Assembly (NCBI GenBank): GCA_017860635.1
Contig: JAGDMK010000002.1
Coordinates: 1-51,502, forward strand
Direction of reading: 5' to 3'
DNA from: Bacteroidota bacterium
Lineage (GTDB): Bacteria > Bacteroidota > Ignavibacteria > UBA10030 > UBA6906
DNA: 51,502 nt
Positions 1 through 51,502 of the stretch are shown here, piece by piece. The notes under the pieces were generated by a model. That model saw only the letters and a program-made list of their open reading frames with translations. It made no database searches and had not been told where the DNA came from. Made by a program: the position numbers and the translations under genes. Positions within the stretch are counted from its first letter, which is position 1, and each line of letters begins with the position of its first letter.

Positions 1-1
1 C

Positions 2-847
2 CTGGAATATCCGACGGGATGGTACTACTGGTTGCCGCCGGTCGGAGGGAATGACGGAGAGCTGGGGAACGGGTTCGAGAACACGGTGGTGACGACGGAG
101 GCGGCGCACAGCGGATTGAATTCGCTGAAGTTCAACCTGCCGTTCAGCCGCCAGCCCCATGACGGGTTCGTCGGCATGCGGCGGGTCTCCCTCGGCAGCA
201 ACGCGAAAGTGGGGGATATCGTCCGGTTGACGGCCTGGCTGAAGGCAAGCAATCTGGTTCCGGACTCTGCAGCGTTGTATCCGGGGACCTGGTCAGTGGG
301 CTTGACGCCGCTCTGGTTTGCCAAGGGCGGGAACAACGACGGGTATGACGTGTTGCAGTCGAGTGACTACACGTGGCAGTTCCCGGCGGTGACGTCATTT
401 GACTGGACGCCATACACGCTGGATCTGCAGGTGCCGGCGAATGCGAAGGTGCTGGAGGTCCGTCTGCATGTGTATGCACGATTCACGGGCACGATCTACT
501 GGGATGATGTGTCAATCAGTGTGATCGGAAGCCTCACCTCTGCGGGTAAATCAAAGACCGAGATGCCGGTGTCGTATGAACTCGGTGACAACTATCCGAA
601 TCCGTTCAACCCTTCCACAAAGATACAGGTAGGGATTCCGGAAGCGGGCAACACGACGCTTGTCATCTATAATACGCTCGGTCAGACGGTCCGCACGGTG
701 ATGGATGAATACCGGGCAGCGGGCCGGTTTGAAGTCACGTGGGACGGCAAGGATGATACGGGCCGTACCGTCGGGACGGGTGTGTATCTGTACCGTCTTG
801 TGTCCGGCCAGACCTCATTGGTTAAGAAGATGATTCTTGTGAAGTAA
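2..847 (+). CDS. Secreted carbohydrate-binding protein with T9SS tail (5' partial)
   Basis: The reading frame is open from the first bases of the window, so the N-terminus (signal peptide and probably a catalytic or further binding domain) lies upstream. What is seen is a beta-rich module of about 150 residues with the look of CBM4/CBM9-type carbohydrate-binding domains: an early 'HSGLNSLKF' strand, 'LTAWLKASN' and a closing 'IYWDDVSIS'. It is followed by a tail of about 85 residues holding YPNPFNPSTKI, a 'WDGKDDTGR' turn and the end 'LVKKMILVK'. That tail is the FlgD-like/T9SS type A sorting domain, which directs export across the outer membrane and surface attachment. The position just upstream of a TonB receptor suggests a surface glycan-binding or glycan-cleaving protein of the same uptake system. 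The binding specificity is inferred from fold resemblance only. Confidence 0.7.
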   Translation: MEYPTGWYYWLPPVGGNDGELGNGFENTVVTTEAAHSGLNSLKFNLPFSRQPHDGFVGMRRVSLGSNAKVGDIVRLTAWLKASNLVPDSAALYPGTWSVGLTPLWFAKGGNNDGYDVLQSSDYTWQFPAVTSFDWTPYTLDLQVPANAKVLEVRLHVYARFTGTIYWDDVSISVIGSLTSAGKSKTEMPVSYELGDNYPNPFNPSTKIQVGIPEAGNTTLVIYNTLGQTVRTVMDEYRAAGRFEVTWDGKDDTGRTVGTGVYLYRLVSGQTSLVKKMILVK

Positions 848-857
848 GCAGCGATCG

Positions 858-886
858 CAGGGGGTGCCCGCGCCGGGCATCCCCTG
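858..886 (+). terminator. Strong intercistronic hairpin
   Basis: A 13-bp stem (858-870 with 874-886, one G-T wobble) closes on a 3-base CGC loop, 11 bases after the stop of the preceding gene and 27 bases before the TonB receptor start. No T-run follows (the next bases are TCGG), so it is not a textbook intrinsic terminator. It may terminate partially, stabilise the upstream mRNA or mark a processing site that sets different levels for the two genes. Confidence 0.5.
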
Positions 887-912
887 TCGGTATAACATCC
901 AAGAGAACCATC

Positions 913-3609
913 ATGAGGACAAGCATTGTTGCGGGCCTCATCGCCGTGCTGTGCTATTCGGCGGTAGTATACGGCGGTACAACGGGCAAGATAGCCGGAA
1001 AGGTCACTGATGCCCAGACCGGCGAACCGCTTGTCGGCGTCAACGTTCTGGTTGTCGGCATGACGCTCGGTGCAAGCTCGGATATCGACGGCGAGTACTT
1101 CGTCTTGAATGTCCCTCCAGGAACCTACACCGTGAGGGCATCGGCGGTGGGGTATACCGCGATGACCGTCAATGCGGTGAAAGTCATGGTCGACCAGACA
1201 GTGCGCATCCCCTTCAGCCTGCAGCCCCAGACCGTCGAAATGAACGATGTGCTCATTACGGCTGAACGTCCGATCGTGCAGAAAGACCTCACATCCACGA
1301 CGGCTTCCGTCAGTGGCGAGGAGATTGCCTCGCTTCCGCTGGAGGACATTGCGTCTGTTGTGAACCTCCAGGCGGGAGTTGTGGACGGCCACTTCCGTGG
1401 CGGGCGATCCAACGAGGTGAAATATCTGATCGACGGGGTGTCGGTGAACGATGTCTTTTCAGGCGGGTTCACCCTCCAGGCAGAAGTGAACAGTATTGCG
1501 GAAGTGCAGGTGCTGAGCGGCACGTTCAATGCCGAATACGGCGAAGCAATGTCGGGTGTTGTCAACCAGGTCACGAAGATCGCCGGGGAACGGTACACCG
1601 GCGAAGTGTCTGCGTACGCCGGCGGATACATGACCGGCAGAACCGGGCTTTTTCTCGGCCGTGATGAGAAAGAGTTCCTCGGTTTTCTTCCCGAGCTCTA
1701 TTCAGGAGTGTACAACGTACAGGGAAGCCTGAGCGGTCCGGTGCCGGCCGTCCCGGAGCTTTTGCGGTTCTTTTTCTCCGGCCGCTATCTGGATGATAAC
1801 GGCTCCATATTCGGAACGCGCAAGTTCAACCCGCCGGATTCATCCGAGTTCTCGGCAAACGATCCCCGGGACTGGTTTGTCGGCGCGACTGGAGACGGGG
1901 CTGAAGTATCCATGAATTACTCCCGGCGCCTGACACTTCAGGGGAAGCTCGAAGCCAAGGTGGGAAGTGCGAAAGGGATTGTCCTGCAGGGCTTGTATCA
2001 GCAGACCAAATATCGTGAGTATGACCATGCCTTCCGCCTGAATCCGGACGGTGATTACCAGAGGATTCAGAAGAGCACGCTTCTCAGCGGGAGCTACACG
2101 CACGTGTTCGGTGAGTCCTCGTTTCTCGACGCAACGGCCTCGGCATTTCTGAGCGACTACAAGCAATACGTCTATGAAAACCCTCTCGACCCGCGGTATG
2201 TGAACCCGGAACGGCAGCAGGATGCCGGGGCCAATTCATTCCTTACCGGGGGAACGCAAAACTGGCACTTCAAGCATAACACAACGACGCTGACCGGCCG
2301 GTTGGACTACACCGCGCAGGTCACGCCGGTGCATCAGCTCAAGGCCGGCATTGACGGCCAGGTGCACACATTAGAATACTCGGATTTTCAGGTGCGGATT
2401 GACGCCTCAACGGGGTATCAGCCACAGATGCCGCCGGCGGGCAGCTTTGACTTCAACCAATACACCAACCATCCCTTCCAGTTTGCGGGATATGTCCAGG
2501 ACAAGATCGAACTGGAGTATCTCGTGGTCAATGTGGGAGTGCGGTTCGACTATTTCGAACCTGACGGAATGGTGCTGGTCAACCCGGACAGCATTGCTGC
2601 GCTTGATCGTATGCAGCCGCCTTACTCCGGACCGCTGTTTGCGAAGGCCAGTGCCAAGTACCAGTTCAGTCCCCGGGTGGGTCTTTCCTATCCTATTACC
2701 GATCGCGGAGCGGTGCATCTCTCCTACGGACATTTCTTCCAGGTGCCGGCCTTCTCGTACCTGTACAAGAACCCCAGTTTCCGCATCCCGCTCACCGGTA
2801 CATACCCGGAGTTCGTCGGCAATACGATCGGCAATGCCGACCTCGAGCCGCAGCGGACGACCATGTATGAGATCGGTCTTCAGCAGGAGCTGACGCCGAC
2901 CATAGGAGTAACGCTGACGGGGTACTACAAGGATATCCGGAATTTGCTCGGCCTGGAGATTCACATCAAGAACGACTTCAAGAAGTTCGGCAAGTATGTG
3001 AACCGGAACTACGGAGCGGTGCGCGGCATCACGCTTTCCTTTGAGAAGAGGCTCACCGACGGGTTCGGGACAAATGTGGACTACACCTATCAGATCGCGA
3101 AGGGTGACGCCTCGGATCCGAATGACGACTATAACAAAGCCCAGGCGAGTCCACCCATCGAGACCAACCGGTCCCTTGTGCCGTTAAGCTGGGACAGGCG
3201 GCATTCATTGAATGCAACGATCACGCTTGGCACACCCGACGATTTCATTGCCAGCCTGATTGGGCGCTTCGGATCCGGACTTCCCTATACACCGTCGCTG
3301 GTCAACCAGCGGACCGGACTCGAGAACAGTGACAACCGTCCCTCGTTCTACAACGTCGACTTGTATTGTACAAAGTATTTCACATTCAACGGGATGAATC
3401 TGTCGCTCTTTCTGAAGGTCTACAACCTGTTTGACACTGCAAACGAGTTGAACGTGTTCGGTGATACAGGGCGCGCCGGGTACACGCTGGAGCTCACGCG
3501 AGCGCAGGAAGCACCGCGGGGTGCGAACACGCTCGAGGAATACTACTCGCGGCCCGACTTCTACTCCTCGCCGCGGCAGGTCATGATCGGTGCAGCGCTG
3601 GGGTTCTGA
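913..3609 (+). CDS. TonB-dependent outer-membrane receptor
   Basis: 898 residues with an N-terminal signal peptide (about residues 1-22). Next comes a carboxypeptidase-regulatory-like beta domain (about 25-105: 'GKIAGKVTDAQTGEPLVGVNV', 'PPGTYTVRASAVGYT'). A plug domain (about 115-230) contains 'YLIDGVSVND' and 'EYGEAMSGVVNQVTK'. The rest is a 22-strand-type barrel ending 'SSPRQVMIGAALGF' with a terminal aromatic residue. The domain order matches SusC/RagA-like and OAR-like receptors, which take up ligands too large for porins using TonB-transmitted energy. There is no SusD beside it; an unrelated 1100-residue protein and a PorV-like barrel follow directly. The substrate is inferred from the mannan-type enzymes downstream. 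Confidence 0.9.
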   Translation: MRTSIVAGLIAVLCYSAVVYGGTTGKIAGKVTDAQTGEPLVGVNVLVVGMTLGASSDIDGEYFVLNVPPGTYTVRASAVGYTAMTVNAVKVMVDQTVRIPFSLQPQTVEMNDVLITAERPIVQKDLTSTTASVSGEEIASLPLEDIASVVNLQAGVVDGHFRGGRSNEVKYLIDGVSVNDVFSGGFTLQAEVNSIAEVQVLSGTFNAEYGEAMSGVVNQVTKIAGERYTGEVSAYAGGYMTGRTGLFLGRDEKEFLGFLPELYSGVYNVQGSLSGPVPAVPELLRFFFSGRYLDDNGSIFGTRKFNPPDSSEFSANDPRDWFVGATGDGAEVSMNYSRRLTLQGKLEAKVGSAKGIVLQGLYQQTKYREYDHAFRLNPDGDYQRIQKSTLLSGSYTHVFGESSFLDATASAFLSDYKQYVYENPLDPRYVNPERQQDAGANSFLTGGTQNWHFKHNTTTLTGRLDYTAQVTPVHQLKAGIDGQVHTLEYSDFQVRIDASTGYQPQMPPAGSFDFNQYTNHPFQFAGYVQDKIELEYLVVNVGVRFDYFEPDGMVLVNPDSIAALDRMQPPYSGPLFAKASAKYQFSPRVGLSYPITDRGAVHLSYGHFFQVPAFSYLYKNPSFRIPLTGTYPEFVGNTIGNADLEPQRTTMYEIGLQQELTPTIGVTLTGYYKDIRNLLGLEIHIKNDFKKFGKYVNRNYGAVRGITLSFEKRLTDGFGTNVDYTYQIAKGDASDPNDDYNKAQASPPIETNRSLVPLSWDRRHSLNATITLGTPDDFIASLIGRFGSGLPYTPSLVNQRTGLENSDNRPSFYNVDLYCTKYFTFNGMNLSLFLKVYNLFDTANELNVFGDTGRAGYTLELTRAQEAPRGANTLEEYYSRPDFYSSPRQVMIGAALGF

Positions 3610-3645
3610 CAGCATCTGTTCGAGCCCGTGCAAGGTTCCACAGAG

Positions 3646-6600
3646 ATGAGGCTTCCCATGCTGTTTACTCTTCGATTCTATCGCCGGCTTGCGATCCTGC
3701 TGGTCCTCCTTTGCGCCGGGACACTGTTTTGTACGGGTCAGTACATTGTGGACAAGACAAAAGGCCAGCACGGGGAGACCAAAAAGGGATACATGGACGG
3801 CAACCTCGTCGGTACCGTGTACTACAATTTCGGCGAGGTAGCGGACTGGCAGAATGAACCGACCCGGAGCGGCGTGTGGCCCAAAGGGACCAACCACACG
3901 TATGTCGACGGTGTGGCCATGATTGTACAGGCAGAGACATCTGCACCTGATCCCGCGAATCCCTCCAACACGGTCACGTTCCATCCGCTCGAGACGAATT
4001 ACTATGAGTACACACGGTACGACAGGAGCACTGGCGTAACCTATGGGTGGTGGCCGCTGCCGGGGTATGCAGCCCGATTCCAATCGAGTCCCGCGGTGAG
4101 CAACGACCCGTCAACCTGGCCGCCGCACTGGCCAGACCGCCCGAATACCTGGGACGGATACTGGAGCGGGTACTTTGGCAAGGGGGTCCTCAATGCCGAC
4201 CTCGAAACGTACTTCGTCTACGATGATAACGAGGATCGTGAATATCTCCTCCGCTATAACTACAGACCGGATGCCGCCGATACGTCGCGCGGAGGACTTG
4301 GCATGCAAGTGCGGGCCCGGGGATTCCAGTGGTCGCAAGTCCTTGCCGAAGACGTGATCTTCTGGCACTACGAAATCTCCAACATGTCCAGCACGGACTA
4401 CACGCGAACGCTGTTCGCGCAGTACGTAGACTGGGGCATCGGAGGGCACGACAACTCATCAAACAATGCCGGGGATTACAACAAGCTGCTGAACATCTCG
4501 TACGCCTGGTCCACGGTCTCGCGCGGCAACCCCGGGAACTGGAGCCCCGTCGGTCTTTCGGGATACGCCTTCCTGGAAAGCCCGGGCCTCGCCAACGACG
4601 GTCGCGACAACGATCTTGACGGACTCACGGAAGAACGGCGCGACAATACCGCGAACCTGTTCATCAAGGAGCCATCCCAGGATCCGTTCCTGCGGGATGT
4701 GCTGAAGGACACCGCCCAGTTCCGCGTTTTCTACGGGGTCGACTGGAAGCCCCACTGGGATGCCGACGAGAACGGCAACTGGCGGTCCTTCGACGATGTC
4801 GATGCAAATGGCACCTGGGAAAACGGAGAGCCTCTCAACGATGACGTCGGCTCCGATGGCATCGGTCCGCTGGATGACGGCTACCTGGGTCCGGATCTGA
4901 ACGGCTCGGAGGGGAACGGCAGGCCGGATCAGGGCGAGCCGAATTTCGGCATCCTGGACAAGGACGAATCCGACCAGCTCGGGTTGACCGGATTTTTGAT
5001 TTCGGCAGTGCACACGTATGATCTGAATGACGACGAGCGGAACTGGAAGGCTCTATCGGCGTTGCCGGAGCCGCACGGCGGCGAGCTGGTCGGTGTCAAC
5101 CTGGCCAACCATTTCTCAAGCTACCTCTTCCGGCTCCTGGGCAGAAATTCATATGCTGCGCAGACGGGCACCATCGAAGAAACCGGCGCTACGGAACGCT
5201 TCTCCATGGCATTGATCTTCGGCATGGACGTGGACGACCTCTTCCGGCGGAAGCGGACGGTGCAGCAGATCTACAACGCCAGCTACCGGTTTGCCAAACC
5301 GCCCGAGAAACCCGTCGTGAAGGCGATTCCGGGCGACGGGCGCGTGATCCTCTACTGGGATGACCGTGCCGAGCGCACCTTTGACGCGTTCTATCAGAAG
5401 TACAATTTCGAAGGATACCGGGTGTATCGCAGCACCGACGCGAACTTCATGGAAAGCAAGATCATCACCGACGCATACGGAAAGGCGACGTATCGCAAGC
5501 CGCTTGCGCAGTTTGATCTTGTCGACGGCGTGCAGGGGCTCCATCCAATCAACGTCAACGGCGCGCTGTTCCATCTCGGCGACGAGACTGGACTCCAGCA
5601 CTCGCTCATCGATTCAAGCGTCCAGAACGGGCAGACGTACTACTATGCCGTGGTGTCGTACGATCAGGGCTTCACCACGACAACAATCGAGCAGGATTTC
5701 CTCGGCATTCCTCCTTCCGAGTGCACCAGCATCATCAAGGTCGATATCAACGGACAGGTAAAGACCGACATCAATACGGCCGTTGTCGTCCCGCGCCCGC
5801 CCGCGGCAGGCTACGTGGCAGCGCGGCTTCCCATCGTGGAGGTCACCGGTCCTGGCACAGGCACCGTGACGGCGGATATTCTGGATCCGGATTCTCTGCG
5901 TTCCAACCACACATACAAGATCGGATTCGTCGACTCGACGGCGTTCCACACAGCGGCCAATCCGTACTACTTCCTCACGGACATGACGACGGGAGACACG
6001 CTGATCACGCCGCGGCGCATGCCGGCACGAAAGGTCACCACGCCGGTAATGCACGGGTTCAGCGTGACAATGCAGAACGATCCAGCCGTAGAAATTGACC
6101 GGAACAAATCGGGCTGGAAGACGGGAAAGACGACCTATGTCACGGAAGCGGGATTCAACACCGCATTCGGACAGGGAGCTCTTGCCCTGCGCAGAGTGGA
6201 CTACCCCGCAGATTTCGAGATCCGCTTCACGAATCCCGGCAAGGGCACCATTGCACTTCCGCGGTCCACGTTCTCAAACCCTAATCCCTCGAACGTTGTC
6301 ATCAAGAACCTGACCGAGAACCGGGACAGCATCGCGCTGGTGTTCTTCGACGAGAATGCGAACGAAGTTCTGGACCCCGGCGAGGCAATCTTTATTGCCG
6401 TGGGTGACTCGGCAGGAAAACCTGCGCCGTCGTTCCGCGATGCGCGGTTCACCTGGTCCCTTGCGTTCACAAAGGACACGCTGATTGCCGAGGCGGACCA
6501 GCGTGCGCCTCAGCCGGGCGACGTGTACCTGATTTCGACACGGAAGCCGTTCCGTACAGGCGAGTTCACGGGGTTTCAGGCTCAATCGCAGCAGTACGAT

Positions 6601-6933
6601 GCAGCAAAAGCCCAATCGGACCTCGCCAATGTAGCAGTGGTACCCAACCCGTATGCCGGTGCGGCCTCATGGGAACCTGCCACAACATCTGTGGGGCGCG
6701 GGGAACGGCGCATCTTTTTTATTCACCTCCCGCGCGAGTGCACGATCAGGATCTACACGATGGCAGGCCGTCTTGTGCAGACCATTCAACATGTCTCATC
6801 GCTTGCCGACGGACAGACGTCATGGAACCTGGTGTCGCGTGACGGTATGGATGTCGCCTATGGCGTGTATGTGTACCATGTCGATGCGCCCGGCGTGGGG
6901 ACCACCGTCGGCAAATTCGCCGTTCTAAAGTAG
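3646..6933 (+). CDS. Large secreted T9SS-tailed surface protein next to TonB receptor
   Basis: About 1095 residues with unknown function. ATG 3646, ATG 3658 (preceded by ATGAGG) and GTG 3628 are all in frame; 3658 gives the cleanest signal peptide ('RLAILLVLLCAGTLFC'). The first 350 residues are aromatic-rich and unassigned. Residues about 370-440 are dense in Asp/Asn/Gly ('DDVDANGTWENGEPLNDD'), resembling calcium-binding EF-hand/thrombospondin-3-type loops. A fibronectin-III-like segment starts near residue 553 ('GDGRVILYWDD'). The last 100 residues form a T9SS-like tail starting at VVPNPYAG and ending GKFAVLK. It sits between receptor and PorV-like barrel with gaps under 40 bp, so it is probably one operon. 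By position it could be the surface ligand-binding partner that SusD provides in Bacteroidia; that role is inference. Confidence 0.65.
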   Translation: MRLPMLFTLRFYRRLAILLVLLCAGTLFCTGQYIVDKTKGQHGETKKGYMDGNLVGTVYYNFGEVADWQNEPTRSGVWPKGTNHTYVDGVAMIVQAETSAPDPANPSNTVTFHPLETNYYEYTRYDRSTGVTYGWWPLPGYAARFQSSPAVSNDPSTWPPHWPDRPNTWDGYWSGYFGKGVLNADLETYFVYDDNEDREYLLRYNYRPDAADTSRGGLGMQVRARGFQWSQVLAEDVIFWHYEISNMSSTDYTRTLFAQYVDWGIGGHDNSSNNAGDYNKLLNISYAWSTVSRGNPGNWSPVGLSGYAFLESPGLANDGRDNDLDGLTEERRDNTANLFIKEPSQDPFLRDVLKDTAQFRVFYGVDWKPHWDADENGNWRSFDDVDANGTWENGEPLNDDVGSDGIGPLDDGYLGPDLNGSEGNGRPDQGEPNFGILDKDESDQLGLTGFLISAVHTYDLNDDERNWKALSALPEPHGGELVGVNLANHFSSYLFRLLGRNSYAAQTGTIEETGATERFSMALIFGMDVDDLFRRKRTVQQIYNASYRFAKPPEKPVVKAIPGDGRVILYWDDRAERTFDAFYQKYNFEGYRVYRSTDANFMESKIITDAYGKATYRKPLAQFDLVDGVQGLHPINVNGALFHLGDETGLQHSLIDSSVQNGQTYYYAVVSYDQGFTTTTIEQDFLGIPPSECTSIIKVDINGQVKTDINTAVVVPRPPAAGYVAARLPIVEVTGPGTGTVTADILDPDSLRSNHTYKIGFVDSTAFHTAANPYYFLTDMTTGDTLITPRRMPARKVTTPVMHGFSVTMQNDPAVEIDRNKSGWKTGKTTYVTEAGFNTAFGQGALALRRVDYPADFEIRFTNPGKGTIALPRSTFSNPNPSNVVIKNLTENRDSIALVFFDENANEVLDPGEAIFIAVGDSAGKPAPSFRDARFTWSLAFTKDTLIAEADQRAPQPGDVYLISTRKPFRTGEFTGFQAQSQQYDAAKAQSDLANVAVVPNPYAGAASWEPATTSVGRGERRIFFIHLPRECTIRIYTMAGRLVQTIQHVSSLADGQTSWNLVSRDGMDVAYGVYVYHVDAPGVGTTVGKFAVLK

Positions 6934-6946
6934 GAGGAGAGAGCGT

Positions 6947-7987
6947 ATGACCTCATTGCGAAGTGTGCTCCTTCTTGTCGTACTTGTGTTGCCGGCTGCG
7001 GCGTGCGCACAACCGGGCTCCCAGGAAGTGGCCAAAACGGGTACGGTGGCTGCACCGTTCCTCGAGATCCCTGCCGGGGCCGCGGCCATGGGCATGGGCA
7101 CGGCGTTTGTCAGCATCGCCAACGATGCGTCGGCGCTCTACTGGAATCCCGCGGGCGCAGCTCTCTTCACACAGAACGAAATCGTTGCGAACCACATGAC
7201 ATGGATCGCGGACACGCGGTTCGACTTTGCTGCGCTCGCCATCCCGTTGGGCGACGTCGGGACGTTTGGCCTGAGCTTCACCTCACTCTCAATGGACGAC
7301 ATGAAGGTCCGGACGGTAGACCAGCCCGAAGGGACCGGCGAGTATTTCAGCGCGGGGGACATCGCTGCCGGACTCTCCTATGCTCGGCAACTGAGCGAAC
7401 GCTTCTCGGTGGGGTTCACAGTCAAGTATATCCAGCAGAGCATCTGGCACGAATCGGCCAGCGCATTTGCGCTCGACATCGGAACGCTGTTCCGCACGGA
7501 TCTCCTCGGCGGACTGGTGGTCGGCGCCTCCCTGTCGAACTTCGGCACATCGATGCGGCTCGACGGACGCGATACGCGCCAGTTCGGCCGTGTGGATGAT
7601 ACCAAACTCGGTTCCAATGACCAGATTCCTTCGACCATCGAAATGGAATCCTGGGATCTGCCGTTGTTGTTCCATCTCGGTCTCTCCTTCAACCCCGTGA
7701 AGGACGACGAGTATCGCTGGACGGTGGCAGTCGATGCGCTTCATCCGAGCGACGACTATGAGAGCCTGAGTGTGGGCACGGAGCTGGCCTTCCGCGAATT
7801 CCTGTGCGTACGTGCCGGATACCATTCGCTCTTCCTCGACGAGGCAGAAGGAGGATTGGCGCTGGGCTTCGGGCTCACGTCGTCAATGCTCTTCTCGTCC
7901 ATGACGATTGTGCGACTGGACTACGCATACAACGACATGGGCCGGCTGGGAGGCGTCAACATGATCTCACTGGGGATACGGTTTTGA
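6947..7987 (+). CDS. PorV/PorQ-family outer-membrane beta-barrel protein
   Basis: 346 residues with a strong ribosome site (AGGAGGAGAG) 6-8 bases before ATG 6947. A signal peptide is followed by the family hallmark 'FLEIPAGAAAMGMGTAFV...DASALYWNPAGAA', shared by PorV (LptO) and PorQ and related FadL-like barrels. Alternating hydrophobic strands then run to the end 'GGVNMISLGIRF'. In Bacteroidota PorV shuttles T9SS cargo from the translocon to the attachment complex. Many genomes of this wider group carry several paralogues next to transporters, so this copy may serve the neighbouring T9SS-tailed protein specifically. The barrel family is well supported; the dedicated-partner idea is inferred from gene order. 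Confidence 0.8.
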   Translation: MTSLRSVLLLVVLVLPAAACAQPGSQEVAKTGTVAAPFLEIPAGAAAMGMGTAFVSIANDASALYWNPAGAALFTQNEIVANHMTWIADTRFDFAALAIPLGDVGTFGLSFTSLSMDDMKVRTVDQPEGTGEYFSAGDIAAGLSYARQLSERFSVGFTVKYIQQSIWHESASAFALDIGTLFRTDLLGGLVVGASLSNFGTSMRLDGRDTRQFGRVDDTKLGSNDQIPSTIEMESWDLPLLFHLGLSFNPVKDDEYRWTVAVDALHPSDDYESLSVGTELAFREFLCVRAGYHSLFLDEAEGGLALGFGLTSSMLFSSMTIVRLDYAYNDMGRLGGVNMISLGIRF

Positions 7988-8021
7988 CCGGCTCCGCACG
8001 ACTCGTCTGGCTATTGCGCTG

Positions 8022-9632
8022 ATGCGAGCCCGCTCCCCGCGGAGCCCATTGCTCCTCGCGGCGTTCCTCTTCTGGTTCGGCGGACCTGCGACGGCCCAGG
8101 AGCAGGACCTGCGCACGCTGCTTTCCCCCGATCCGCTGGATACTGCTGTGGCCAACACGGTCGTGGCCCGCGTCGGCCCCGCATCCATCACGGCCCGGGA
8201 ATTCTTCTTCAATTATCTGTTCGGGCCATCATTCGTGAAGAAACGGCCGGACTCACGGCGGCGGCACCTCGATTTCATGCTTCACGAAAAACTCCTGGCA
8301 CTCGGCGAAGAGGCAAAGGGAAAAATTCAGGACCGCCGCGTTGAAGAGAACCTCCTGGCCGTGGAGGGAGATGTTGCGACAGAAGAACTCTATCGCGACG
8401 ATGTGTTGAGCCGGGTCCGCGTGACAGAACAAGAGATCGACTCAGCCGTACACCGGCAGAGTGTCGAAGTGAGCATGCGCTGGCTGTACGCACGGGAGGA
8501 ACAGGATGCCCGCACCCGGAGCCAGGCACTCCGGAACGGGGCTTCGTTCGACTCACTGTTCTTCATGCAGTTCAGCGACAGCAACCTTCAACGTGACGAC
8601 CGCATGATGCGGACAACCCTGTTCGGGTTGATGCAGCGCAACGGTGCGATGAGCCGGATTGCAGAAGGTCTTTCCGCGGGAATGCCGTCAGGCCCGGTGA
8701 GGGGGGCGGACGGCTGGTACATCCTCCAGGTCGATTCGCTCTGGACAAACGTCATCACCACAGGATCTGCAGATGCTGAAATGCGGCTGAGCGCCCTCCG
8801 CGCGGTCACGCAGATGAACGCTGACAGCATCTCCGACGCCTACATCCGGCAAATGATGCTCGATGCCGACCCCGTCATCCAGCGCCGGACGTTGGACATT
8901 CTCCGTGCGCACCTCGGGGAAAGAGTGCTGACGCCAGAGACATTCACGGCCTGGGATCTGGCGGGGCGTTTCCGTGCAGAACAGTCGCCTGTGGATTACG
9001 CTTATGTGGAACAGCATGAGGAAGATGTGCTTGTGACCCTGCGCGGGAAAACGATTACGCTCGGCCAGTTCCTCCGGTGGTACAGAATGCGGGAGACCGC
9101 CCTGAAACTCCGGTTGACCTCTCCGCAGGCGTTCTTCCTCTCTCTGGAAGATCTTGTGTGGCGCATGGTTCGTGATGAATTGCTGGTGGAGCGGGCCAGA
9201 AACCGCCGCCTGCACGAACGCCCGGAAGTGAGTACACAAGTCCGGTGGTGGAAAGACAAGCTGCTCTATCAGGTGGCGAAGGATTCGCTGCGGAGGGCGA
9301 TCGGTTGGACTGACTCCACGCTGCAGGCGTACTACGCGGCACATCCTCGCTCTTTCCAGGACAGCAGCGGCAACGTTCTCCCGTTCGGGTTCGTGCGGGA
9401 TGACGTTCTGCGCGAATGGTACGCCCTGACGCTCTCGGAACGCATTGTCCGTCGTCTCGCAGAGTTGCGGCGTCAATTTCCGGTCACCGTTGATGAAGAC
9501 GCTCTCAAGCGCATTCCTGTGGATGCAGAGAACAACCCGCGCGCCATCGACATTGTTGCGGCCAAAAAAGGGGGCACGTTCCCGCGCCCGGCGTTCCCAA
9601 CTATCGATCCGTTCTGGCAGACCTGGCAATAG
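8022..9632 (+). CDS. SurA/PpiC-like periplasmic peptidyl-prolyl isomerase/chaperone
   Basis: 536 residues with an N-terminal signal peptide ending 'GGPATAQ'. The early segment 'TVVARVGPASITAREFFFNYL' and a following long helical region are typical of the SurA N-terminal chaperone domain. A parvulin-like core lies at about residues 140-245 ('VTEQEIDSAV', 'GMPSGPVRGADGWYILQVDSL'). A second helical, possibly degenerate parvulin, part follows. Such proteins fold outer-membrane barrels in the periplasm, which fits its place right after a TonB receptor and a PorV-like barrel. No clear ribosome site precedes ATG 8022, and the 34-base gap after the PorV-like gene suggests cotranscription. Isomerase activity is not certain because the parvulin domain is divergent. 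Confidence 0.7.
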   Translation: MRARSPRSPLLLAAFLFWFGGPATAQEQDLRTLLSPDPLDTAVANTVVARVGPASITAREFFFNYLFGPSFVKKRPDSRRRHLDFMLHEKLLALGEEAKGKIQDRRVEENLLAVEGDVATEELYRDDVLSRVRVTEQEIDSAVHRQSVEVSMRWLYAREEQDARTRSQALRNGASFDSLFFMQFSDSNLQRDDRMMRTTLFGLMQRNGAMSRIAEGLSAGMPSGPVRGADGWYILQVDSLWTNVITTGSADAEMRLSALRAVTQMNADSISDAYIRQMMLDADPVIQRRTLDILRAHLGERVLTPETFTAWDLAGRFRAEQSPVDYAYVEQHEEDVLVTLRGKTITLGQFLRWYRMRETALKLRLTSPQAFFLSLEDLVWRMVRDELLVERARNRRLHERPEVSTQVRWWKDKLLYQVAKDSLRRAIGWTDSTLQAYYAAHPRSFQDSSGNVLPFGFVRDDVLREWYALTLSERIVRRLAELRRQFPVTVDEDALKRIPVDAENNPRAIDIVAAKKGGTFPRPAFPTIDPFWQTWQ

Positions 9633-9639
9633 AGGGTTC

Positions 9640-10938
9640 ATGAAATTTGTGAGCGTCACAGTACTGATGCTGTGCCTGATCGCCGGATGTGCGGACCAGG
9701 GGAAATCCCCGGACGGCGGCGGGGGTGCGGTCGAGTTGACCTACTGGCCTGCACCGAATCCGCAGGAGATCCAGCTGGCAGACACGCTGGTCCGGCGCTG
9801 GAACGCGCTGCATCCTGAATGCCTCGTGCGCATGCAGCCCATACCGGTCAGCCAGTCCACCGAAGAAGTGCTGCTGGCAGCCATCGCTGGAGGGACAACC
9901 CCGGACATCTGTTCGAACATTCAACCCGGTGCCCTGTATGATTTTGTCCGTGCCCGGGGTCTCCTGCCGCTCGACCAATTCCCCGGTTTCGATTCCATCG
10001 CTCTCGAGCGGGCAGGAGCAGAACTCCTGCAGACGTTCCGGAGTCCGGACGGTCACATCTATCAGCTACCGTGGAAGTCCAACCCTGTCATGATGTTCTA
10101 CAACAAGCGGCTGCTGCGGGAGGCGGGGATCGCAGGGCCGCCGCGCACGTTCAACGAATATCTTGCCGCGGGAAGACGCGTCACGAAGGATACCACCGGC
10201 GATGGGCAGACAGATATCTGGATGGGCGAACGGGACATCCGGCCGATCTGGTGGCAACGCCTTTTTGACTTCTACCCATTCTACATTGCTGCCTCATCAG
10301 GGCGCACGCTGTTTGCCAACGGCCAGCTTGCCCTCGATGAGCGTGCTGCAGCCGAAGTGCTGGCGTTCTTCCGCACCTGTTATGGTGAAGGCATTTATCC
10401 ACGGACCTTCTTCCAGGCCGGTGATCCGTTTCTGCTGGAGATGAAAGCGACGCACTTCTCCGGCCCGTGGGAAGTGGCCACCATCAGGAAGTTTGCGCCG
10501 ACCATGGACTACGGAGTTGCTCCGCTGCCGGTTCCGGATGATGTCACCGGACCTGTCTATACCTATGGTGACTTCAAAAACATCGCCATCTTCAGCACGT
10601 CACAGCATCCTGAAAAGGCATGGGAATTTGTCAGGTATCTTGTGCGTGCCGAACACGATCTGCTCCTCCTTCAGCTCTGTGACCAGATACCGGTACGCAC
10701 GGACCTTGTCACGAATCCCCTTTTTGCCGGATACTTCCGTGCAAACCCGGTGATGGCGGAGTTCGGCAGGCAGCTCCAGCATATTCGGGGCATTGATACC
10801 GCACCGGACCTGAAGGAAATCTTTGACACACTTTCGCAGATTTATGAAGCAAGCGCAGTGTACGGATCGACAGAACCGCAGGACGCCGTGCGCGAGATTG
10901 TCCGGCGGACGAACATCATTGTGGAGTGGAACCGGTGA
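9640..10938 (+). CDS. Sugar ABC transporter substrate-binding lipoprotein
   Basis: 432 residues. ATG 9640 has AGAGGG just upstream and yields a lipoprotein signal with lipobox LIAGC, so the protein is anchored by a lipidated Cys to a periplasm-facing membrane. The body matches family-1 extracellular solute-binding proteins (MalE-like): 'ELTYWPAPNPQE', 'GTTPDICSNIQPG', 'WKSNPVMMFYNKRLLREAGI', 'GDFKNIAIF' and 'HPEKAWEFVRYL'. Two MalFG-type permeases follow with overlapping ends, so it delivers an oligosaccharide to that importer. The open frame runs further upstream, but inside the preceding gene. The ligand is probably a mannooligosaccharide given the downstream enzymes (inference). Confidence 0.9.
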   Translation: MKFVSVTVLMLCLIAGCADQGKSPDGGGGAVELTYWPAPNPQEIQLADTLVRRWNALHPECLVRMQPIPVSQSTEEVLLAAIAGGTTPDICSNIQPGALYDFVRARGLLPLDQFPGFDSIALERAGAELLQTFRSPDGHIYQLPWKSNPVMMFYNKRLLREAGIAGPPRTFNEYLAAGRRVTKDTTGDGQTDIWMGERDIRPIWWQRLFDFYPFYIAASSGRTLFANGQLALDERAAAEVLAFFRTCYGEGIYPRTFFQAGDPFLLEMKATHFSGPWEVATIRKFAPTMDYGVAPLPVPDDVTGPVYTYGDFKNIAIFSTSQHPEKAWEFVRYLVRAEHDLLLLQLCDQIPVRTDLVTNPLFAGYFRANPVMAEFGRQLQHIRGIDTAPDLKEIFDTLSQIYEASAVYGSTEPQDAVREIVRRTNIIVEWNR

Positions 10939-11831
10939 ACGGACGTGCATCAGGATTGCGTGACAGGTTCCGCCGGAGCAATCGGAGTGCCTACGGCCTC
11001 GTGCTTCCGTATGTCATCTTCTTCCTTGCCTTCGTGGCGTATCCGCTGACCTTCTCGTTGCTCCTGGTCTTCCACCGGTGGAACATCGTCACGCCAATGG
11101 AATGGATTGGACTGAAGAACTTCACCCGGCTTCTGGAGGACCCGCTGTTCTACGCATCCCTGCTCAACACGCTGGTCTTCCTGCTTCTCCACATCCCGCT
11201 GCAGGTTGTTGTGGCACTCGGCTTTGCGCTTCTCCTCAATTCCCGGATCCCGGGACGGGGATTCTTCCGCGCCGTGTATTTCATGCCGGTAGTGGTCTCA
11301 GGCGTTGTGGTGACCATTCTGTGGCAGCAACTCTACTCGTTCGACAACGGGCTGCTGAACGGCATGCTGCGTGCTGTTGGGATTGGCCCGGTTCCGTGGC
11401 TTGTGGATCCGCGGATTGCCATGCCCGCCATTGCGCTGATGGCCACGTGGAAGAATGTCGGCATCTACATTGTCCTGTTCCTTGCAGGACTGCAAACTAT
11501 CCCGCGTGAGCTCTATGATGCCGCAAGTGTCGACGGTGCCACACCGGCGCGCCAGTTCCTGCACATCACGCTGCCAATGCTTAACCCGACCATGGTCGTG
11601 ATCGTCGTGCTCTCCACAATCGGAGGATTCTCACTGTTCATCGAACCGTACGTGCTGACCGGCGGCGGGCCGATGCAGAGCACGCTTTCAGGAATGTTGT
11701 ACATCTACAACCAGGGATTCTATTTCAATCATATGGGATATGCCGCGACGCTGGGCTTCGTCTATGCCATGATCATCCTCCTGATCGTGCTTCTCCAGAG
11801 GAGGCTCATCGGACGGGAGCAGACTGCATGA
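10935..11831 (+). CDS. Sugar ABC transporter permease (MalF type)
   Basis: 298 residues, six predicted membrane helices ('LVLPYVIFFLAFVAYPLTF', 'LNTLVFLLLHIPLQVVVAL' and so on). It carries the EAA-loop signature 'YDAASVDGATPARQFLHITL', which docks onto the ABC ATPase. GTG 10935 overlaps the upstream stop by 4 bases (GTGA) and has GGAG eight bases before it, so it is preferred over GTG 10926. It forms the membrane channel together with the next gene. No ATPase gene is present in the window; a shared MsmX/UgpC-type ATPase elsewhere is expected, as in many sugar importers. Confidence 0.9.
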   Translation: MNGRASGLRDRFRRSNRSAYGLVLPYVIFFLAFVAYPLTFSLLLVFHRWNIVTPMEWIGLKNFTRLLEDPLFYASLLNTLVFLLLHIPLQVVVALGFALLLNSRIPGRGFFRAVYFMPVVVSGVVVTILWQQLYSFDNGLLNGMLRAVGIGPVPWLVDPRIAMPAIALMATWKNVGIYIVLFLAGLQTIPRELYDAASVDGATPARQFLHITLPMLNPTMVVIVVLSTIGGFSLFIEPYVLTGGGPMQSTLSGMLYIYNQGFYFNHMGYAATLGFVYAMIILLIVLLQRRLIGREQTA

Positions 11832-12637
11832 AGACGTTCTTCCGGTACATCATCTTGCTGGTCGGTGCAGTGATCTTCGCCTATCCGTTTCTCTGGATGA
11901 TTGCGGGATCGTTCAAGCCCGAACTGGAGATACGCGGATTCGGCCTCTGGTCTGAACAGTTCTCGCTGCACAGCTATCACACTGTGCTGACCAAGATTCC
12001 CATCGGCCGCGCGTTGCTCAACAGTCTGATCGTGTCAGGAGCCACCACTGCGTCGGTGATTCTTTTTGGCTCCATGGTCGGGTATGCGCTTTCAAGACTT
12101 ACGTTCGTCGGTGGAAAGGCCCTGTACACGCTCATCCTTATCACGATGATGATACCGTTCCAGATTGTCCTGATTCCTCAGTACATCCTCATGGTGAAGC
12201 TCGGGTGGACAGATTCATACCTGGGCCTGGTTGCACCGACGATGATGAGCGCGTTCAGCATCATTCTGTTCCGGCAGTTCTTTATGGCAATACCGCAGGG
12301 CTTGATCGACGCGGCCCGGCTTGACGGGGCCTCAGATCTGACAATCCTCTTCCGCGTCATCTGGCCCCTCTCGCGGCCGGTGATGGTTACCGTGGCCATC
12401 CTGACATTTATGACCAGCTGGAATGAAGTCCTCTGGCCGCTGCTCGTGGTGCGGGAACGTTCTCTGATGACTATGCCCCAGATCGTGACGATCTTCACCA
12501 CTGGCGGGGAGGCCGAAGCGCAGCTCGGTTCGCTCCTCGCGGCTGCAACACTGCTGGCGCTGCCGATAATCGTCGCGTATGCATTCTTCCAGAAGTACTT
12601 CATTGAGAGCATGGCCACGACCGGCTTGAAAGGCTGA
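11828..12637 (+). CDS. Sugar ABC transporter permease (MalG type)
   Basis: 269 residues with six predicted membrane helices and the EAA loop 'IDAARLDGASDLTILFRVIW'. The C-terminal end 'YFIESMATTGLKG' is typical of MalG-like subunits ('GL.AGAVKG'). ATG 11828 overlaps the stop of the MalF-type gene by 4 bases (ATGA), indicating translational coupling and equal subunit production. It pairs with the preceding permease and the lipoprotein as a CUT1-type carbohydrate importer. Confidence 0.92.
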   Translation: MKTFFRYIILLVGAVIFAYPFLWMIAGSFKPELEIRGFGLWSEQFSLHSYHTVLTKIPIGRALLNSLIVSGATTASVILFGSMVGYALSRLTFVGGKALYTLILITMMIPFQIVLIPQYILMVKLGWTDSYLGLVAPTMMSAFSIILFRQFFMAIPQGLIDAARLDGASDLTILFRVIWPLSRPVMVTVAILTFMTSWNEVLWPLLVVRERSLMTMPQIVTIFTTGGEAEAQLGSLLAAATLLALPIIVAYAFFQKYFIESMATTGLKG

Positions 12638-12639
12638 CC

Positions 12640-15201
12640 ATGACACGGGTATTCGGGTGTACGCTGCTGATCCTCTTCTGTGCCTGGCAGGCTGCCGGAC
12701 AATCCCCGTACGGCTGGGAGGAAGGCTGCGCCGTGCGGTTTGCCGGCAGGTACGGGCAGGTCGAAGCCGGCGGTCCCCTCGCCGGAATCGAATGTCACGA
12801 CAGCCGGCCGCTACTGTCACGTGTGAGTCTCTATGCTCCCGTTGCGAACAGCATCGATCTGAGCACGGACTATTGGAAACGCGGCGACTCGCGACCCTTC
12901 GTTGTTGGCGTCAGGCTGGACCAGCAACAGAAGCGGTGGCTGGGGAAGGAGCCCTGGGAGTACGTGGCATCGCCGCATGCCGTGCGTTTTGAGAGAACGG
13001 AAGGCGATCTCAGGTACACGATCCGGTACGACTTCGGCAGCCGGCTGGCAGCCGTGGTCATGACGATCGGCGTTGTGAACACCGGGAGCGCACCACACCA
13101 CCTGGAAATGTATACGCATATGAGTCTGGTGCTCCGCTCCTGCCAGACCTATGCAAGAATTGCGGCGGCACAAACACAGTTCGACCGCCGCCACCATGCC
13201 ATCCTCGGGTTGTTCGATGATCCGCGCGTCGCACGGGCTGCTGTGATCGTGCAGAATGCCGGGCTTGCCCCGTCGGCCTGGACGTCAAGCGGCGAGGAGC
13301 TTGGGGTGCAGGATTCCGGCTGGTCAAACTGGATCGAACGCGAAGACGCTCCTGCCTCCACGCTGTTGCGGTCAGCGAAAAGCCGGCACCCTGTGGCCGC
13401 GTTCACATATCGCTTCTCGATTCCTCCGAGAGATTCGACCGCAATTGTTCAACTCGTGAGCAGCGTTCCCGGGAAGGATGCGGAAAAGGCGATTGTCAGC
13501 GCCGCGAAAGACTGGAGGAAAGATGTTGCCCTCTACAGGACGGCCGTGCGCCAGGCGGCGTACGGCGGTGCGGGCTTCCAATCCGGTCATGCATGGACCG
13601 ACAGCTCGGTTGCCTATTCCCGCGCACTTCTCGAGGCCAATCAGCACTACCTCAACGGTGCAATTGTCCCTATGCCCTGTCCGGCCGAGTACAATTTCTT
13701 CTTCACACACGATGTATTATTGACCTGTCTCTCGGCGATTGCGTTCGATCCCGGTCGCGTAAGGCGGGATCTGCTCTCTATTGCCGGCCATGCGAAGGGG
13801 AGAGTGATCCCGCATGCATATTACTGGAAGGACGACGGGTTCAAGACAGAATACTGCAGCCCCGGCAACTGGAACAACATGTGGTTTATCCTCGCAACCG
13901 CCAGTTATCTCCGTCACACCATGGACACAACAGCAGTCCAGCGCCTGTACCCGCTGCTTACAAAGAGTCTGGAGCAGACGCTGTCCAGACGATCGGGGAA
14001 TGTCATGCACGGCACCGAGCCGGACTGGTGGGACTTCGGACATGCCGTCGGTGCACGCGCCTATCTGACCGTTCTGACGATCAGGGCGCTGGAGGAATAT
14101 GTGTTCGTCTCTGCGTGGCTGCGGAAGAACCTTCCCCGGCTGGGAGGCTACGAGGCCATGGCCTCCGGGTTGCGCGACGGGCTTATGACGGATCTGTGGG
14201 ATGAGTCCTCCGGCTACCTTCTGAACACAATCGGACCGGAGCGTGACCGGCACATCTACATGGGAGCGTTGCTGGCGGCGGTCTTTGGCCAACTTCCAGA
14301 TGCGAATGCACAGCGGCTTGTGGCCACAGCCAGGACTATGCTGGTGGACTCCGGCATTGGCATTCGTACCGTTTCCCCTGCGGATTTCCACACCGATTCC
14401 GTGAAGAGTCTGTACAAAGTGAAAGGGAACGAAGCGGGGAATCCATTCACGTACGCGAACGGAGGCGTGTGGTACCTCGGCAACGCCTGGTATGCCCGGG
14501 CTCTCAGGTCGACCGGCGATGCCGAAGGGTCATTTGACTTCTTCGCGCGGACGATGACCGTGGACGGTATCGTGCAGAGTCCCTGCGGGCAACCCGCATT
14601 GTACGAATACCGGTACGCGAATCCGGATGCGGCAAATCATGGATGGATTGACAAGCCGACCATGATGTGGTCAGCGGGCTTCTGTATCGGCACCGCATAT
14701 CTGCTCGCGGGCCTGGAGGATAACATCTGGAACGTGACAGCAGCTGGCAAAGCTGCGAGGGCTCTGGAACATGTGCGATGCACGTATGCCTTCGGCGGCC
14801 GCAAGTCAGTGGAACGGCGGGGCAGTGGTCCCATGCTGATACGCATGCTGGCCGATGCAAAGGAAATCCCGTCGCGCATCCTTCCGCTCGACGCCAGAGG
14901 CGCAACGTCTCTCACCGTCGATATGGGAGCCATCCGGCATCCGTTTCTGGACAGCGTGAATGCGATACTTCACGCTGCTTCGCTCGATCCGGATGCGAAA
15001 GTCCTGCGGTTTGTACTTTCATCCTTCGACGACCACCTGACAACGGTGAAAGTGATCACCCCCTGGCTTGCACGGTCCGTCACCATCAACGGTGGGGCGT
15101 GGAAGGACTGGGCTGTGACTTCAACACCCACAGGGACTCTCGTGGTGACAGTCCGGTACGGGGCTTCCGAAGGCGCAGATACTGTTGAGATTCGTTTCTG
15201 A
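12640..15201 (+). CDS. Secreted (alpha/alpha)-barrel glycosidase-like protein
   Basis: 853 residues with a signal peptide ending 'AWQAAGQ'; it starts two bases after the permease stop with GAAAGG upstream. The first 270 residues are beta-rich, like the N-terminal domain of GH63/GH94/GH15-type enzymes. The C-terminal 400 residues look like a six-hairpin helical barrel: 'HDVLLTCLSAIAFDPGRVRRDLL', 'NWNNMWFILATASYLRHT', 'GTEPDWWDFGHAVGARAYL', 'ANGGVWYLGNAWYARAL'. Acidic residues in 'GTEPDWWDF' and 'LWDESSGYL' are candidate catalytic or sugar-contact residues. It probably trims oligosaccharides in the periplasm before ABC import. The exact GH family could not be fixed by eye; GH63-, GH94- or amylo-glucosidase-like assignments are all possible. 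Confidence 0.55.
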   Translation: MTRVFGCTLLILFCAWQAAGQSPYGWEEGCAVRFAGRYGQVEAGGPLAGIECHDSRPLLSRVSLYAPVANSIDLSTDYWKRGDSRPFVVGVRLDQQQKRWLGKEPWEYVASPHAVRFERTEGDLRYTIRYDFGSRLAAVVMTIGVVNTGSAPHHLEMYTHMSLVLRSCQTYARIAAAQTQFDRRHHAILGLFDDPRVARAAVIVQNAGLAPSAWTSSGEELGVQDSGWSNWIEREDAPASTLLRSAKSRHPVAAFTYRFSIPPRDSTAIVQLVSSVPGKDAEKAIVSAAKDWRKDVALYRTAVRQAAYGGAGFQSGHAWTDSSVAYSRALLEANQHYLNGAIVPMPCPAEYNFFFTHDVLLTCLSAIAFDPGRVRRDLLSIAGHAKGRVIPHAYYWKDDGFKTEYCSPGNWNNMWFILATASYLRHTMDTTAVQRLYPLLTKSLEQTLSRRSGNVMHGTEPDWWDFGHAVGARAYLTVLTIRALEEYVFVSAWLRKNLPRLGGYEAMASGLRDGLMTDLWDESSGYLLNTIGPERDRHIYMGALLAAVFGQLPDANAQRLVATARTMLVDSGIGIRTVSPADFHTDSVKSLYKVKGNEAGNPFTYANGGVWYLGNAWYARALRSTGDAEGSFDFFARTMTVDGIVQSPCGQPALYEYRYANPDAANHGWIDKPTMMWSAGFCIGTAYLLAGLEDNIWNVTAAGKAARALEHVRCTYAFGGRKSVERRGSGPMLIRMLADAKEIPSRILPLDARGATSLTVDMGAIRHPFLDSVNAILHAASLDPDAKVLRFVLSSFDDHLTTVKVITPWLARSVTINGGAWKDWAVTSTPTGTLVVTVRYGASEGADTVEIRF

Positions 15202-15392
15202 GCAACCCATGTTCCGGAACGCCCGCTGTTGCGGCAGGCGATCCGGTGCAGGGCTCATGGCGGCCATGAAAGACGTCTGAGACCTGGGAGGACGTTCTCC
15301 GGAAGTGTGCGTGTACAGGTTTCGTCGCAGATGAATTCGCCGGCGCGGGACAGCCGGGTGAGGGCCAACACTAGCAGGAGGGTTCGCATCTC

Positions 15393-16403
15393 ATGAAGGC
15401 AGCTCTCTACAGAGGCCGGCATATTCTGGATGTCGTCACGCACGACCTCCGTCCGTTGCGGGTGGATGAAGTGCTCATCGATGTCGAGGCATGCGGTGTT
15501 TGCGGAACAGATGTGCATATCGTGGAAGGCACGTCGCGCTCAAACCCTCCGGTGGTACTGGGACACGAGTATGCCGGCAGGATTGTTGACAGAGGCAGGA
15601 ATGTCTCATCGCACACGGAAGGCGAGCGGGTTGCGGTCGATCCCAACATCGCCTGCGGAGAATGTGCCTACTGTAGAAAAGGACTTGTCCACCTTTGTTC
15701 CTCGCTGCGCGCGCTCGGAGTGGACATTGACGGGGGAATGGCGGAATACAGCATTGTGCCGGCGGCGCAGTGCTACACATTGGGAGAGGAGATAGCGCCC
15801 GAGGTCTGTGCCTTTGTTGAACCGGTCTCGTGCGCGGTTCATGGCATCGACAAAGCGCGGATAGCAACCGGCGACGCGGTCGTCATCATCGGGGGTGGGC
15901 CAATCGGCCAGATCATGCTGCAGCTGGCCCGCGTAGCGGGAGCGGCATTTACCACACTGGTCGAGCCGGTCGCTGAGAAGCGAGCGCTTGCGGCAGCAAG
16001 CGGAGCTTCCCGGGTTATCGATCCGAGGGAGGTGGACGTCGCAGAGGCAGTACAGGGAGATCTTCCGGAAGGTGCGGATGTCGTCATTGAGTGTGCAGGT
16101 CTCCCGGCAACGGCGGAACTGGCTCTGAAGCTCGCCCGCAGGGGCGGAACCGTGGAATTTTTCGGCGTATGTCCCCTGGGAAGCACTCTCCCGCTGGAAC
16201 CGAACCAGGTGTATTTCAAAGAGCTTACCATCGTGGGTTCCTATATCAATCCGCACACATTCAGCCGTGCCATCGCGCTTCTTCAACAGGGAAGGGTGAC
16301 GGTGAAGGACTTCTCCATGGCCCGTTTTCCCGTGGATGGTGTGCACGAAGCCCTCCGGCATCACCGGGAAAGTCTGTCATTAAAAAGCATCATCATTCCT
16401 TGA
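15393..16403 (+). CDS. Zinc-dependent sugar/polyol dehydrogenase (MDR family)
   Basis: 336 residues of the medium-chain dehydrogenase family. Catalytic zinc ligands appear as C37 (GVCGTD) and H58-E59 (LGHEYAG). Structural zinc is held by the cluster C88, C91, C94, C102 (CGECAYCRKGLVHLC). The Rossmann motif is 'VVIIGGGPIGQIMLQLA' near residue 160. It resembles sorbitol/threonine dehydrogenases and 2,3-butanediol dehydrogenases, oxidising a sugar alcohol or keto-sugar with NAD(P). GGAGGG lies about 11 bases before ATG 15393. It is separated from the glycosidase gene by 190 bp without recognisable features, so it may have its own promoter. The substrate is unknown. Confidence 0.85.
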   Translation: MKAALYRGRHILDVVTHDLRPLRVDEVLIDVEACGVCGTDVHIVEGTSRSNPPVVLGHEYAGRIVDRGRNVSSHTEGERVAVDPNIACGECAYCRKGLVHLCSSLRALGVDIDGGMAEYSIVPAAQCYTLGEEIAPEVCAFVEPVSCAVHGIDKARIATGDAVVIIGGGPIGQIMLQLARVAGAAFTTLVEPVAEKRALAAASGASRVIDPREVDVAEAVQGDLPEGADVVIECAGLPATAELALKLARRGGTVEFFGVCPLGSTLPLEPNQVYFKELTIVGSYINPHTFSRAIALLQQGRVTVKDFSMARFPVDGVHEALRHHRESLSLKSIIIP

Positions 16404-16561
16404 ATGCCCGCGTGAAAACACCATCAGGCGATACATCGGGGGCGAATGAGCTTGTCCCAAGGACTTCAAATGCCCACCGTCTGCGGAACCAGCCCGTCCG
16501 CCGGATGCCATGCCTGAACGGAAATCGCCAGCGTTGGCGTTCCACCTGGAGGCAGTGTTCC

Positions 16562-17977
16562 GTGCCGTGGTCGTTCTTCCATTGGCAGCGGTGTCTCGTC
16601 ATGCTTGCGGTCCTCGGTCTTGTCTTCATACCTCTGTCATGCCGGAACCAGCCACAGGGATCTTTGGTGAACTTTGGCCATCTGGAGCATCTTTCAGAAC
16701 AGATCACGGTGGGCGCTGACACCGTCGACATCGTCCATGTCTATGCAAACTATCCAGACTACAACTGGGTGAGCGCAAAGGAATCAGGCCCGGAAGGAAT
16801 TGCCTGCGTGGACGACGCGGGAAGGGCCGCGACTGTGTACCTGCGGGATTTTGAGCTCAATCACCGGGAGAGCAGTCTGGATCATGCACGCCGGCTGCTC
16901 GGGTTTGTGCTTGCCATGCAGGACAGCGATGGCCAGTTCTACAACTTCATCCTCGAGGACCATACCATCAACAGGGACGGGAAGACCAGCTTCAAGTCGT
17001 TCGGCTGGTGGGCTGCCCGAGGCATATGGAGCCTCGGTCACGGGTATCGCATCTTCAGAGAAATCGACACTCTGTTTGCGCGCCGTCTCGGCCTCGCCGT
17101 AGAGCGGTCTCTCCCGCTTGTCTATGCGCTGATGATGAACTACGGGCAGACGGAACGGGAGGGGGGATTCACTTTCCCACGCTGGCTCCTGTACGAATCC
17201 GCTGCGGATGCAACATCGGAACTGTTGCTTGGCCTCCTGGAGTACTGGCGTGCTGAGCCGTCCGATTCGCTGCGGATCGCAATCAGGACCATTGCAGAGG
17301 GACTTGTGCTGATGCAGGATGGCGATATCGGGGCGTTCCCCTTTGGCCTCCATCGATCGTGGCGGACGCAATGGCATCTCTGGGGGAATAGCCAGACCCA
17401 GGCCCTTGCGATGGCCGGGAAGCTGCTGGGGGACACTGCAATGATCTCATCCGCCCGGCGTGAAGCGGATGGTTTCTATACCAGACTACTTGGTGAAGGG
17501 CTGTTCAAGGAGATGGACCTGCGCACGCCCGACGAGCGCAGAGAGTTCGAGCAGATTGCGTATGGCATACGTCCCATGGCTGTGGGACTTATCAGGTTGT
17601 ACGAAGCTACCGGCAACTCCGACTATCTCCGCCTCGCGGGAATAAGTGCGTCGTGGTTGTTCGGGAACAATGCGGCCGGCGCAACGATGTACGATTCTGC
17701 AACGGGCCGGTGCTACGATGGCATTCGGGACAGCGCCACGATAAACCGAAATTCTGGAGCGGAGTCTACAATTGAAGCGCTCGGCACGCTTGTGGAGCTC
17801 GAAGCGTATCCCGAGGCCATGGGCTATGCTCACTGCAGGCGGGTGGGCGGGGCCTCGGTGCTGCCGCTTGGCACCCACGTGTTTGAACTGCCCGGCGGGA
17901 AACGTGTTGCGCTTCACATCGATGCGCAGCAACGCAGGTTCTGGTTCGAAGAGCGACAGGTGAAGGGCGACAGATGA
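16562..17977 (+). CDS. Exported helical-barrel (six-hairpin) glycosidase-like protein
   Basis: About 471 residues from GTG 16562, chosen because GGAGG lies nine bases upstream and a hydrophobic signal follows ('MLAVLGLVFIPLSC', possibly a lipoprotein signal). The open frame extends to 16091, but only by overlapping the dehydrogenase; ATG 16505 and 16601 are alternatives. The mature part is almost entirely helical with repeated hairpins: 'LDHARRLLGFVLAMQDSDGQFYNFI', 'FGWWAARGIWSLGHGYRIF', 'WHLWGNSQTQALAMAGKLLGD', 'GAESTIEALGTLVELE'. This is the pattern of (alpha/alpha)6-barrel glycan-active proteins, but the family is not identified. Its stop overlaps the next start by 4 bases (ATGA), so the two are coupled and may act together. 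Confidence 0.55.
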   Translation: MPWSFFHWQRCLVMLAVLGLVFIPLSCRNQPQGSLVNFGHLEHLSEQITVGADTVDIVHVYANYPDYNWVSAKESGPEGIACVDDAGRAATVYLRDFELNHRESSLDHARRLLGFVLAMQDSDGQFYNFILEDHTINRDGKTSFKSFGWWAARGIWSLGHGYRIFREIDTLFARRLGLAVERSLPLVYALMMNYGQTEREGGFTFPRWLLYESAADATSELLLGLLEYWRAEPSDSLRIAIRTIAEGLVLMQDGDIGAFPFGLHRSWRTQWHLWGNSQTQALAMAGKLLGDTAMISSARREADGFYTRLLGEGLFKEMDLRTPDERREFEQIAYGIRPMAVGLIRLYEATGNSDYLRLAGISASWLFGNNAAGATMYDSATGRCYDGIRDSATINRNSGAESTIEALGTLVELEAYPEAMGYAHCRRVGGASVLPLGTHVFELPGGKRVALHIDAQQRRFWFEERQVKGDR

Positions 17978-20900
17978 TCCAACGGATCGATATGTGGAAA
18001 AGAATTGCCGCTGTGATGCTGTCACTGATGGGGATTGTCCTCGTGAACACATCAGGGCACGCACAGCAGATTGCGATCCCGCGCATAGACCAGATGCCGG
18101 ACATGCCATCGCCATACACCATGCGCAACTGGAAGCGGGTTGCCCTGGCATACGATTCGCTGGCATTCGATCTTGCGCGCAGCGGTCAGTATTTCCCGCT
18201 TGCCTTCCTCATGGCGAACCCGGTCAATTATCCAGGTCAGACGAGCTTCGGCCTTCACTCCTATGTGGGCGACGGACGCTCGGAAACCGGTGAGGCCATC
18301 AACGTACTGCCGGCAGTTGTCGGGGCCTCGCTCTGCGGAGCGGACAAGCGGCAACAGTTCGGACGTGACTGGGTCGTGATGTGCCAGGAGTATTTCAACA
18401 ACCGTCCGGAAGAACACGTTTACCTGAATGAGCCGGTGACGCAGAGCGGATCGGATTGGTGGTACGATGTGATGCCGAATGTGTTCTTCTATCAACTCGC
18501 TTCTCTGCATCCGGGTGCGGGGGATTTCACACGCCAGTTCGGACTGGTGGCTGACAGATGGCTTGCGGCGGTCTATGCCATGGGAGGAAGCCTCGCACCG
18601 TGGTCGCACCCAGGTCTCGAGCACCGCGGGTGGTACCTTGCCACGATGAGGCCCAACAACGAGACTCCCCATGAACCTGAAGCCGGCGGCTCCATTGCCT
18701 GGCTCTTGTATCACGCTTCCGTGGCCACGGGGAAGAAGGAGTACCGGTATGGAGCGGAATTGTGCATGGAGGAGCTGAATGCGTACACAACAAATCCGGC
18801 ATATGAGCTGCAGCTCCCCTACGGCACATACCTCGCGGCACGGATGAACGGAGAAATCGGCACCACCTTCGATGTAGAGAAGATGGTGAACTGGTGTTTC
18901 AATGTGTCACCCCTCCGGAGCTGGGGAGCGGTTGTGGGAACCTGGGGCGGCTATGATTGCTCGGGCTTGATCGGAGAAGTGAACGGCTGGAACGACTATG
19001 CATTTGCGATGAACACATTCGAGCAGATCGGGGCACTCGTGCCGCTCGTGCGGTATGATCCCCGGTTTGCCAGGGCTATTGGCAAATGGACATTGAATGC
19101 AGCCAATGCAAGCCGGCTCTTTTATGGAGGGTATCTGCCGGATGTCAACCAGGACAGCAGGGCATGGTCGGGTCAGTATGATCCGGGCTCGGTCCTCGCT
19201 CATGAAGCGCTCCGGCAAGGTGGACCGGGTCAGGTGAGTCCGTACGCAACGGGTGATGCCATTGCAGGAGGGTGGGCGCCGACCAACCTCTCGCTGTATA
19301 GTTCGTCGCATGCCGGAATTCTTGGTGCCATCATCGATACGACGAATGTGCCAGGTGTGCTGAAGCTGGATCTTCTTGCGACGGACTACTTCCATGCCCC
19401 GGCCTATCCCACCTTTCTGTTCTACAATCCGGATTCACTCACGCGCATTGTAAACTTCGCTGTCGGTAATGGAGCTCATGATCTCTACAATACGGTGACG
19501 AAGATATTCCTTGCCCGCGGGATTACCGGTGCCGCGAGCATCTCTCTTCTACCGCGCAGCGCGGTCGTTGCGGTCATCACTCCCTCCGGAGGCACGGTGA
19601 CCTACGACGAGGAGCGAATGCTTATCGACGGAATCGTGGTGGACTACCGGTCGGACCACGTTCCTTCCAACCATCGCCCGCGGATAAAAGGCTTCGGTGC
19701 CAGACCTTCCACCATATACCTGGGCGGAGATGCACAGCTCTCCTGCACCGCAGTGGATGCCGACGGGGACTCGCTTGTATTCGAGTGGTCGGCCACAGGC
19801 GGCACGCTCACCGCAGGTGGATCCACGGGATCCTGGACGGCGCCGGTAACAAAAGGAGTGTTCGATGTTGTATGCCGGATTTCAGACGGGAATGGCGGAG
19901 GCGACACAGCCCGTACGGCCATCACGGTGGTTGATTCGGCTCTTACCGTTCCTGTCATCCGTGAGATCGTCGCGCGGCCGGGGAAGGTGGATCGTGGCGC
20001 CACGACAACCGTGACCTGCCATGCAAACGATCCGTCGGGAAAGACGCTCACGTATTCATGGTTGGCCTCCGGGGGGACCATCCTGGGGCAGGATTCTGCT
20101 GTTCAATGGACCGCGCCGTCGGCTGCAGGGAACTATACCCTGGTGTGCACCGTGAACAACGGGCAAGGTGGGACAGACAAAGACAGCGTCCTGGTGCCGG
20201 TGCGCGACTTCTCGCTCACCGGAACGGGAAACCTGATCCTCTCCTTGACCTGCAACGGGAATCTGACTGATGCGAGCAGCTACGGCAACCCCGTGACCCC
20301 GACGGACATCACTTTTGTTGCTGACCGGCACGGGACAACCGGTCACGCCTGTGGATTCAACGGTGGCACCAGTTCACTGCGAATACCAAACACGGCGGCG
20401 TTGAGTTGTGACACAGCGATCTCTGTGAGTCTCTGGTTCAAACCAGGTCTCCAGATGGCGAAGGAGATGTTTCTGATTTCTCACGGAAGCTGGCAGAATC
20501 GCTGGAAGATCTCGCTGACCCCCGAGGGAAGAGTGCGGTGGACAGTGAAGACCACAGCAGGCGTCAGGGATGTGGATTCACGGACTCGTATTGTACCGGG
20601 AACGTACTATTTTGTGTCCGGGATCTACAATGGTGCCGATCTCGAGGTGTATCTGAACGGCGAGTTTGAAAACTTCGTGCCCTGGTCCGGGACACTCCTG
20701 AAGCCCGCTATCGACCTGATGGTGGGACAGATGCTTCCCGGGGATGCCAACTATAATTTTCAGGGAGTCATAGACGAGATCACCCTTCATGATTACGCGC
20801 TGACCTCCCCGCAGGTCAAGAGCCTGTGCCAGGTTGTTTCTTCAGTGAGTGGCGGCGACGCGTCCCCGGTTCCTTCTTCCACAGCCCTGACGGGAATATT

Positions 20901-21183
20901 TCCGAACCCTTTCAATGCCGGTGCGCAGATACAGTTTGTCATCGCGGCTGATGATGACCAGAGTCGGATCCGTCCTTCAGGAGAGATCGGTGGGTATCGC
21001 CAGGTTTCTGTGCGCGTCTATGACATACTGGGGAGAACTGTGGAGACCCTTGTGGAAGCTCCGCTCAGGCCGGGCCGCTATTCGGCGTGGTTCGATGGAA
21101 GCCGCGTGGCAAGCGGGGTCTACTGGTGCCGGCTGACGGCCGGGGCCCATACGGTTGTAGGCAAAATGCTGCTACTCCGATGA
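17974..21183 (+). CDS. Large secreted multidomain glycan-active protein with Ig/PKD, LamG and T9SS domains
   Basis: 1069 residues. ATG 17974 overlaps the previous stop; ATG 17992 is an alternative giving a shorter signal peptide. Residues about 40-560 are a helical-barrel-like region rich in Trp/Gly ('WKRVALAYDSLAFDLA', 'GTWGGYDCSGLIGEVNGWND'). Two Ig/PKD-like domains follow (about 570-650 and 660-745), each with a 'DGDSLVFEWSATGG'-type core. A LamG/concanavalin-like domain spans about 755-955 ('LWFKPGLQM', 'VDEITLHDYAL' pattern). The last 95 residues are a T9SS tail (FPNPFNAGAQIQF ... VVGKMLLLR). The protein is predicted to be surface-displayed, binding polysaccharide through LamG. The catalytic activity of the first domain is a guess; no family was recognised. 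Confidence 0.65.
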   Translation: MIQRIDMWKRIAAVMLSLMGIVLVNTSGHAQQIAIPRIDQMPDMPSPYTMRNWKRVALAYDSLAFDLARSGQYFPLAFLMANPVNYPGQTSFGLHSYVGDGRSETGEAINVLPAVVGASLCGADKRQQFGRDWVVMCQEYFNNRPEEHVYLNEPVTQSGSDWWYDVMPNVFFYQLASLHPGAGDFTRQFGLVADRWLAAVYAMGGSLAPWSHPGLEHRGWYLATMRPNNETPHEPEAGGSIAWLLYHASVATGKKEYRYGAELCMEELNAYTTNPAYELQLPYGTYLAARMNGEIGTTFDVEKMVNWCFNVSPLRSWGAVVGTWGGYDCSGLIGEVNGWNDYAFAMNTFEQIGALVPLVRYDPRFARAIGKWTLNAANASRLFYGGYLPDVNQDSRAWSGQYDPGSVLAHEALRQGGPGQVSPYATGDAIAGGWAPTNLSLYSSSHAGILGAIIDTTNVPGVLKLDLLATDYFHAPAYPTFLFYNPDSLTRIVNFAVGNGAHDLYNTVTKIFLARGITGAASISLLPRSAVVAVITPSGGTVTYDEERMLIDGIVVDYRSDHVPSNHRPRIKGFGARPSTIYLGGDAQLSCTAVDADGDSLVFEWSATGGTLTAGGSTGSWTAPVTKGVFDVVCRISDGNGGGDTARTAITVVDSALTVPVIREIVARPGKVDRGATTTVTCHANDPSGKTLTYSWLASGGTILGQDSAVQWTAPSAAGNYTLVCTVNNGQGGTDKDSVLVPVRDFSLTGTGNLILSLTCNGNLTDASSYGNPVTPTDITFVADRHGTTGHACGFNGGTSSLRIPNTAALSCDTAISVSLWFKPGLQMAKEMFLISHGSWQNRWKISLTPEGRVRWTVKTTAGVRDVDSRTRIVPGTYYFVSGIYNGADLEVYLNGEFENFVPWSGTLLKPAIDLMVGQMLPGDANYNFQGVIDEITLHDYALTSPQVKSLCQVVSSVSGGDASPVPSSTALTGIFPNPFNAGAQIQFVIAADDDQSRIRPSGEIGGYRQVSVRVYDILGRTVETLVEAPLRPGRYSAWFDGSRVASGVYWCRLTAGAHTVVGKMLLLR

Positions 21184-21196
21184 GTATCATCAGGTC

Positions 21197-21427
21197 CTCA
21201 CCAACGGTGAATACCCGCGCCGGCATTCCGGCGCGAACAGTATCTCGTGAACGATCCTTGATGAGTCAAGAAGCTCACCAACGGTGAATACCCGCGCCGG
21301 CATTCCAGCGCGAACAGTATCTCGTGAACGATCCTTGATGAGTCAAGAAGCTCACCAACGGTGAATACCCGCGCCGGCATTCCGGCGCGAAGAGCATCTC
21401 ATGAGCAGTCCTCGAAGAGTCAAGATG
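21197..21427 (+). repeat. Three tandem 77-bp repeats, each with a perfect hairpin
   Basis: Copies start at 21197, 21274 and 21351. Copies 1 and 2 differ at one base; copy 3 matches for its first 40 bases and then diverges. Each carries the inverted repeat CGCGCCGG-CATT-CCGGCGCG (21216-21235 in copy 1), an 8-bp stem with a 4-base loop; in copy 2 one stem base is changed. The array fills the gap between the T9SS-tailed gene and the beta-mannosidase gene. It could act as a REP-like mRNA-stabilising or terminating element. There are no spacers, so it is not CRISPR. Confidence 0.85.
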
Positions 21428-21471
21428 CTTCCCGGAGGATGTATACTCAACACACCATGCGAAAGAAAACG

Positions 21472-23928
21472 ATGTCCAAGCAGACAATTGACCTGAGCGG
21501 CTCATGGCAATTTCGATGTGAAGACACGTACAATGCCCTTCCCCGCAGCCATCAGTCGTTGGCACGGTGGATGAAAGCGGCCGTTCCCGGAACGGTCCAT
21601 ACCGACCTTATGGCCGCCGGCAAGATCGCCGATCCGTTCTACCGCACCAATGAAAACGACATTCAGTGGATAGACAGAGTGCGGTGGATCTACAGACGGA
21701 CCTTCGTTGTTTCCGATGCCGTTTTGCAGGAGCAGGCGATCGAGCTGGTGGCCGAAGGTCTCGACACCTTTGCGGCCATCCGGATCAACGATAGCCAGGT
21801 CGGATCTGCGTTCAACATGTTCATCGGGCATCGCTTCGACGTAAAATCCTCTCTCCATCCTGGCATCAATACGATTGAAATCGCCTTTGACTCTCCGACC
21901 GTGAGAGCGAAGGCGATTGAACAGGAACATGGAAGACTCCGGGTTGCGCTGGAGTCGTATCGGGCCTACGTACGCAAAGCCCAGTATTCGTTCGGGTGGG
22001 ACTGGGGGCCGAAACTCACCACATCCGGCATATGGCGCCCCATCCGCATTGAAGCGTACTCCGGCGGACGGCTCAAGGATCCAGTCGTCCGTGTGGTCTC
22101 GGCAGATGCAGATGCGGCAGAGATAGTCGTTGCCGTGTCGGTAACCAACGAAGGAAACGCACAGCACGAGCTGGACATCAGTATTACGGGAGGAGACAGG
22201 GAGGTAAAGTCATCAGCCGTCGTAGCGGGAGCGAACGCCGTGCTGAAGTGCTCCGTCTCCCAACCCAGACTCTGGTGGCCCAACGGATACGGGGAGCAGC
22301 ACCTGTACACTGCGGAACTTGCCCTCCGGCTCGGCACAGAGGTGGTGGACACGGCAAGTGTGCGTTTTGCCATTCGTACCGTGCGTCTCGTTCAGGAACC
22401 GGACGAAGAAGGGCGTTCGTTCATCATAGAGGTGAACGGGGTGCCGGTGTTCTGCAAGGGTGCCGACTGGATTCCATCGGACAGTTTCATTCCGAGGATC
22501 AAGGACGCTACATACACCCGTCTTCTCACAATGGCCCGCGACGCGTCCATGAACATGATCCGTGTGTGGGGAGGAGGGATTTATGAGCAGGAGATCTTCT
22601 ATGACCTCTGCGACCGCCTCGGTCTCATGGTGTGGCAGGATTTCATGTTCGCGTGCGGCGAGTACCCCGATCATCCTGCATTCCTGGAGGCAGTGCGCGA
22701 GGAAGCGGAATCGGTTGTGCGCCGTCTGCGCAACCATCCGTGCATCGTGCTCTGGTGTGGCAACAACGAATGTGAGTGGCTCTTCTGTACCGAAAATCCC
22801 GCCAAGACCCCTGATGACATGAGGGGCGCACCGATCTTCCGCGATGTCCTTGCCAGAGTTGTGCGCGATCAGGACGGCACGCGTCCCTACTGGCGCAGCA
22901 CGCCGTTCGGAGAGGGCTTCCCGAATGCACAGGATAACGGAAACCACCATCAGTGGGAAGTGTGGAGCGCATGGAAGGACTTCCTCCACTACCGCGAGAA
23001 CCACGCACGGTTTGTTTCCGAGTTCGGTTTTCAGGGTCCGCCCGATCCCCGCACACTCGAGCGTGTGACGCTGCCGGAGGACCGGTCACTTCATTCGGCA
23101 GTGGTGCAGCACCATAACAAACAGGTGGAAGGAATGGAGAGGCTCTTCCGGTTCCAGGCTGCGCATTACCCTGTGGCGGCGGACTGGGCCGGGTTCTTCC
23201 ACACGGGTCAACTGGTGCAGGCCGACGCGTTGAAGTGCGCCGTTGAGCACTGGCGCCGGAGGAAATTCAGAACAGGCGGGGCGCTGTTCTGGCAGCTCAA
23301 CGACTGCTGGCCTGTGATGAGCTGGTCCGTGATCGATGCCGATCTCCGCCCGAAGGCGTCGTACTATGCCGCACGCCGTTTCTTTGCACCTGTGCTCGTC
23401 TCCCTCGCGCAGGCCGGACCGGATATTCGGGTGTGGGGGACGAACGACTTCCTCGTGGATGTGCCGTCAAGGGTGTCGCTGTCTCTCCGTTCATTCAACG
23501 GAGACGTGCTCTGGCGCAAGAACATGCGCGTCGTGGTACCGCCCAATGCATCCGTCATCCTGTACACGGTGCCCGGGATTGTGATGCGCAAGGTGGATCC
23601 CGCAACCATGTACCTTCATGCAGTCCTTGCCTATGCAGGTGGAGGGGTGACGGAGAACAGGCATTACTTCCTTGAGCCCAAGCATCTTAAGCTGCCGCAT
23701 GCCCGCGTTGCCATCAGCGTGCGGAAGTCAGGTCCCGGTGTTTACCGGGCACGCGTGCGTTCCACGAAGTTTGCGTTTGGCGTCGCTCTGACTGCGGCAG
23801 TCGATGCAGACATCCATGAGAATTGGTTTGACCTGGATGTGGGGAGCGCGCGGGATGTCATAATCTCGAGCGAACTGCCGCTTGCTCAACTGCGTCGGAC
23901 GATTGCCGTCCGTGCACTCAATTCATGA
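21472..23928 (+). CDS. Beta-mannosidase, GH2 family, cytoplasmic
   Basis: 818 residues from ATG 21472; ATG 21439 and 21457 are in frame, but a TATACT hexamer at 21442 argues for a later start. There is no signal peptide, so it acts in the cytoplasm. Domains follow the GH2 order: sugar-binding jelly roll ('DLSGSWQFR', 'AVPGTVHTDLMAAGKI'), Ig-like domains, then a TIM barrel. The general acid/base is E433 in WCGNNECEW and the nucleophile E517 in FVSEFGFQ, the beta-mannosidase pattern; 'GVRFRDADWIPSDSF'-like sequence appears here as 'FCKGADWIPSDSFIPR'. It releases mannose from the non-reducing end of beta-mannosides (EC 3.2.1.25 type). Two GH130 phosphorylase genes follow directly, giving hydrolytic and phosphorolytic routes for the same substrates. 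Confidence 0.92.
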   Translation: MSKQTIDLSGSWQFRCEDTYNALPRSHQSLARWMKAAVPGTVHTDLMAAGKIADPFYRTNENDIQWIDRVRWIYRRTFVVSDAVLQEQAIELVAEGLDTFAAIRINDSQVGSAFNMFIGHRFDVKSSLHPGINTIEIAFDSPTVRAKAIEQEHGRLRVALESYRAYVRKAQYSFGWDWGPKLTTSGIWRPIRIEAYSGGRLKDPVVRVVSADADAAEIVVAVSVTNEGNAQHELDISITGGDREVKSSAVVAGANAVLKCSVSQPRLWWPNGYGEQHLYTAELALRLGTEVVDTASVRFAIRTVRLVQEPDEEGRSFIIEVNGVPVFCKGADWIPSDSFIPRIKDATYTRLLTMARDASMNMIRVWGGGIYEQEIFYDLCDRLGLMVWQDFMFACGEYPDHPAFLEAVREEAESVVRRLRNHPCIVLWCGNNECEWLFCTENPAKTPDDMRGAPIFRDVLARVVRDQDGTRPYWRSTPFGEGFPNAQDNGNHHQWEVWSAWKDFLHYRENHARFVSEFGFQGPPDPRTLERVTLPEDRSLHSAVVQHHNKQVEGMERLFRFQAAHYPVAADWAGFFHTGQLVQADALKCAVEHWRRRKFRTGGALFWQLNDCWPVMSWSVIDADLRPKASYYAARRFFAPVLVSLAQAGPDIRVWGTNDFLVDVPSRVSLSLRSFNGDVLWRKNMRVVVPPNASVILYTVPGIVMRKVDPATMYLHAVLAYAGGGVTENRHYFLEPKHLKLPHARVAISVRKSGPGVYRARVRSTKFAFGVALTAAVDADIHENWFDLDVGSARDVIISSELPLAQLRRTIAVRALNS

Positions 23929-23952
23929 GTTTCTTTGACATGAGGCGTTGAT

Positions 23953-25065
23953 ATGAAAACCTACCCCATCACCGTCGAGCGCTGTAACGGCGCCGTCCCG
24001 ATCATCGTGCCGGGATCGAATTGGTGGGAAACGGGGGTCACCTTTAATGCGGCGGCGTTGTATCTCGAACGATCGGCAGCGAATGATAAAATTATCCAGA
24101 CCTTGTTGCCTATGCGTCGTCTGTCTGATGCCGATCTGCACAACGGCATCATCGTGATTCACTACCGTGCCCGGCCGGAGACGGATCCGGGATTGCCGTT
24201 TGTCCGCAGCTTCATCGGCCTGGCACTGTTCACTCCCGAATTCAAACCTCTCTATCGCTACAAAGAGCCCGTGATCTTTCCCGAGCCCATGCCCGATGGA
24301 GCTGACTATCTGGGTGTGGAGGATCCCCGGATCACACGCATCGGGAATACATTCACTATGGTGTATTGCGGCCTGAAAGCAGATCCGGAAACGGTGTATC
24401 ATACACAGCTCTGCACCGCGCGCTCGACCGATCTCCTGCATTGGGAGAAACTGGGACCCATGCGGGGGGATATCAACGCGCACTATAACAAAGATGGAGT
24501 GCTCTTTCCGGGGGCTGAGCAGGGGAAGTACTATCTGCTTCACCGGCCATGGTGGAATGGATTGCCTCATGCGGATTATGCCATGAATCTGGCGGTCAGT
24601 AATGCCCCGGACGGTACATGGCGTGACCTCGGACCGATTATGCATTCCTTCCACAACCCGCGGTTTAAAGAATCCTGGATCGGCGCCGGCGGTGTGCCTG
24701 TGCCCCTGGGCGATGGCAGATATATGATGATCTATCATACCGGCAACAGCAGGGCCGATAGCACCCTGGAATACGATCTGGATGCGGCGTTGCTGGATAT
24801 GCGCCACGCGGAGACGGATCCTGCCTCAGTCGTGCGCGGCCGCATCGAACACTTCATGGTCCCGGAGACGCCGGAAGAGCTCGGGTCCAGCTCCACACTG
24901 CAGGTGCAGAACGTCCTGTTCACATGCGGGTCGTATGTCTATGGTGACCACCTGTACATTGTCTATGGCGGCGCCGACACGTATCTTCTTGCTGCGCGGG
25001 TGGAGATCGCTACGCTTATGCGGGAGCTGGAGGCGGCAGACCTCAAGAATCCATTTGTCGCATAG
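23953..25065 (+). CDS. GH130 beta-mannoside phosphorylase (copy 1)
   Basis: 370 residues without a signal peptide; GAGG lies eight bases before ATG 23953. A five-bladed propeller is indicated by repeated blade motifs, with the GH130 core 'YLGVEDPRITRIGNTFTMVYCG' holding the catalytic Asp. 'NKDGVLFPG', 'YYLLHRPWW', 'ESWIGAGGVPVPLGDG' and 'MMIYHTGN' are also present. GH130 enzymes cleave beta-1,4- or beta-1,2-mannosidic bonds, or Man-GlcNAc linkages, with inorganic phosphate to give alpha-mannose 1-phosphate, saving ATP. It is followed 51 bp later by a second GH130 gene. Subfamily and bond specificity cannot be told by eye. Confidence 0.9.
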   Translation: MKTYPITVERCNGAVPIIVPGSNWWETGVTFNAAALYLERSAANDKIIQTLLPMRRLSDADLHNGIIVIHYRARPETDPGLPFVRSFIGLALFTPEFKPLYRYKEPVIFPEPMPDGADYLGVEDPRITRIGNTFTMVYCGLKADPETVYHTQLCTARSTDLLHWEKLGPMRGDINAHYNKDGVLFPGAEQGKYYLLHRPWWNGLPHADYAMNLAVSNAPDGTWRDLGPIMHSFHNPRFKESWIGAGGVPVPLGDGRYMMIYHTGNSRADSTLEYDLDAALLDMRHAETDPASVVRGRIEHFMVPETPEELGSSSTLQVQNVLFTCGSYVYGDHLYIVYGGADTYLLAARVEIATLMRELEAADLKNPFVA

Positions 25066-25116
25066 GATCTACCTGGTTCGTTTTAATAGACAGCCGGAAC
25101 TTCGAGGGTCAACATC

Positions 25117-26163
25117 ATGACAGCACCGCGCGTCGAACGGCTTCACGGGGGACAACCGCTGATTGAGAAGGTTGAAACTCATCCCTGGGAGAACAAAGTT
25201 ACCTTCAACCCGGCTTGCGTGCTTGTAGAAGATCAGGTCATGAAGCGGGCCGTTGTGCACGCGCTTCCGGTAGACGAGACCACCCGCAACCGTCTTTTGG
25301 GAGAGGCCGCACTCGTCATGCTCCTCTACCGCGCGCAGGGCAGAAGGACACCGGAGAAAGACCATACCAGGTCTGTGCTTGGCCTGGCTGTCTGCTCGCC
25401 GGACCTGCGCGTGCTCGCTCGCCTGGATCAACCCGTGATGATTCCGGAGGGAGAGTACGAGGATTTGGGTGTGGAAGATCCGCGGATCATGCGCGTGGGC
25501 GACCAGTTTGTCATGATCTACACAGGGTATGCGTCAGGCCGGGAGCGCAACAGAGTCCGCATCCTGATTGCCACATCGGAGGATGCGGTTCACTGGAAGA
25601 AGCATGGTCCGCTGCGCGGAACATTCAACACTGTGGACAACAAAAACGGGATGCTCTTCGAACCGGCTACCGGCAAGAACCTGCTGATGCTGCACAGGCC
25701 CATGGAGGGTGCAAATGCGATGAGGGTTCACTGGGCAGAGAGCGGGGATCTGTTCGGAGAATGGAAAGACAGGGGACTTTTCATGGACTGGAGGCCGAAT
25801 CCGCAGTTCAAGGATGTCTGGGTCGGAGGCGGGGCGCCGCCGATGTTGCTTTCTGACGGACGGTATCTTATCCTGTATCACATAGGCAACAGGGATGTCG
25901 TCGGGAAGCGCGAGTATGATCTGGGCATAGCACTCTGTGACCCGGGGCGGCCGGATCCGATTCTCCGCCGTACAGAGCCGCTGCTTCGTCCGACGACACC
26001 GCAGGAGACAATTGGTGACGCGGACCTCGGCGTGAACAACGTTGTGTTCGTGTGCGGGGCGTACTTCTGGCAGGGAGACCTGTATTTCCCGTACCAGGGA
26101 GCAGATACCTGCATCCTTGGTGCTCGCATCCCCGGGTCCGAGCTCGACCGTTTCATTTCCTGA
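25117..26163 (+). CDS. GH130 beta-mannoside phosphorylase (copy 2)
   Basis: 348 residues, cytoplasmic, with GAGGG before ATG 25117. It shares the GH130 landmarks with copy 1: 'YEDLGVEDPRIMRVGDQFVMIY', 'NKNGMLFEP', 'LLMLHRP', 'DVWVGGGAPPMLLSDG', 'YLILYHIGNRD' and 'YFPYQGADTCILGARI'. The two copies are clearly divergent over most of their length, so this is not a recent duplication and they may act on different chain lengths or linkages, as paired GH130 enzymes do in Bacteroides and Ruminococcus mannan pathways. The stop is 27 bases before the esterase gene. Confidence 0.88.
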   Translation: MTAPRVERLHGGQPLIEKVETHPWENKVTFNPACVLVEDQVMKRAVVHALPVDETTRNRLLGEAALVMLLYRAQGRRTPEKDHTRSVLGLAVCSPDLRVLARLDQPVMIPEGEYEDLGVEDPRIMRVGDQFVMIYTGYASGRERNRVRILIATSEDAVHWKKHGPLRGTFNTVDNKNGMLFEPATGKNLLMLHRPMEGANAMRVHWAESGDLFGEWKDRGLFMDWRPNPQFKDVWVGGGAPPMLLSDGRYLILYHIGNRDVVGKREYDLGIALCDPGRPDPILRRTEPLLRPTTPQETIGDADLGVNNVVFVCGAYFWQGDLYFPYQGADTCILGARIPGSELDRFIS

Positions 26164-26189
26164 CTTCAGCCACGAAAGGAGCAGTGACC

Positions 26190-26999
26190 ATGTCATCAAC
26201 ATCCCCGTGCGGTATCGTCTTTGTTCTCGGTGCCGCATTTCTGCTCTGCAGCCTGCAGCATTCCTTCGCACAAGGCCGGGTGGAAACCGGTTTCCTGAAC
26301 CGCACAGTCGAAATCGCGGGAACGGTCTACAAATATCAGATCTACATGCCGTCCACGTATACGCAAGCACAGGCCTGGCCTGTGATTCTGTTCCTGCATG
26401 GGGCAGGTGAGCGCGGAAAAGATGGACTCCTCCAGACGCAGACGGGACTTGGCGCAGCAATTCGCCAGAATGCTGACCGGTATCCCGCCATAGTCGTATT
26501 TCCTCAGTGTCCTCCTGATTCCATATGGGTGGGAGAGCCCTCGCAGGCGGCGATGATGGCTCTTCAAAAAACGCTGAAGGAATTCAAGACCGATGCGGAC
26601 CGGGTATACCTTACCGGACTCTCCATGGGTGGCAATGGCACATGGTATCTCGCCTATCGCCATCCGCAAATCTTTGCGGCTGCAGCGCCGATCTGCGGAT
26701 GGATTCAGAGGGACACTTCATGGATCAGCATGTTCGACCCTGTGGTTCCGGAGAACACAGATGCTGCATTTGAGATCGTGGCGAAGAAGCTCGTCCGCCT
26801 TCCGGTGTGGATCTTCCACGGGGAAGCAGACCCGGCGGTTCCGGTGGGTCAATCGCGGGGCGCTGCCGCCGCTCTGACCGCCATCGGCGCTCCGGTGAAG
26901 TATACCGAGCTCCCGGGCACCGGGCACAACTCATGGGACGCCGCTTACGGTTCCGAGAAATTCGTAACATGGCTGTTCGAGCAGCGCCGGGGGAAATAG
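26190..26999 (+). CDS. Secreted alpha/beta-hydrolase esterase
   Basis: 269 residues from ATG 26190, with AAAGGAG upstream; the frame runs further up only through the GH130 gene. The signal peptide ends at 'SLQHSFAQ'. The catalytic triad is visible: S145 in GLSMGG, D214 in HGEADPAVP and H246 in GTGHNSW, with an oxyanion 'LFLHGAGERG' loop. The architecture is that of phospholipase/carboxylesterase, PHB-depolymerase-like and CE1-type esterases found in polysaccharide loci. It may deacetylate mannan or remove other acyl groups outside the cytoplasm so that glycosidases can act. The substrate is inferred from context. Confidence 0.8.
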   Translation: MSSTSPCGIVFVLGAAFLLCSLQHSFAQGRVETGFLNRTVEIAGTVYKYQIYMPSTYTQAQAWPVILFLHGAGERGKDGLLQTQTGLGAAIRQNADRYPAIVVFPQCPPDSIWVGEPSQAAMMALQKTLKEFKTDADRVYLTGLSMGGNGTWYLAYRHPQIFAAAAPICGWIQRDTSWISMFDPVVPENTDAAFEIVAKKLVRLPVWIFHGEADPAVPVGQSRGAAAALTAIGAPVKYTELPGTGHNSWDAAYGSEKFVTWLFEQRRGK

Positions 27000-27275
27000 A
27001 CCGCTTCATTAATAATAAGGATGGACACGTCGACACGGTGGATGTCCAAGCCACCGCCCGACGCCCCCATCAGCAGGCCAGAGGTGATTCGGTCCAGCGC
27101 GCAGGGACCAATGGTCCACTCGGTTTGACAATTCTGTGACAACTGCAGCATCGCTGCGCAGTACATTGTGACCGTTCCTCCCGGGACCATCCGATGCCGG
27201 ATGTCCCCGGGGGCATCGGTGGAGCTCTCCCTCCCGGTGACGGAGAACACCGCTGCAAAAAAGAGCGGGCTGTCT

Positions 27276-28631
27276 ATGGAGCAGCAACCGGTCACACACA
27301 GAGAACGTGTGCGCTTTCGGTCAGGCGCATTCCTCATCCTCACGCAGCTTCTCTTCCTGCTGTACTCCCTGAAGTATCTTCTCCAGCCTCGCCGGTATCC
27401 ACTCTTTGCCATGCATTCCAGGAACGGGGGCGTCTTGCACTGGCTCAAAGCAGGCAACGTGCTCGGGCTGACGCGCCAGGCTGTCTTTCGTGGGAAAGCG
27501 TTCTCAGCACCTCTTGTCCCGGCTTTCCCGTCTGCAGCGTTCGACCGGATGGTTGCGAACGGAGGAATGAACGTCCTGGCTGCCGGAACAGAGTGGAAGC
27601 GGCAGATTGACCTGGCGATTCTCGCCGTGACTCGACGATGCCCCCTGTCATGCGAACACTGCTATGAGCGGTACAACACCGGAGGAACGGAGACCGTCTC
27701 TTTTGATCAGTGGAAGAGAACAATAGCTGCGCTTCAGCGGATAGGGACAAGCGTGATTGTTCTCTCAGGCGGCGAGCCGATGGTGCGTTTTGAAGATGTC
27801 CTCGAACTGCTGTCATCGGCCGACAAGAGCGCCTCGGACTTTCACATGCACACGTCCGGAATGGGTGTTACGCGCAAGCGCGCCAGACTCCTGCGGGAAG
27901 CCGGCCTCACAGCGGCGGCGGTGGGGCTGGATGATGTCGTTGAGGCACGGCACGACCGTTTGCGCGGACGACCGGGTTCATATCGCCAGGCACTGCAGGC
28001 AGTTGACTGGTTCCGAGAGGAGGGTATTCTCCCGTATCTCAACATGTGCCTGACGCGAACGCTCATCCGGTCGGGAGATCTGTGGCGTTATCTCGAGCTT
28101 GCGAAAAAGGCGAATGTCGCCTTCATCCAGATGCTTGAACCCCGTCCATGTGGTGGTTTTCTCGGAAACGCAGCTGATGTCCTGCTGACAGAAGACGATA
28201 GAGCCGCGGTCATGCGGTTCTTTGAGGCAACGCGGGATCGGCGGCAGTATCGGAACACTCCCATTGTATACTACGTCGCATACACGGAACATCCCCGGCA
28301 GATGGGATGTATGATGGGGGGATTGTCTCATTTCGCCATTGACGGCCAGGGGAACGTGACTCCTTGCGTGTTTCTTCCCGTCGGGTTCGGGAATATCCTG
28401 AGTGAGGAGTTCGAGACCATCTACAACCGCATGCGCAAAGCCATACCGCACCCCGTCCGCGCCACCTGCCCTTCACTTCTGCTCGGACGAACACTCATGA
28501 AGGAAGCTGTGCGGGGAACTGCCATGCCGGTGCCACATGAGATCATCAGGGAAGAATTCGAGTCGATTGTTCATTCTGCTGACCAGACATCCGGTGCACT
28601 TCAGAAAGAGTCCTCGGGAGAACCGTCATGA
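27276..28631 (+). CDS. Membrane-anchored radical SAM enzyme with SPASM-like C-terminus
   Basis: 451 residues from ATG 27276 (weak AAGAG upstream; GTG 27168 is an in-frame alternative). A hydrophobic helix at about residues 17-36 suggests an N-terminal membrane anchor, unusual for this superfamily. The [4Fe-4S]-SAM motif is C122-x3-C126-x2-C129, followed by 'VLSGGEPMVRFEDV'. Late cysteines occur in 'GCMMGG', 'GNVTPCVFLP' and 'ATCPSLL', a SPASM/twitch-like arrangement. The substrate is unknown. The stop overlaps the next gene's start (ATGA), tying it to a large lipoprotein. The 276-bp gap before it (27000-27275) holds no convincing gene; one 35-codon frame (27021-27128) lacks a ribosome site. 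Confidence 0.8.
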   Translation: MEQQPVTHRERVRFRSGAFLILTQLLFLLYSLKYLLQPRRYPLFAMHSRNGGVLHWLKAGNVLGLTRQAVFRGKAFSAPLVPAFPSAAFDRMVANGGMNVLAAGTEWKRQIDLAILAVTRRCPLSCEHCYERYNTGGTETVSFDQWKRTIAALQRIGTSVIVLSGGEPMVRFEDVLELLSSADKSASDFHMHTSGMGVTRKRARLLREAGLTAAAVGLDDVVEARHDRLRGRPGSYRQALQAVDWFREEGILPYLNMCLTRTLIRSGDLWRYLELAKKANVAFIQMLEPRPCGGFLGNAADVLLTEDDRAAVMRFFEATRDRRQYRNTPIVYYVAYTEHPRQMGCMMGGLSHFAIDGQGNVTPCVFLPVGFGNILSEEFETIYNRMRKAIPHPVRATCPSLLLGRTLMKEAVRGTAMPVPHEIIREEFESIVHSADQTSGALQKESSGEPS

Positions 28632-30538
28632 AACTCCAGATCAGTGTGGCAGCCGCCATTTGTGCCGGCGTGGCTCTGATGGAAGGATGTGCTCAATACT
28701 CTGAACAGAAAGCGTTCAAAGAGGAACTCCCCCTAACAACAGAGCGCATCACGGCGGTCGTGACACGTACGGGCACGGAAATTGAATTTGACGAGCGGGG
28801 CGGCTCGTATCAGCAGGAGTTCACGCTGAGTGGGACGACGGTCGACCAACAGCACGTCACATATCGCTCATCCGAGGTGAAGGAATTCCGTGCGGAAAGC
28901 CCGCGGTTTCTACCTCCTGGCGAGATCTCATCCTACACCAAAGCAGCCGAGGTGCTGATGGAGGGCGGTCGGCTCGTTATCTTTGCACCACCCGGCGGAT
29001 CGATTGGGAAGGAGTTCATAACCGGGATTGATCAGAGGAAGAATCCGCTCTCCGTCCGGCGGAACCTGTGCGTTGGAGTCCGGCTGGAATCACCTCCTGC
29101 ACTGGACCTGCGTGTGGGAGTGTTTACGCTGCCAGTAGCCGAAGTTGTTTTGCGCAATGTCAATACGCTTGTGCGGTTCGATACTGCAGGGGTCACACAA
29201 ACGCCGTTACGGGATATCGTGGCAGGAATGACTCCGCTTTCAACCCAGGTGGCCGTGCCTGTGGATAGCATTCTGTACGTGAAGGTGAAGCGGTGGGACG
29301 GGATCAAGACACTTGCCGTCTCGATCGGAGTGGTTGCCGCAGCGGCGGCGCTTGTGGTGGGAATCATTGCCGCTACAAAACAATCCTGTCCCTTTCTGTA
29401 CTCTCATGATGGAGACCACTACGTGTTTGATGCCGAGCCACTCGGTGGCGCAACGACGGCTGGACTAGCGAGAACAGATCTATCACGAATGGAACACATC
29501 AAACCGGTAGACGGTGCGTATAGAGCATTGCTCCGCAACGAAGTCAATGAAACACAGTACGTGGACAAACTCCAGTTGATGTATTGCGACCATGACTCAT
29601 CGTTCACTCTGATTGCCGACGGTGAGGATTACGTGGTGCCCATCCGGTCTTCCGTTGCGCCGACGGCTGCTCGCGACGAGACAGGAGCGGATCTTCTGCC
29701 GTTCTTCCACTCCCGGGATGGCATCGCCTGGGAAACGCACATGTTTTCGTATGAGGGTGATCCAGAGGATTCCACGCGTCACACGTTGCGGTTTACGTTC
29801 CCCAAACCATCCGGTGCATCACGGGCGACCGTGATTCTTCATGGAGGAACAACACTCTGGGGTTCCACGATGATTCGTGTGATGTATGAATTGCGGGGAA
29901 GCGATGTGGACCACTGGTATGAAGATGCCGACCGTCACGGACCGTTGTTCTTCAGAACCATGCGCTGGCTTGAACTGGAAGGTCTGTATACAATGCCGCT
30001 GTACGCCCGCAGAGGGGATGCGTGGATCGAGCGCGGGACAGTCTCCGGGGGAGGGCCGCTCATTCATGAAACCCAGACAGTGTCATTTCCCCTGGGGCGC
30101 TTCACCGGAGATTCACTCGAGCTGTGTCTCCGCCCGCCCAAGGGATTCTGGTCCTTCGACCATATAGCGATTTCATATGATGCCATCGCGCGGATGCCAC
30201 TCCGGCCCCTGACGATGACACAGGCAGTTGACCAGGTTGGCCGCGATGTATCAGCGTTGCTGGAAGAGGAAGATCACCGGTATTACGAGATGCCGACACA
30301 GCGCGACGAAGCCTCCATTGCCTGGGCTTCTCCGCCCGTGTCGCAGGGGAAACAGCGGACGCTTTTTGCCCGGACGTCGGGGTATTATGTGCTCCACCTG
30401 TCAAAAGAGGGACCGGGAGAGCTTGAAGCACTGAGCAATTTTCTGAGAACCCCGGGAGAAATCACCCGGTACTCGGCGCAGCAGTATCAGGTCTGGCGCT
30501 CTGCTCTCCGGGCCCGGTTACAACACGTGCTTGACTGA
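28628..30538 (+). CDS. Large lipoprotein of unknown function coupled to radical SAM gene
   Basis: 636 residues. The N-terminal signal ends in a lipobox-like 'ALMEGC', so a lipidated Cys near residue 21 is likely. The first 240 residues are beta-rich. A hydrophobic glycine/alanine segment ('TLAVSIGVVAAAAALVVGI', about residues 222-245) is followed at once by 'SCPFLYSHDGDHYVFDAEPLGG'-type sequence (key residues C-P-F, D-G, Y-x-F, E-P-x-G-G) and 'NEVNETQYVDKLQL'. I recall similar motifs in uncharacterised proteins of other Gram-negative phyla, but no function. ATG 28628 overlaps the radical SAM stop by 4 bases, so the two are coupled. Coupling suggests the enzyme modifies, or works with, this protein. 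Confidence 0.65.
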   Translation: MKLQISVAAAICAGVALMEGCAQYSEQKAFKEELPLTTERITAVVTRTGTEIEFDERGGSYQQEFTLSGTTVDQQHVTYRSSEVKEFRAESPRFLPPGEISSYTKAAEVLMEGGRLVIFAPPGGSIGKEFITGIDQRKNPLSVRRNLCVGVRLESPPALDLRVGVFTLPVAEVVLRNVNTLVRFDTAGVTQTPLRDIVAGMTPLSTQVAVPVDSILYVKVKRWDGIKTLAVSIGVVAAAAALVVGIIAATKQSCPFLYSHDGDHYVFDAEPLGGATTAGLARTDLSRMEHIKPVDGAYRALLRNEVNETQYVDKLQLMYCDHDSSFTLIADGEDYVVPIRSSVAPTAARDETGADLLPFFHSRDGIAWETHMFSYEGDPEDSTRHTLRFTFPKPSGASRATVILHGGTTLWGSTMIRVMYELRGSDVDHWYEDADRHGPLFFRTMRWLELEGLYTMPLYARRGDAWIERGTVSGGGPLIHETQTVSFPLGRFTGDSLELCLRPPKGFWSFDHIAISYDAIARMPLRPLTMTQAVDQVGRDVSALLEEEDHRYYEMPTQRDEASIAWASPPVSQGKQRTLFARTSGYYVLHLSKEGPGELEALSNFLRTPGEITRYSAQQYQVWRSALRARLQHVLD

Positions 30539-30575
30539 TGTTTATAGGAATTCCGGATTTCGATCTGGAGGTTAC

Positions 30576-31865
30576 ATGAAAGAGTCCAGCGCTGTAACGG
30601 TGCTGTTCCTCCTCTTCGTCTGCATGGCCGTGCCACTGGAGGCTCAACAGCAGGAATACAGTCCCATCCGGCATTCGCTCTCCCCGGATTCCCGCACACC
30701 GGCCTTAGTGCCTGGAGTCCCGTATGATCTGCGGTACAATGCGGTGAACGTGCAGACCCATGATGGTGTCAGCCGCACGGGCTTCTACAGTGGTCTCGTG
30801 AACGATTCCGTGATGCTGGTCAGCGGGGGGGAAGATGTTGTCATCGCATTTCGCGATGTCAAATCCTTTACGATCGACACAAAGCAGGATGGTGCATCAT
30901 CGGGGCTCTTCGGTGCTCTGGCTGGAGTCTATCTCGTGGCTGCATTGAGCGGCGAGGGTAGTGGACCAGCAGGTTATGCGAAAGACCCATTCGAGTTTGC
31001 TCCCGGGAGCATCGTGATGGCATTGCCGGGGTATGCGCTGTTCGGTCTGTTCACGTTCGCAGGTAGCCAGGAGTTCGACTTCTCGGGGAATCCGGATCGC
31101 GATGCGGCAGAATTGTCTGCGCTCAAGGAGTTCCTTCAGGGAGGACCAGGGCGGACAAAGCTTCATTTCGTCATGCACGGAGGATGGGTCTCTACGAGAA
31201 ATGCCTCGAAACCATCCGGGCTCTACTCCTCGATACCAATATACAACCCTGCAGTGCTGCCGGCGGAAGTACATGACTACAAAGGGCTGACTTCGACAAA
31301 TCTTCTGAGAAGATTTCAAATCACGTATAACATACGCCGATGGCTGGAGTTGGGCCTGGCATATGTGAGTGTGTCAGAGCCACCCACCTCTGGATTTGCT
31401 AGGACCAGCCTCACGGATTCGGTGGCCACATTTTCAGGTCACAGCGAATCGTTCAAGGGTAAGGCATTCCTTCTTGTCGGTGTCGCGGAGCCACTGCAGG
31501 ACATGCTTCCGCACATCGTCAGCATCAAAGCAGGCGCGGGTGTCGGCATCGGCACTATCGACGGGCAATTTGAAAGGCCTCTGAGTACTGTAGTGCATGT
31601 CAGGCAGATCTCGTACGGACACACGTACGAGTACTGGCGCCAGCAATCATATGTGTCGGTACCGCAGGTTTTTTCCGGAATGCGCCTTGCGCTCTCACTG
31701 TTTGGCTCGGCAGATCTCCGGCTCGCTCAAGCGGTCTCGGTTGGTTTTTTTGCTGACTACACGATGCTGGCCGGGCAAGGACTGCCTGAGGTTCCGGAAT
31801 GGAATCTTGGCTCCCGGCCGCTTGGCAACGTTTGCCTCGGCCTGGTGCTGGGATGGCATCTCTGA
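30576..31865 (+). CDS. Putative outer-membrane protein with LSm/SH3-like N-terminal motif
   Basis: 429 residues from ATG 30576, supported by CTGGAGG five bases upstream. The signal peptide ends 'AVPLEAQ'. Residues about 45-100 form a small beta motif ('VQTHDGVSRTGFYSGLVNDSVMLV', 'VVIAFRDVKSFTI' in two parts) like LSm/SH3-type barrels seen in other secreted proteins. A Gly/Ala-rich hydrophobic stretch follows, then from about residue 200 a pattern of alternating strands ('RWLELGLAYVSVSE', 'VSIKAGAGVGIGTI', ending 'VCLGLVLGWHL') suggesting an outer-membrane barrel. The gap to the lipoprotein gene is 37 bp, so it is probably in the same operon. Function unknown. Confidence 0.6.
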   Translation: MKESSAVTVLFLLFVCMAVPLEAQQQEYSPIRHSLSPDSRTPALVPGVPYDLRYNAVNVQTHDGVSRTGFYSGLVNDSVMLVSGGEDVVIAFRDVKSFTIDTKQDGASSGLFGALAGVYLVAALSGEGSGPAGYAKDPFEFAPGSIVMALPGYALFGLFTFAGSQEFDFSGNPDRDAAELSALKEFLQGGPGRTKLHFVMHGGWVSTRNASKPSGLYSSIPIYNPAVLPAEVHDYKGLTSTNLLRRFQITYNIRRWLELGLAYVSVSEPPTSGFARTSLTDSVATFSGHSESFKGKAFLLVGVAEPLQDMLPHIVSIKAGAGVGIGTIDGQFERPLSTVVHVRQISYGHTYEYWRQQSYVSVPQVFSGMRLALSLFGSADLRLAQAVSVGFFADYTMLAGQGLPEVPEWNLGSRPLGNVCLGLVLGWHL

Positions 31866-32049
31866 CGTCGCCGTCTCGTGCCGTTGAGATTCACGTGCTG
31901 CTCACCTATGTCTGCTCGGACACAACCCACACGGCGGGTCTGCCGTCAGCAATGACTTACGATGCCTGATATCTGTGCGCTGAATCACATGATGCCCCGC
32001 GTAAGAGCTTGCCAGCATTAGGTTTCTCACTAACGGCATCCAGACTCGA

Positions 32050-32078
32050 TTGCATGTCTTAGTAATTAGCCATACACT
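32050..32078 (+). promoter_or_regulatory. Possible sigma70-type promoter for the FG-GAP gene
   Basis: TTGCAT (32050-32055) and TACACT (32073-32078) are separated by 17 bases in an AT-richer part of the 266-bp gap (31866-32131). The -10 match is only 4 of 6. The rest of the gap shows no gene or clear terminator. Confidence 0.3.
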
Positions 32079-32131
32079 AAAAGAGAGATGCACCATATCT
32101 ATGTCAAACGGATAAAATGAGGTCATCGTGT

Positions 32132-34045
32132 ATGAACCGTCCTCGAACTAATCTCATTCCGTTCCTGGTCATTCTCTTCGTTCCGATGCTGCTTCTCCCT
32201 GCGCCAGGCGTCTCCGGTGATCACAGAAAAACCCGGAATGTGCTTCTGGACAGCATAGCCTGGATTCCCCAGAATCTTCCGATCCCCGGCGTCGTTGCGG
32301 GGAATGCCGTGTGGTTCGACTACAACAACGATGGCCGTCTCGACATCCTCATGGCAGGGATGAGTGAACTCGGCCCTGTTTCCGGAATCTACCGGAACGA
32401 TGGCCAGGGTTTTTCGAATCTCCAGGCAGGCATTTGCCCGCTGGTCTCAGAGCACGGGCTTTCCTGGGCAGATATTGACAATGATGGGGATGTGGACTTC
32501 GCCATTGAAGGGACAACCGACACACTCAATACACAGCCGTTATCGAAGGTGTATACGAACAACGGCGGGGACTTCGTTGATATGAATGCCCGCATTATGG
32601 GCCTCAACGGAGGCTCCGTGACCTGGGTCGATTCTGACAATGATGGCCACCTTGACCTCCTCATCTCGGGTTCACCGGATCGGGGGAACTCGTTCTACAC
32701 AAAACTGTATCGTGTCATTAACGGCCAGTTCTACGAAGTCCCTTCGAACCTCCCGGGTGTATGGGGAAGTTCCATTGCGTGGGCTGACTACGACCACGAC
32801 GGCTACATGGATGTCTTCATCACCGGGTACGGATATGGAGTCCAGACACGCCTGTATCACAACGCAATGTCCCGCGGTGTCATCGGTTTCGATGAGGTGT
32901 ACAGTCCTCTCCGTGGAGGAGGGACATTCCGCGCGGTAAACTCGGGAGGTGTGATCTGGTTTGATTTCGACAATGATGGCTTTGTCGATCTTCTTGTGAC
33001 CGGTTCAGGCAGTGGCGGCGTTCCTGTGGCTGCGTTGTACCGCAACAATCAGGATGGATCATTTACAGAAATCCAGACAACGTTGAAGCCAGTCCACGTC
33101 AGCGCTGCTGCTGCCGGCGATTATGACAACGATGGGTACATGGATATCGCCATCTCCGGCGGGGAGCATTTTTACACCGGTACGAATATGACCACGAAGA
33201 TCTACCACAACAATGGGGATAGCACGTTTACCGATACGGGGGCAAAACTCGTCGGAACCTGGTTCGGGTCACTCGACTGGGGGGATTATGACGGGGACGG
33301 GCGGCTGGATCTCCTTGTCACCGGCGCTACTGCTGAGAGAACGCACCCAACATACGGTACTGATCTCAAACCGGTGACGATGCTGTACAAGAATGTTGCC
33401 GTCGTGGCGGGGAACTCCTCTCCCGCCACTCCGCAGGGACTTGCCACAAAGATCAATGCGCAACAGGCAACGCTCAGTTGGAAGGCCTCGACGGATGACG
33501 AGACCGATCAGAAGGCAATCACCTACAACGTCATGGTCGGAACGGCGCCTGGGAAGTTCGACGTCGTATCACCCCTTTCCGACCCGCAATCCGGTTACCG
33601 GAGAATGCCCAAATCTGGAAGCCAGGGAGCACGTACCGAGGCAATACTGAGGACTCTCTCGCCAGGGACGTACTATTGGAGAGTGCAGGCTGTTGACAAC
33701 CAGTTTGCCGGTTCTCCATTTTCCGAAGAGGGGACGTTCACTGTTACATCCACGTCGGCGGATCCGGATCCATTGGCCCCCCGAGCCTACGCGTTGCGAC
33801 AGAACTACCCCAATCCGTTCAATCCGGCAACAACCATCGCGTATGAATTGCCGCACGCATCACACGTGAGCGTGACCGTCTACGATATGCTTGGACAGCA
33901 GGTGTCAGTGGTTGTGGACGGCACGATGGAGGCAGGAGTGCACGAGGTCAGGTTTGATGCTTCCGGCCTCTCGAGCGGATTGTACCACTACAGGTTGAGT
34001 GCGGGGAGCTTCGTCCAGACCAGAAGCATGGTCTTGGTCCGGTAG
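32132..34045 (+). CDS. Secreted FG-GAP/VCBS-repeat protein with FN3 and T9SS domains
   Basis: 637 residues from ATG 32132, preferred over ATG 32117 because GAGG sits nine bases before it. After the signal peptide ('FLVILFVPMLLLPAPGVSG') come seven FG-GAP/VCBS-type repeats recognisable by D-x-[DN]-x-DG-x-x-D loops (for example DYNNDGRLDIL, DIDNDGDVDFAI, DYDGDGRLDLLV). These loops bind calcium and build an integrin-like propeller. A fibronectin-III-like domain at about residues 435-540 and a T9SS tail (YPNPFNPATTIAYELP ... RSMVLVR) complete it. Predicted to sit on the cell surface, with a role in adhesion or glycan/protein binding. A terminator lies about 110 bp downstream; monocistronic by appearance. 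Confidence 0.85.
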   Translation: MNRPRTNLIPFLVILFVPMLLLPAPGVSGDHRKTRNVLLDSIAWIPQNLPIPGVVAGNAVWFDYNNDGRLDILMAGMSELGPVSGIYRNDGQGFSNLQAGICPLVSEHGLSWADIDNDGDVDFAIEGTTDTLNTQPLSKVYTNNGGDFVDMNARIMGLNGGSVTWVDSDNDGHLDLLISGSPDRGNSFYTKLYRVINGQFYEVPSNLPGVWGSSIAWADYDHDGYMDVFITGYGYGVQTRLYHNAMSRGVIGFDEVYSPLRGGGTFRAVNSGGVIWFDFDNDGFVDLLVTGSGSGGVPVAALYRNNQDGSFTEIQTTLKPVHVSAAAAGDYDNDGYMDIAISGGEHFYTGTNMTTKIYHNNGDSTFTDTGAKLVGTWFGSLDWGDYDGDGRLDLLVTGATAERTHPTYGTDLKPVTMLYKNVAVVAGNSSPATPQGLATKINAQQATLSWKASTDDETDQKAITYNVMVGTAPGKFDVVSPLSDPQSGYRRMPKSGSQGARTEAILRTLSPGTYYWRVQAVDNQFAGSPFSEEGTFTVTSTSADPDPLAPRAYALRQNYPNPFNPATTIAYELPHASHVSVTVYDMLGQQVSVVVDGTMEAGVHEVRFDASGLSSGLYHYRLSAGSFVQTRSMVLVR

Positions 34046-34155
34046 CAGGGGCATGACCGGTCTGGTCCCGAAGGACCATGGACTTGGTGCGACTGGATCT
34101 GTCAGGACGGCTGCGGCCAGACTCCTCAATAGTCTGTGTCTTGAAGGATTTTGAA

Positions 34156-34186
34156 GGGTGACGATTCCAGGTCGTCCCCCTTTTTT
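34156..34186 (+). terminator. Rho-independent terminator
   Basis: A nine-position stem (GGGTGACGA with TCGTCCCCC, one mismatch) encloses a 7-base loop and is followed by six T residues (34181-34186). It lies 110 bp after the FG-GAP gene and before the tRNA-Gly promoter, so it ends that transcript. Confidence 0.75.
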
Positions 34187-34231
34187 GTGATTGCCATCAT
34201 TCTGTTCGTCTGCGCCGAACACTTGGAAGCG

Positions 34232-34260
34232 TTGCATTTCAGACGAGAACGCGGTATATT
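34232..34260 (+). promoter_or_regulatory. sigma70-type promoter of tRNA-Gly
   Basis: TTGCAT (34232-34237) and TATATT (34255-34260) with an ideal 17-base spacer. The first base of tRNA-Gly is 15 bases after the -10 box, giving a very short leader. Confidence 0.65.
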
Positions 34261-34274
34261 TGCATGTGAGTGCT

Positions 34275-34346
<72 letters not shown>

Positions 34347-34436
34347 CTGGTTGTTGTCATGGCTTCGAGCAGCACGATCACCCGGGTTCAACGCGGTGAA
34401 AACACTCGCCTCCAGATCATCCGGAGGCAGTTGTGT

Positions 34437-34757
34437 ATGACACACGCCTCTATTATATCTCACCTCTACGCAAACTTCTCCCACTACTGCAATCTCTGGA
34501 AGAAAGGACGGAACGAGACCGGTGAACTCGGTGCACTCGTCTTTCTGCCAGAACAGGGACTCGAGTGGGAATGGTGGGGCATGTCCGAAATTCAGGACTA
34601 TATCGTAGAGGGGGGACTCGACAGCCGGGAAATGCTGGAAGGATTGGATGAATCCGTCTCAGCTGCCGAGTTTCTGGTTCTCGTGATCGAATACGCCGAT
34701 GGACCGGGAAAACAGAAAGCACACTTCCATCGTATGTCCAAAGCGGGCATGAACTAA
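34437..34757 (+). CDS. Small hypothetical protein
   Basis: 106 residues from ATG 34437, chosen because GGAGG lies ten bases upstream; the frame is open to 34359 without a ribosome site. It is acidic and soluble ('EQGLEWEWWGMSEIQDYIV', 'DSREMLEGLDESVSAAEFLVLVIEY'), without signal peptide or membrane segment. I do not recognise a family. It may be read from the tRNA-Gly promoter, 90 bp upstream. Coding is supported by the ribosome site and plausible composition only. Confidence 0.5.
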   Translation: MTHASIISHLYANFSHYCNLWKKGRNETGELGALVFLPEQGLEWEWWGMSEIQDYIVEGGLDSREMLEGLDESVSAAEFLVLVIEYADGPGKQKAHFHRMSKAGMN

Positions 34758-34902
34758 CCCCGCTCCGGCTCGAGAAGTCAAGGCCCAGATCAGGGTCAGG
34801 GTTGCCGCCAGCTGCCCCAATAGAGCCAAACTGTTTAGCCCGGATTGGCCGGCTTTCTCAGGGCCAGCGGCCCCCCTGGATCCTCTCAGCCAACACAACA
34901 TC

Positions 34903-36459
34903 TCACTTCAGCGACAGCACGACCACCGAACCTGCCGGTATCTCCAGACGCACTCTTGACCCATCCACCTTCGCTCCTTTAAACTCCTGTGGCTTCACTT
35001 TCTCCGGGTCATCAAATGTATTGTGATCCTGGATCTTTGCGGATGTGAGGATCCGTCCCTTCACCGATGTAAAACGTGCTCCCCGGACGTCCACTTCGAT
35101 TTCACGGGGTGCATGGATGTCGATGTTCACAAGCGAGATGTGCACCGCGTCTGAACGATCGCGGGACGCCGAAACGGACAATGACGGAAGGGAGGTGCCA
35201 TCAAAGGTATACTCCGGACTGTTCACGCTCACCGGCAAAAGCACGGCGTCGTGGTGCGGGGTGTACATCTCCATGACGTGATACGTTGGCGTGGTGAGCA
35301 TCCGCGCCTCATCCGTCAGCACAACTGCCTGCAGGACGTTGACCGTCTGTGCCAGGTTGGCCATACGGACACGGTCGCAGCGGTTGTTGAAGATATTGAG
35401 TGTCAGGCCGGCGAGCACGGCATCGCGCATGGTGTTCTGCTGGAACAGGAAGCCGGGGTTTGTGCCGGGTTCAACGTCATACCATCCTCCCCACTCGTCC
35501 ACGACGAGCGCTATCTTCTTCTTGGGATCATACCGGTCCATGATTGTCGCATGTCCCTTGACGAGCTCCTCCATATGCCAGGCACGCGTCATGGTGTCGA
35601 AGTATTCTGCCTCCGAGAATCTGGTGGCAGATCCCTTCTTGCCCCAGTTTGCCGAATAGTGATGGAGCGCCACTCCTTCCAGCAAACCGTGAGGGATGTC
35701 GCGCATGAGCACTTCGGTCCAGTGATAGTCGCCACCCCCTGCGCCCGAGGCGATCCGGAATATCGGGCTCTTGCCCCACGTGGATGAGACAAACGTAGAA
35801 TAGAGGCGATAGATGTTCGCATAATATTCTGCTGTCATGTTCCCGCCGCATCCCCACGTCTCATTGCCGATTCCCCAGTAACGCACCTGCCACGGTTCCA
35901 TTCTGCCGTTCTGCTTTCGCTGGTTGGCCATCGGCCCCGTGCCGCCAAAGTTGACGTATTGCACCCAATCGGTCAGTTCCTGCACGGTCCCACTTCCCAC
36001 ATTGCCCGAGATGTACGGTTCTGCGCCGAGCTGTTCACATAAGTCCAGGAACTCGTGCGTTCCGAAGCTGTTGTCCTCTGTTACGCCGCCCCACCAGGTA
36101 TTGACGATCGCCGGGCGTTTCTCCCGCGGGCCGATGCCGTCTTTCCAGTGATACGTATCGGCAAAGCATCCGCCCGGCCACCGGAGGTTCGGGATGTGGA
36201 GCCGCTTCAATGCCTGAACGACATCGTTCCGGATGCCGCGTGTATGGGGGACCTGGCTGTTTGCCTCCCCCACGAAGAATCCGCCGTAGATACAGTGTCC
36301 GAGATGCTCGGAGAAGTGTCCGTAGATATGGCGGCTGATCGTATCTTTGCCGAGGTCGGCGTTGACCACGATTCTCGTCTGCGCCGAAGCGAGTGAAAAT
36401 GTGCCGAGGGCGCACAAGACAGCTACAAGCCGCCGGGCGACGTTCATGGATGGTTGCAT
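34903..36459 (-). CDS. Secreted alpha-L-arabinofuranosidase, GH51 family
   Basis: 518 residues on the minus strand with a signal peptide ending 'TFSLASAQ'. The GH51 pattern is clear: '[20 protein letters not shown]' near the start, '[20 protein letters not shown]', acid/base E200 in WGIGNETWG and nucleophile E322 in [10 protein letters not shown], then a C-terminal beta-sandwich. It releases arabinose from arabinan, arabinoxylan or arabinosylated glycoproteins. AGGAG lies about 5 bases before ATG. Most characterised GH51 enzymes are cytoplasmic, so a clear signal peptide is somewhat unusual. The neighbour on the other side is divergent (202-bp gap, possible shared control region); it faces the small hypothetical gene tail to tail. 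Confidence 0.9.
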
Positions 36460-36660
36460 GGAGGCTCCTGTTGTGGGTGCTTAAGCGGATGCCGCATGGG
36501 AAAGATAGCGTGCGGACGATCAAAGGACAAGTGCAATCTGGCCGGTGCTAATCGTCGGACCCCACTGTCTCCGGTCGCATCCCTGACGCGGACAGACGCC
36601 TTAGCGTTGCGAGTCCGGGTGATTAGGCGTTATTGTTGATCATCTTCCCGGAGTCCTCCT

Positions 36661-37998
36661 ATGAACCACAACGTTCTGCGCTCTCTGAAATCGCTCGATC
36701 CGCGTGGATGCAGTCATTCCTTTCACGGCGGCCCGCGGGCAGCAATCCACGGTCGGGCGTGCCAGCGAACGATTCCGATGTACGTCGTCCTGGCCGGCCT
36801 CATTGCCCTGTGGACTCTTCCGTCGGGTGCGCAACCTCTGGAACAGGTACAAGCAGGATACAGGCTGACACGGCTCCTCTACGAGAACACCCTTGGTGAG
36901 AAGGGTGCGACGGACTTCAGCTATGACCATGACAACCGCGTATGCAGAGGAATATGGAGACTCTCTGATGGATCGAAAAGTTCCGTCAACATCTATCAGC
37001 ACGACCATCGCGGCAATCTGGTAACCGCATTCCGGGAGTTATCGGACAGCCTGACCTCGCTTGAAGTGTACACATACGATGAGCGGGGAAACCGGATCGG
37101 GGAACGGTTTTGCCGTTCCGACAGGGTGCGGGGGACTGCAGCCTACACCTATGACCAGAATGGCAGGCGAGTCCGGGCCAGGTTCACACGCCACAAGGGG
37201 TGGCTGGATGCTGATGTCGTCTACAATTATGACGGGCAGGGACTCCTTCGTTCGGCTGTGCTCTTGAACGATGTTGATACTGTCGGCCACGTTTCCTACG
37301 AGTACGATGGTCCAGGGAACCTCGCACGCGAAACCTGGACGTTTGCGGAAGGGTGGAAACAGACGCTAACGTACGAGTATACGCCGACCACCTGCAGGAT
37401 ATGGGGAATGCCGAATCCTTTCATCACGAATACCTGCAAGGCGCGGGTCATCGCTGAAGACTACACGTTCAACAACGAGAAGGGAGGCCCATCAACCTAC
37501 GTGTACGCCAGAGACGGATCGCTTCAGCAGAAAGAGTTCCGGCGGTCCGATGGTTTTTCCTCAGTTACCACGTACACCTACGACACCGACGGCCGCCTTG
37601 TTCGTTCTGTACGTAAAACGGGTGACGGGAGTGAGAGACACTCTTCGTACACCTACGACGGGCTGCGCCGCCTCATCCTGCGAGTACAGGAAAGTGACGG
37701 TGCGATCGAATCCGTGGAATCGTACATCTACAACCCGGATGGTACCCTCCGCAAGGCGGTGTACCAGAATGTTGATGGCTGGATTTCCGGAGTCGTGAGC
37801 TTTGTCTCGGATGATCACCGGAGGCTGCTGAGGGGAAGCTTCAGGGGGAGTGACGGTTCAACGGCGGAGCTTCAGTACACCTATGACGGGGAAGACTGTT
37901 TGCGTGAGATCGTCTGGAGTTTCTCTTCGGGCGTCTTCCAGCGCTACACGTTCACGTACGAGCGGCGCAAGGCAGAACCGGGAGCTCCCGGTACGTAG
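36661..37998 (+). CDS. Secreted YD-repeat (RHS-like) protein
   Basis: 445 residues from ATG 36661 (CGGAG seven bases upstream). The hydrophobic signal segment ('YVVLAGLIALWTLPSGAQ') only begins at residue 40; ATG 36778 would give a normal signal peptide but has no ribosome site. About nine YD-type repeats follow ('FSYDHDNRV', 'YTYDERGNRI', 'YTYDQNGRRV', 'YNYDGQGLL', 'YTYDTDGRLV', 'YTYDGLRRL', 'YIYNPDGTL', 'YTYDGEDCL'), with 'SDG' between them. YD repeats build hollow beta shells in RHS/teneurin proteins. Here there is no C-terminal toxin or protease-cleavage core motif, so it is a short, toxin-less shell of unknown use. Confidence 0.75.
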   Translation: MNHNVLRSLKSLDPRGCSHSFHGGPRAAIHGRACQRTIPMYVVLAGLIALWTLPSGAQPLEQVQAGYRLTRLLYENTLGEKGATDFSYDHDNRVCRGIWRLSDGSKSSVNIYQHDHRGNLVTAFRELSDSLTSLEVYTYDERGNRIGERFCRSDRVRGTAAYTYDQNGRRVRARFTRHKGWLDADVVYNYDGQGLLRSAVLLNDVDTVGHVSYEYDGPGNLARETWTFAEGWKQTLTYEYTPTTCRIWGMPNPFITNTCKARVIAEDYTFNNEKGGPSTYVYARDGSLQQKEFRRSDGFSSVTTYTYDTDGRLVRSVRKTGDGSERHSSYTYDGLRRLILRVQESDGAIESVESYIYNPDGTLRKAVYQNVDGWISGVVSFVSDDHRRLLRGSFRGSDGSTAELQYTYDGEDCLREIVWSFSSGVFQRYTFTYERRKAEPGAPGT

Positions 37999-38122
37999 TT
38001 CATAGACCAGCCAACTGTCTCCGCGGATTCAACCACAACCTGTTGGTGCTAAGAACGCCTGCGCACCTCGTGTGTACAGCACATCCCGTCGCCTGTGGGC
38101 ATCCAGTACAGTCCCGGCGGCT

Positions 38123-39688
38123 TCATTCCCCGGCCTTTTCCAGCTTTTCCAGCGCATCCTCTACACGTGATTCAAGCCGGTCCTGGTAATCGTAATCGTC
38201 GAACTCATCCACCATTTCGAACGCCTTTCGTGCCTCTGCACTTCGTCCCGTCTGTGCGTAGGCCTGGCCGAGCGTGAAGTATCCGTGGGGGAGAACCCAT
38301 CTCTCCTCCGCAGGCCGGAGTGCCAGCAATTGTTTGGACGTCTCCTCAACGTCCTGGTAGCGTTTGAGTTCGTATTGGAGCTGCATCAGACCGAGAAGAG
38401 CCCTCGAGCGGATTTCGATATCGTTTCCCGATGATGCGACCGCTGCGGTATAGAGCCTGAAGGCGGAGTCGTATGCTTTGACATTCATCTCGTTCTCGGC
38501 GCGGATGATGTCCGCTTCAGCCCCGGAGATCGGATGGCGCAGGCTGTACTGGGCGCGCCGGTAGTAGTAGGCTGCCATCGGCCCCCACATCTCGTTGTCC
38601 TTCCGGGCACGCGCGAACGCTGCCACTGCAGCATTCCGATCTCCGTTCAGCTCATGCGCAACACCGATCCGGTACCATGTCCGGCTCCAGGCACTCTGGC
38701 TGTTCTGGCCGGAGTCGGAATACAACGCATAGTGTTTTTGTGAGTTCGCAAAGTCATTCCGTGAATAGTAGATACTGCCCAGTGTGCTATGAAGGATGTT
38801 CTCGACAAACCGGATCGGTCTGCGTGAATTTCGCTCCATAGCTTTCAGGGCATCGGCCATGGCCTCATCCAGCTGGCCCGTGCGCTGGTACCAGCTGGCC
38901 CTGAGCATCAGGAAAAGGGAATTCTCGGGATATTCAGTACAGAGCTGGTTGATATAGGCGAAGGCTTCGTCCTGCCGGTGCTCGCTGAACAGGAATTGTG
39001 CAAGATACAGCCGGGCTTCGTTGCGCGTGTAGATGCCCTTCTCGGCAGCAGTCTTGAGCATTTGCAGCCCACCTTCGCGGTCCGGCGTGATGCCGAGCAG
39101 CTTCATCATCCAGTGCAGCGACCGCGGCGCTTTTGCCACGAGATAGCGGAACAGGCCGAATCCCATGTGGGCGTCGTACAGATCAGGTCTCTCCTCAACA
39201 GCTTCTTCCAGGTAAAGATATCCCTTGCGTCCTTCCGTGACAGCCTTGACGAGCGACCCCTCCGTCTGCCATAGCATCCCGCGATAGCCATAGATGCCGC
39301 CAAGATAGAACTTCGCCATCGCATCGTGTTCGTTGTTCTCCAGCAACTGCTCGCACACAGAGATCACATAGTCTGACTGTTTCATGAACGCATCGAAGTG
39401 TCTCTTGTCGCGTTCAAGCGCATACAGAGAGAAGTGGACGATGCTCTTGAAGAAATATCCACGCGGATCTTCCGGAGCCATCCGCGCAACCGAATCGAAC
39501 CGCTGTATGGCCGCATCGGTCTCAAGGCGGTAGAACCGGTCAATGCCGCGGTTGGTAATCTCGTGGACCAGCGCCCAGTCAATCGATCCGGGATCAGCAG
39601 CGCGGGTGTGAACCGGCACCGCAAGGGTGCCGAGCACTATCAGAAGAACGATTACTCTACACACTCGCGTATGCTTCCGTCTACTCAT
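38123..39688 (-). CDS. Exported TPR-repeat protein
   Basis: 521 residues, minus strand, GAGG about nine bases before ATG. The signal peptide ends 'VPVHTRAA'. The remainder is helical with tetratricopeptide-like pairs spread throughout ('GIDRFYRLETDAAIQRFDSVA', 'ARLYLAQFLFSEHRQDEAFAYI', 'YFTLGQAYAQTGRSAEARKAFE' as separate stretches). Such periplasmic scaffolds hold protein complexes; no catalytic motif is seen. The upstream neighbour on the same strand is a glycosyltransferase 349 bp away, with a minisatellite in between. Function unknown. Confidence 0.8.
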   Translation of the reverse strand: MSRRKHTRVCRVIVLLIVLGTLAVPVHTRAADPGSIDWALVHEITNRGIDRFYRLETDAAIQRFDSVARMAPEDPRGYFFKSIVHFSLYALERDKRHFDAFMKQSDYVISVCEQLLENNEHDAMAKFYLGGIYGYRGMLWQTEGSLVKAVTEGRKGYLYLEEAVEERPDLYDAHMGFGLFRYLVAKAPRSLHWMMKLLGITPDREGGLQMLKTAAEKGIYTRNEARLYLAQFLFSEHRQDEAFAYINQLCTEYPENSLFLMLRASWYQRTGQLDEAMADALKAMERNSRRPIRFVENILHSTLGSIYYSRNDFANSQKHYALYSDSGQNSQSAWSRTWYRIGVAHELNGDRNAAVAAFARARKDNEMWGPMAAYYYRRAQYSLRHPISGAEADIIRAENEMNVKAYDSAFRLYTAAVASSGNDIEIRSRALLGLMQLQYELKRYQDVEETSKQLLALRPAEERWVLPHGYFTLGQAYAQTGRSAEARKAFEMVDEFDDYDYQDRLESRVEDALEKLEKAGE

Positions 39689-39860
39689 TGCACTCGACCT
39701 CTTGAAAGGGTTCCCAATAATCTACATGAATTCCGGATTGAAAGAAAGAGTTTGCCAGAGAGGGCGATTGACGTGTACGCGACGAGAGGTTTGCCAGAAG
39801 GGGGGAGAGCAACATGCTGATCGCGCCGGGGTGGCCCGGTGAGCTGGCACCGTAACGGGG

Positions 39861-40046
39861 CCCTCCGAGCTGAAGAGCTACGGGGGCCTCCGAGCTGAAG
39901 AGCTACGGCGGCTCTGCGGGCTGAAGAGGTTACAGCGCCTCTGCGGGCTGAAGAGGTTACGGCGCCTCTGCGAGCTGAAGAAGTTACGGCGGCTCTGCGG
40001 GCTGAAGAGGTTACGGCGGCTCTGCGAGCCGGGGAGCCTACGCGGC
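39861..40046 (+). repeat. Minisatellite of seven 25-27-bp units
   Basis: Units repeat with 'GCTGAAGAGGTTACGGCG' at their core; core positions are 39870, 39895, 39921, 39948, 39975, 40002 and 40029, giving spacings of 25, 26 and then 27 bases. The last unit is degenerate, and the first two share a variant ('GAAGAGCTACGG'). The 349-bp gap between the TPR and glycosyltransferase genes (39689-40037) otherwise shows nothing recognisable. The minus-strand glycosyltransferase frame ends inside the array (stop at 40038-40040). Confidence 0.85.
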
Positions 40047-41240
40047 CCGGCGATGCCGGGACGAGGTCCGTGAAAACCCTGATGCAACAGTAACGCAGTA
40101 ACTCTCCATCAGGCGTGAGAAAACGCTTCCCCACGACTGCATGCGGGCTCGTGCAAGTGCTCGCAAACCATATGCGTCGCGTACTGACGGCTGGCTGAGG
40201 AGAAGGGATGTCTGATGAGCGCAGTCTTCAGCATCCCTGGGCCGGAAGAGCCGGCCTGTCGTGCCGTGCTCAATGAGGTCCGCAGCGCCTCCTGCATCGG
40301 CACAGACCGGAACCACTCCCGACGCCATGGCTTCAAGGATGACATTGCCGAATGTTTCCGTCGTCGAGGGGAAGAGAAAGATCTCGGATGAGGCAAAGGC
40401 CGTCGTCAAATCTTCTCCGCTCAGGTGTCCGAGGAAGAGTGCATCAGGGAGCAGTGCGGCGAGTTCAGCGCGGGCAGGGCCGTCTCCTGCAAGCACGAGT
40501 GCTGCGTCGCGATGGCGCGTGCGGAGAATGGTCCAGGCATCAACGAGCGTCCGCAGATCCTTTTCCCAGACCAACCTTCCGGCAAACAGGACGACGGTTT
40601 TGTCTTCGAGTCCGTGCGCCCGGCGCCACCCGTCGGAACGATGCCGGGGATGAAATACCTCTGCGTCGACACCGTGGGGGAGCCATTCGAGATTGTGAAT
40701 CCCCTGCGCGGCGAGCTCATTCAGGATTGGACGGGAGGGGACGTATACCCGTTCGCACCCATTGTAAAGAGAACGAAGGTAGTTCCAACCGCATGGCTCC
40801 AGGGCGGGCAGTTTGTAGTACGTGGCGTATTTCGGGAAATGCGTGTGATACGTGGCAACAACGGGGATCCCGAAATGCTGTCCGTACCGCACCGCGGCAC
40901 AGCCGAGTGAGCAGGGACTGTTGACGTGAATGACTGTGGGAGAAAACTGACGCAGGGCACGGGCGAATGCATTCCACCCTGGAAGGGCCAGTCGATAGTC
41001 GGGATACAACGGAAAACGGACCGACGGCACAAGGTGCATGGGAACCGGCTGTGCATTGTCCTCCGGGACGATGGCCGAAAAGCACTCGACGGGCGTTCCC
41101 GCAAGCAGAAGATGATCCAGAAGCTTGTACAACACCCGGGTGACACCGTCATGCCCAGGTCGCAGTGTGCCGTTAAAGAGCGCAACCCGGACGGATTGCC
41201 TTGCTGCCGACATATAAGAATTGTCGCTTCGCATGTTCAT
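40038..41240 (-). CDS. GT4-family glycosyltransferase
   Basis: 400 residues from the ATG ending at 41240, with GAGG seven bases before it; the frame runs to 41444 without a ribosome site. GT-B fold landmarks: 'LFNGTLRPGHDGVTRVLYKLLDHL' N-terminal glycine loop region, 'VVATYHTHFPKYA', 'WLPHGVDAEVFHP', 'VVLFAGRLVWEKDLRTLVDAW' and the E-x7-E retaining motif in 'TETFGNVILEAMASG'. It resembles PimB-like mannosyltransferases, transferring a sugar from a nucleotide donor to a lipid or glycan at the membrane. The last ~18 residues ('VTVASGFSRTSSRHRRAA') run into the repeat array and look like a read-through tail. Divergent from the membrane protein gene at 41459. Confidence 0.88.
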   Translation of the reverse strand: MNMRSDNSYMSAARQSVRVALFNGTLRPGHDGVTRVLYKLLDHLLLAGTPVECFSAIVPEDNAQPVPMHLVPSVRFPLYPDYRLALPGWNAFARALRQFSPTVIHVNSPCSLGCAAVRYGQHFGIPVVATYHTHFPKYATYYKLPALEPCGWNYLRSLYNGCERVYVPSRPILNELAAQGIHNLEWLPHGVDAEVFHPRHRSDGWRRAHGLEDKTVVLFAGRLVWEKDLRTLVDAWTILRTRHRDAALVLAGDGPARAELAALLPDALFLGHLSGEDLTTAFASSEIFLFPSTTETFGNVILEAMASGVVPVCADAGGAADLIEHGTTGRLFRPRDAEDCAHQTSLLLSQPSVRDAYGLRALARARMQSWGSVFSRLMESYCVTVASGFSRTSSRHRRAA

Positions 41241-41377
41241 TCCCGTTCCTCGCCCTTTGTCCAGGGTTTCGTGTCGGCACAGATCTACCAGTGTATACGG
41301 GTAGAATGAAGCGGGGTTTTGGCCAAACCGGCCGGATTTTGTGCTCTTTCCGGCAATTGCGATTCGTCTCTGCCTAT

Positions 41378-41406
41378 TTGCGAATGAGAATTGGAAGTTG
41401 TATACT
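41378..41406 (+). promoter_or_regulatory. sigma70-type promoter for membrane/signalling group
   Basis: TTGCGA (41378-41383) and TATACT (41401-41406) with a 17-base spacer, in the 218-bp gap between divergent genes. ATG 41459 lies 52 bases after the -10 box. Confidence 0.55.
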
Positions 41407-41458
41407 TCTCGGGTTCCTCCTAACCCACCACATCCTTTCAACAATCGCAGAGGCGACT

Positions 41459-41884
41459 ATGAATAAGCAAGGCTGGATCAGCTTCGTCGCGGTCGTGGTC
41501 CTCTTCTTCGTTCTGGGTTATCTCGTGGATGGCGTCTTGCTGGCGTCTTCGTACGAGGCCACAAAGGACCTATGGCGCCCCGACATGATGTCTCTCATGT
41601 GGGTGTTCTACGTGATCATGGTCGTGGGGGCTTTCTTCTTTGTTCTTGTCTTCTCGCGCGGGTATGAGGGGAAGGGCATTATGGAGGGAATCCGGTACGG
41701 ACTCTATATCGGCATCTGGATGGGAATTGGTATGGCCTACGGCACCTATGGAATGATCGCCATTCCCTATTCAATGGCAATCACCTGGTTCTTCTCGACC
41801 ATTGTCCAGTATGTCCTGGCCGGGATAGTTACCGCGGCGATCTTCGGTAAGAAGGCCATGGTGACGCGCGTACCACAGGCCTGA
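41459..41884 (+). CDS. Four-helix integral membrane protein, unknown function
   Basis: 141 residues from ATG 41459 (AGAGG upstream). Four hydrophobic segments: 'WISFVAVVVLFFVLGYLVDGVL', 'SLMWVFYVIMVVGAFFFVLVF', 'YGLYIGIWMGIGMAYGTYGM' and 'WFFSTIVQYVLAGIVTAAIFG' (approximate extents). A short charged loop 'SRGYEGKGIMEGI' sits between helices 2 and 3. No catalytic motif is visible and I do not recognise the family with confidence. First gene after a good promoter; a zinc-finger microprotein and a sensor kinase follow. Confidence 0.7.
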   Translation: MNKQGWISFVAVVVLFFVLGYLVDGVLLASSYEATKDLWRPDMMSLMWVFYVIMVVGAFFFVLVFSRGYEGKGIMEGIRYGLYIGIWMGIGMAYGTYGMIAIPYSMAITWFFSTIVQYVLAGIVTAAIFGKKAMVTRVPQA

Positions 41885-41935
41885 TGCGGTACGCCAGAAA
41901 TGCCGATACGCTTCTGACAAAACCAGAAAGACCCT

Positions 41936-42148
41936 ATGGTGCCGACTCCTTCGCCAGCAGTATGCCTGAGCTGTGGCCGTTCAGAGATCGACTTTCCTGT
42001 GCTCGTGCTGCGCCTTGCCCACCGGGAGACGTATATCTGTCCGCAATGCCTGCCTGCACTGATCCATCATCCCGACCGGTTAACTGAAAAGCTGATCAGC
42101 GAAGGGTTGAAGGCACCCGGAGGAACGACGACCGATCTTCAGGCGTAA
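41936..42148 (+). CDS. ClpX-like zinc-finger microprotein
   Basis: 70 residues from ATG 41936 (AGAAAG upstream), ending six bases before the sensor kinase gene. The motif CLSCGRS...YICPQCLPAL gives two CxxC knuckles 22-23 residues apart, the spacing and flanking hydrophobics of the ClpX N-terminal C4 zinc domain ('ICDECV' pattern). There is nothing else in the protein, so it is a free-standing zinc finger that could act as an adaptor or binding partner. An overlapping frame (41884-42087) has no such motif and is taken as noise. Confidence 0.65.
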   Translation: MVPTPSPAVCLSCGRSEIDFPVLVLRLAHRETYICPQCLPALIHHPDRLTEKLISEGLKAPGGTTTDLQA

Positions 42149-42154
42149 GAGGAA

Positions 42155-44557
42155 ATGGACACATCCCGGCAAAACACTCTTCGAGCACTTGCCACACCCC
42201 GGATCATCCTGGTTGCAGTTTCCTTCGGTGCGGCAGCGCTGTTCACCATGCTTGCGGGGTTGCACATCCGTTTCCCCGGAACGGGGATCATTGCGGATCC
42301 CATGGAAGTGTTTGTCGCCATCGGGGCTGCATTCACCGGACCGGTGGGAGGGGTCATCATTGGAATACTTTCCGGTCTGGGTGATCCGGATCCGTCGGTT
42401 CGCCTCTATTCTATCGCCATGCACGTCGTGGGCTGCGTCTGGATCGGGTGGGCATACAAGCGCCTGGTCCACGATCGCCTGCGCATGCCCGCATTTCTTC
42501 TGGGATGGAATGCAGTCCTGTTAGTGTATTTTTTTGTGTGTACGCTTCCGGTTCTCCTCCTGGTGCGGATGCTGTTCCCGGAGTTCTCGGCCACCATCCT
42601 GGATCAGAATCTCCCGCTGTCCGAAGCAATTGTCGTACTGATGGGCGGGTGGGTCTTTGGGTACATCCTGACCGCGTGCACGACGTCTCTTGTCTTCCTG
42701 GTCCTCCCCCGTCATTTCCGGGCGCCTCTCTGGAGCTATGGGTGGAGGGATGCCGTCCGGCAGGCCCGGGCTCCCGGCGGGTATCGCCGCATCCTGGGCC
42801 TCCGGCTCACCTTCTGGTTTCTCCTGCTCTCGCTTCTTCCTCTCGCCATCGTAGCAGTGTTCATCCGCAATAATCTGAAGACCGTTGTTTTCGAGCAGCG
42901 TGCAGAGGGAGAACTGGAACTTGTCCGCGTGCTGACGCACGAACTTGTCCTGACCGGTGGCACGCCGGGCACGAGTGGAAACCGGGACAGTCCCCTCTAC
43001 GGACTGGACGACTGGTTTGTCCTTGACACTCTGCAGCAGTACATCACGCATACGGACACGGCACGCATCGGCCGCTCAGCACGGCAGGACTTCTCTTCTC
43101 TTACGCTTGCCCGACTTGCAGAGGATGTGGATGGTTTCGTCGAGGACGATGATTCCGGGATGCTCCTGATCTTTGCACAGGTGCCCGGAAAGCCGTGGAA
43201 GGCCGTCATCACGAGGCCGTCCGACGAGATCCTTGCGACACTCCGCCTGTTCGAGCAAACATCGTTTTTCCGGCTGGCGATGGCGCTCCTGATTCTGTCG
43301 GCAACCGCAGGACTCATTATCTGGCTGATCGTCGGAAGTCCCATGCGCCGTCTGACCGATGCTGTGCAGCGTTTTGGGAAAGGGGAGCGGGAGGTCCGCG
43401 TCGACACGCAGACGATGGCTGACGAGATTGAGATCCTGGGTGGCGCCTTCAATGAGATGGCGGAGAACATCGGGATTCTGCATTCCGGCCTTGAACAGGA
43501 GATCCGCGACCGGCGCCAGGCAGAGAAGGCGCTGAGGGAAAGCGAACACAAATTCCAGCAGATGGCGGAGCTCCTGCCCCAGCCTGTCTTCGAAACCGAT
43601 GCAGACGGGCGGATCACATTTGCCAACCGCGCCGCCTTTTCGGCATTCGGCTATGGGGCCGAAGATCTTGCCCGGGGATTCTCGATTCTGGATATGGTGA
43701 GCTCCGGAGATCGTGTCCGTGCCACGCAGGACACGCGTCGCGTCCTGGAAGGAAATGAGAGCGGCGGCAATGAATACCAGATGCAGCGCCGCGATGGAAC
43801 CGAATTCCCCGCTCTTGTCTATACTGCAGCCATTCTCTCGGAAAACCGGCCTGCAGGAATCCGTGGCATCGTCGTGGACATCACGGAACAGAAACACGCC
43901 GCCGGAGTGCTGCAGCAGGCAGTCCACGAAAAAGAGATACTGCTCAAAGAGGTTCACCATCGGGTGAAGAATAACCTCCAGATTATCTCCAGCCTGTTGA
44001 ATCTGCAGGCCGAAGCGCTCAATGATCCGCGCGACCGGGCGCTGTTCATGGAGAGCGAGACCCGCGTTCGCTCCATGGCGCTCATCCACGAGCGCCTGTA
44101 CAAGTCGGAGGATTTTGCGCGCGTCGAATTCAAGGAATACATCGAGTCGCTTGTGGTGTCGCTGTTTCATTCATTCGGGCACGGCGGAGTGACCTACCAT
44201 GTGGATGTTGAAGAAGTCCGCCTTCCCATCGATGTCGCTATCCCGTGCGGACTCATTGTCAATGAGCTCATTACCAACGCACTGAAACACGCTTTTCCCG
44301 GAGGGCGGCTGGGGCACATCACGGTGTCGCTCCATCAGGAAAGCGACGGCACATTCATCCTTGAAGTGCAGGACAACGGAATCGGGCTCCCTGAAGATCT
44401 GCGTCCGTCGGAGGCGAAAAGCCTGGGTCTGCATCTGGTCAGCATCCTCACGCGCCAATTACAGGGAGAACTGGAAATCCAGCGTGGTGACGGAACACTG
44501 TTTCGCGTTCATTTCGGGATTTCCGTGCCGCAGCTTGCGGATGCAAAGGCGGAGTGA
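42155..44557 (+). CDS. Membrane sensor histidine kinase (HAMP-PAS-HisKA_2)
   Basis: 800 residues; AAGAGGAA precedes ATG 42155. The N-terminal ~200 residues hold five or six helices with 'FPGTGIIADPMEVFVAIGAAFTGPVGG'-like sequence (in parts), resembling the LytS-type 5TM sensing domain. Another helix near 215-240, an extracytoplasmic region (about 245-360) and a helix at 370-395 lead into HAMP (about 395-450) and PAS (about 465-585, 'FETDADGRITFANRAAFSAFGY'). The dimerisation/phosphoacceptor motif EVHHRVKNN places the phospho-His at H602, the HisKA_2/HWE type. ATPase boxes 'NELITNALKHAFPGG' and 'DNGIGLPEDL' follow. No response regulator gene is adjacent. It senses a membrane or extracytoplasmic signal that cannot be deduced. 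Confidence 0.92.
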   Translation: MDTSRQNTLRALATPRIILVAVSFGAAALFTMLAGLHIRFPGTGIIADPMEVFVAIGAAFTGPVGGVIIGILSGLGDPDPSVRLYSIAMHVVGCVWIGWAYKRLVHDRLRMPAFLLGWNAVLLVYFFVCTLPVLLLVRMLFPEFSATILDQNLPLSEAIVVLMGGWVFGYILTACTTSLVFLVLPRHFRAPLWSYGWRDAVRQARAPGGYRRILGLRLTFWFLLLSLLPLAIVAVFIRNNLKTVVFEQRAEGELELVRVLTHELVLTGGTPGTSGNRDSPLYGLDDWFVLDTLQQYITHTDTARIGRSARQDFSSLTLARLAEDVDGFVEDDDSGMLLIFAQVPGKPWKAVITRPSDEILATLRLFEQTSFFRLAMALLILSATAGLIIWLIVGSPMRRLTDAVQRFGKGEREVRVDTQTMADEIEILGGAFNEMAENIGILHSGLEQEIRDRRQAEKALRESEHKFQQMAELLPQPVFETDADGRITFANRAAFSAFGYGAEDLARGFSILDMVSSGDRVRATQDTRRVLEGNESGGNEYQMQRRDGTEFPALVYTAAILSENRPAGIRGIVVDITEQKHAAGVLQQAVHEKEILLKEVHHRVKNNLQIISSLLNLQAEALNDPRDRALFMESETRVRSMALIHERLYKSEDFARVEFKEYIESLVVSLFHSFGHGGVTYHVDVEEVRLPIDVAIPCGLIVNELITNALKHAFPGGRLGHITVSLHQESDGTFILEVQDNGIGLPEDLRPSEAKSLGLHLVSILTRQLQGELEIQRGDGTLFRVHFGISVPQLADAKAE

Positions 44558-44584
44558 ACCATGGTTGAGAAAGGATAGTATTGT

Positions 44585-44911
44585 ATGGGATACCTGCTGC
44601 TGGCGTTCGCCGTTGTCCTGAATTCTGCGGCAAATGTGCTCTTCAAGCATGCTTCAGGACTGCCTGTCTGGACGCTCGAAAAAGGGGGACTCTTTCTGGT
44701 TGCCCTTGCACTGGGTCTCGGCAATACGCTGCTCTATATCAAGTCGCTTGAAAAGCTCGAGCTCGGGGTCGCCTATCCGCTTCTCTCCGCGGCAAGCATT
44801 CTGCTGATTGCCGGCCTGTCCGTAGCCTTTTTTAAGGAAGCCATGAGCACGCAGAAGATCGTCGCCCTGAGCACGATTTTCGTCGGGATGGCTTTGCTCT
44901 GGAAGGCCTAG
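44585..44911 (+). CDS. Small four-helix transporter subunit (SMR/half-EamA type)
   Basis: 108 residues, four membrane helices; AAAGGA is about nine bases before ATG 44585. The layout and 'YPLLSAASILLIAGLSVAFFKEAMSTQKIVAL' (shown in parts) match the SMR/DMT superfamily. The first helix reads 'AVVLNSAANVLFKHASG', so the proton/drug-binding Glu14 of EmrE is Asn here. That argues against a classical drug-proton antiporter and for an ArnE-like half-transporter or lipid-linked sugar flippase subunit. It follows the kinase gene by 27 bp and may be cotranscribed. Confidence 0.8.
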   Translation: MGYLLLAFAVVLNSAANVLFKHASGLPVWTLEKGGLFLVALALGLGNTLLYIKSLEKLELGVAYPLLSAASILLIAGLSVAFFKEAMSTQKIVALSTIFVGMALLWKA

Positions 44912-45051
44912 CAGCATTGGATGTCCGGATGTGCGGATGAGAGACGCGCGATGTTGCCAATTTTTGCCTCTGCCCCGCGTGCCGGCGTCTTTCTTCTCCT
45001 GTGTCGATCGTGCCTTTTTGATTCCGTCCCCTCCGTATCGTATCTTCAACT

Positions 45052-46261
45052 ATGCCCCATGAACTGATCAGAGAGAAGATCCAGCAGGCTACGGCGCTCC
45101 TTCCGGAGTTTGGAATCGATTGCTGGATCACGTTCGTTCGTGAAACGAGCCTGAACGGCGATCCTGTCCTTCCGTACCTCGTGGCATCAGATCTCACATG
45201 GCAGAGTGCGTTGATCTTCGGAGGCGATGATCTTCGGAGGCGATGGCAGCCGGACGGCCGTCGTGGGCAAATACGACCGTCAGATGGTGGTCGACACCGG
45301 CGCCTATGACCGGGTGCTGGATTATGTCGAAGGAATGCGTGCTCCATTGCTGGCAGAACTGGCCAGGCTTGCGCCTCGCCGGATCGCACTCAACTATTCG
45401 ATGGATTCCGAAATCTGTGATGGCATAACGCACGGCATGTATCTCACCATGATGGGATACCTGAGCGAAGCGGGGCTTGCCGACCGTGTTGTTTCTGCGG
45501 AAGGGCTGCTGTCCGCCCTTCGCCAGCGAAAGACCCCCGCTGAACTTGAACGGTTGCGCGAAGCCATTCGCCACACGGAAGAAATCTATGACGCCGCAGA
45601 ACAGTGTATCCGGCCGGGGATGAGTGAAGCCGATGTTGCCGCGTTCATGCGAACAGAGGTGGAGCGCCGGCACCTGGGGTTTGCCTGGGACCCGCACACA
45701 TGTCCGTCTGTCTTTTCCGGTCCGGACACCGCCGGAGCGCACTACGGCCCGACGGGCCGCACCATCGCACATGGCCATGTTCTGAACATGGATTTTGGTG
45801 TGCGTGTTGAGGGATATGTCTCAGACATTCAACGCACGTACTACATCCTGCGCCCGGGAGAGACGCGTGCGCCGGTGGAGGTCGAGCAGGGATTCGCAAC
45901 GATCCGTGATGCCATCGAGAGCGCGCGTGCTGCCATCCGGCCGGGTGTTGAAGGCATCGGAGTGGACTCAGCAGCCCGGACTGCAATCACCAGTCGGGGC
46001 TACGAGGAGTTTCCCCATGCGGTGGGTCATCAGGTCGGGAGGTTTGCGCACGACGGGACCGCGCTGCTGGCACCGGCATGGGAAAAATACGGCCGGAAAC
46101 CCTTTGTGCCGCTTGAAGAAGGAATGGTCTTTACAATTGAGCCGCGCCTGACGGTTGAATCGTACGGCATTGTGACAGTGGAAGAGATGATTGTGGTGAC
46201 ACATGACGGCGCAGAGTACCTTTCCCGACCCCAGACAGCGTTACGGCTCATCCGTGCATAA
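45052..46261 (+). pseudogene. M24 (Xaa-Pro dipeptidase/aminopeptidase) gene, frame broken by 16-bp duplication
   Basis: Two overlapping frames (45052-45309 and 45227-46261) encode the N- and C-terminal parts of one protein. Deleting one copy of the perfect 16-bp tandem duplication at 45213-45244 restores a 397-codon frame reading '[18 protein letters not shown]' across the junction. The N-terminal part is a creatinase-N-type domain. The C-terminal part is the pita-bread metalloprotease domain with all five metal ligands: D and D in 'NMDFGVRVEGYVSDIQR', H in 'HAVGHQVG', E in 'FTIEPRL', E in 'VTVEEMIV'. Such enzymes cleave X-Pro or X-Hyp bonds. The catalytic part starts at an ATG (45227) created at the duplication junction, so it might still be made. 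It is upstream of hypD-like genes, fitting Pro/Hyp peptide degradation. Confidence 0.85.
45213..45244 (+). repeat. Perfect 2 x 16-bp tandem duplication causing frameshift
   Basis: GATCTTCGGAGGCGAT occurs twice in direct contact (45213-45228, 45229-45244). Sixteen is not a multiple of three, so the second copy breaks the peptidase frame. Loss of one copy by slippage would restore it. Confidence 0.97.
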
Positions 46262-47177
46262 CCATACGCCGTCCGTGACAGGAACAATCTTCGATGTCAT
46301 GCGGTTCGCGGTCAATGACGGTCCGGGGATACGAACGACGGTCTTTCTGAAGGGCTGCCTTCTTTCATGCTGGTGGTGCCACAATCCGGAAGGCCTTCAC
46401 CGCGGCATCGAAGTGGCATACAGGGTCGACCGGTGCATTCTCTGTGGCGAATGTGTTGATGCGTGCCCTCACCGCGCGCTTGCCCTGGAGGAAACGCGGG
46501 TGGTGCGTGACGAAGCCCAGTGCGTGCTCTGCGGCTCGTGTGCGGATGCATGTTACACGGAAGCCCAGGAGCGGATCGGACGGGACATCAGCGTGCGGGA
46601 TCTCCTCCAGGAAATTCTGAAGGATCGCGTTTTCTATGATGAGTCAGGAGGGGGAGTGACGTTCTCCGGAGGCGAGCCCCTTCTCCAGTTCGACTTCCTG
46701 CTTGCAGCGCTTTTGGCATGCAAGGAGCAGGAGGTTCACACAGCGGTGGAGACTTCCGGTCTTACATCGACGGAACATCTGGATCGGATACGCGCTGCCA
46801 CGGACCTCTTCCTGTTTGATGTGAAACTCGTGGACGAAGAGCGGCACAAACGATTCACGGGGGTGTCCAATACGCGCATCCTGGAGAACCTCAGGTTCCT
46901 GGCATCCGCCGGTGCGGCTGTGGTTGTGCGCCTCCCGCTCATTCCGGGTGTGAACGATGACGATGCAAACATCGACGCGCTGGCCGAGCTGCTCGCCGGC
47001 CTGGAGACGATTCGGGAGGTGCATCTCCTTCCCTACCATGCCGGTGCGTCGGCCAAGTACCGGAGCCTGGGTATGCGCGCCCGGATGGCAGATGCCCGTC
47101 CGCTGCCACGCGAGCGGGTTGAGGCGATCGCACGGTCGTTGAGTGCGCGTGGCTACACTGTACAGATTGGAGGGTGA
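46254..47177 (+). CDS. Glycyl-radical enzyme activase (radical SAM)
   Basis: 307 residues if started at GTG 46254, overlapping the peptidase stop by 8 bases; ATG 46203 (59-base overlap) and GTG 46275 are alternatives. It reads 'FDVMRFAVNDGPGIRTTVFLKGC', the hallmark of PFL-activase-like enzymes, with the SAM cluster C35-x3-C39-x2-C42. An inserted two-cluster ferredoxin domain has CILCGECVDACP and CVLCGSCADACY, as in activases of non-PFL glycyl radical enzymes. 'FSGGEPLLQFDFL' follows. It abstracts the alpha-hydrogen of Gly760 in the enzyme encoded four bases downstream, installing the radical under anoxic conditions. The tight spacing makes the partner assignment secure. Confidence 0.9.
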   Translation: MHNHTPSVTGTIFDVMRFAVNDGPGIRTTVFLKGCLLSCWWCHNPEGLHRGIEVAYRVDRCILCGECVDACPHRALALEETRVVRDEAQCVLCGSCADACYTEAQERIGRDISVRDLLQEILKDRVFYDESGGGVTFSGGEPLLQFDFLLAALLACKEQEVHTAVETSGLTSTEHLDRIRAATDLFLFDVKLVDEERHKRFTGVSNTRILENLRFLASAGAAVVVRLPLIPGVNDDDANIDALAELLAGLETIREVHLLPYHAGASAKYRSLGMRARMADARPLPRERVEAIARSLSARGYTVQIGG

Positions 47178-47181
47178 CAGA

Positions 47182-49539
47182 ATGACGGAGCGGGTCCGGA
47201 AACTGCGCGAGGTAAGTTGCACCACGCAGCCCTATATCTCCGCCGAACGGGCGCTCCTCGTGACGGAGGCGTACCGCACAATGGGGTTCCATTCGGCGCC
47301 GGTCATGCGGGCACTGGTGTTCAAGTATGTGATGGAACACAAGACCGTCTGTATCAGTCCTGGCGAACTCATTGTCGGAGAGCGCGGACCTGCTCCGCGG
47401 GCAACGCCGACGTATCCGGAAATCTGCTGTCACTCGCTTGAGGACCTCACGATCCTGGACACGCGACCGAAGATCCCCTATGCCGTAAGCGATGAAGTGC
47501 GGAAACACTACACCGAGACAATCATCCCATACTGGAAGGGCAGGACAATCCGTGAAAAGATCTTTGCGGAGATGACGCCGTCATGGCATGATGCCTATGC
47601 GGCGGGGATCTTCACGGAATTCATGGAGCAGCGCGCTCCCGGCCACACAGTGCTGGACGACAAGATCTATCACCGCGGCATGATGGATTTCATCCGGGAG
47701 ATCGATCTTCAGCTGGAGCATCTCGACTACTATAAGGATTCCCTGGCGTACAGCAAGCAGGAGGAATTGCGGGGCATGCGTATAGCTGCGGAGGCCATGA
47801 TACGCTTCGCTGAGCGGCATGCGCTGGCACTCGACCGGGAAGCAAGTCAATGCACAAATCCGCAGCGGCACGGCGAGCTGGCACACCTTGCCGCCATCTG
47901 CCGGAGAGTCCCCGCGCACGCTCCACAGACCTTCCATGAGGCGCTTCAGGCATACTGGTTCATGCATCTCGGCGTGGTGACAGAACTGAATCCGTGGGAC
48001 TCTTTCAATCCCGGGAGGCTGGATCAGCACCTTCTTCCTTTCTATCAGGCCGAAACAGCAAAGGGCACGCTGACAGACGAGCATGCCCGGGAGCTGCTGG
48101 AATGCCTCTGGGTGAAATTTAACAATCAGCCGGCGCCCCCCAAAGTGGGTGTGACGGCCGCCGAAAGCGCAACGTATACCGACTTCGCGAACATCAATTC
48201 GGGCGGCATGCGTCCGGACGGCTCCGACGGCGTAAACGCCGTAACCTACCTCGTGCTGGACGTGATCGACGACATGCGTCTCGTGCAGCCGAGTTCGAAT
48301 ATCCAGCTGAGCAGGAAGAATCCCGATGCATTCCTGAAACGCGCCCTCCGCATTGTCCGCAAAGGATGGGGCCAGCCTTCGATCTTCAATGCCGATGTCG
48401 TGGTCGAAGAAATGCTCAGGCAGGGGAAATCCATAGAAGATGCCCGGTGCGGCGGAACGAGCGGCTGCGTGGAAACGGGGGCATTCGGGAAAGAAAGCTA
48501 CATCCTCACCGGCTATCTCAATTTCCCGAAGATCTTCGAAGTGACATTGCACAACGGAGTCGACCCGCGCTCCGGCAAGTCTATCGGGCTGCGCACAGGC
48601 GACCCTCGATCGTTCCGCTCCTTCGGCGAACTCCTGCAGGCCTATCGTACACAGCTCCGGCATTTCGTCGACATCAAAATACGCGGAAACAATGTCATCG
48701 AGCGTATCTACGCACAGTATGTCCCGACACCGTTCCTCTCCATCCTCATCGACGACTGCATCCGGAACGGCAGAGACTACTCCGATGGCGGCGCGCGCTA
48801 CAACACAAACTACATCCAGGGCGTCGGCATCGGCACGCTGGCCGATTGCTTCTCCGCTGTCAGGACACACGTCTTTGAGACGCATGCGGTGGACATGGAT
48901 GAACTGATGCGCACGATGGAGCAGAATTTCGAGGGGAATGAGCGGCTGCATCAGCTGATGCTGAACCGGACTCCGCGGTACGGGAACGACGACGACCGGG
49001 CAGACGATCTGATGCGCGAAGGCTTCGAGATGTTCTACGAAGCCGTGAACGGCCGGCCGAACACAAAACAGGGCGTCTACCGCATTCAGATGCTCCCGAC
49101 GACGTGCCATGTCTATTTCGGGTCAGTCACGGGAGCAACCCCGGACGGACGTCTGAGCGGCGTGCCCGTTTCTGAAGGGATTTCACCGGTGCAGGGAGCG
49201 GATCGGACAGGGCCGACGGCCGTGCTGCGCTCGGCCGCGAAAATGGACCACGCGCGAACCGGCGGGACACTGCTCAACCAGAAATTCACGCCTGATCTCC
49301 TCGCGGGAGAGGAGGGCATCGAGGATCTGACACGGCTGGTGCGCTCCTATTTCACCATGGGCGGCCACCATATCCAGTTCAACGTCATCGATGCTGCAAC
49401 ACTGCGCGCCGCTCAGCAACATCCTGAACAGCACCGCGACCTGATCGTGAGGGTGGCGGGATACAGCGACTACTTCTGCGATCTGGGAAAGACGCTGCAG
49501 GACGAGATCATCGCGCGGACGGAACACCACTCGTGGTAA
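47182..49539 (+). CDS. hypD: Glycyl radical enzyme, probable trans-4-hydroxy-L-proline dehydratase
   Basis: 785 residues from ATG 47182 (GGAGGG seven bases upstream). The thiyl-radical Cys is C429 in GTSGCVETGAFGKES with base E431, and the glycyl radical is G760 in VRVAGYSDYF. The active-site residues I remember for Clostridioides difficile HypD (H160, S334, D339, F340, C434, E436, Y450, T645, G765) all fall here at exactly minus five: H155, S329, D334, F335, C429, E431, Y445, T640, G760. HypD dehydrates trans-4-hydroxy-L-proline to 1-pyrroline-5-carboxylate, which ProC reduces to proline; no proC lies in the window. Glycerol or choline enzymes carry GCVEP instead of GCVETG. The reference numbering is from memory, but the constant offset over 600 residues makes coincidence very unlikely. 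Confidence 0.85.
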   Translation: MTERVRKLREVSCTTQPYISAERALLVTEAYRTMGFHSAPVMRALVFKYVMEHKTVCISPGELIVGERGPAPRATPTYPEICCHSLEDLTILDTRPKIPYAVSDEVRKHYTETIIPYWKGRTIREKIFAEMTPSWHDAYAAGIFTEFMEQRAPGHTVLDDKIYHRGMMDFIREIDLQLEHLDYYKDSLAYSKQEELRGMRIAAEAMIRFAERHALALDREASQCTNPQRHGELAHLAAICRRVPAHAPQTFHEALQAYWFMHLGVVTELNPWDSFNPGRLDQHLLPFYQAETAKGTLTDEHARELLECLWVKFNNQPAPPKVGVTAAESATYTDFANINSGGMRPDGSDGVNAVTYLVLDVIDDMRLVQPSSNIQLSRKNPDAFLKRALRIVRKGWGQPSIFNADVVVEEMLRQGKSIEDARCGGTSGCVETGAFGKESYILTGYLNFPKIFEVTLHNGVDPRSGKSIGLRTGDPRSFRSFGELLQAYRTQLRHFVDIKIRGNNVIERIYAQYVPTPFLSILIDDCIRNGRDYSDGGARYNTNYIQGVGIGTLADCFSAVRTHVFETHAVDMDELMRTMEQNFEGNERLHQLMLNRTPRYGNDDDRADDLMREGFEMFYEAVNGRPNTKQGVYRIQMLPTTCHVYFGSVTGATPDGRLSGVPVSEGISPVQGADRTGPTAVLRSAAKMDHARTGGTLLNQKFTPDLLAGEEGIEDLTRLVRSYFTMGGHHIQFNVIDAATLRAAQQHPEQHRDLIVRVAGYSDYFCDLGKTLQDEIIARTEHHSW

Positions 49540-49592
49540 TGGATGACCTTTCCGTCACGCTTGCCTATCCGCGGTGACCCGGACCGGGGGGC

Positions 49593-49621
49593 TTGTACTT
49601 AAGTCGAAGGTATCGTATGTT
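49593..49621 (+). promoter_or_regulatory. Possible sigma70-type promoter for tRNA-Val
   Basis: TTGTAC (49593-49598) and TATGTT (49616-49621) with a 17-base spacer. It lies about 130 bp before tRNA-Val, implying an unusually long GC-rich leader (49628-49750) in which I see no gene. Confidence 0.4.
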
Positions 49622-49750
49622 ATACCCCCCGAGCGATCGTGGCGCGTCGGCCGGGCTACCGCGTTTCGGCCGGATAGGGAATGGTGCTCATGATGTGCCG
49701 GGCACCGCGTGCGAGTGCGGCCACGGTCGGGGAGGGCAGACAATGCTTCC

Positions 49751-49825
49751 GGACGCTTAGCTCAGCTGGTTCAGAGCGTCGCCCTTACAAGGCGAAGGTC
49801 GCAGGTTCGAACCCTGCAGCGTCCA
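49751..49825 (+). tRNA. tRNA-Val (anticodon UAC)
   Basis: A 75-base cloverleaf. Acceptor GGACGCT/AGCGTCC with discriminator A. The anticodon stem TCGCC/GGCGA holds loop CTTACAA, so the anticodon is TAC (UAC). The T arm is GCAGGTTCGAACCCTGC. It lies 55 bases before the DUF4920-like gene. Confidence 0.95.
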
Positions 49826-49880
49826 CAGAAACACATCGCCCAATGTTTATTGAATGACAACAGTTTCTAAGGAGGGAAGT

Positions 49881-50345
49881 ATGAGGTTCGTGTTGACGAT
49901 TGTCGCTGTGCTCTGGTGTTCCGCTGCCATCGCTGTTGCAGGAAGCCCCAAAAACTACGGCAAGGCGCTGACGCTCAAGGAGACAACGAAGGTGTCAGAG
50001 ATCCTCGCCGATCCCGCGAAATACAACGGGAAAAAAGTCCGGGTGGAAGGAGCTGTCGTGGAAGTGTGCAAGAAGCGCGGATGCTGGATCACGCTGTCGA
50101 GCGACAAGGAGTTCGAGAGCATTCAATTTAAAGTTGACGACGGGGTGATCGTATTCCCTCTTGACGCCAAAGGCAAAAACGCGGTAGCAGAAGGCATTGT
50201 TTCCGCCAAGACATATTCTGCAGAAGATCTCATCAAGCAGGGGGAACACAAGGCCGAGGAACAGGGGACCACATTCGACCCGTCCACTGTCAAGGGCCCC
50301 AAGACCGTTGTGCGCATCATGGGTGAAGGCGCGGTGATCAAATAG
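49881..50345 (+). CDS. Periplasmic DUF4920-like OB-fold protein
   Basis: 154 residues from ATG 49881, preceded by a near-perfect AAGGAGGG. The signal peptide ends 'SAAIAVAG'. The body reads 'ILADPAKYNGKKVRVEGAVVEVC' then 'KKRGCWITL', typical of DUF4920/OB-fold periplasmic proteins; C63 and C68 form a CxxxxC pair that could bind metal or haem or form a disulfide. Many lysines suit a soluble protein. Its TAG stop overlaps the next GTG start (TAGTG), so it is coupled to the PepSY-type membrane protein, which suggests a role in metal or redox handling at the membrane. Confidence 0.8.
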   Translation: MRFVLTIVAVLWCSAAIAVAGSPKNYGKALTLKETTKVSEILADPAKYNGKKVRVEGAVVEVCKKRGCWITLSSDKEFESIQFKVDDGVIVFPLDAKGKNAVAEGIVSAKTYSAEDLIKQGEHKAEEQGTTFDPSTVKGPKTVVRIMGEGAVIK

Positions 50346-50944
50346 TGGCCGTGGACCGCACCGCATCTCCGTCTCCTCCGCGGAAGGTCAAATGGAGGAA
50401 GTGGAACAACATCCTCCACCGGGATATCGGCTATCTCGTCGTGGCACTGACCCTGGTCTACGGCGTTTCGGGTATTGCAGTCAATCATACGGCCGACTGG
50501 AATCCGAGCTATGCCGTGGAGAAACGGGCTCTGGAAATCGGGCCGCTGGCGGGGGAAACGCGCGATGAACTTGTCAGGGAGGCGCGGGAGCGCCTCCGCC
50601 TGACTGATGAACCGGCCAACACCTTTCGACCCGACCCGGAAACCCTTCAGCTCTTCTACACACGCCTCACATACTCCATCGATATCCCCACCGGCAAAGT
50701 CCTCGTTGAAGAAGTCCGCCCGCGCAGAGTCCTCTTTGAATTCAACCAGCTGCATCTGAACGCTCCGAAGAGGGTCTGGACATATATCGCGGATCTGTAT
50801 GCCGCGAGCCTGATTGTGGTCGCGATAACCGGCATGTTTGTTCTGAAAGGCAAGACGGGCATCACCGGGCGGGGTGCCTGGCTTGTGGGTCTCGGACTCG
50901 CGATACCTCTTCTCTACTGGCTTGTATACATGTACCTCCCCTGA
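50345..50944 (+). CDS. PepSY-associated transmembrane protein
   Basis: 199 residues from GTG 50345, sharing a base with the upstream stop. After a basic N-terminus, helix 1 'RDIGYLVVALTLVYGVSGIAVN' leads into a periplasmic region with a PepSY-like strand pattern ('TLQLFYTRLTYSIDIPTGKVLVEEV', in parts). Helices 2 and 3 ('LYAASLIVVAITGMFVLKG', 'WLVGLGLAIPLLYWLVYMYL') close it. The 'LHRDIG...GIAVNH' and 'LHLNAPKRVWTYIADL' motifs are typical of PepSY_TM proteins linked to iron/siderophore reduction or cytochrome biogenesis. Coupled to the DUF4920-like gene; exact function unknown. Confidence 0.8.
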   Translation: MAVDRTASPSPPRKVKWRKWNNILHRDIGYLVVALTLVYGVSGIAVNHTADWNPSYAVEKRALEIGPLAGETRDELVREARERLRLTDEPANTFRPDPETLQLFYTRLTYSIDIPTGKVLVEEVRPRRVLFEFNQLHLNAPKRVWTYIADLYAASLIVVAITGMFVLKGKTGITGRGAWLVGLGLAIPLLYWLVYMYLP

Positions 50945-51307
50945 TTTCTCACCTGCTGTCGAATATCCCGCACCCGGATCGTCCCACAAGAGTTGGCATT
51001 CCTGCGGGACCGTGGATAACCGCCGTATTTTCCACAGTGCACCACGCTGTTCATGTGGCATGGTCGTTGCATTTGTTTCCAGCGGTGCCGGCATCGTCAG
51101 TCCTCCTTTGCTTGGTGCTGATGTTCCCGTGTGCATCCACCGGCGCGGGCATCGCTTCCGTGACAGATCCCGGGGGCCGGCTGTAATCACCCCGCGGGGT
51201 CGAAAGAACTTCATTTGCACTATCGCCTCTTCTCTGCCTGCGGTGGGATGGGCCGGGAGGAGGCGATGGTGTTTTATCCTCCCAAACTCGAAACTCGGCT
51301 GCACTTC

Positions 51308-51334
51308 TAAACTCCGCTGCACTTCTGCCGATAA
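51308..51334 (+). promoter_or_regulatory. sigma28 (FliA)-type promoter, exact core
   Basis: TAAA (51308-51311), 15 bases, then GCCGATAA (51327-51334). This equals the enterobacterial/Bacillus sigma28 core TAAA-N15-GCCGATAA without mismatch. It overlaps the second unit of the 18-bp repeat. It points to a motility, chemotaxis or flagellin gene at the window's right edge. Confidence 0.55.
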
Positions 51335-51401
51335 TGTAGTCAAAAGGTGGATTTCGCCGGGCAACAGCCAGTCGGGAAGGGAGCGGCAACCTGCTTCCTG
51401 C

Positions 51402-51428
51402 TGAAGAATTCTCCGGTTCTGCCGATAG
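51402..51428 (+). promoter_or_regulatory. Second, weaker sigma28-like promoter
   Basis: TGAA (51402-51405), 15 bases, GCCGATAG (51421-51428): one mismatch in each element and the same spacing as the exact site 94 bases upstream. It lies 70 bases before the start codon at the edge. Confidence 0.35.
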
Positions 51429-51497
51429 TAGTAATGACGAAGGCCTCGGTAAGGGCCCGTGAAAAAACGATTACATTCCTAGAAAGGGGATGGCAGC

Positions 51498-51502
51498 ATG
51501 GC
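51498..51502 (+). CDS. Start of a gene running off the window
   Basis: ATG 51498 with AAAGGGG eight bases upstream; only 'Met-Ala...' is visible. The two sigma28-like promoters before it suggest a flagellin or other late motility gene. ATG 51490 is a less likely start because the ribosome site touches it. Confidence 0.35.

Follow-up and report, generated by a model that had tools for sequence, protein, structure and literature searches.

The window, a stretch of 51,502 nucleotides from a Bacteroidota bacterium of the Ignavibacteria (contig JAGDMK010000002.1), carries close to its start three ORFs in tandem on the same strand (913-7987), encoding a TonB-dependent receptor (913..3609, 898 aa), a T9SS-exported surface protein proposed as a ligand binder (3628..6933, 1101 aa) and a PorV/PorQ-family (FadL-like) barrel that is a putative private shuttle and anchor (6947..7987, 346 aa). 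All features described here lie on the plus strand. The positions agree exactly with those of a preliminary description of this DNA, which had proposed a SusD-less uptake module on the basis of gene order. Gaps of 18 bp separate the receptor from the surface protein gene, 13 bp the latter from the barrel gene and 34 bp the barrel gene from a SurA-like ORF. The order of the three genes is conserved in 26 of 26 orthologous loci, wherever the contig leaves room, and the arrangement is thus not due to chance. The preliminary description had named, as a finding that would speak against it, that the family of the 1101-aa protein occurs mostly without neighbouring TonB receptors; a receptor was instead found upstream in all 22 orthologous loci with room for one.

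Upstream of the receptor lies another T9SS-tailed protein with a generic tail (2..847; TIGR04183, 38.8 bits; FlgD_ig), truncated at its 5' end by the contig and about 500 aa long in its full-length orthologs; the gene is present in 19 of the 26 loci, the other seven being cut by contig ends. Downstream of the barrel, a SurA-like periplasmic chaperone candidate (8022..9632, 536 aa), which matches a PPIase family weakly (Rotamase_2, 28.7 bits, cut-off 27), is found in 22 of the 26 loci at 30-45% identity, with the remaining four cut by contig ends. This gene had been proposed as the folding factor of the module, but it found no match in the stretches around the other PorV-family genes of the same genome, and it was rejected as a module component and considered specific to the mannoside locus.

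The preliminary description had overlooked that the operon extends further, to genes of a sugar ABC importer and of enzymes acting on mannosides. The importer comprises a sugar-binding protein (9637..10938; PF13416, PF01547), a UgpA/MalF-type permease (10926..11831; PF00528) and a UgpE/MalG-type permease (11828..12637; PF00528), which were detected in 20, 19 and 19 of the 26 loci, respectively, the other six, seven and seven being cut by contig ends. These are followed by a GDE_C-like glycosidase candidate (12640..15201; PF06202, 26.7 bits, cut-off 21), a GH2 glycosidase with a mannosidase Ig domain, a candidate beta-mannosidase (21361..23928; PF22666, PF17786, PF00703), and two GH130 candidates, the first a putative beta-mannoside phosphorylase (23953..25065; PF04041, 92.7 bits) and the second at 25117..26163 (PF04041, 105.4 bits). 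Both GH130 proteins score below the cut-off of 450 of the beta-1,2-mannobiose phosphorylase model (107.6 and 144.5, respectively). The 26 orthologous triad loci sit within a beta-mannoside locus of this kind (ABC sugar importer, GH130, GH2).

The receptor has a CarboxypepD_reg extension, a Plug and a barrel, with Pfam matches above cut-off to PF00593 (108 bits), PF13715, PF13620 and PF07715. Its earlier designation as a SusC-type receptor was abandoned, as the SusC/RagA model TIGR04056 gave 70.6 bits against a cut-off of 368, with the match limited to the N-terminal extension. Six of eight other triad receptors matched this model at no more than 82.6 bits and two had no match at E 1e-15; a control SusC in L140 reached 702.3 bits.

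The surface protein is conserved among the 26 loci (61-90% identity over the best segment), and the bodies of 14 triad groups could be connected by profile comparison. It had no Pfam match at E 0.01, and of the features previously ascribed to it the T9SS tail was confirmed, whereas the FN3-like region was not recognised by Pfam. Residues D327, N328, D329, D331 and G332 are among the residues of the putative calcium loop that are invariant in a 25-row alignment; calcium binding itself is presumed from the motif. No lipobox pattern was found in the window protein, and the pattern occurs in three of 50 triad surface proteins, in all three at a place that, judged by eye, lies inside the hydrophobic stretch. 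The predicted fold of the whole protein is confident only for residues ~723-1000 and the C-terminal domain (CTD), models of residues 1-720 and 40-545, in which a helical TPR fold of the SusD kind was sought, being of very low confidence (pLDDT 31.9 for 40-545), and the best hit of a PDB profile search (E 0.047) was regarded as chance. With VIA-align, modelled residues 729-989 matched flagellar FlgL/FlgK (Z 8.6 to 9.8), a likeness taken as a common beta arrangement in the model. SusD was not among the VIA-align matches listed, an absence that excludes nothing.

The last 110 residues of the surface protein match the CTDs of PorZ and PorU. The modelled CTD (6571..6930), a putative docking site on the barrel, had PorZ (5m11) as its best structural match (Z 10.6, rmsd 2.6, 92 residues aligned, 30% identity), and Foldseek against the PDB also ranked PorZ first by E-value; long Foldseek matches of low TM were set aside. 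The PorZ model was matched by 48 of 52 triad CTDs, and 36 of the 52 also matched the generic type A model. Triad CTDs are long, with a median of 97 residues versus 78.5 for 76 generic tails, and that of the window scored 17.9 with TIGR04183, under the cut-off of 23, despite its Ig-like type A fold. PorU is described as held by PorV and PorZ by PorQ (PMC5562754), CTDs of the PorU and PorZ type are reported to stay unremoved (PMC11285876, PMC10202324), and PMC10202324 suggests that cognate PorV-like barrels shield CTDs from cleavage. By analogy, in length class and in best profile and fold, the CTD of the triad protein is probably retained uncleaved.

The barrel belongs to the PorV/PorQ family (NF033709, 208.9 bits, cut-off 90) and resembles PorV in the PDB (6h3i, E 1.8e-9), but falls below the T9SS equivalog cut-offs for PorV (NF033710, 78.6 bits, cut-off 250), PorQ (NF033711, 83.3 bits, cut-off 220) and PorV2, and scores 20.8 bits with the BamG model (cut-off 250). 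A PorU-adjacent barrel, L096, reached 256 with NF033710, above the same cut-off of 250.

That the module might be a single odd case was ruled out by paralogous sets in this and other genomes. The genome of the window has 11 further sets with all three genes visible. This multiplicity, about a dozen copies, had gone unnoticed in the preliminary description. Across eight genomes, 52 pairs of surface protein and barrel were found, with a receptor in view in 49, and among the matches listed, which are biased to high-scoring ones, 52 of 76 PorV-family genes directly follow a triad-type surface gene. In an unselected set of 42 PorV-family genes over the cut-off in three genomes, 25 follow a strong CTD, three lie beside PorU, four follow a TonB gene and ten have other neighbours. 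The strong-CTD figure of 25 of 33 is inflated because 20 of the 33 matches were already contained in CTD profile A2, for which PorV-adjacent cases had served as input; only five of the 13 outside the profile have a PorV gene directly downstream, and three more have one in the same cluster. Five of the 33 strong CTDs in these three genomes have no nearby PorV-family gene. A single-query check of the genome that carries the window gave 15 further CTD-region matches; a PorV-family gene comes next after 13 of them, PorU being among these 13. A TonB-PorV pair lacking an adjacent surface gene occurs in seven of the eight genomes.

Within-genome paralogs of the triad proteins co-diverge (46 triads; r 0.69 to 0.82, null r 0.09 to 0.17, 0 of 1000 shuffles as high), most strongly the receptor and the body of the surface protein (r 0.82), a pattern that would also be expected from mere operon co-inheritance. 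Other copies adjoin genes for GH16, an MGH1-like glycosidase, alginate lyase, PIG-L and M14, and some adjoin non-sugar genes such as a Meth_synt gene. The T9SS channel SprA was found in 19 of 21 genomes searched, including that of the window.

The lack of SusD extends beyond the locus. Neither SusD family (PF07980, PF14322) was detected in the genome of the window, which is 88% complete, and SusD was not found in 19 of 21 genomes of the order. Over 117 genomes of the phylum, counts of PorV-family and SusD matches are inversely related (rho -0.60, among the matches listed and ignoring phylogeny). Pairwise hhalign runs without a database gave a probability of at most 0.5% between triad surface proteins and the L140 SusD (five of the 14 triad groups compared). 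Together with the recurrence and conserved order of the genes, this bears out the receptor, surface protein and barrel as a recurrent SusD-less module.

We favour, with a probability of about 0.6, the reading that the triad is a SusCD-like uptake complex without SusD, in which the surface subunit leaves the cell through the T9SS and has a barrel of its own as anchor. The long CTD of the PorU/PorZ type would stay uncut and docked on the barrel encoded by the next gene, as PorU docks on PorV and PorZ on PorQ. This would keep the surface protein close to the product of the preceding gene, the TonB receptor, to which it would hand captured glycan pieces. A beta-mannoside is the probable cargo of the window copy; it would pass to the neighbouring ABC importer and be cleaved by GH130 and GH2 enzymes.

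Such a complex would share with SusC/SusD (RagA/RagB) a CarboxypepD_reg TonB receptor with a large co-encoded surface partner, in multiple copies per genome and sited in glycan loci; it differs in a receptor outside the SusC/RagA family, in a partner with a T9SS tail and neither a SusD match nor a convincing lipobox, and in the third gene, the barrel. With PorU:PorV and PorZ:PorQ of the T9SS attachment complex it shares a long-CTD surface protein with a PorV/PorQ-family barrel, and with porU/porV also the adjacency and order of the two genes, but the triad barrels tested fall below both the PorV and PorQ equivalog cut-offs, the surface protein is neither a sortase nor PorZ, and the unit includes a TonB receptor. 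As described in PMC12618676 for the type B cargo SprB and its SprF, the barrel gene lies directly 3' of that of its own T9SS cargo; the triad instead combines a type A-like CTD of the PorU/PorZ class with a PorV-family rather than a PorP/SprF barrel, and has a receptor. In the Bacteroidota BAM complex, as presented in PMC12611786, the FadL-family barrel BamG anchors a large surface protein, but that protein, BamH, is a lipoprotein, in a complex whose task is to fold outer-membrane proteins.

Were the barrel only a dedicated secretion shuttle, the surface protein would be released or fixed to LPS, and the receptor would be independent and merely co-regulated. PorV is described as the shuttle of type A CTDs, with PorP/SprF as cognate shuttles of type B CTDs, and the type A matches of many triad CTDs are in line with this; we nonetheless consider it unlikely, given the long length class of these CTDs, the tight co-divergence of receptor and surface-protein body, and the fact that type A cargo is already served by one general PorV and that each of the eight genomes has a PorV next to a protein of PorU size. 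Less probable still is that the barrel is itself a FadL-like transport channel, with the surface protein supplying both receptor and barrel. PorV has been termed a FadL homologue, the barrel matches the FadL family weakly and below cut-off (PF03349, E 0.0005), and the TonB-PorV pair is conserved without a surface gene, but the best family of the barrel is PorV/PorQ and its gene is tied to one bearing a CTD. Large T9SS surface proteins are frequently adhesins and some copies have no obvious catabolic neighbours, but a role of the module in adhesion (surface attachment) or in sensing (trans-envelope signalling) instead of uptake is similarly improbable with an ABC sugar-binding gene and glycosidases downstream in the loci and no sigma/anti-sigma gene seen beside the window copy.

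The textbook system for glycan import in Bacteroidota is SusCD. No description of the triad module was found in the open-access literature searched (one open-access collection). We tentatively suggest, at somewhat less than even odds, that the TonB receptor, T9SS capture protein and private PorV-family anchor barrel form a second general glycan-uptake machine of the phylum, replacing SusCD in the Ignavibacteria-like class and coexisting with it in other classes, with CTD/barrel pairs as protein anchors in place of lipid anchors. The module allows the suggestion in PMC10202324 on cognate barrels to be tested directly. If true, the SusD-less uptake complex would explain glycan import in a class almost without SusCD, give dozens of so far unexplained PorV-family genes a function, and widen the T9SS from secretion to the permanent assembly of uptake complexes.

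The TonB receptor (913-3609), the 1101-residue T9SS surface protein (3628-6933) and the PorV/PorQ-family barrel (6947-7987), encoded consecutively on the forward strand of the window, form a triad that recurs in its own genome and well beyond it. With the window 1101-residue protein as the single query, its own genome (88% complete) yielded 15 further C-terminal-region matches, 13 of which had a PorV-family gene immediately 3' (one of the 13 being PorU). Receptor, surface gene and barrel were all visible on 11 contigs besides the window, namely C322, C166, C288, C130, C81, C384 and C48, together with C97, where the contig end truncates the barrel, C278 and C292, where it truncates the receptor, and C371, where the receptor lies partly outside the stretch examined. 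On contig C183 the barrel precedes the receptor, and the sets on C353 and C228 are truncated by contig ends.

A survey of 76 PorV-family genes from eight genomes of the order, the window's own set included, placed 52 directly after a triad-type surface gene, eight, one in each genome, next to a PorU-like gene (confirmed as PorU for two), eight after a TonB gene with no surface gene adjacent and eight otherwise. The receptor was visible in 49 of the 52 surface-protein/barrel pairs, the remaining three being truncated by contig or stretch ends. In three complete genomes, where genes were chosen without regard to score, 42 PorV-family genes exceeded the cut-off; 25 followed a strong match to the profile of the triad C-terminal domain (CTD), three followed PorU-sized proteins, four a TonB gene and ten had other contexts. 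Weak generic tails lay upstream of a PorV-family gene in only 4 of 84 cases in these genomes, three of them PorU-sized, and 20 of the 69 PF00593 receptors belonged to triads, with three more in TonB-PorV pairs. Triads were also present in L165, L166, L167, L168, L169 and L170, all six stretches examined around a high-scoring non-PorU barrel in genomes sharing only the phylum with the window; none was found in L175 and L177, stretches around top-scoring barrels chosen as PorU-PorV examples. One triad barrel (G016:C39:193553-194488) has a single in-frame TAG in its profile match, yet a 336-residue open reading frame occupies the same place in L132.

Among same-genome paralogs, the distances of barrel, CTD, body (the remainder of the surface protein) and receptor were correlated (0.69 to 0.82 in 46 complete triads, against a null of 0.09 to 0.17), and 0 of 1000 within-genome shuffles were as high. 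Profile comparison joined the bodies into one superfamily (56 of 91 group pairs linked at ≥90%). The correlated distances show that the triad components are inherited as a unit; they are not proof of the putative physical contact among the three proteins.

Strong CTDs numbered 33 in the three complete genomes, 20 of which had been members of the profile itself. Among the other 13, the barrel was directly downstream in five, 5.7-7.5 kb further on behind a receptor in three and absent nearby in five. Among these barrel-less loci, a receptor gene lies within about 2.1 kb in L160 and L162 and roughly 3 kb upstream in L163; none is present in the stretches L161 and L164, leaving orphans of this CTD class at L161:7478-11716 (1412 residues) and L164:6380-8452 (690 residues). 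Seven of the eight genomes each have one TonB gene that lies directly 5' of a PorV-family gene and is not separated from it by a surface gene (loci L098, L103, L114, L125, L142, L150 and L156); in six of the seven, a triad-type T9SS protein is encoded 5.5-7.3 kb upstream of the barrel. Given these barrel-less CTDs and the conserved TonB-PorV pair, the module has variants. Another recurrent set consists of a T9SS protein of about 515-566 residues followed by two tandem PorV-family barrels (G012:C33:32401-34602, G014:C7:1018030-1020093 and G016:C14:71167-73194). In one group of triads with shorter bodies, the barrel is followed by a second gene of about 500 residues, most copies of which show weak similarity to the PorV profile (L091:5483-6970, L116:1515-3017, L129:9927-11468, L143:9907-11397, L169:2477-3973 and L170:2081-3577).

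The window begins where the contig does, so that its first gene, for a T9SS-tailed protein (2-847), is truncated. Downstream of the triad, all on the forward strand, lie a SurA-like gene (8022-9632), a sugar ABC importer (binding protein and two permeases), a GDE_C-like glycosidase, a dehydrogenase, and then a GH2 enzyme with a mannosidase Ig domain, two GH130 enzymes and an esterase. The best model for the GH130 enzymes was beta-1,2-mannobiose phosphorylase, with scores below its cut-off, and "beta-mannoside" is therefore the safe reading of the locus. Positions 27168-31865 hold a radical SAM/SPASM gene and, after it, two large open reading frames (636 and 444 residues) with no matches in Pfam or NCBIfam.

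Searching the contig collection located close relatives of the 1101-residue protein at 26 loci (61-90% identity over the best segment), in records labelled Ignavibacteriales, Melioribacteraceae or unclassified Bacteroidetes. When only colinear genes are counted, 22 of the 26 loci have the receptor upstream, 22 have the barrel downstream and 22 have the SurA-like gene; the binding protein occurs at 20 loci and each permease at 19, with every absence at a contig end. GH130 genes were downstream in many, and a LacI regulator was 5' in both loci extending far enough (L066 and L080; profile scan for the L066 protein only). All 26 contigs (L057-L082, up to 369 kb) stop within 6.8 kb upstream of the 1101-residue gene, and for most the break falls inside the T9SS gene that precedes the receptor (window counterpart 1-847) or close to it. 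In L058 and L074 this T9SS gene is present as diverged tandem copies (77-96% in pieces), so assemblies are probably interrupted by a repeat at this point.

Of the SusD families, PF07980 was absent from the own genome and from 19 of the 21 genomes searched overall, and PF14322 was present in one of the 21. Genome G017 alone had both, and its SusD adjoins a true SusC scoring 702 bits, against at most 82.6 bits for triad receptors. PorV-family genes occurred in 117 of 148 genomes of the phylum. The 36 genomes of the window's class had a median PorV-family count of 10 among the matches listed, and six had SusD, in single copy. None of the 25 genomes that combine PorV-family genes with at least eight SusD had more than five of the former, and the two counts were inversely related (Spearman -0.60 among the matches listed, at most about 13-14 per genome, without correction for kinship). 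SusC, SusD and SusE are named for Melioribacter roseus in earlier work (PMC3534657), so SusCD is rare in the group rather than absent. No description of the triad was found in a search of the open-access literature, including passages of PMC12618676, PMC5562754, PMC11285876, PMC10202324, PMC12611786, PMC12578637 and PMC3534657.

The best structural match of the window CTD was the PorZ CTD (5m11; Z 10.6, rmsd 2.6, 92 residues, 30% identity), compared with Z 6.9 for PorU (6za2), and among 52 triad CTDs the PorZ model matched 48, generic type A 36 and PorU 35. Measured from their P[ND]P motif to the C-terminus, triad CTDs had a median of 97 residues versus 78.5 in 76 generic tails chosen by motif from the same loci. 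According to PMC11285876, cleaved CTDs of P. gingivalis have 67-88 residues, PorZ 96 and PorU 108, lengths that start from a different point and are comparable in trend only, and the PorZ and PorU CTDs are not removed. PorV holds PorU and PorQ holds PorZ, as stated in PMC5562754 and PMC10202324. The PorV cut-off was passed by the PorU-adjacent barrels of L096 and L113 and the PorQ cut-off by L120 and L133, and neither was passed by any of three triad barrels tested (window, L086 and L165). General PorV and PorQ exist apart from the triad barrels, SprA is present, and no lipid anchor was apparent on triad surface proteins. On the parsimonious reading, every triad barrel would be the private seat of its own surface protein. 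Residues 1-720 may have a capture role within the proposed SusCD-like uptake complex lacking SusD.
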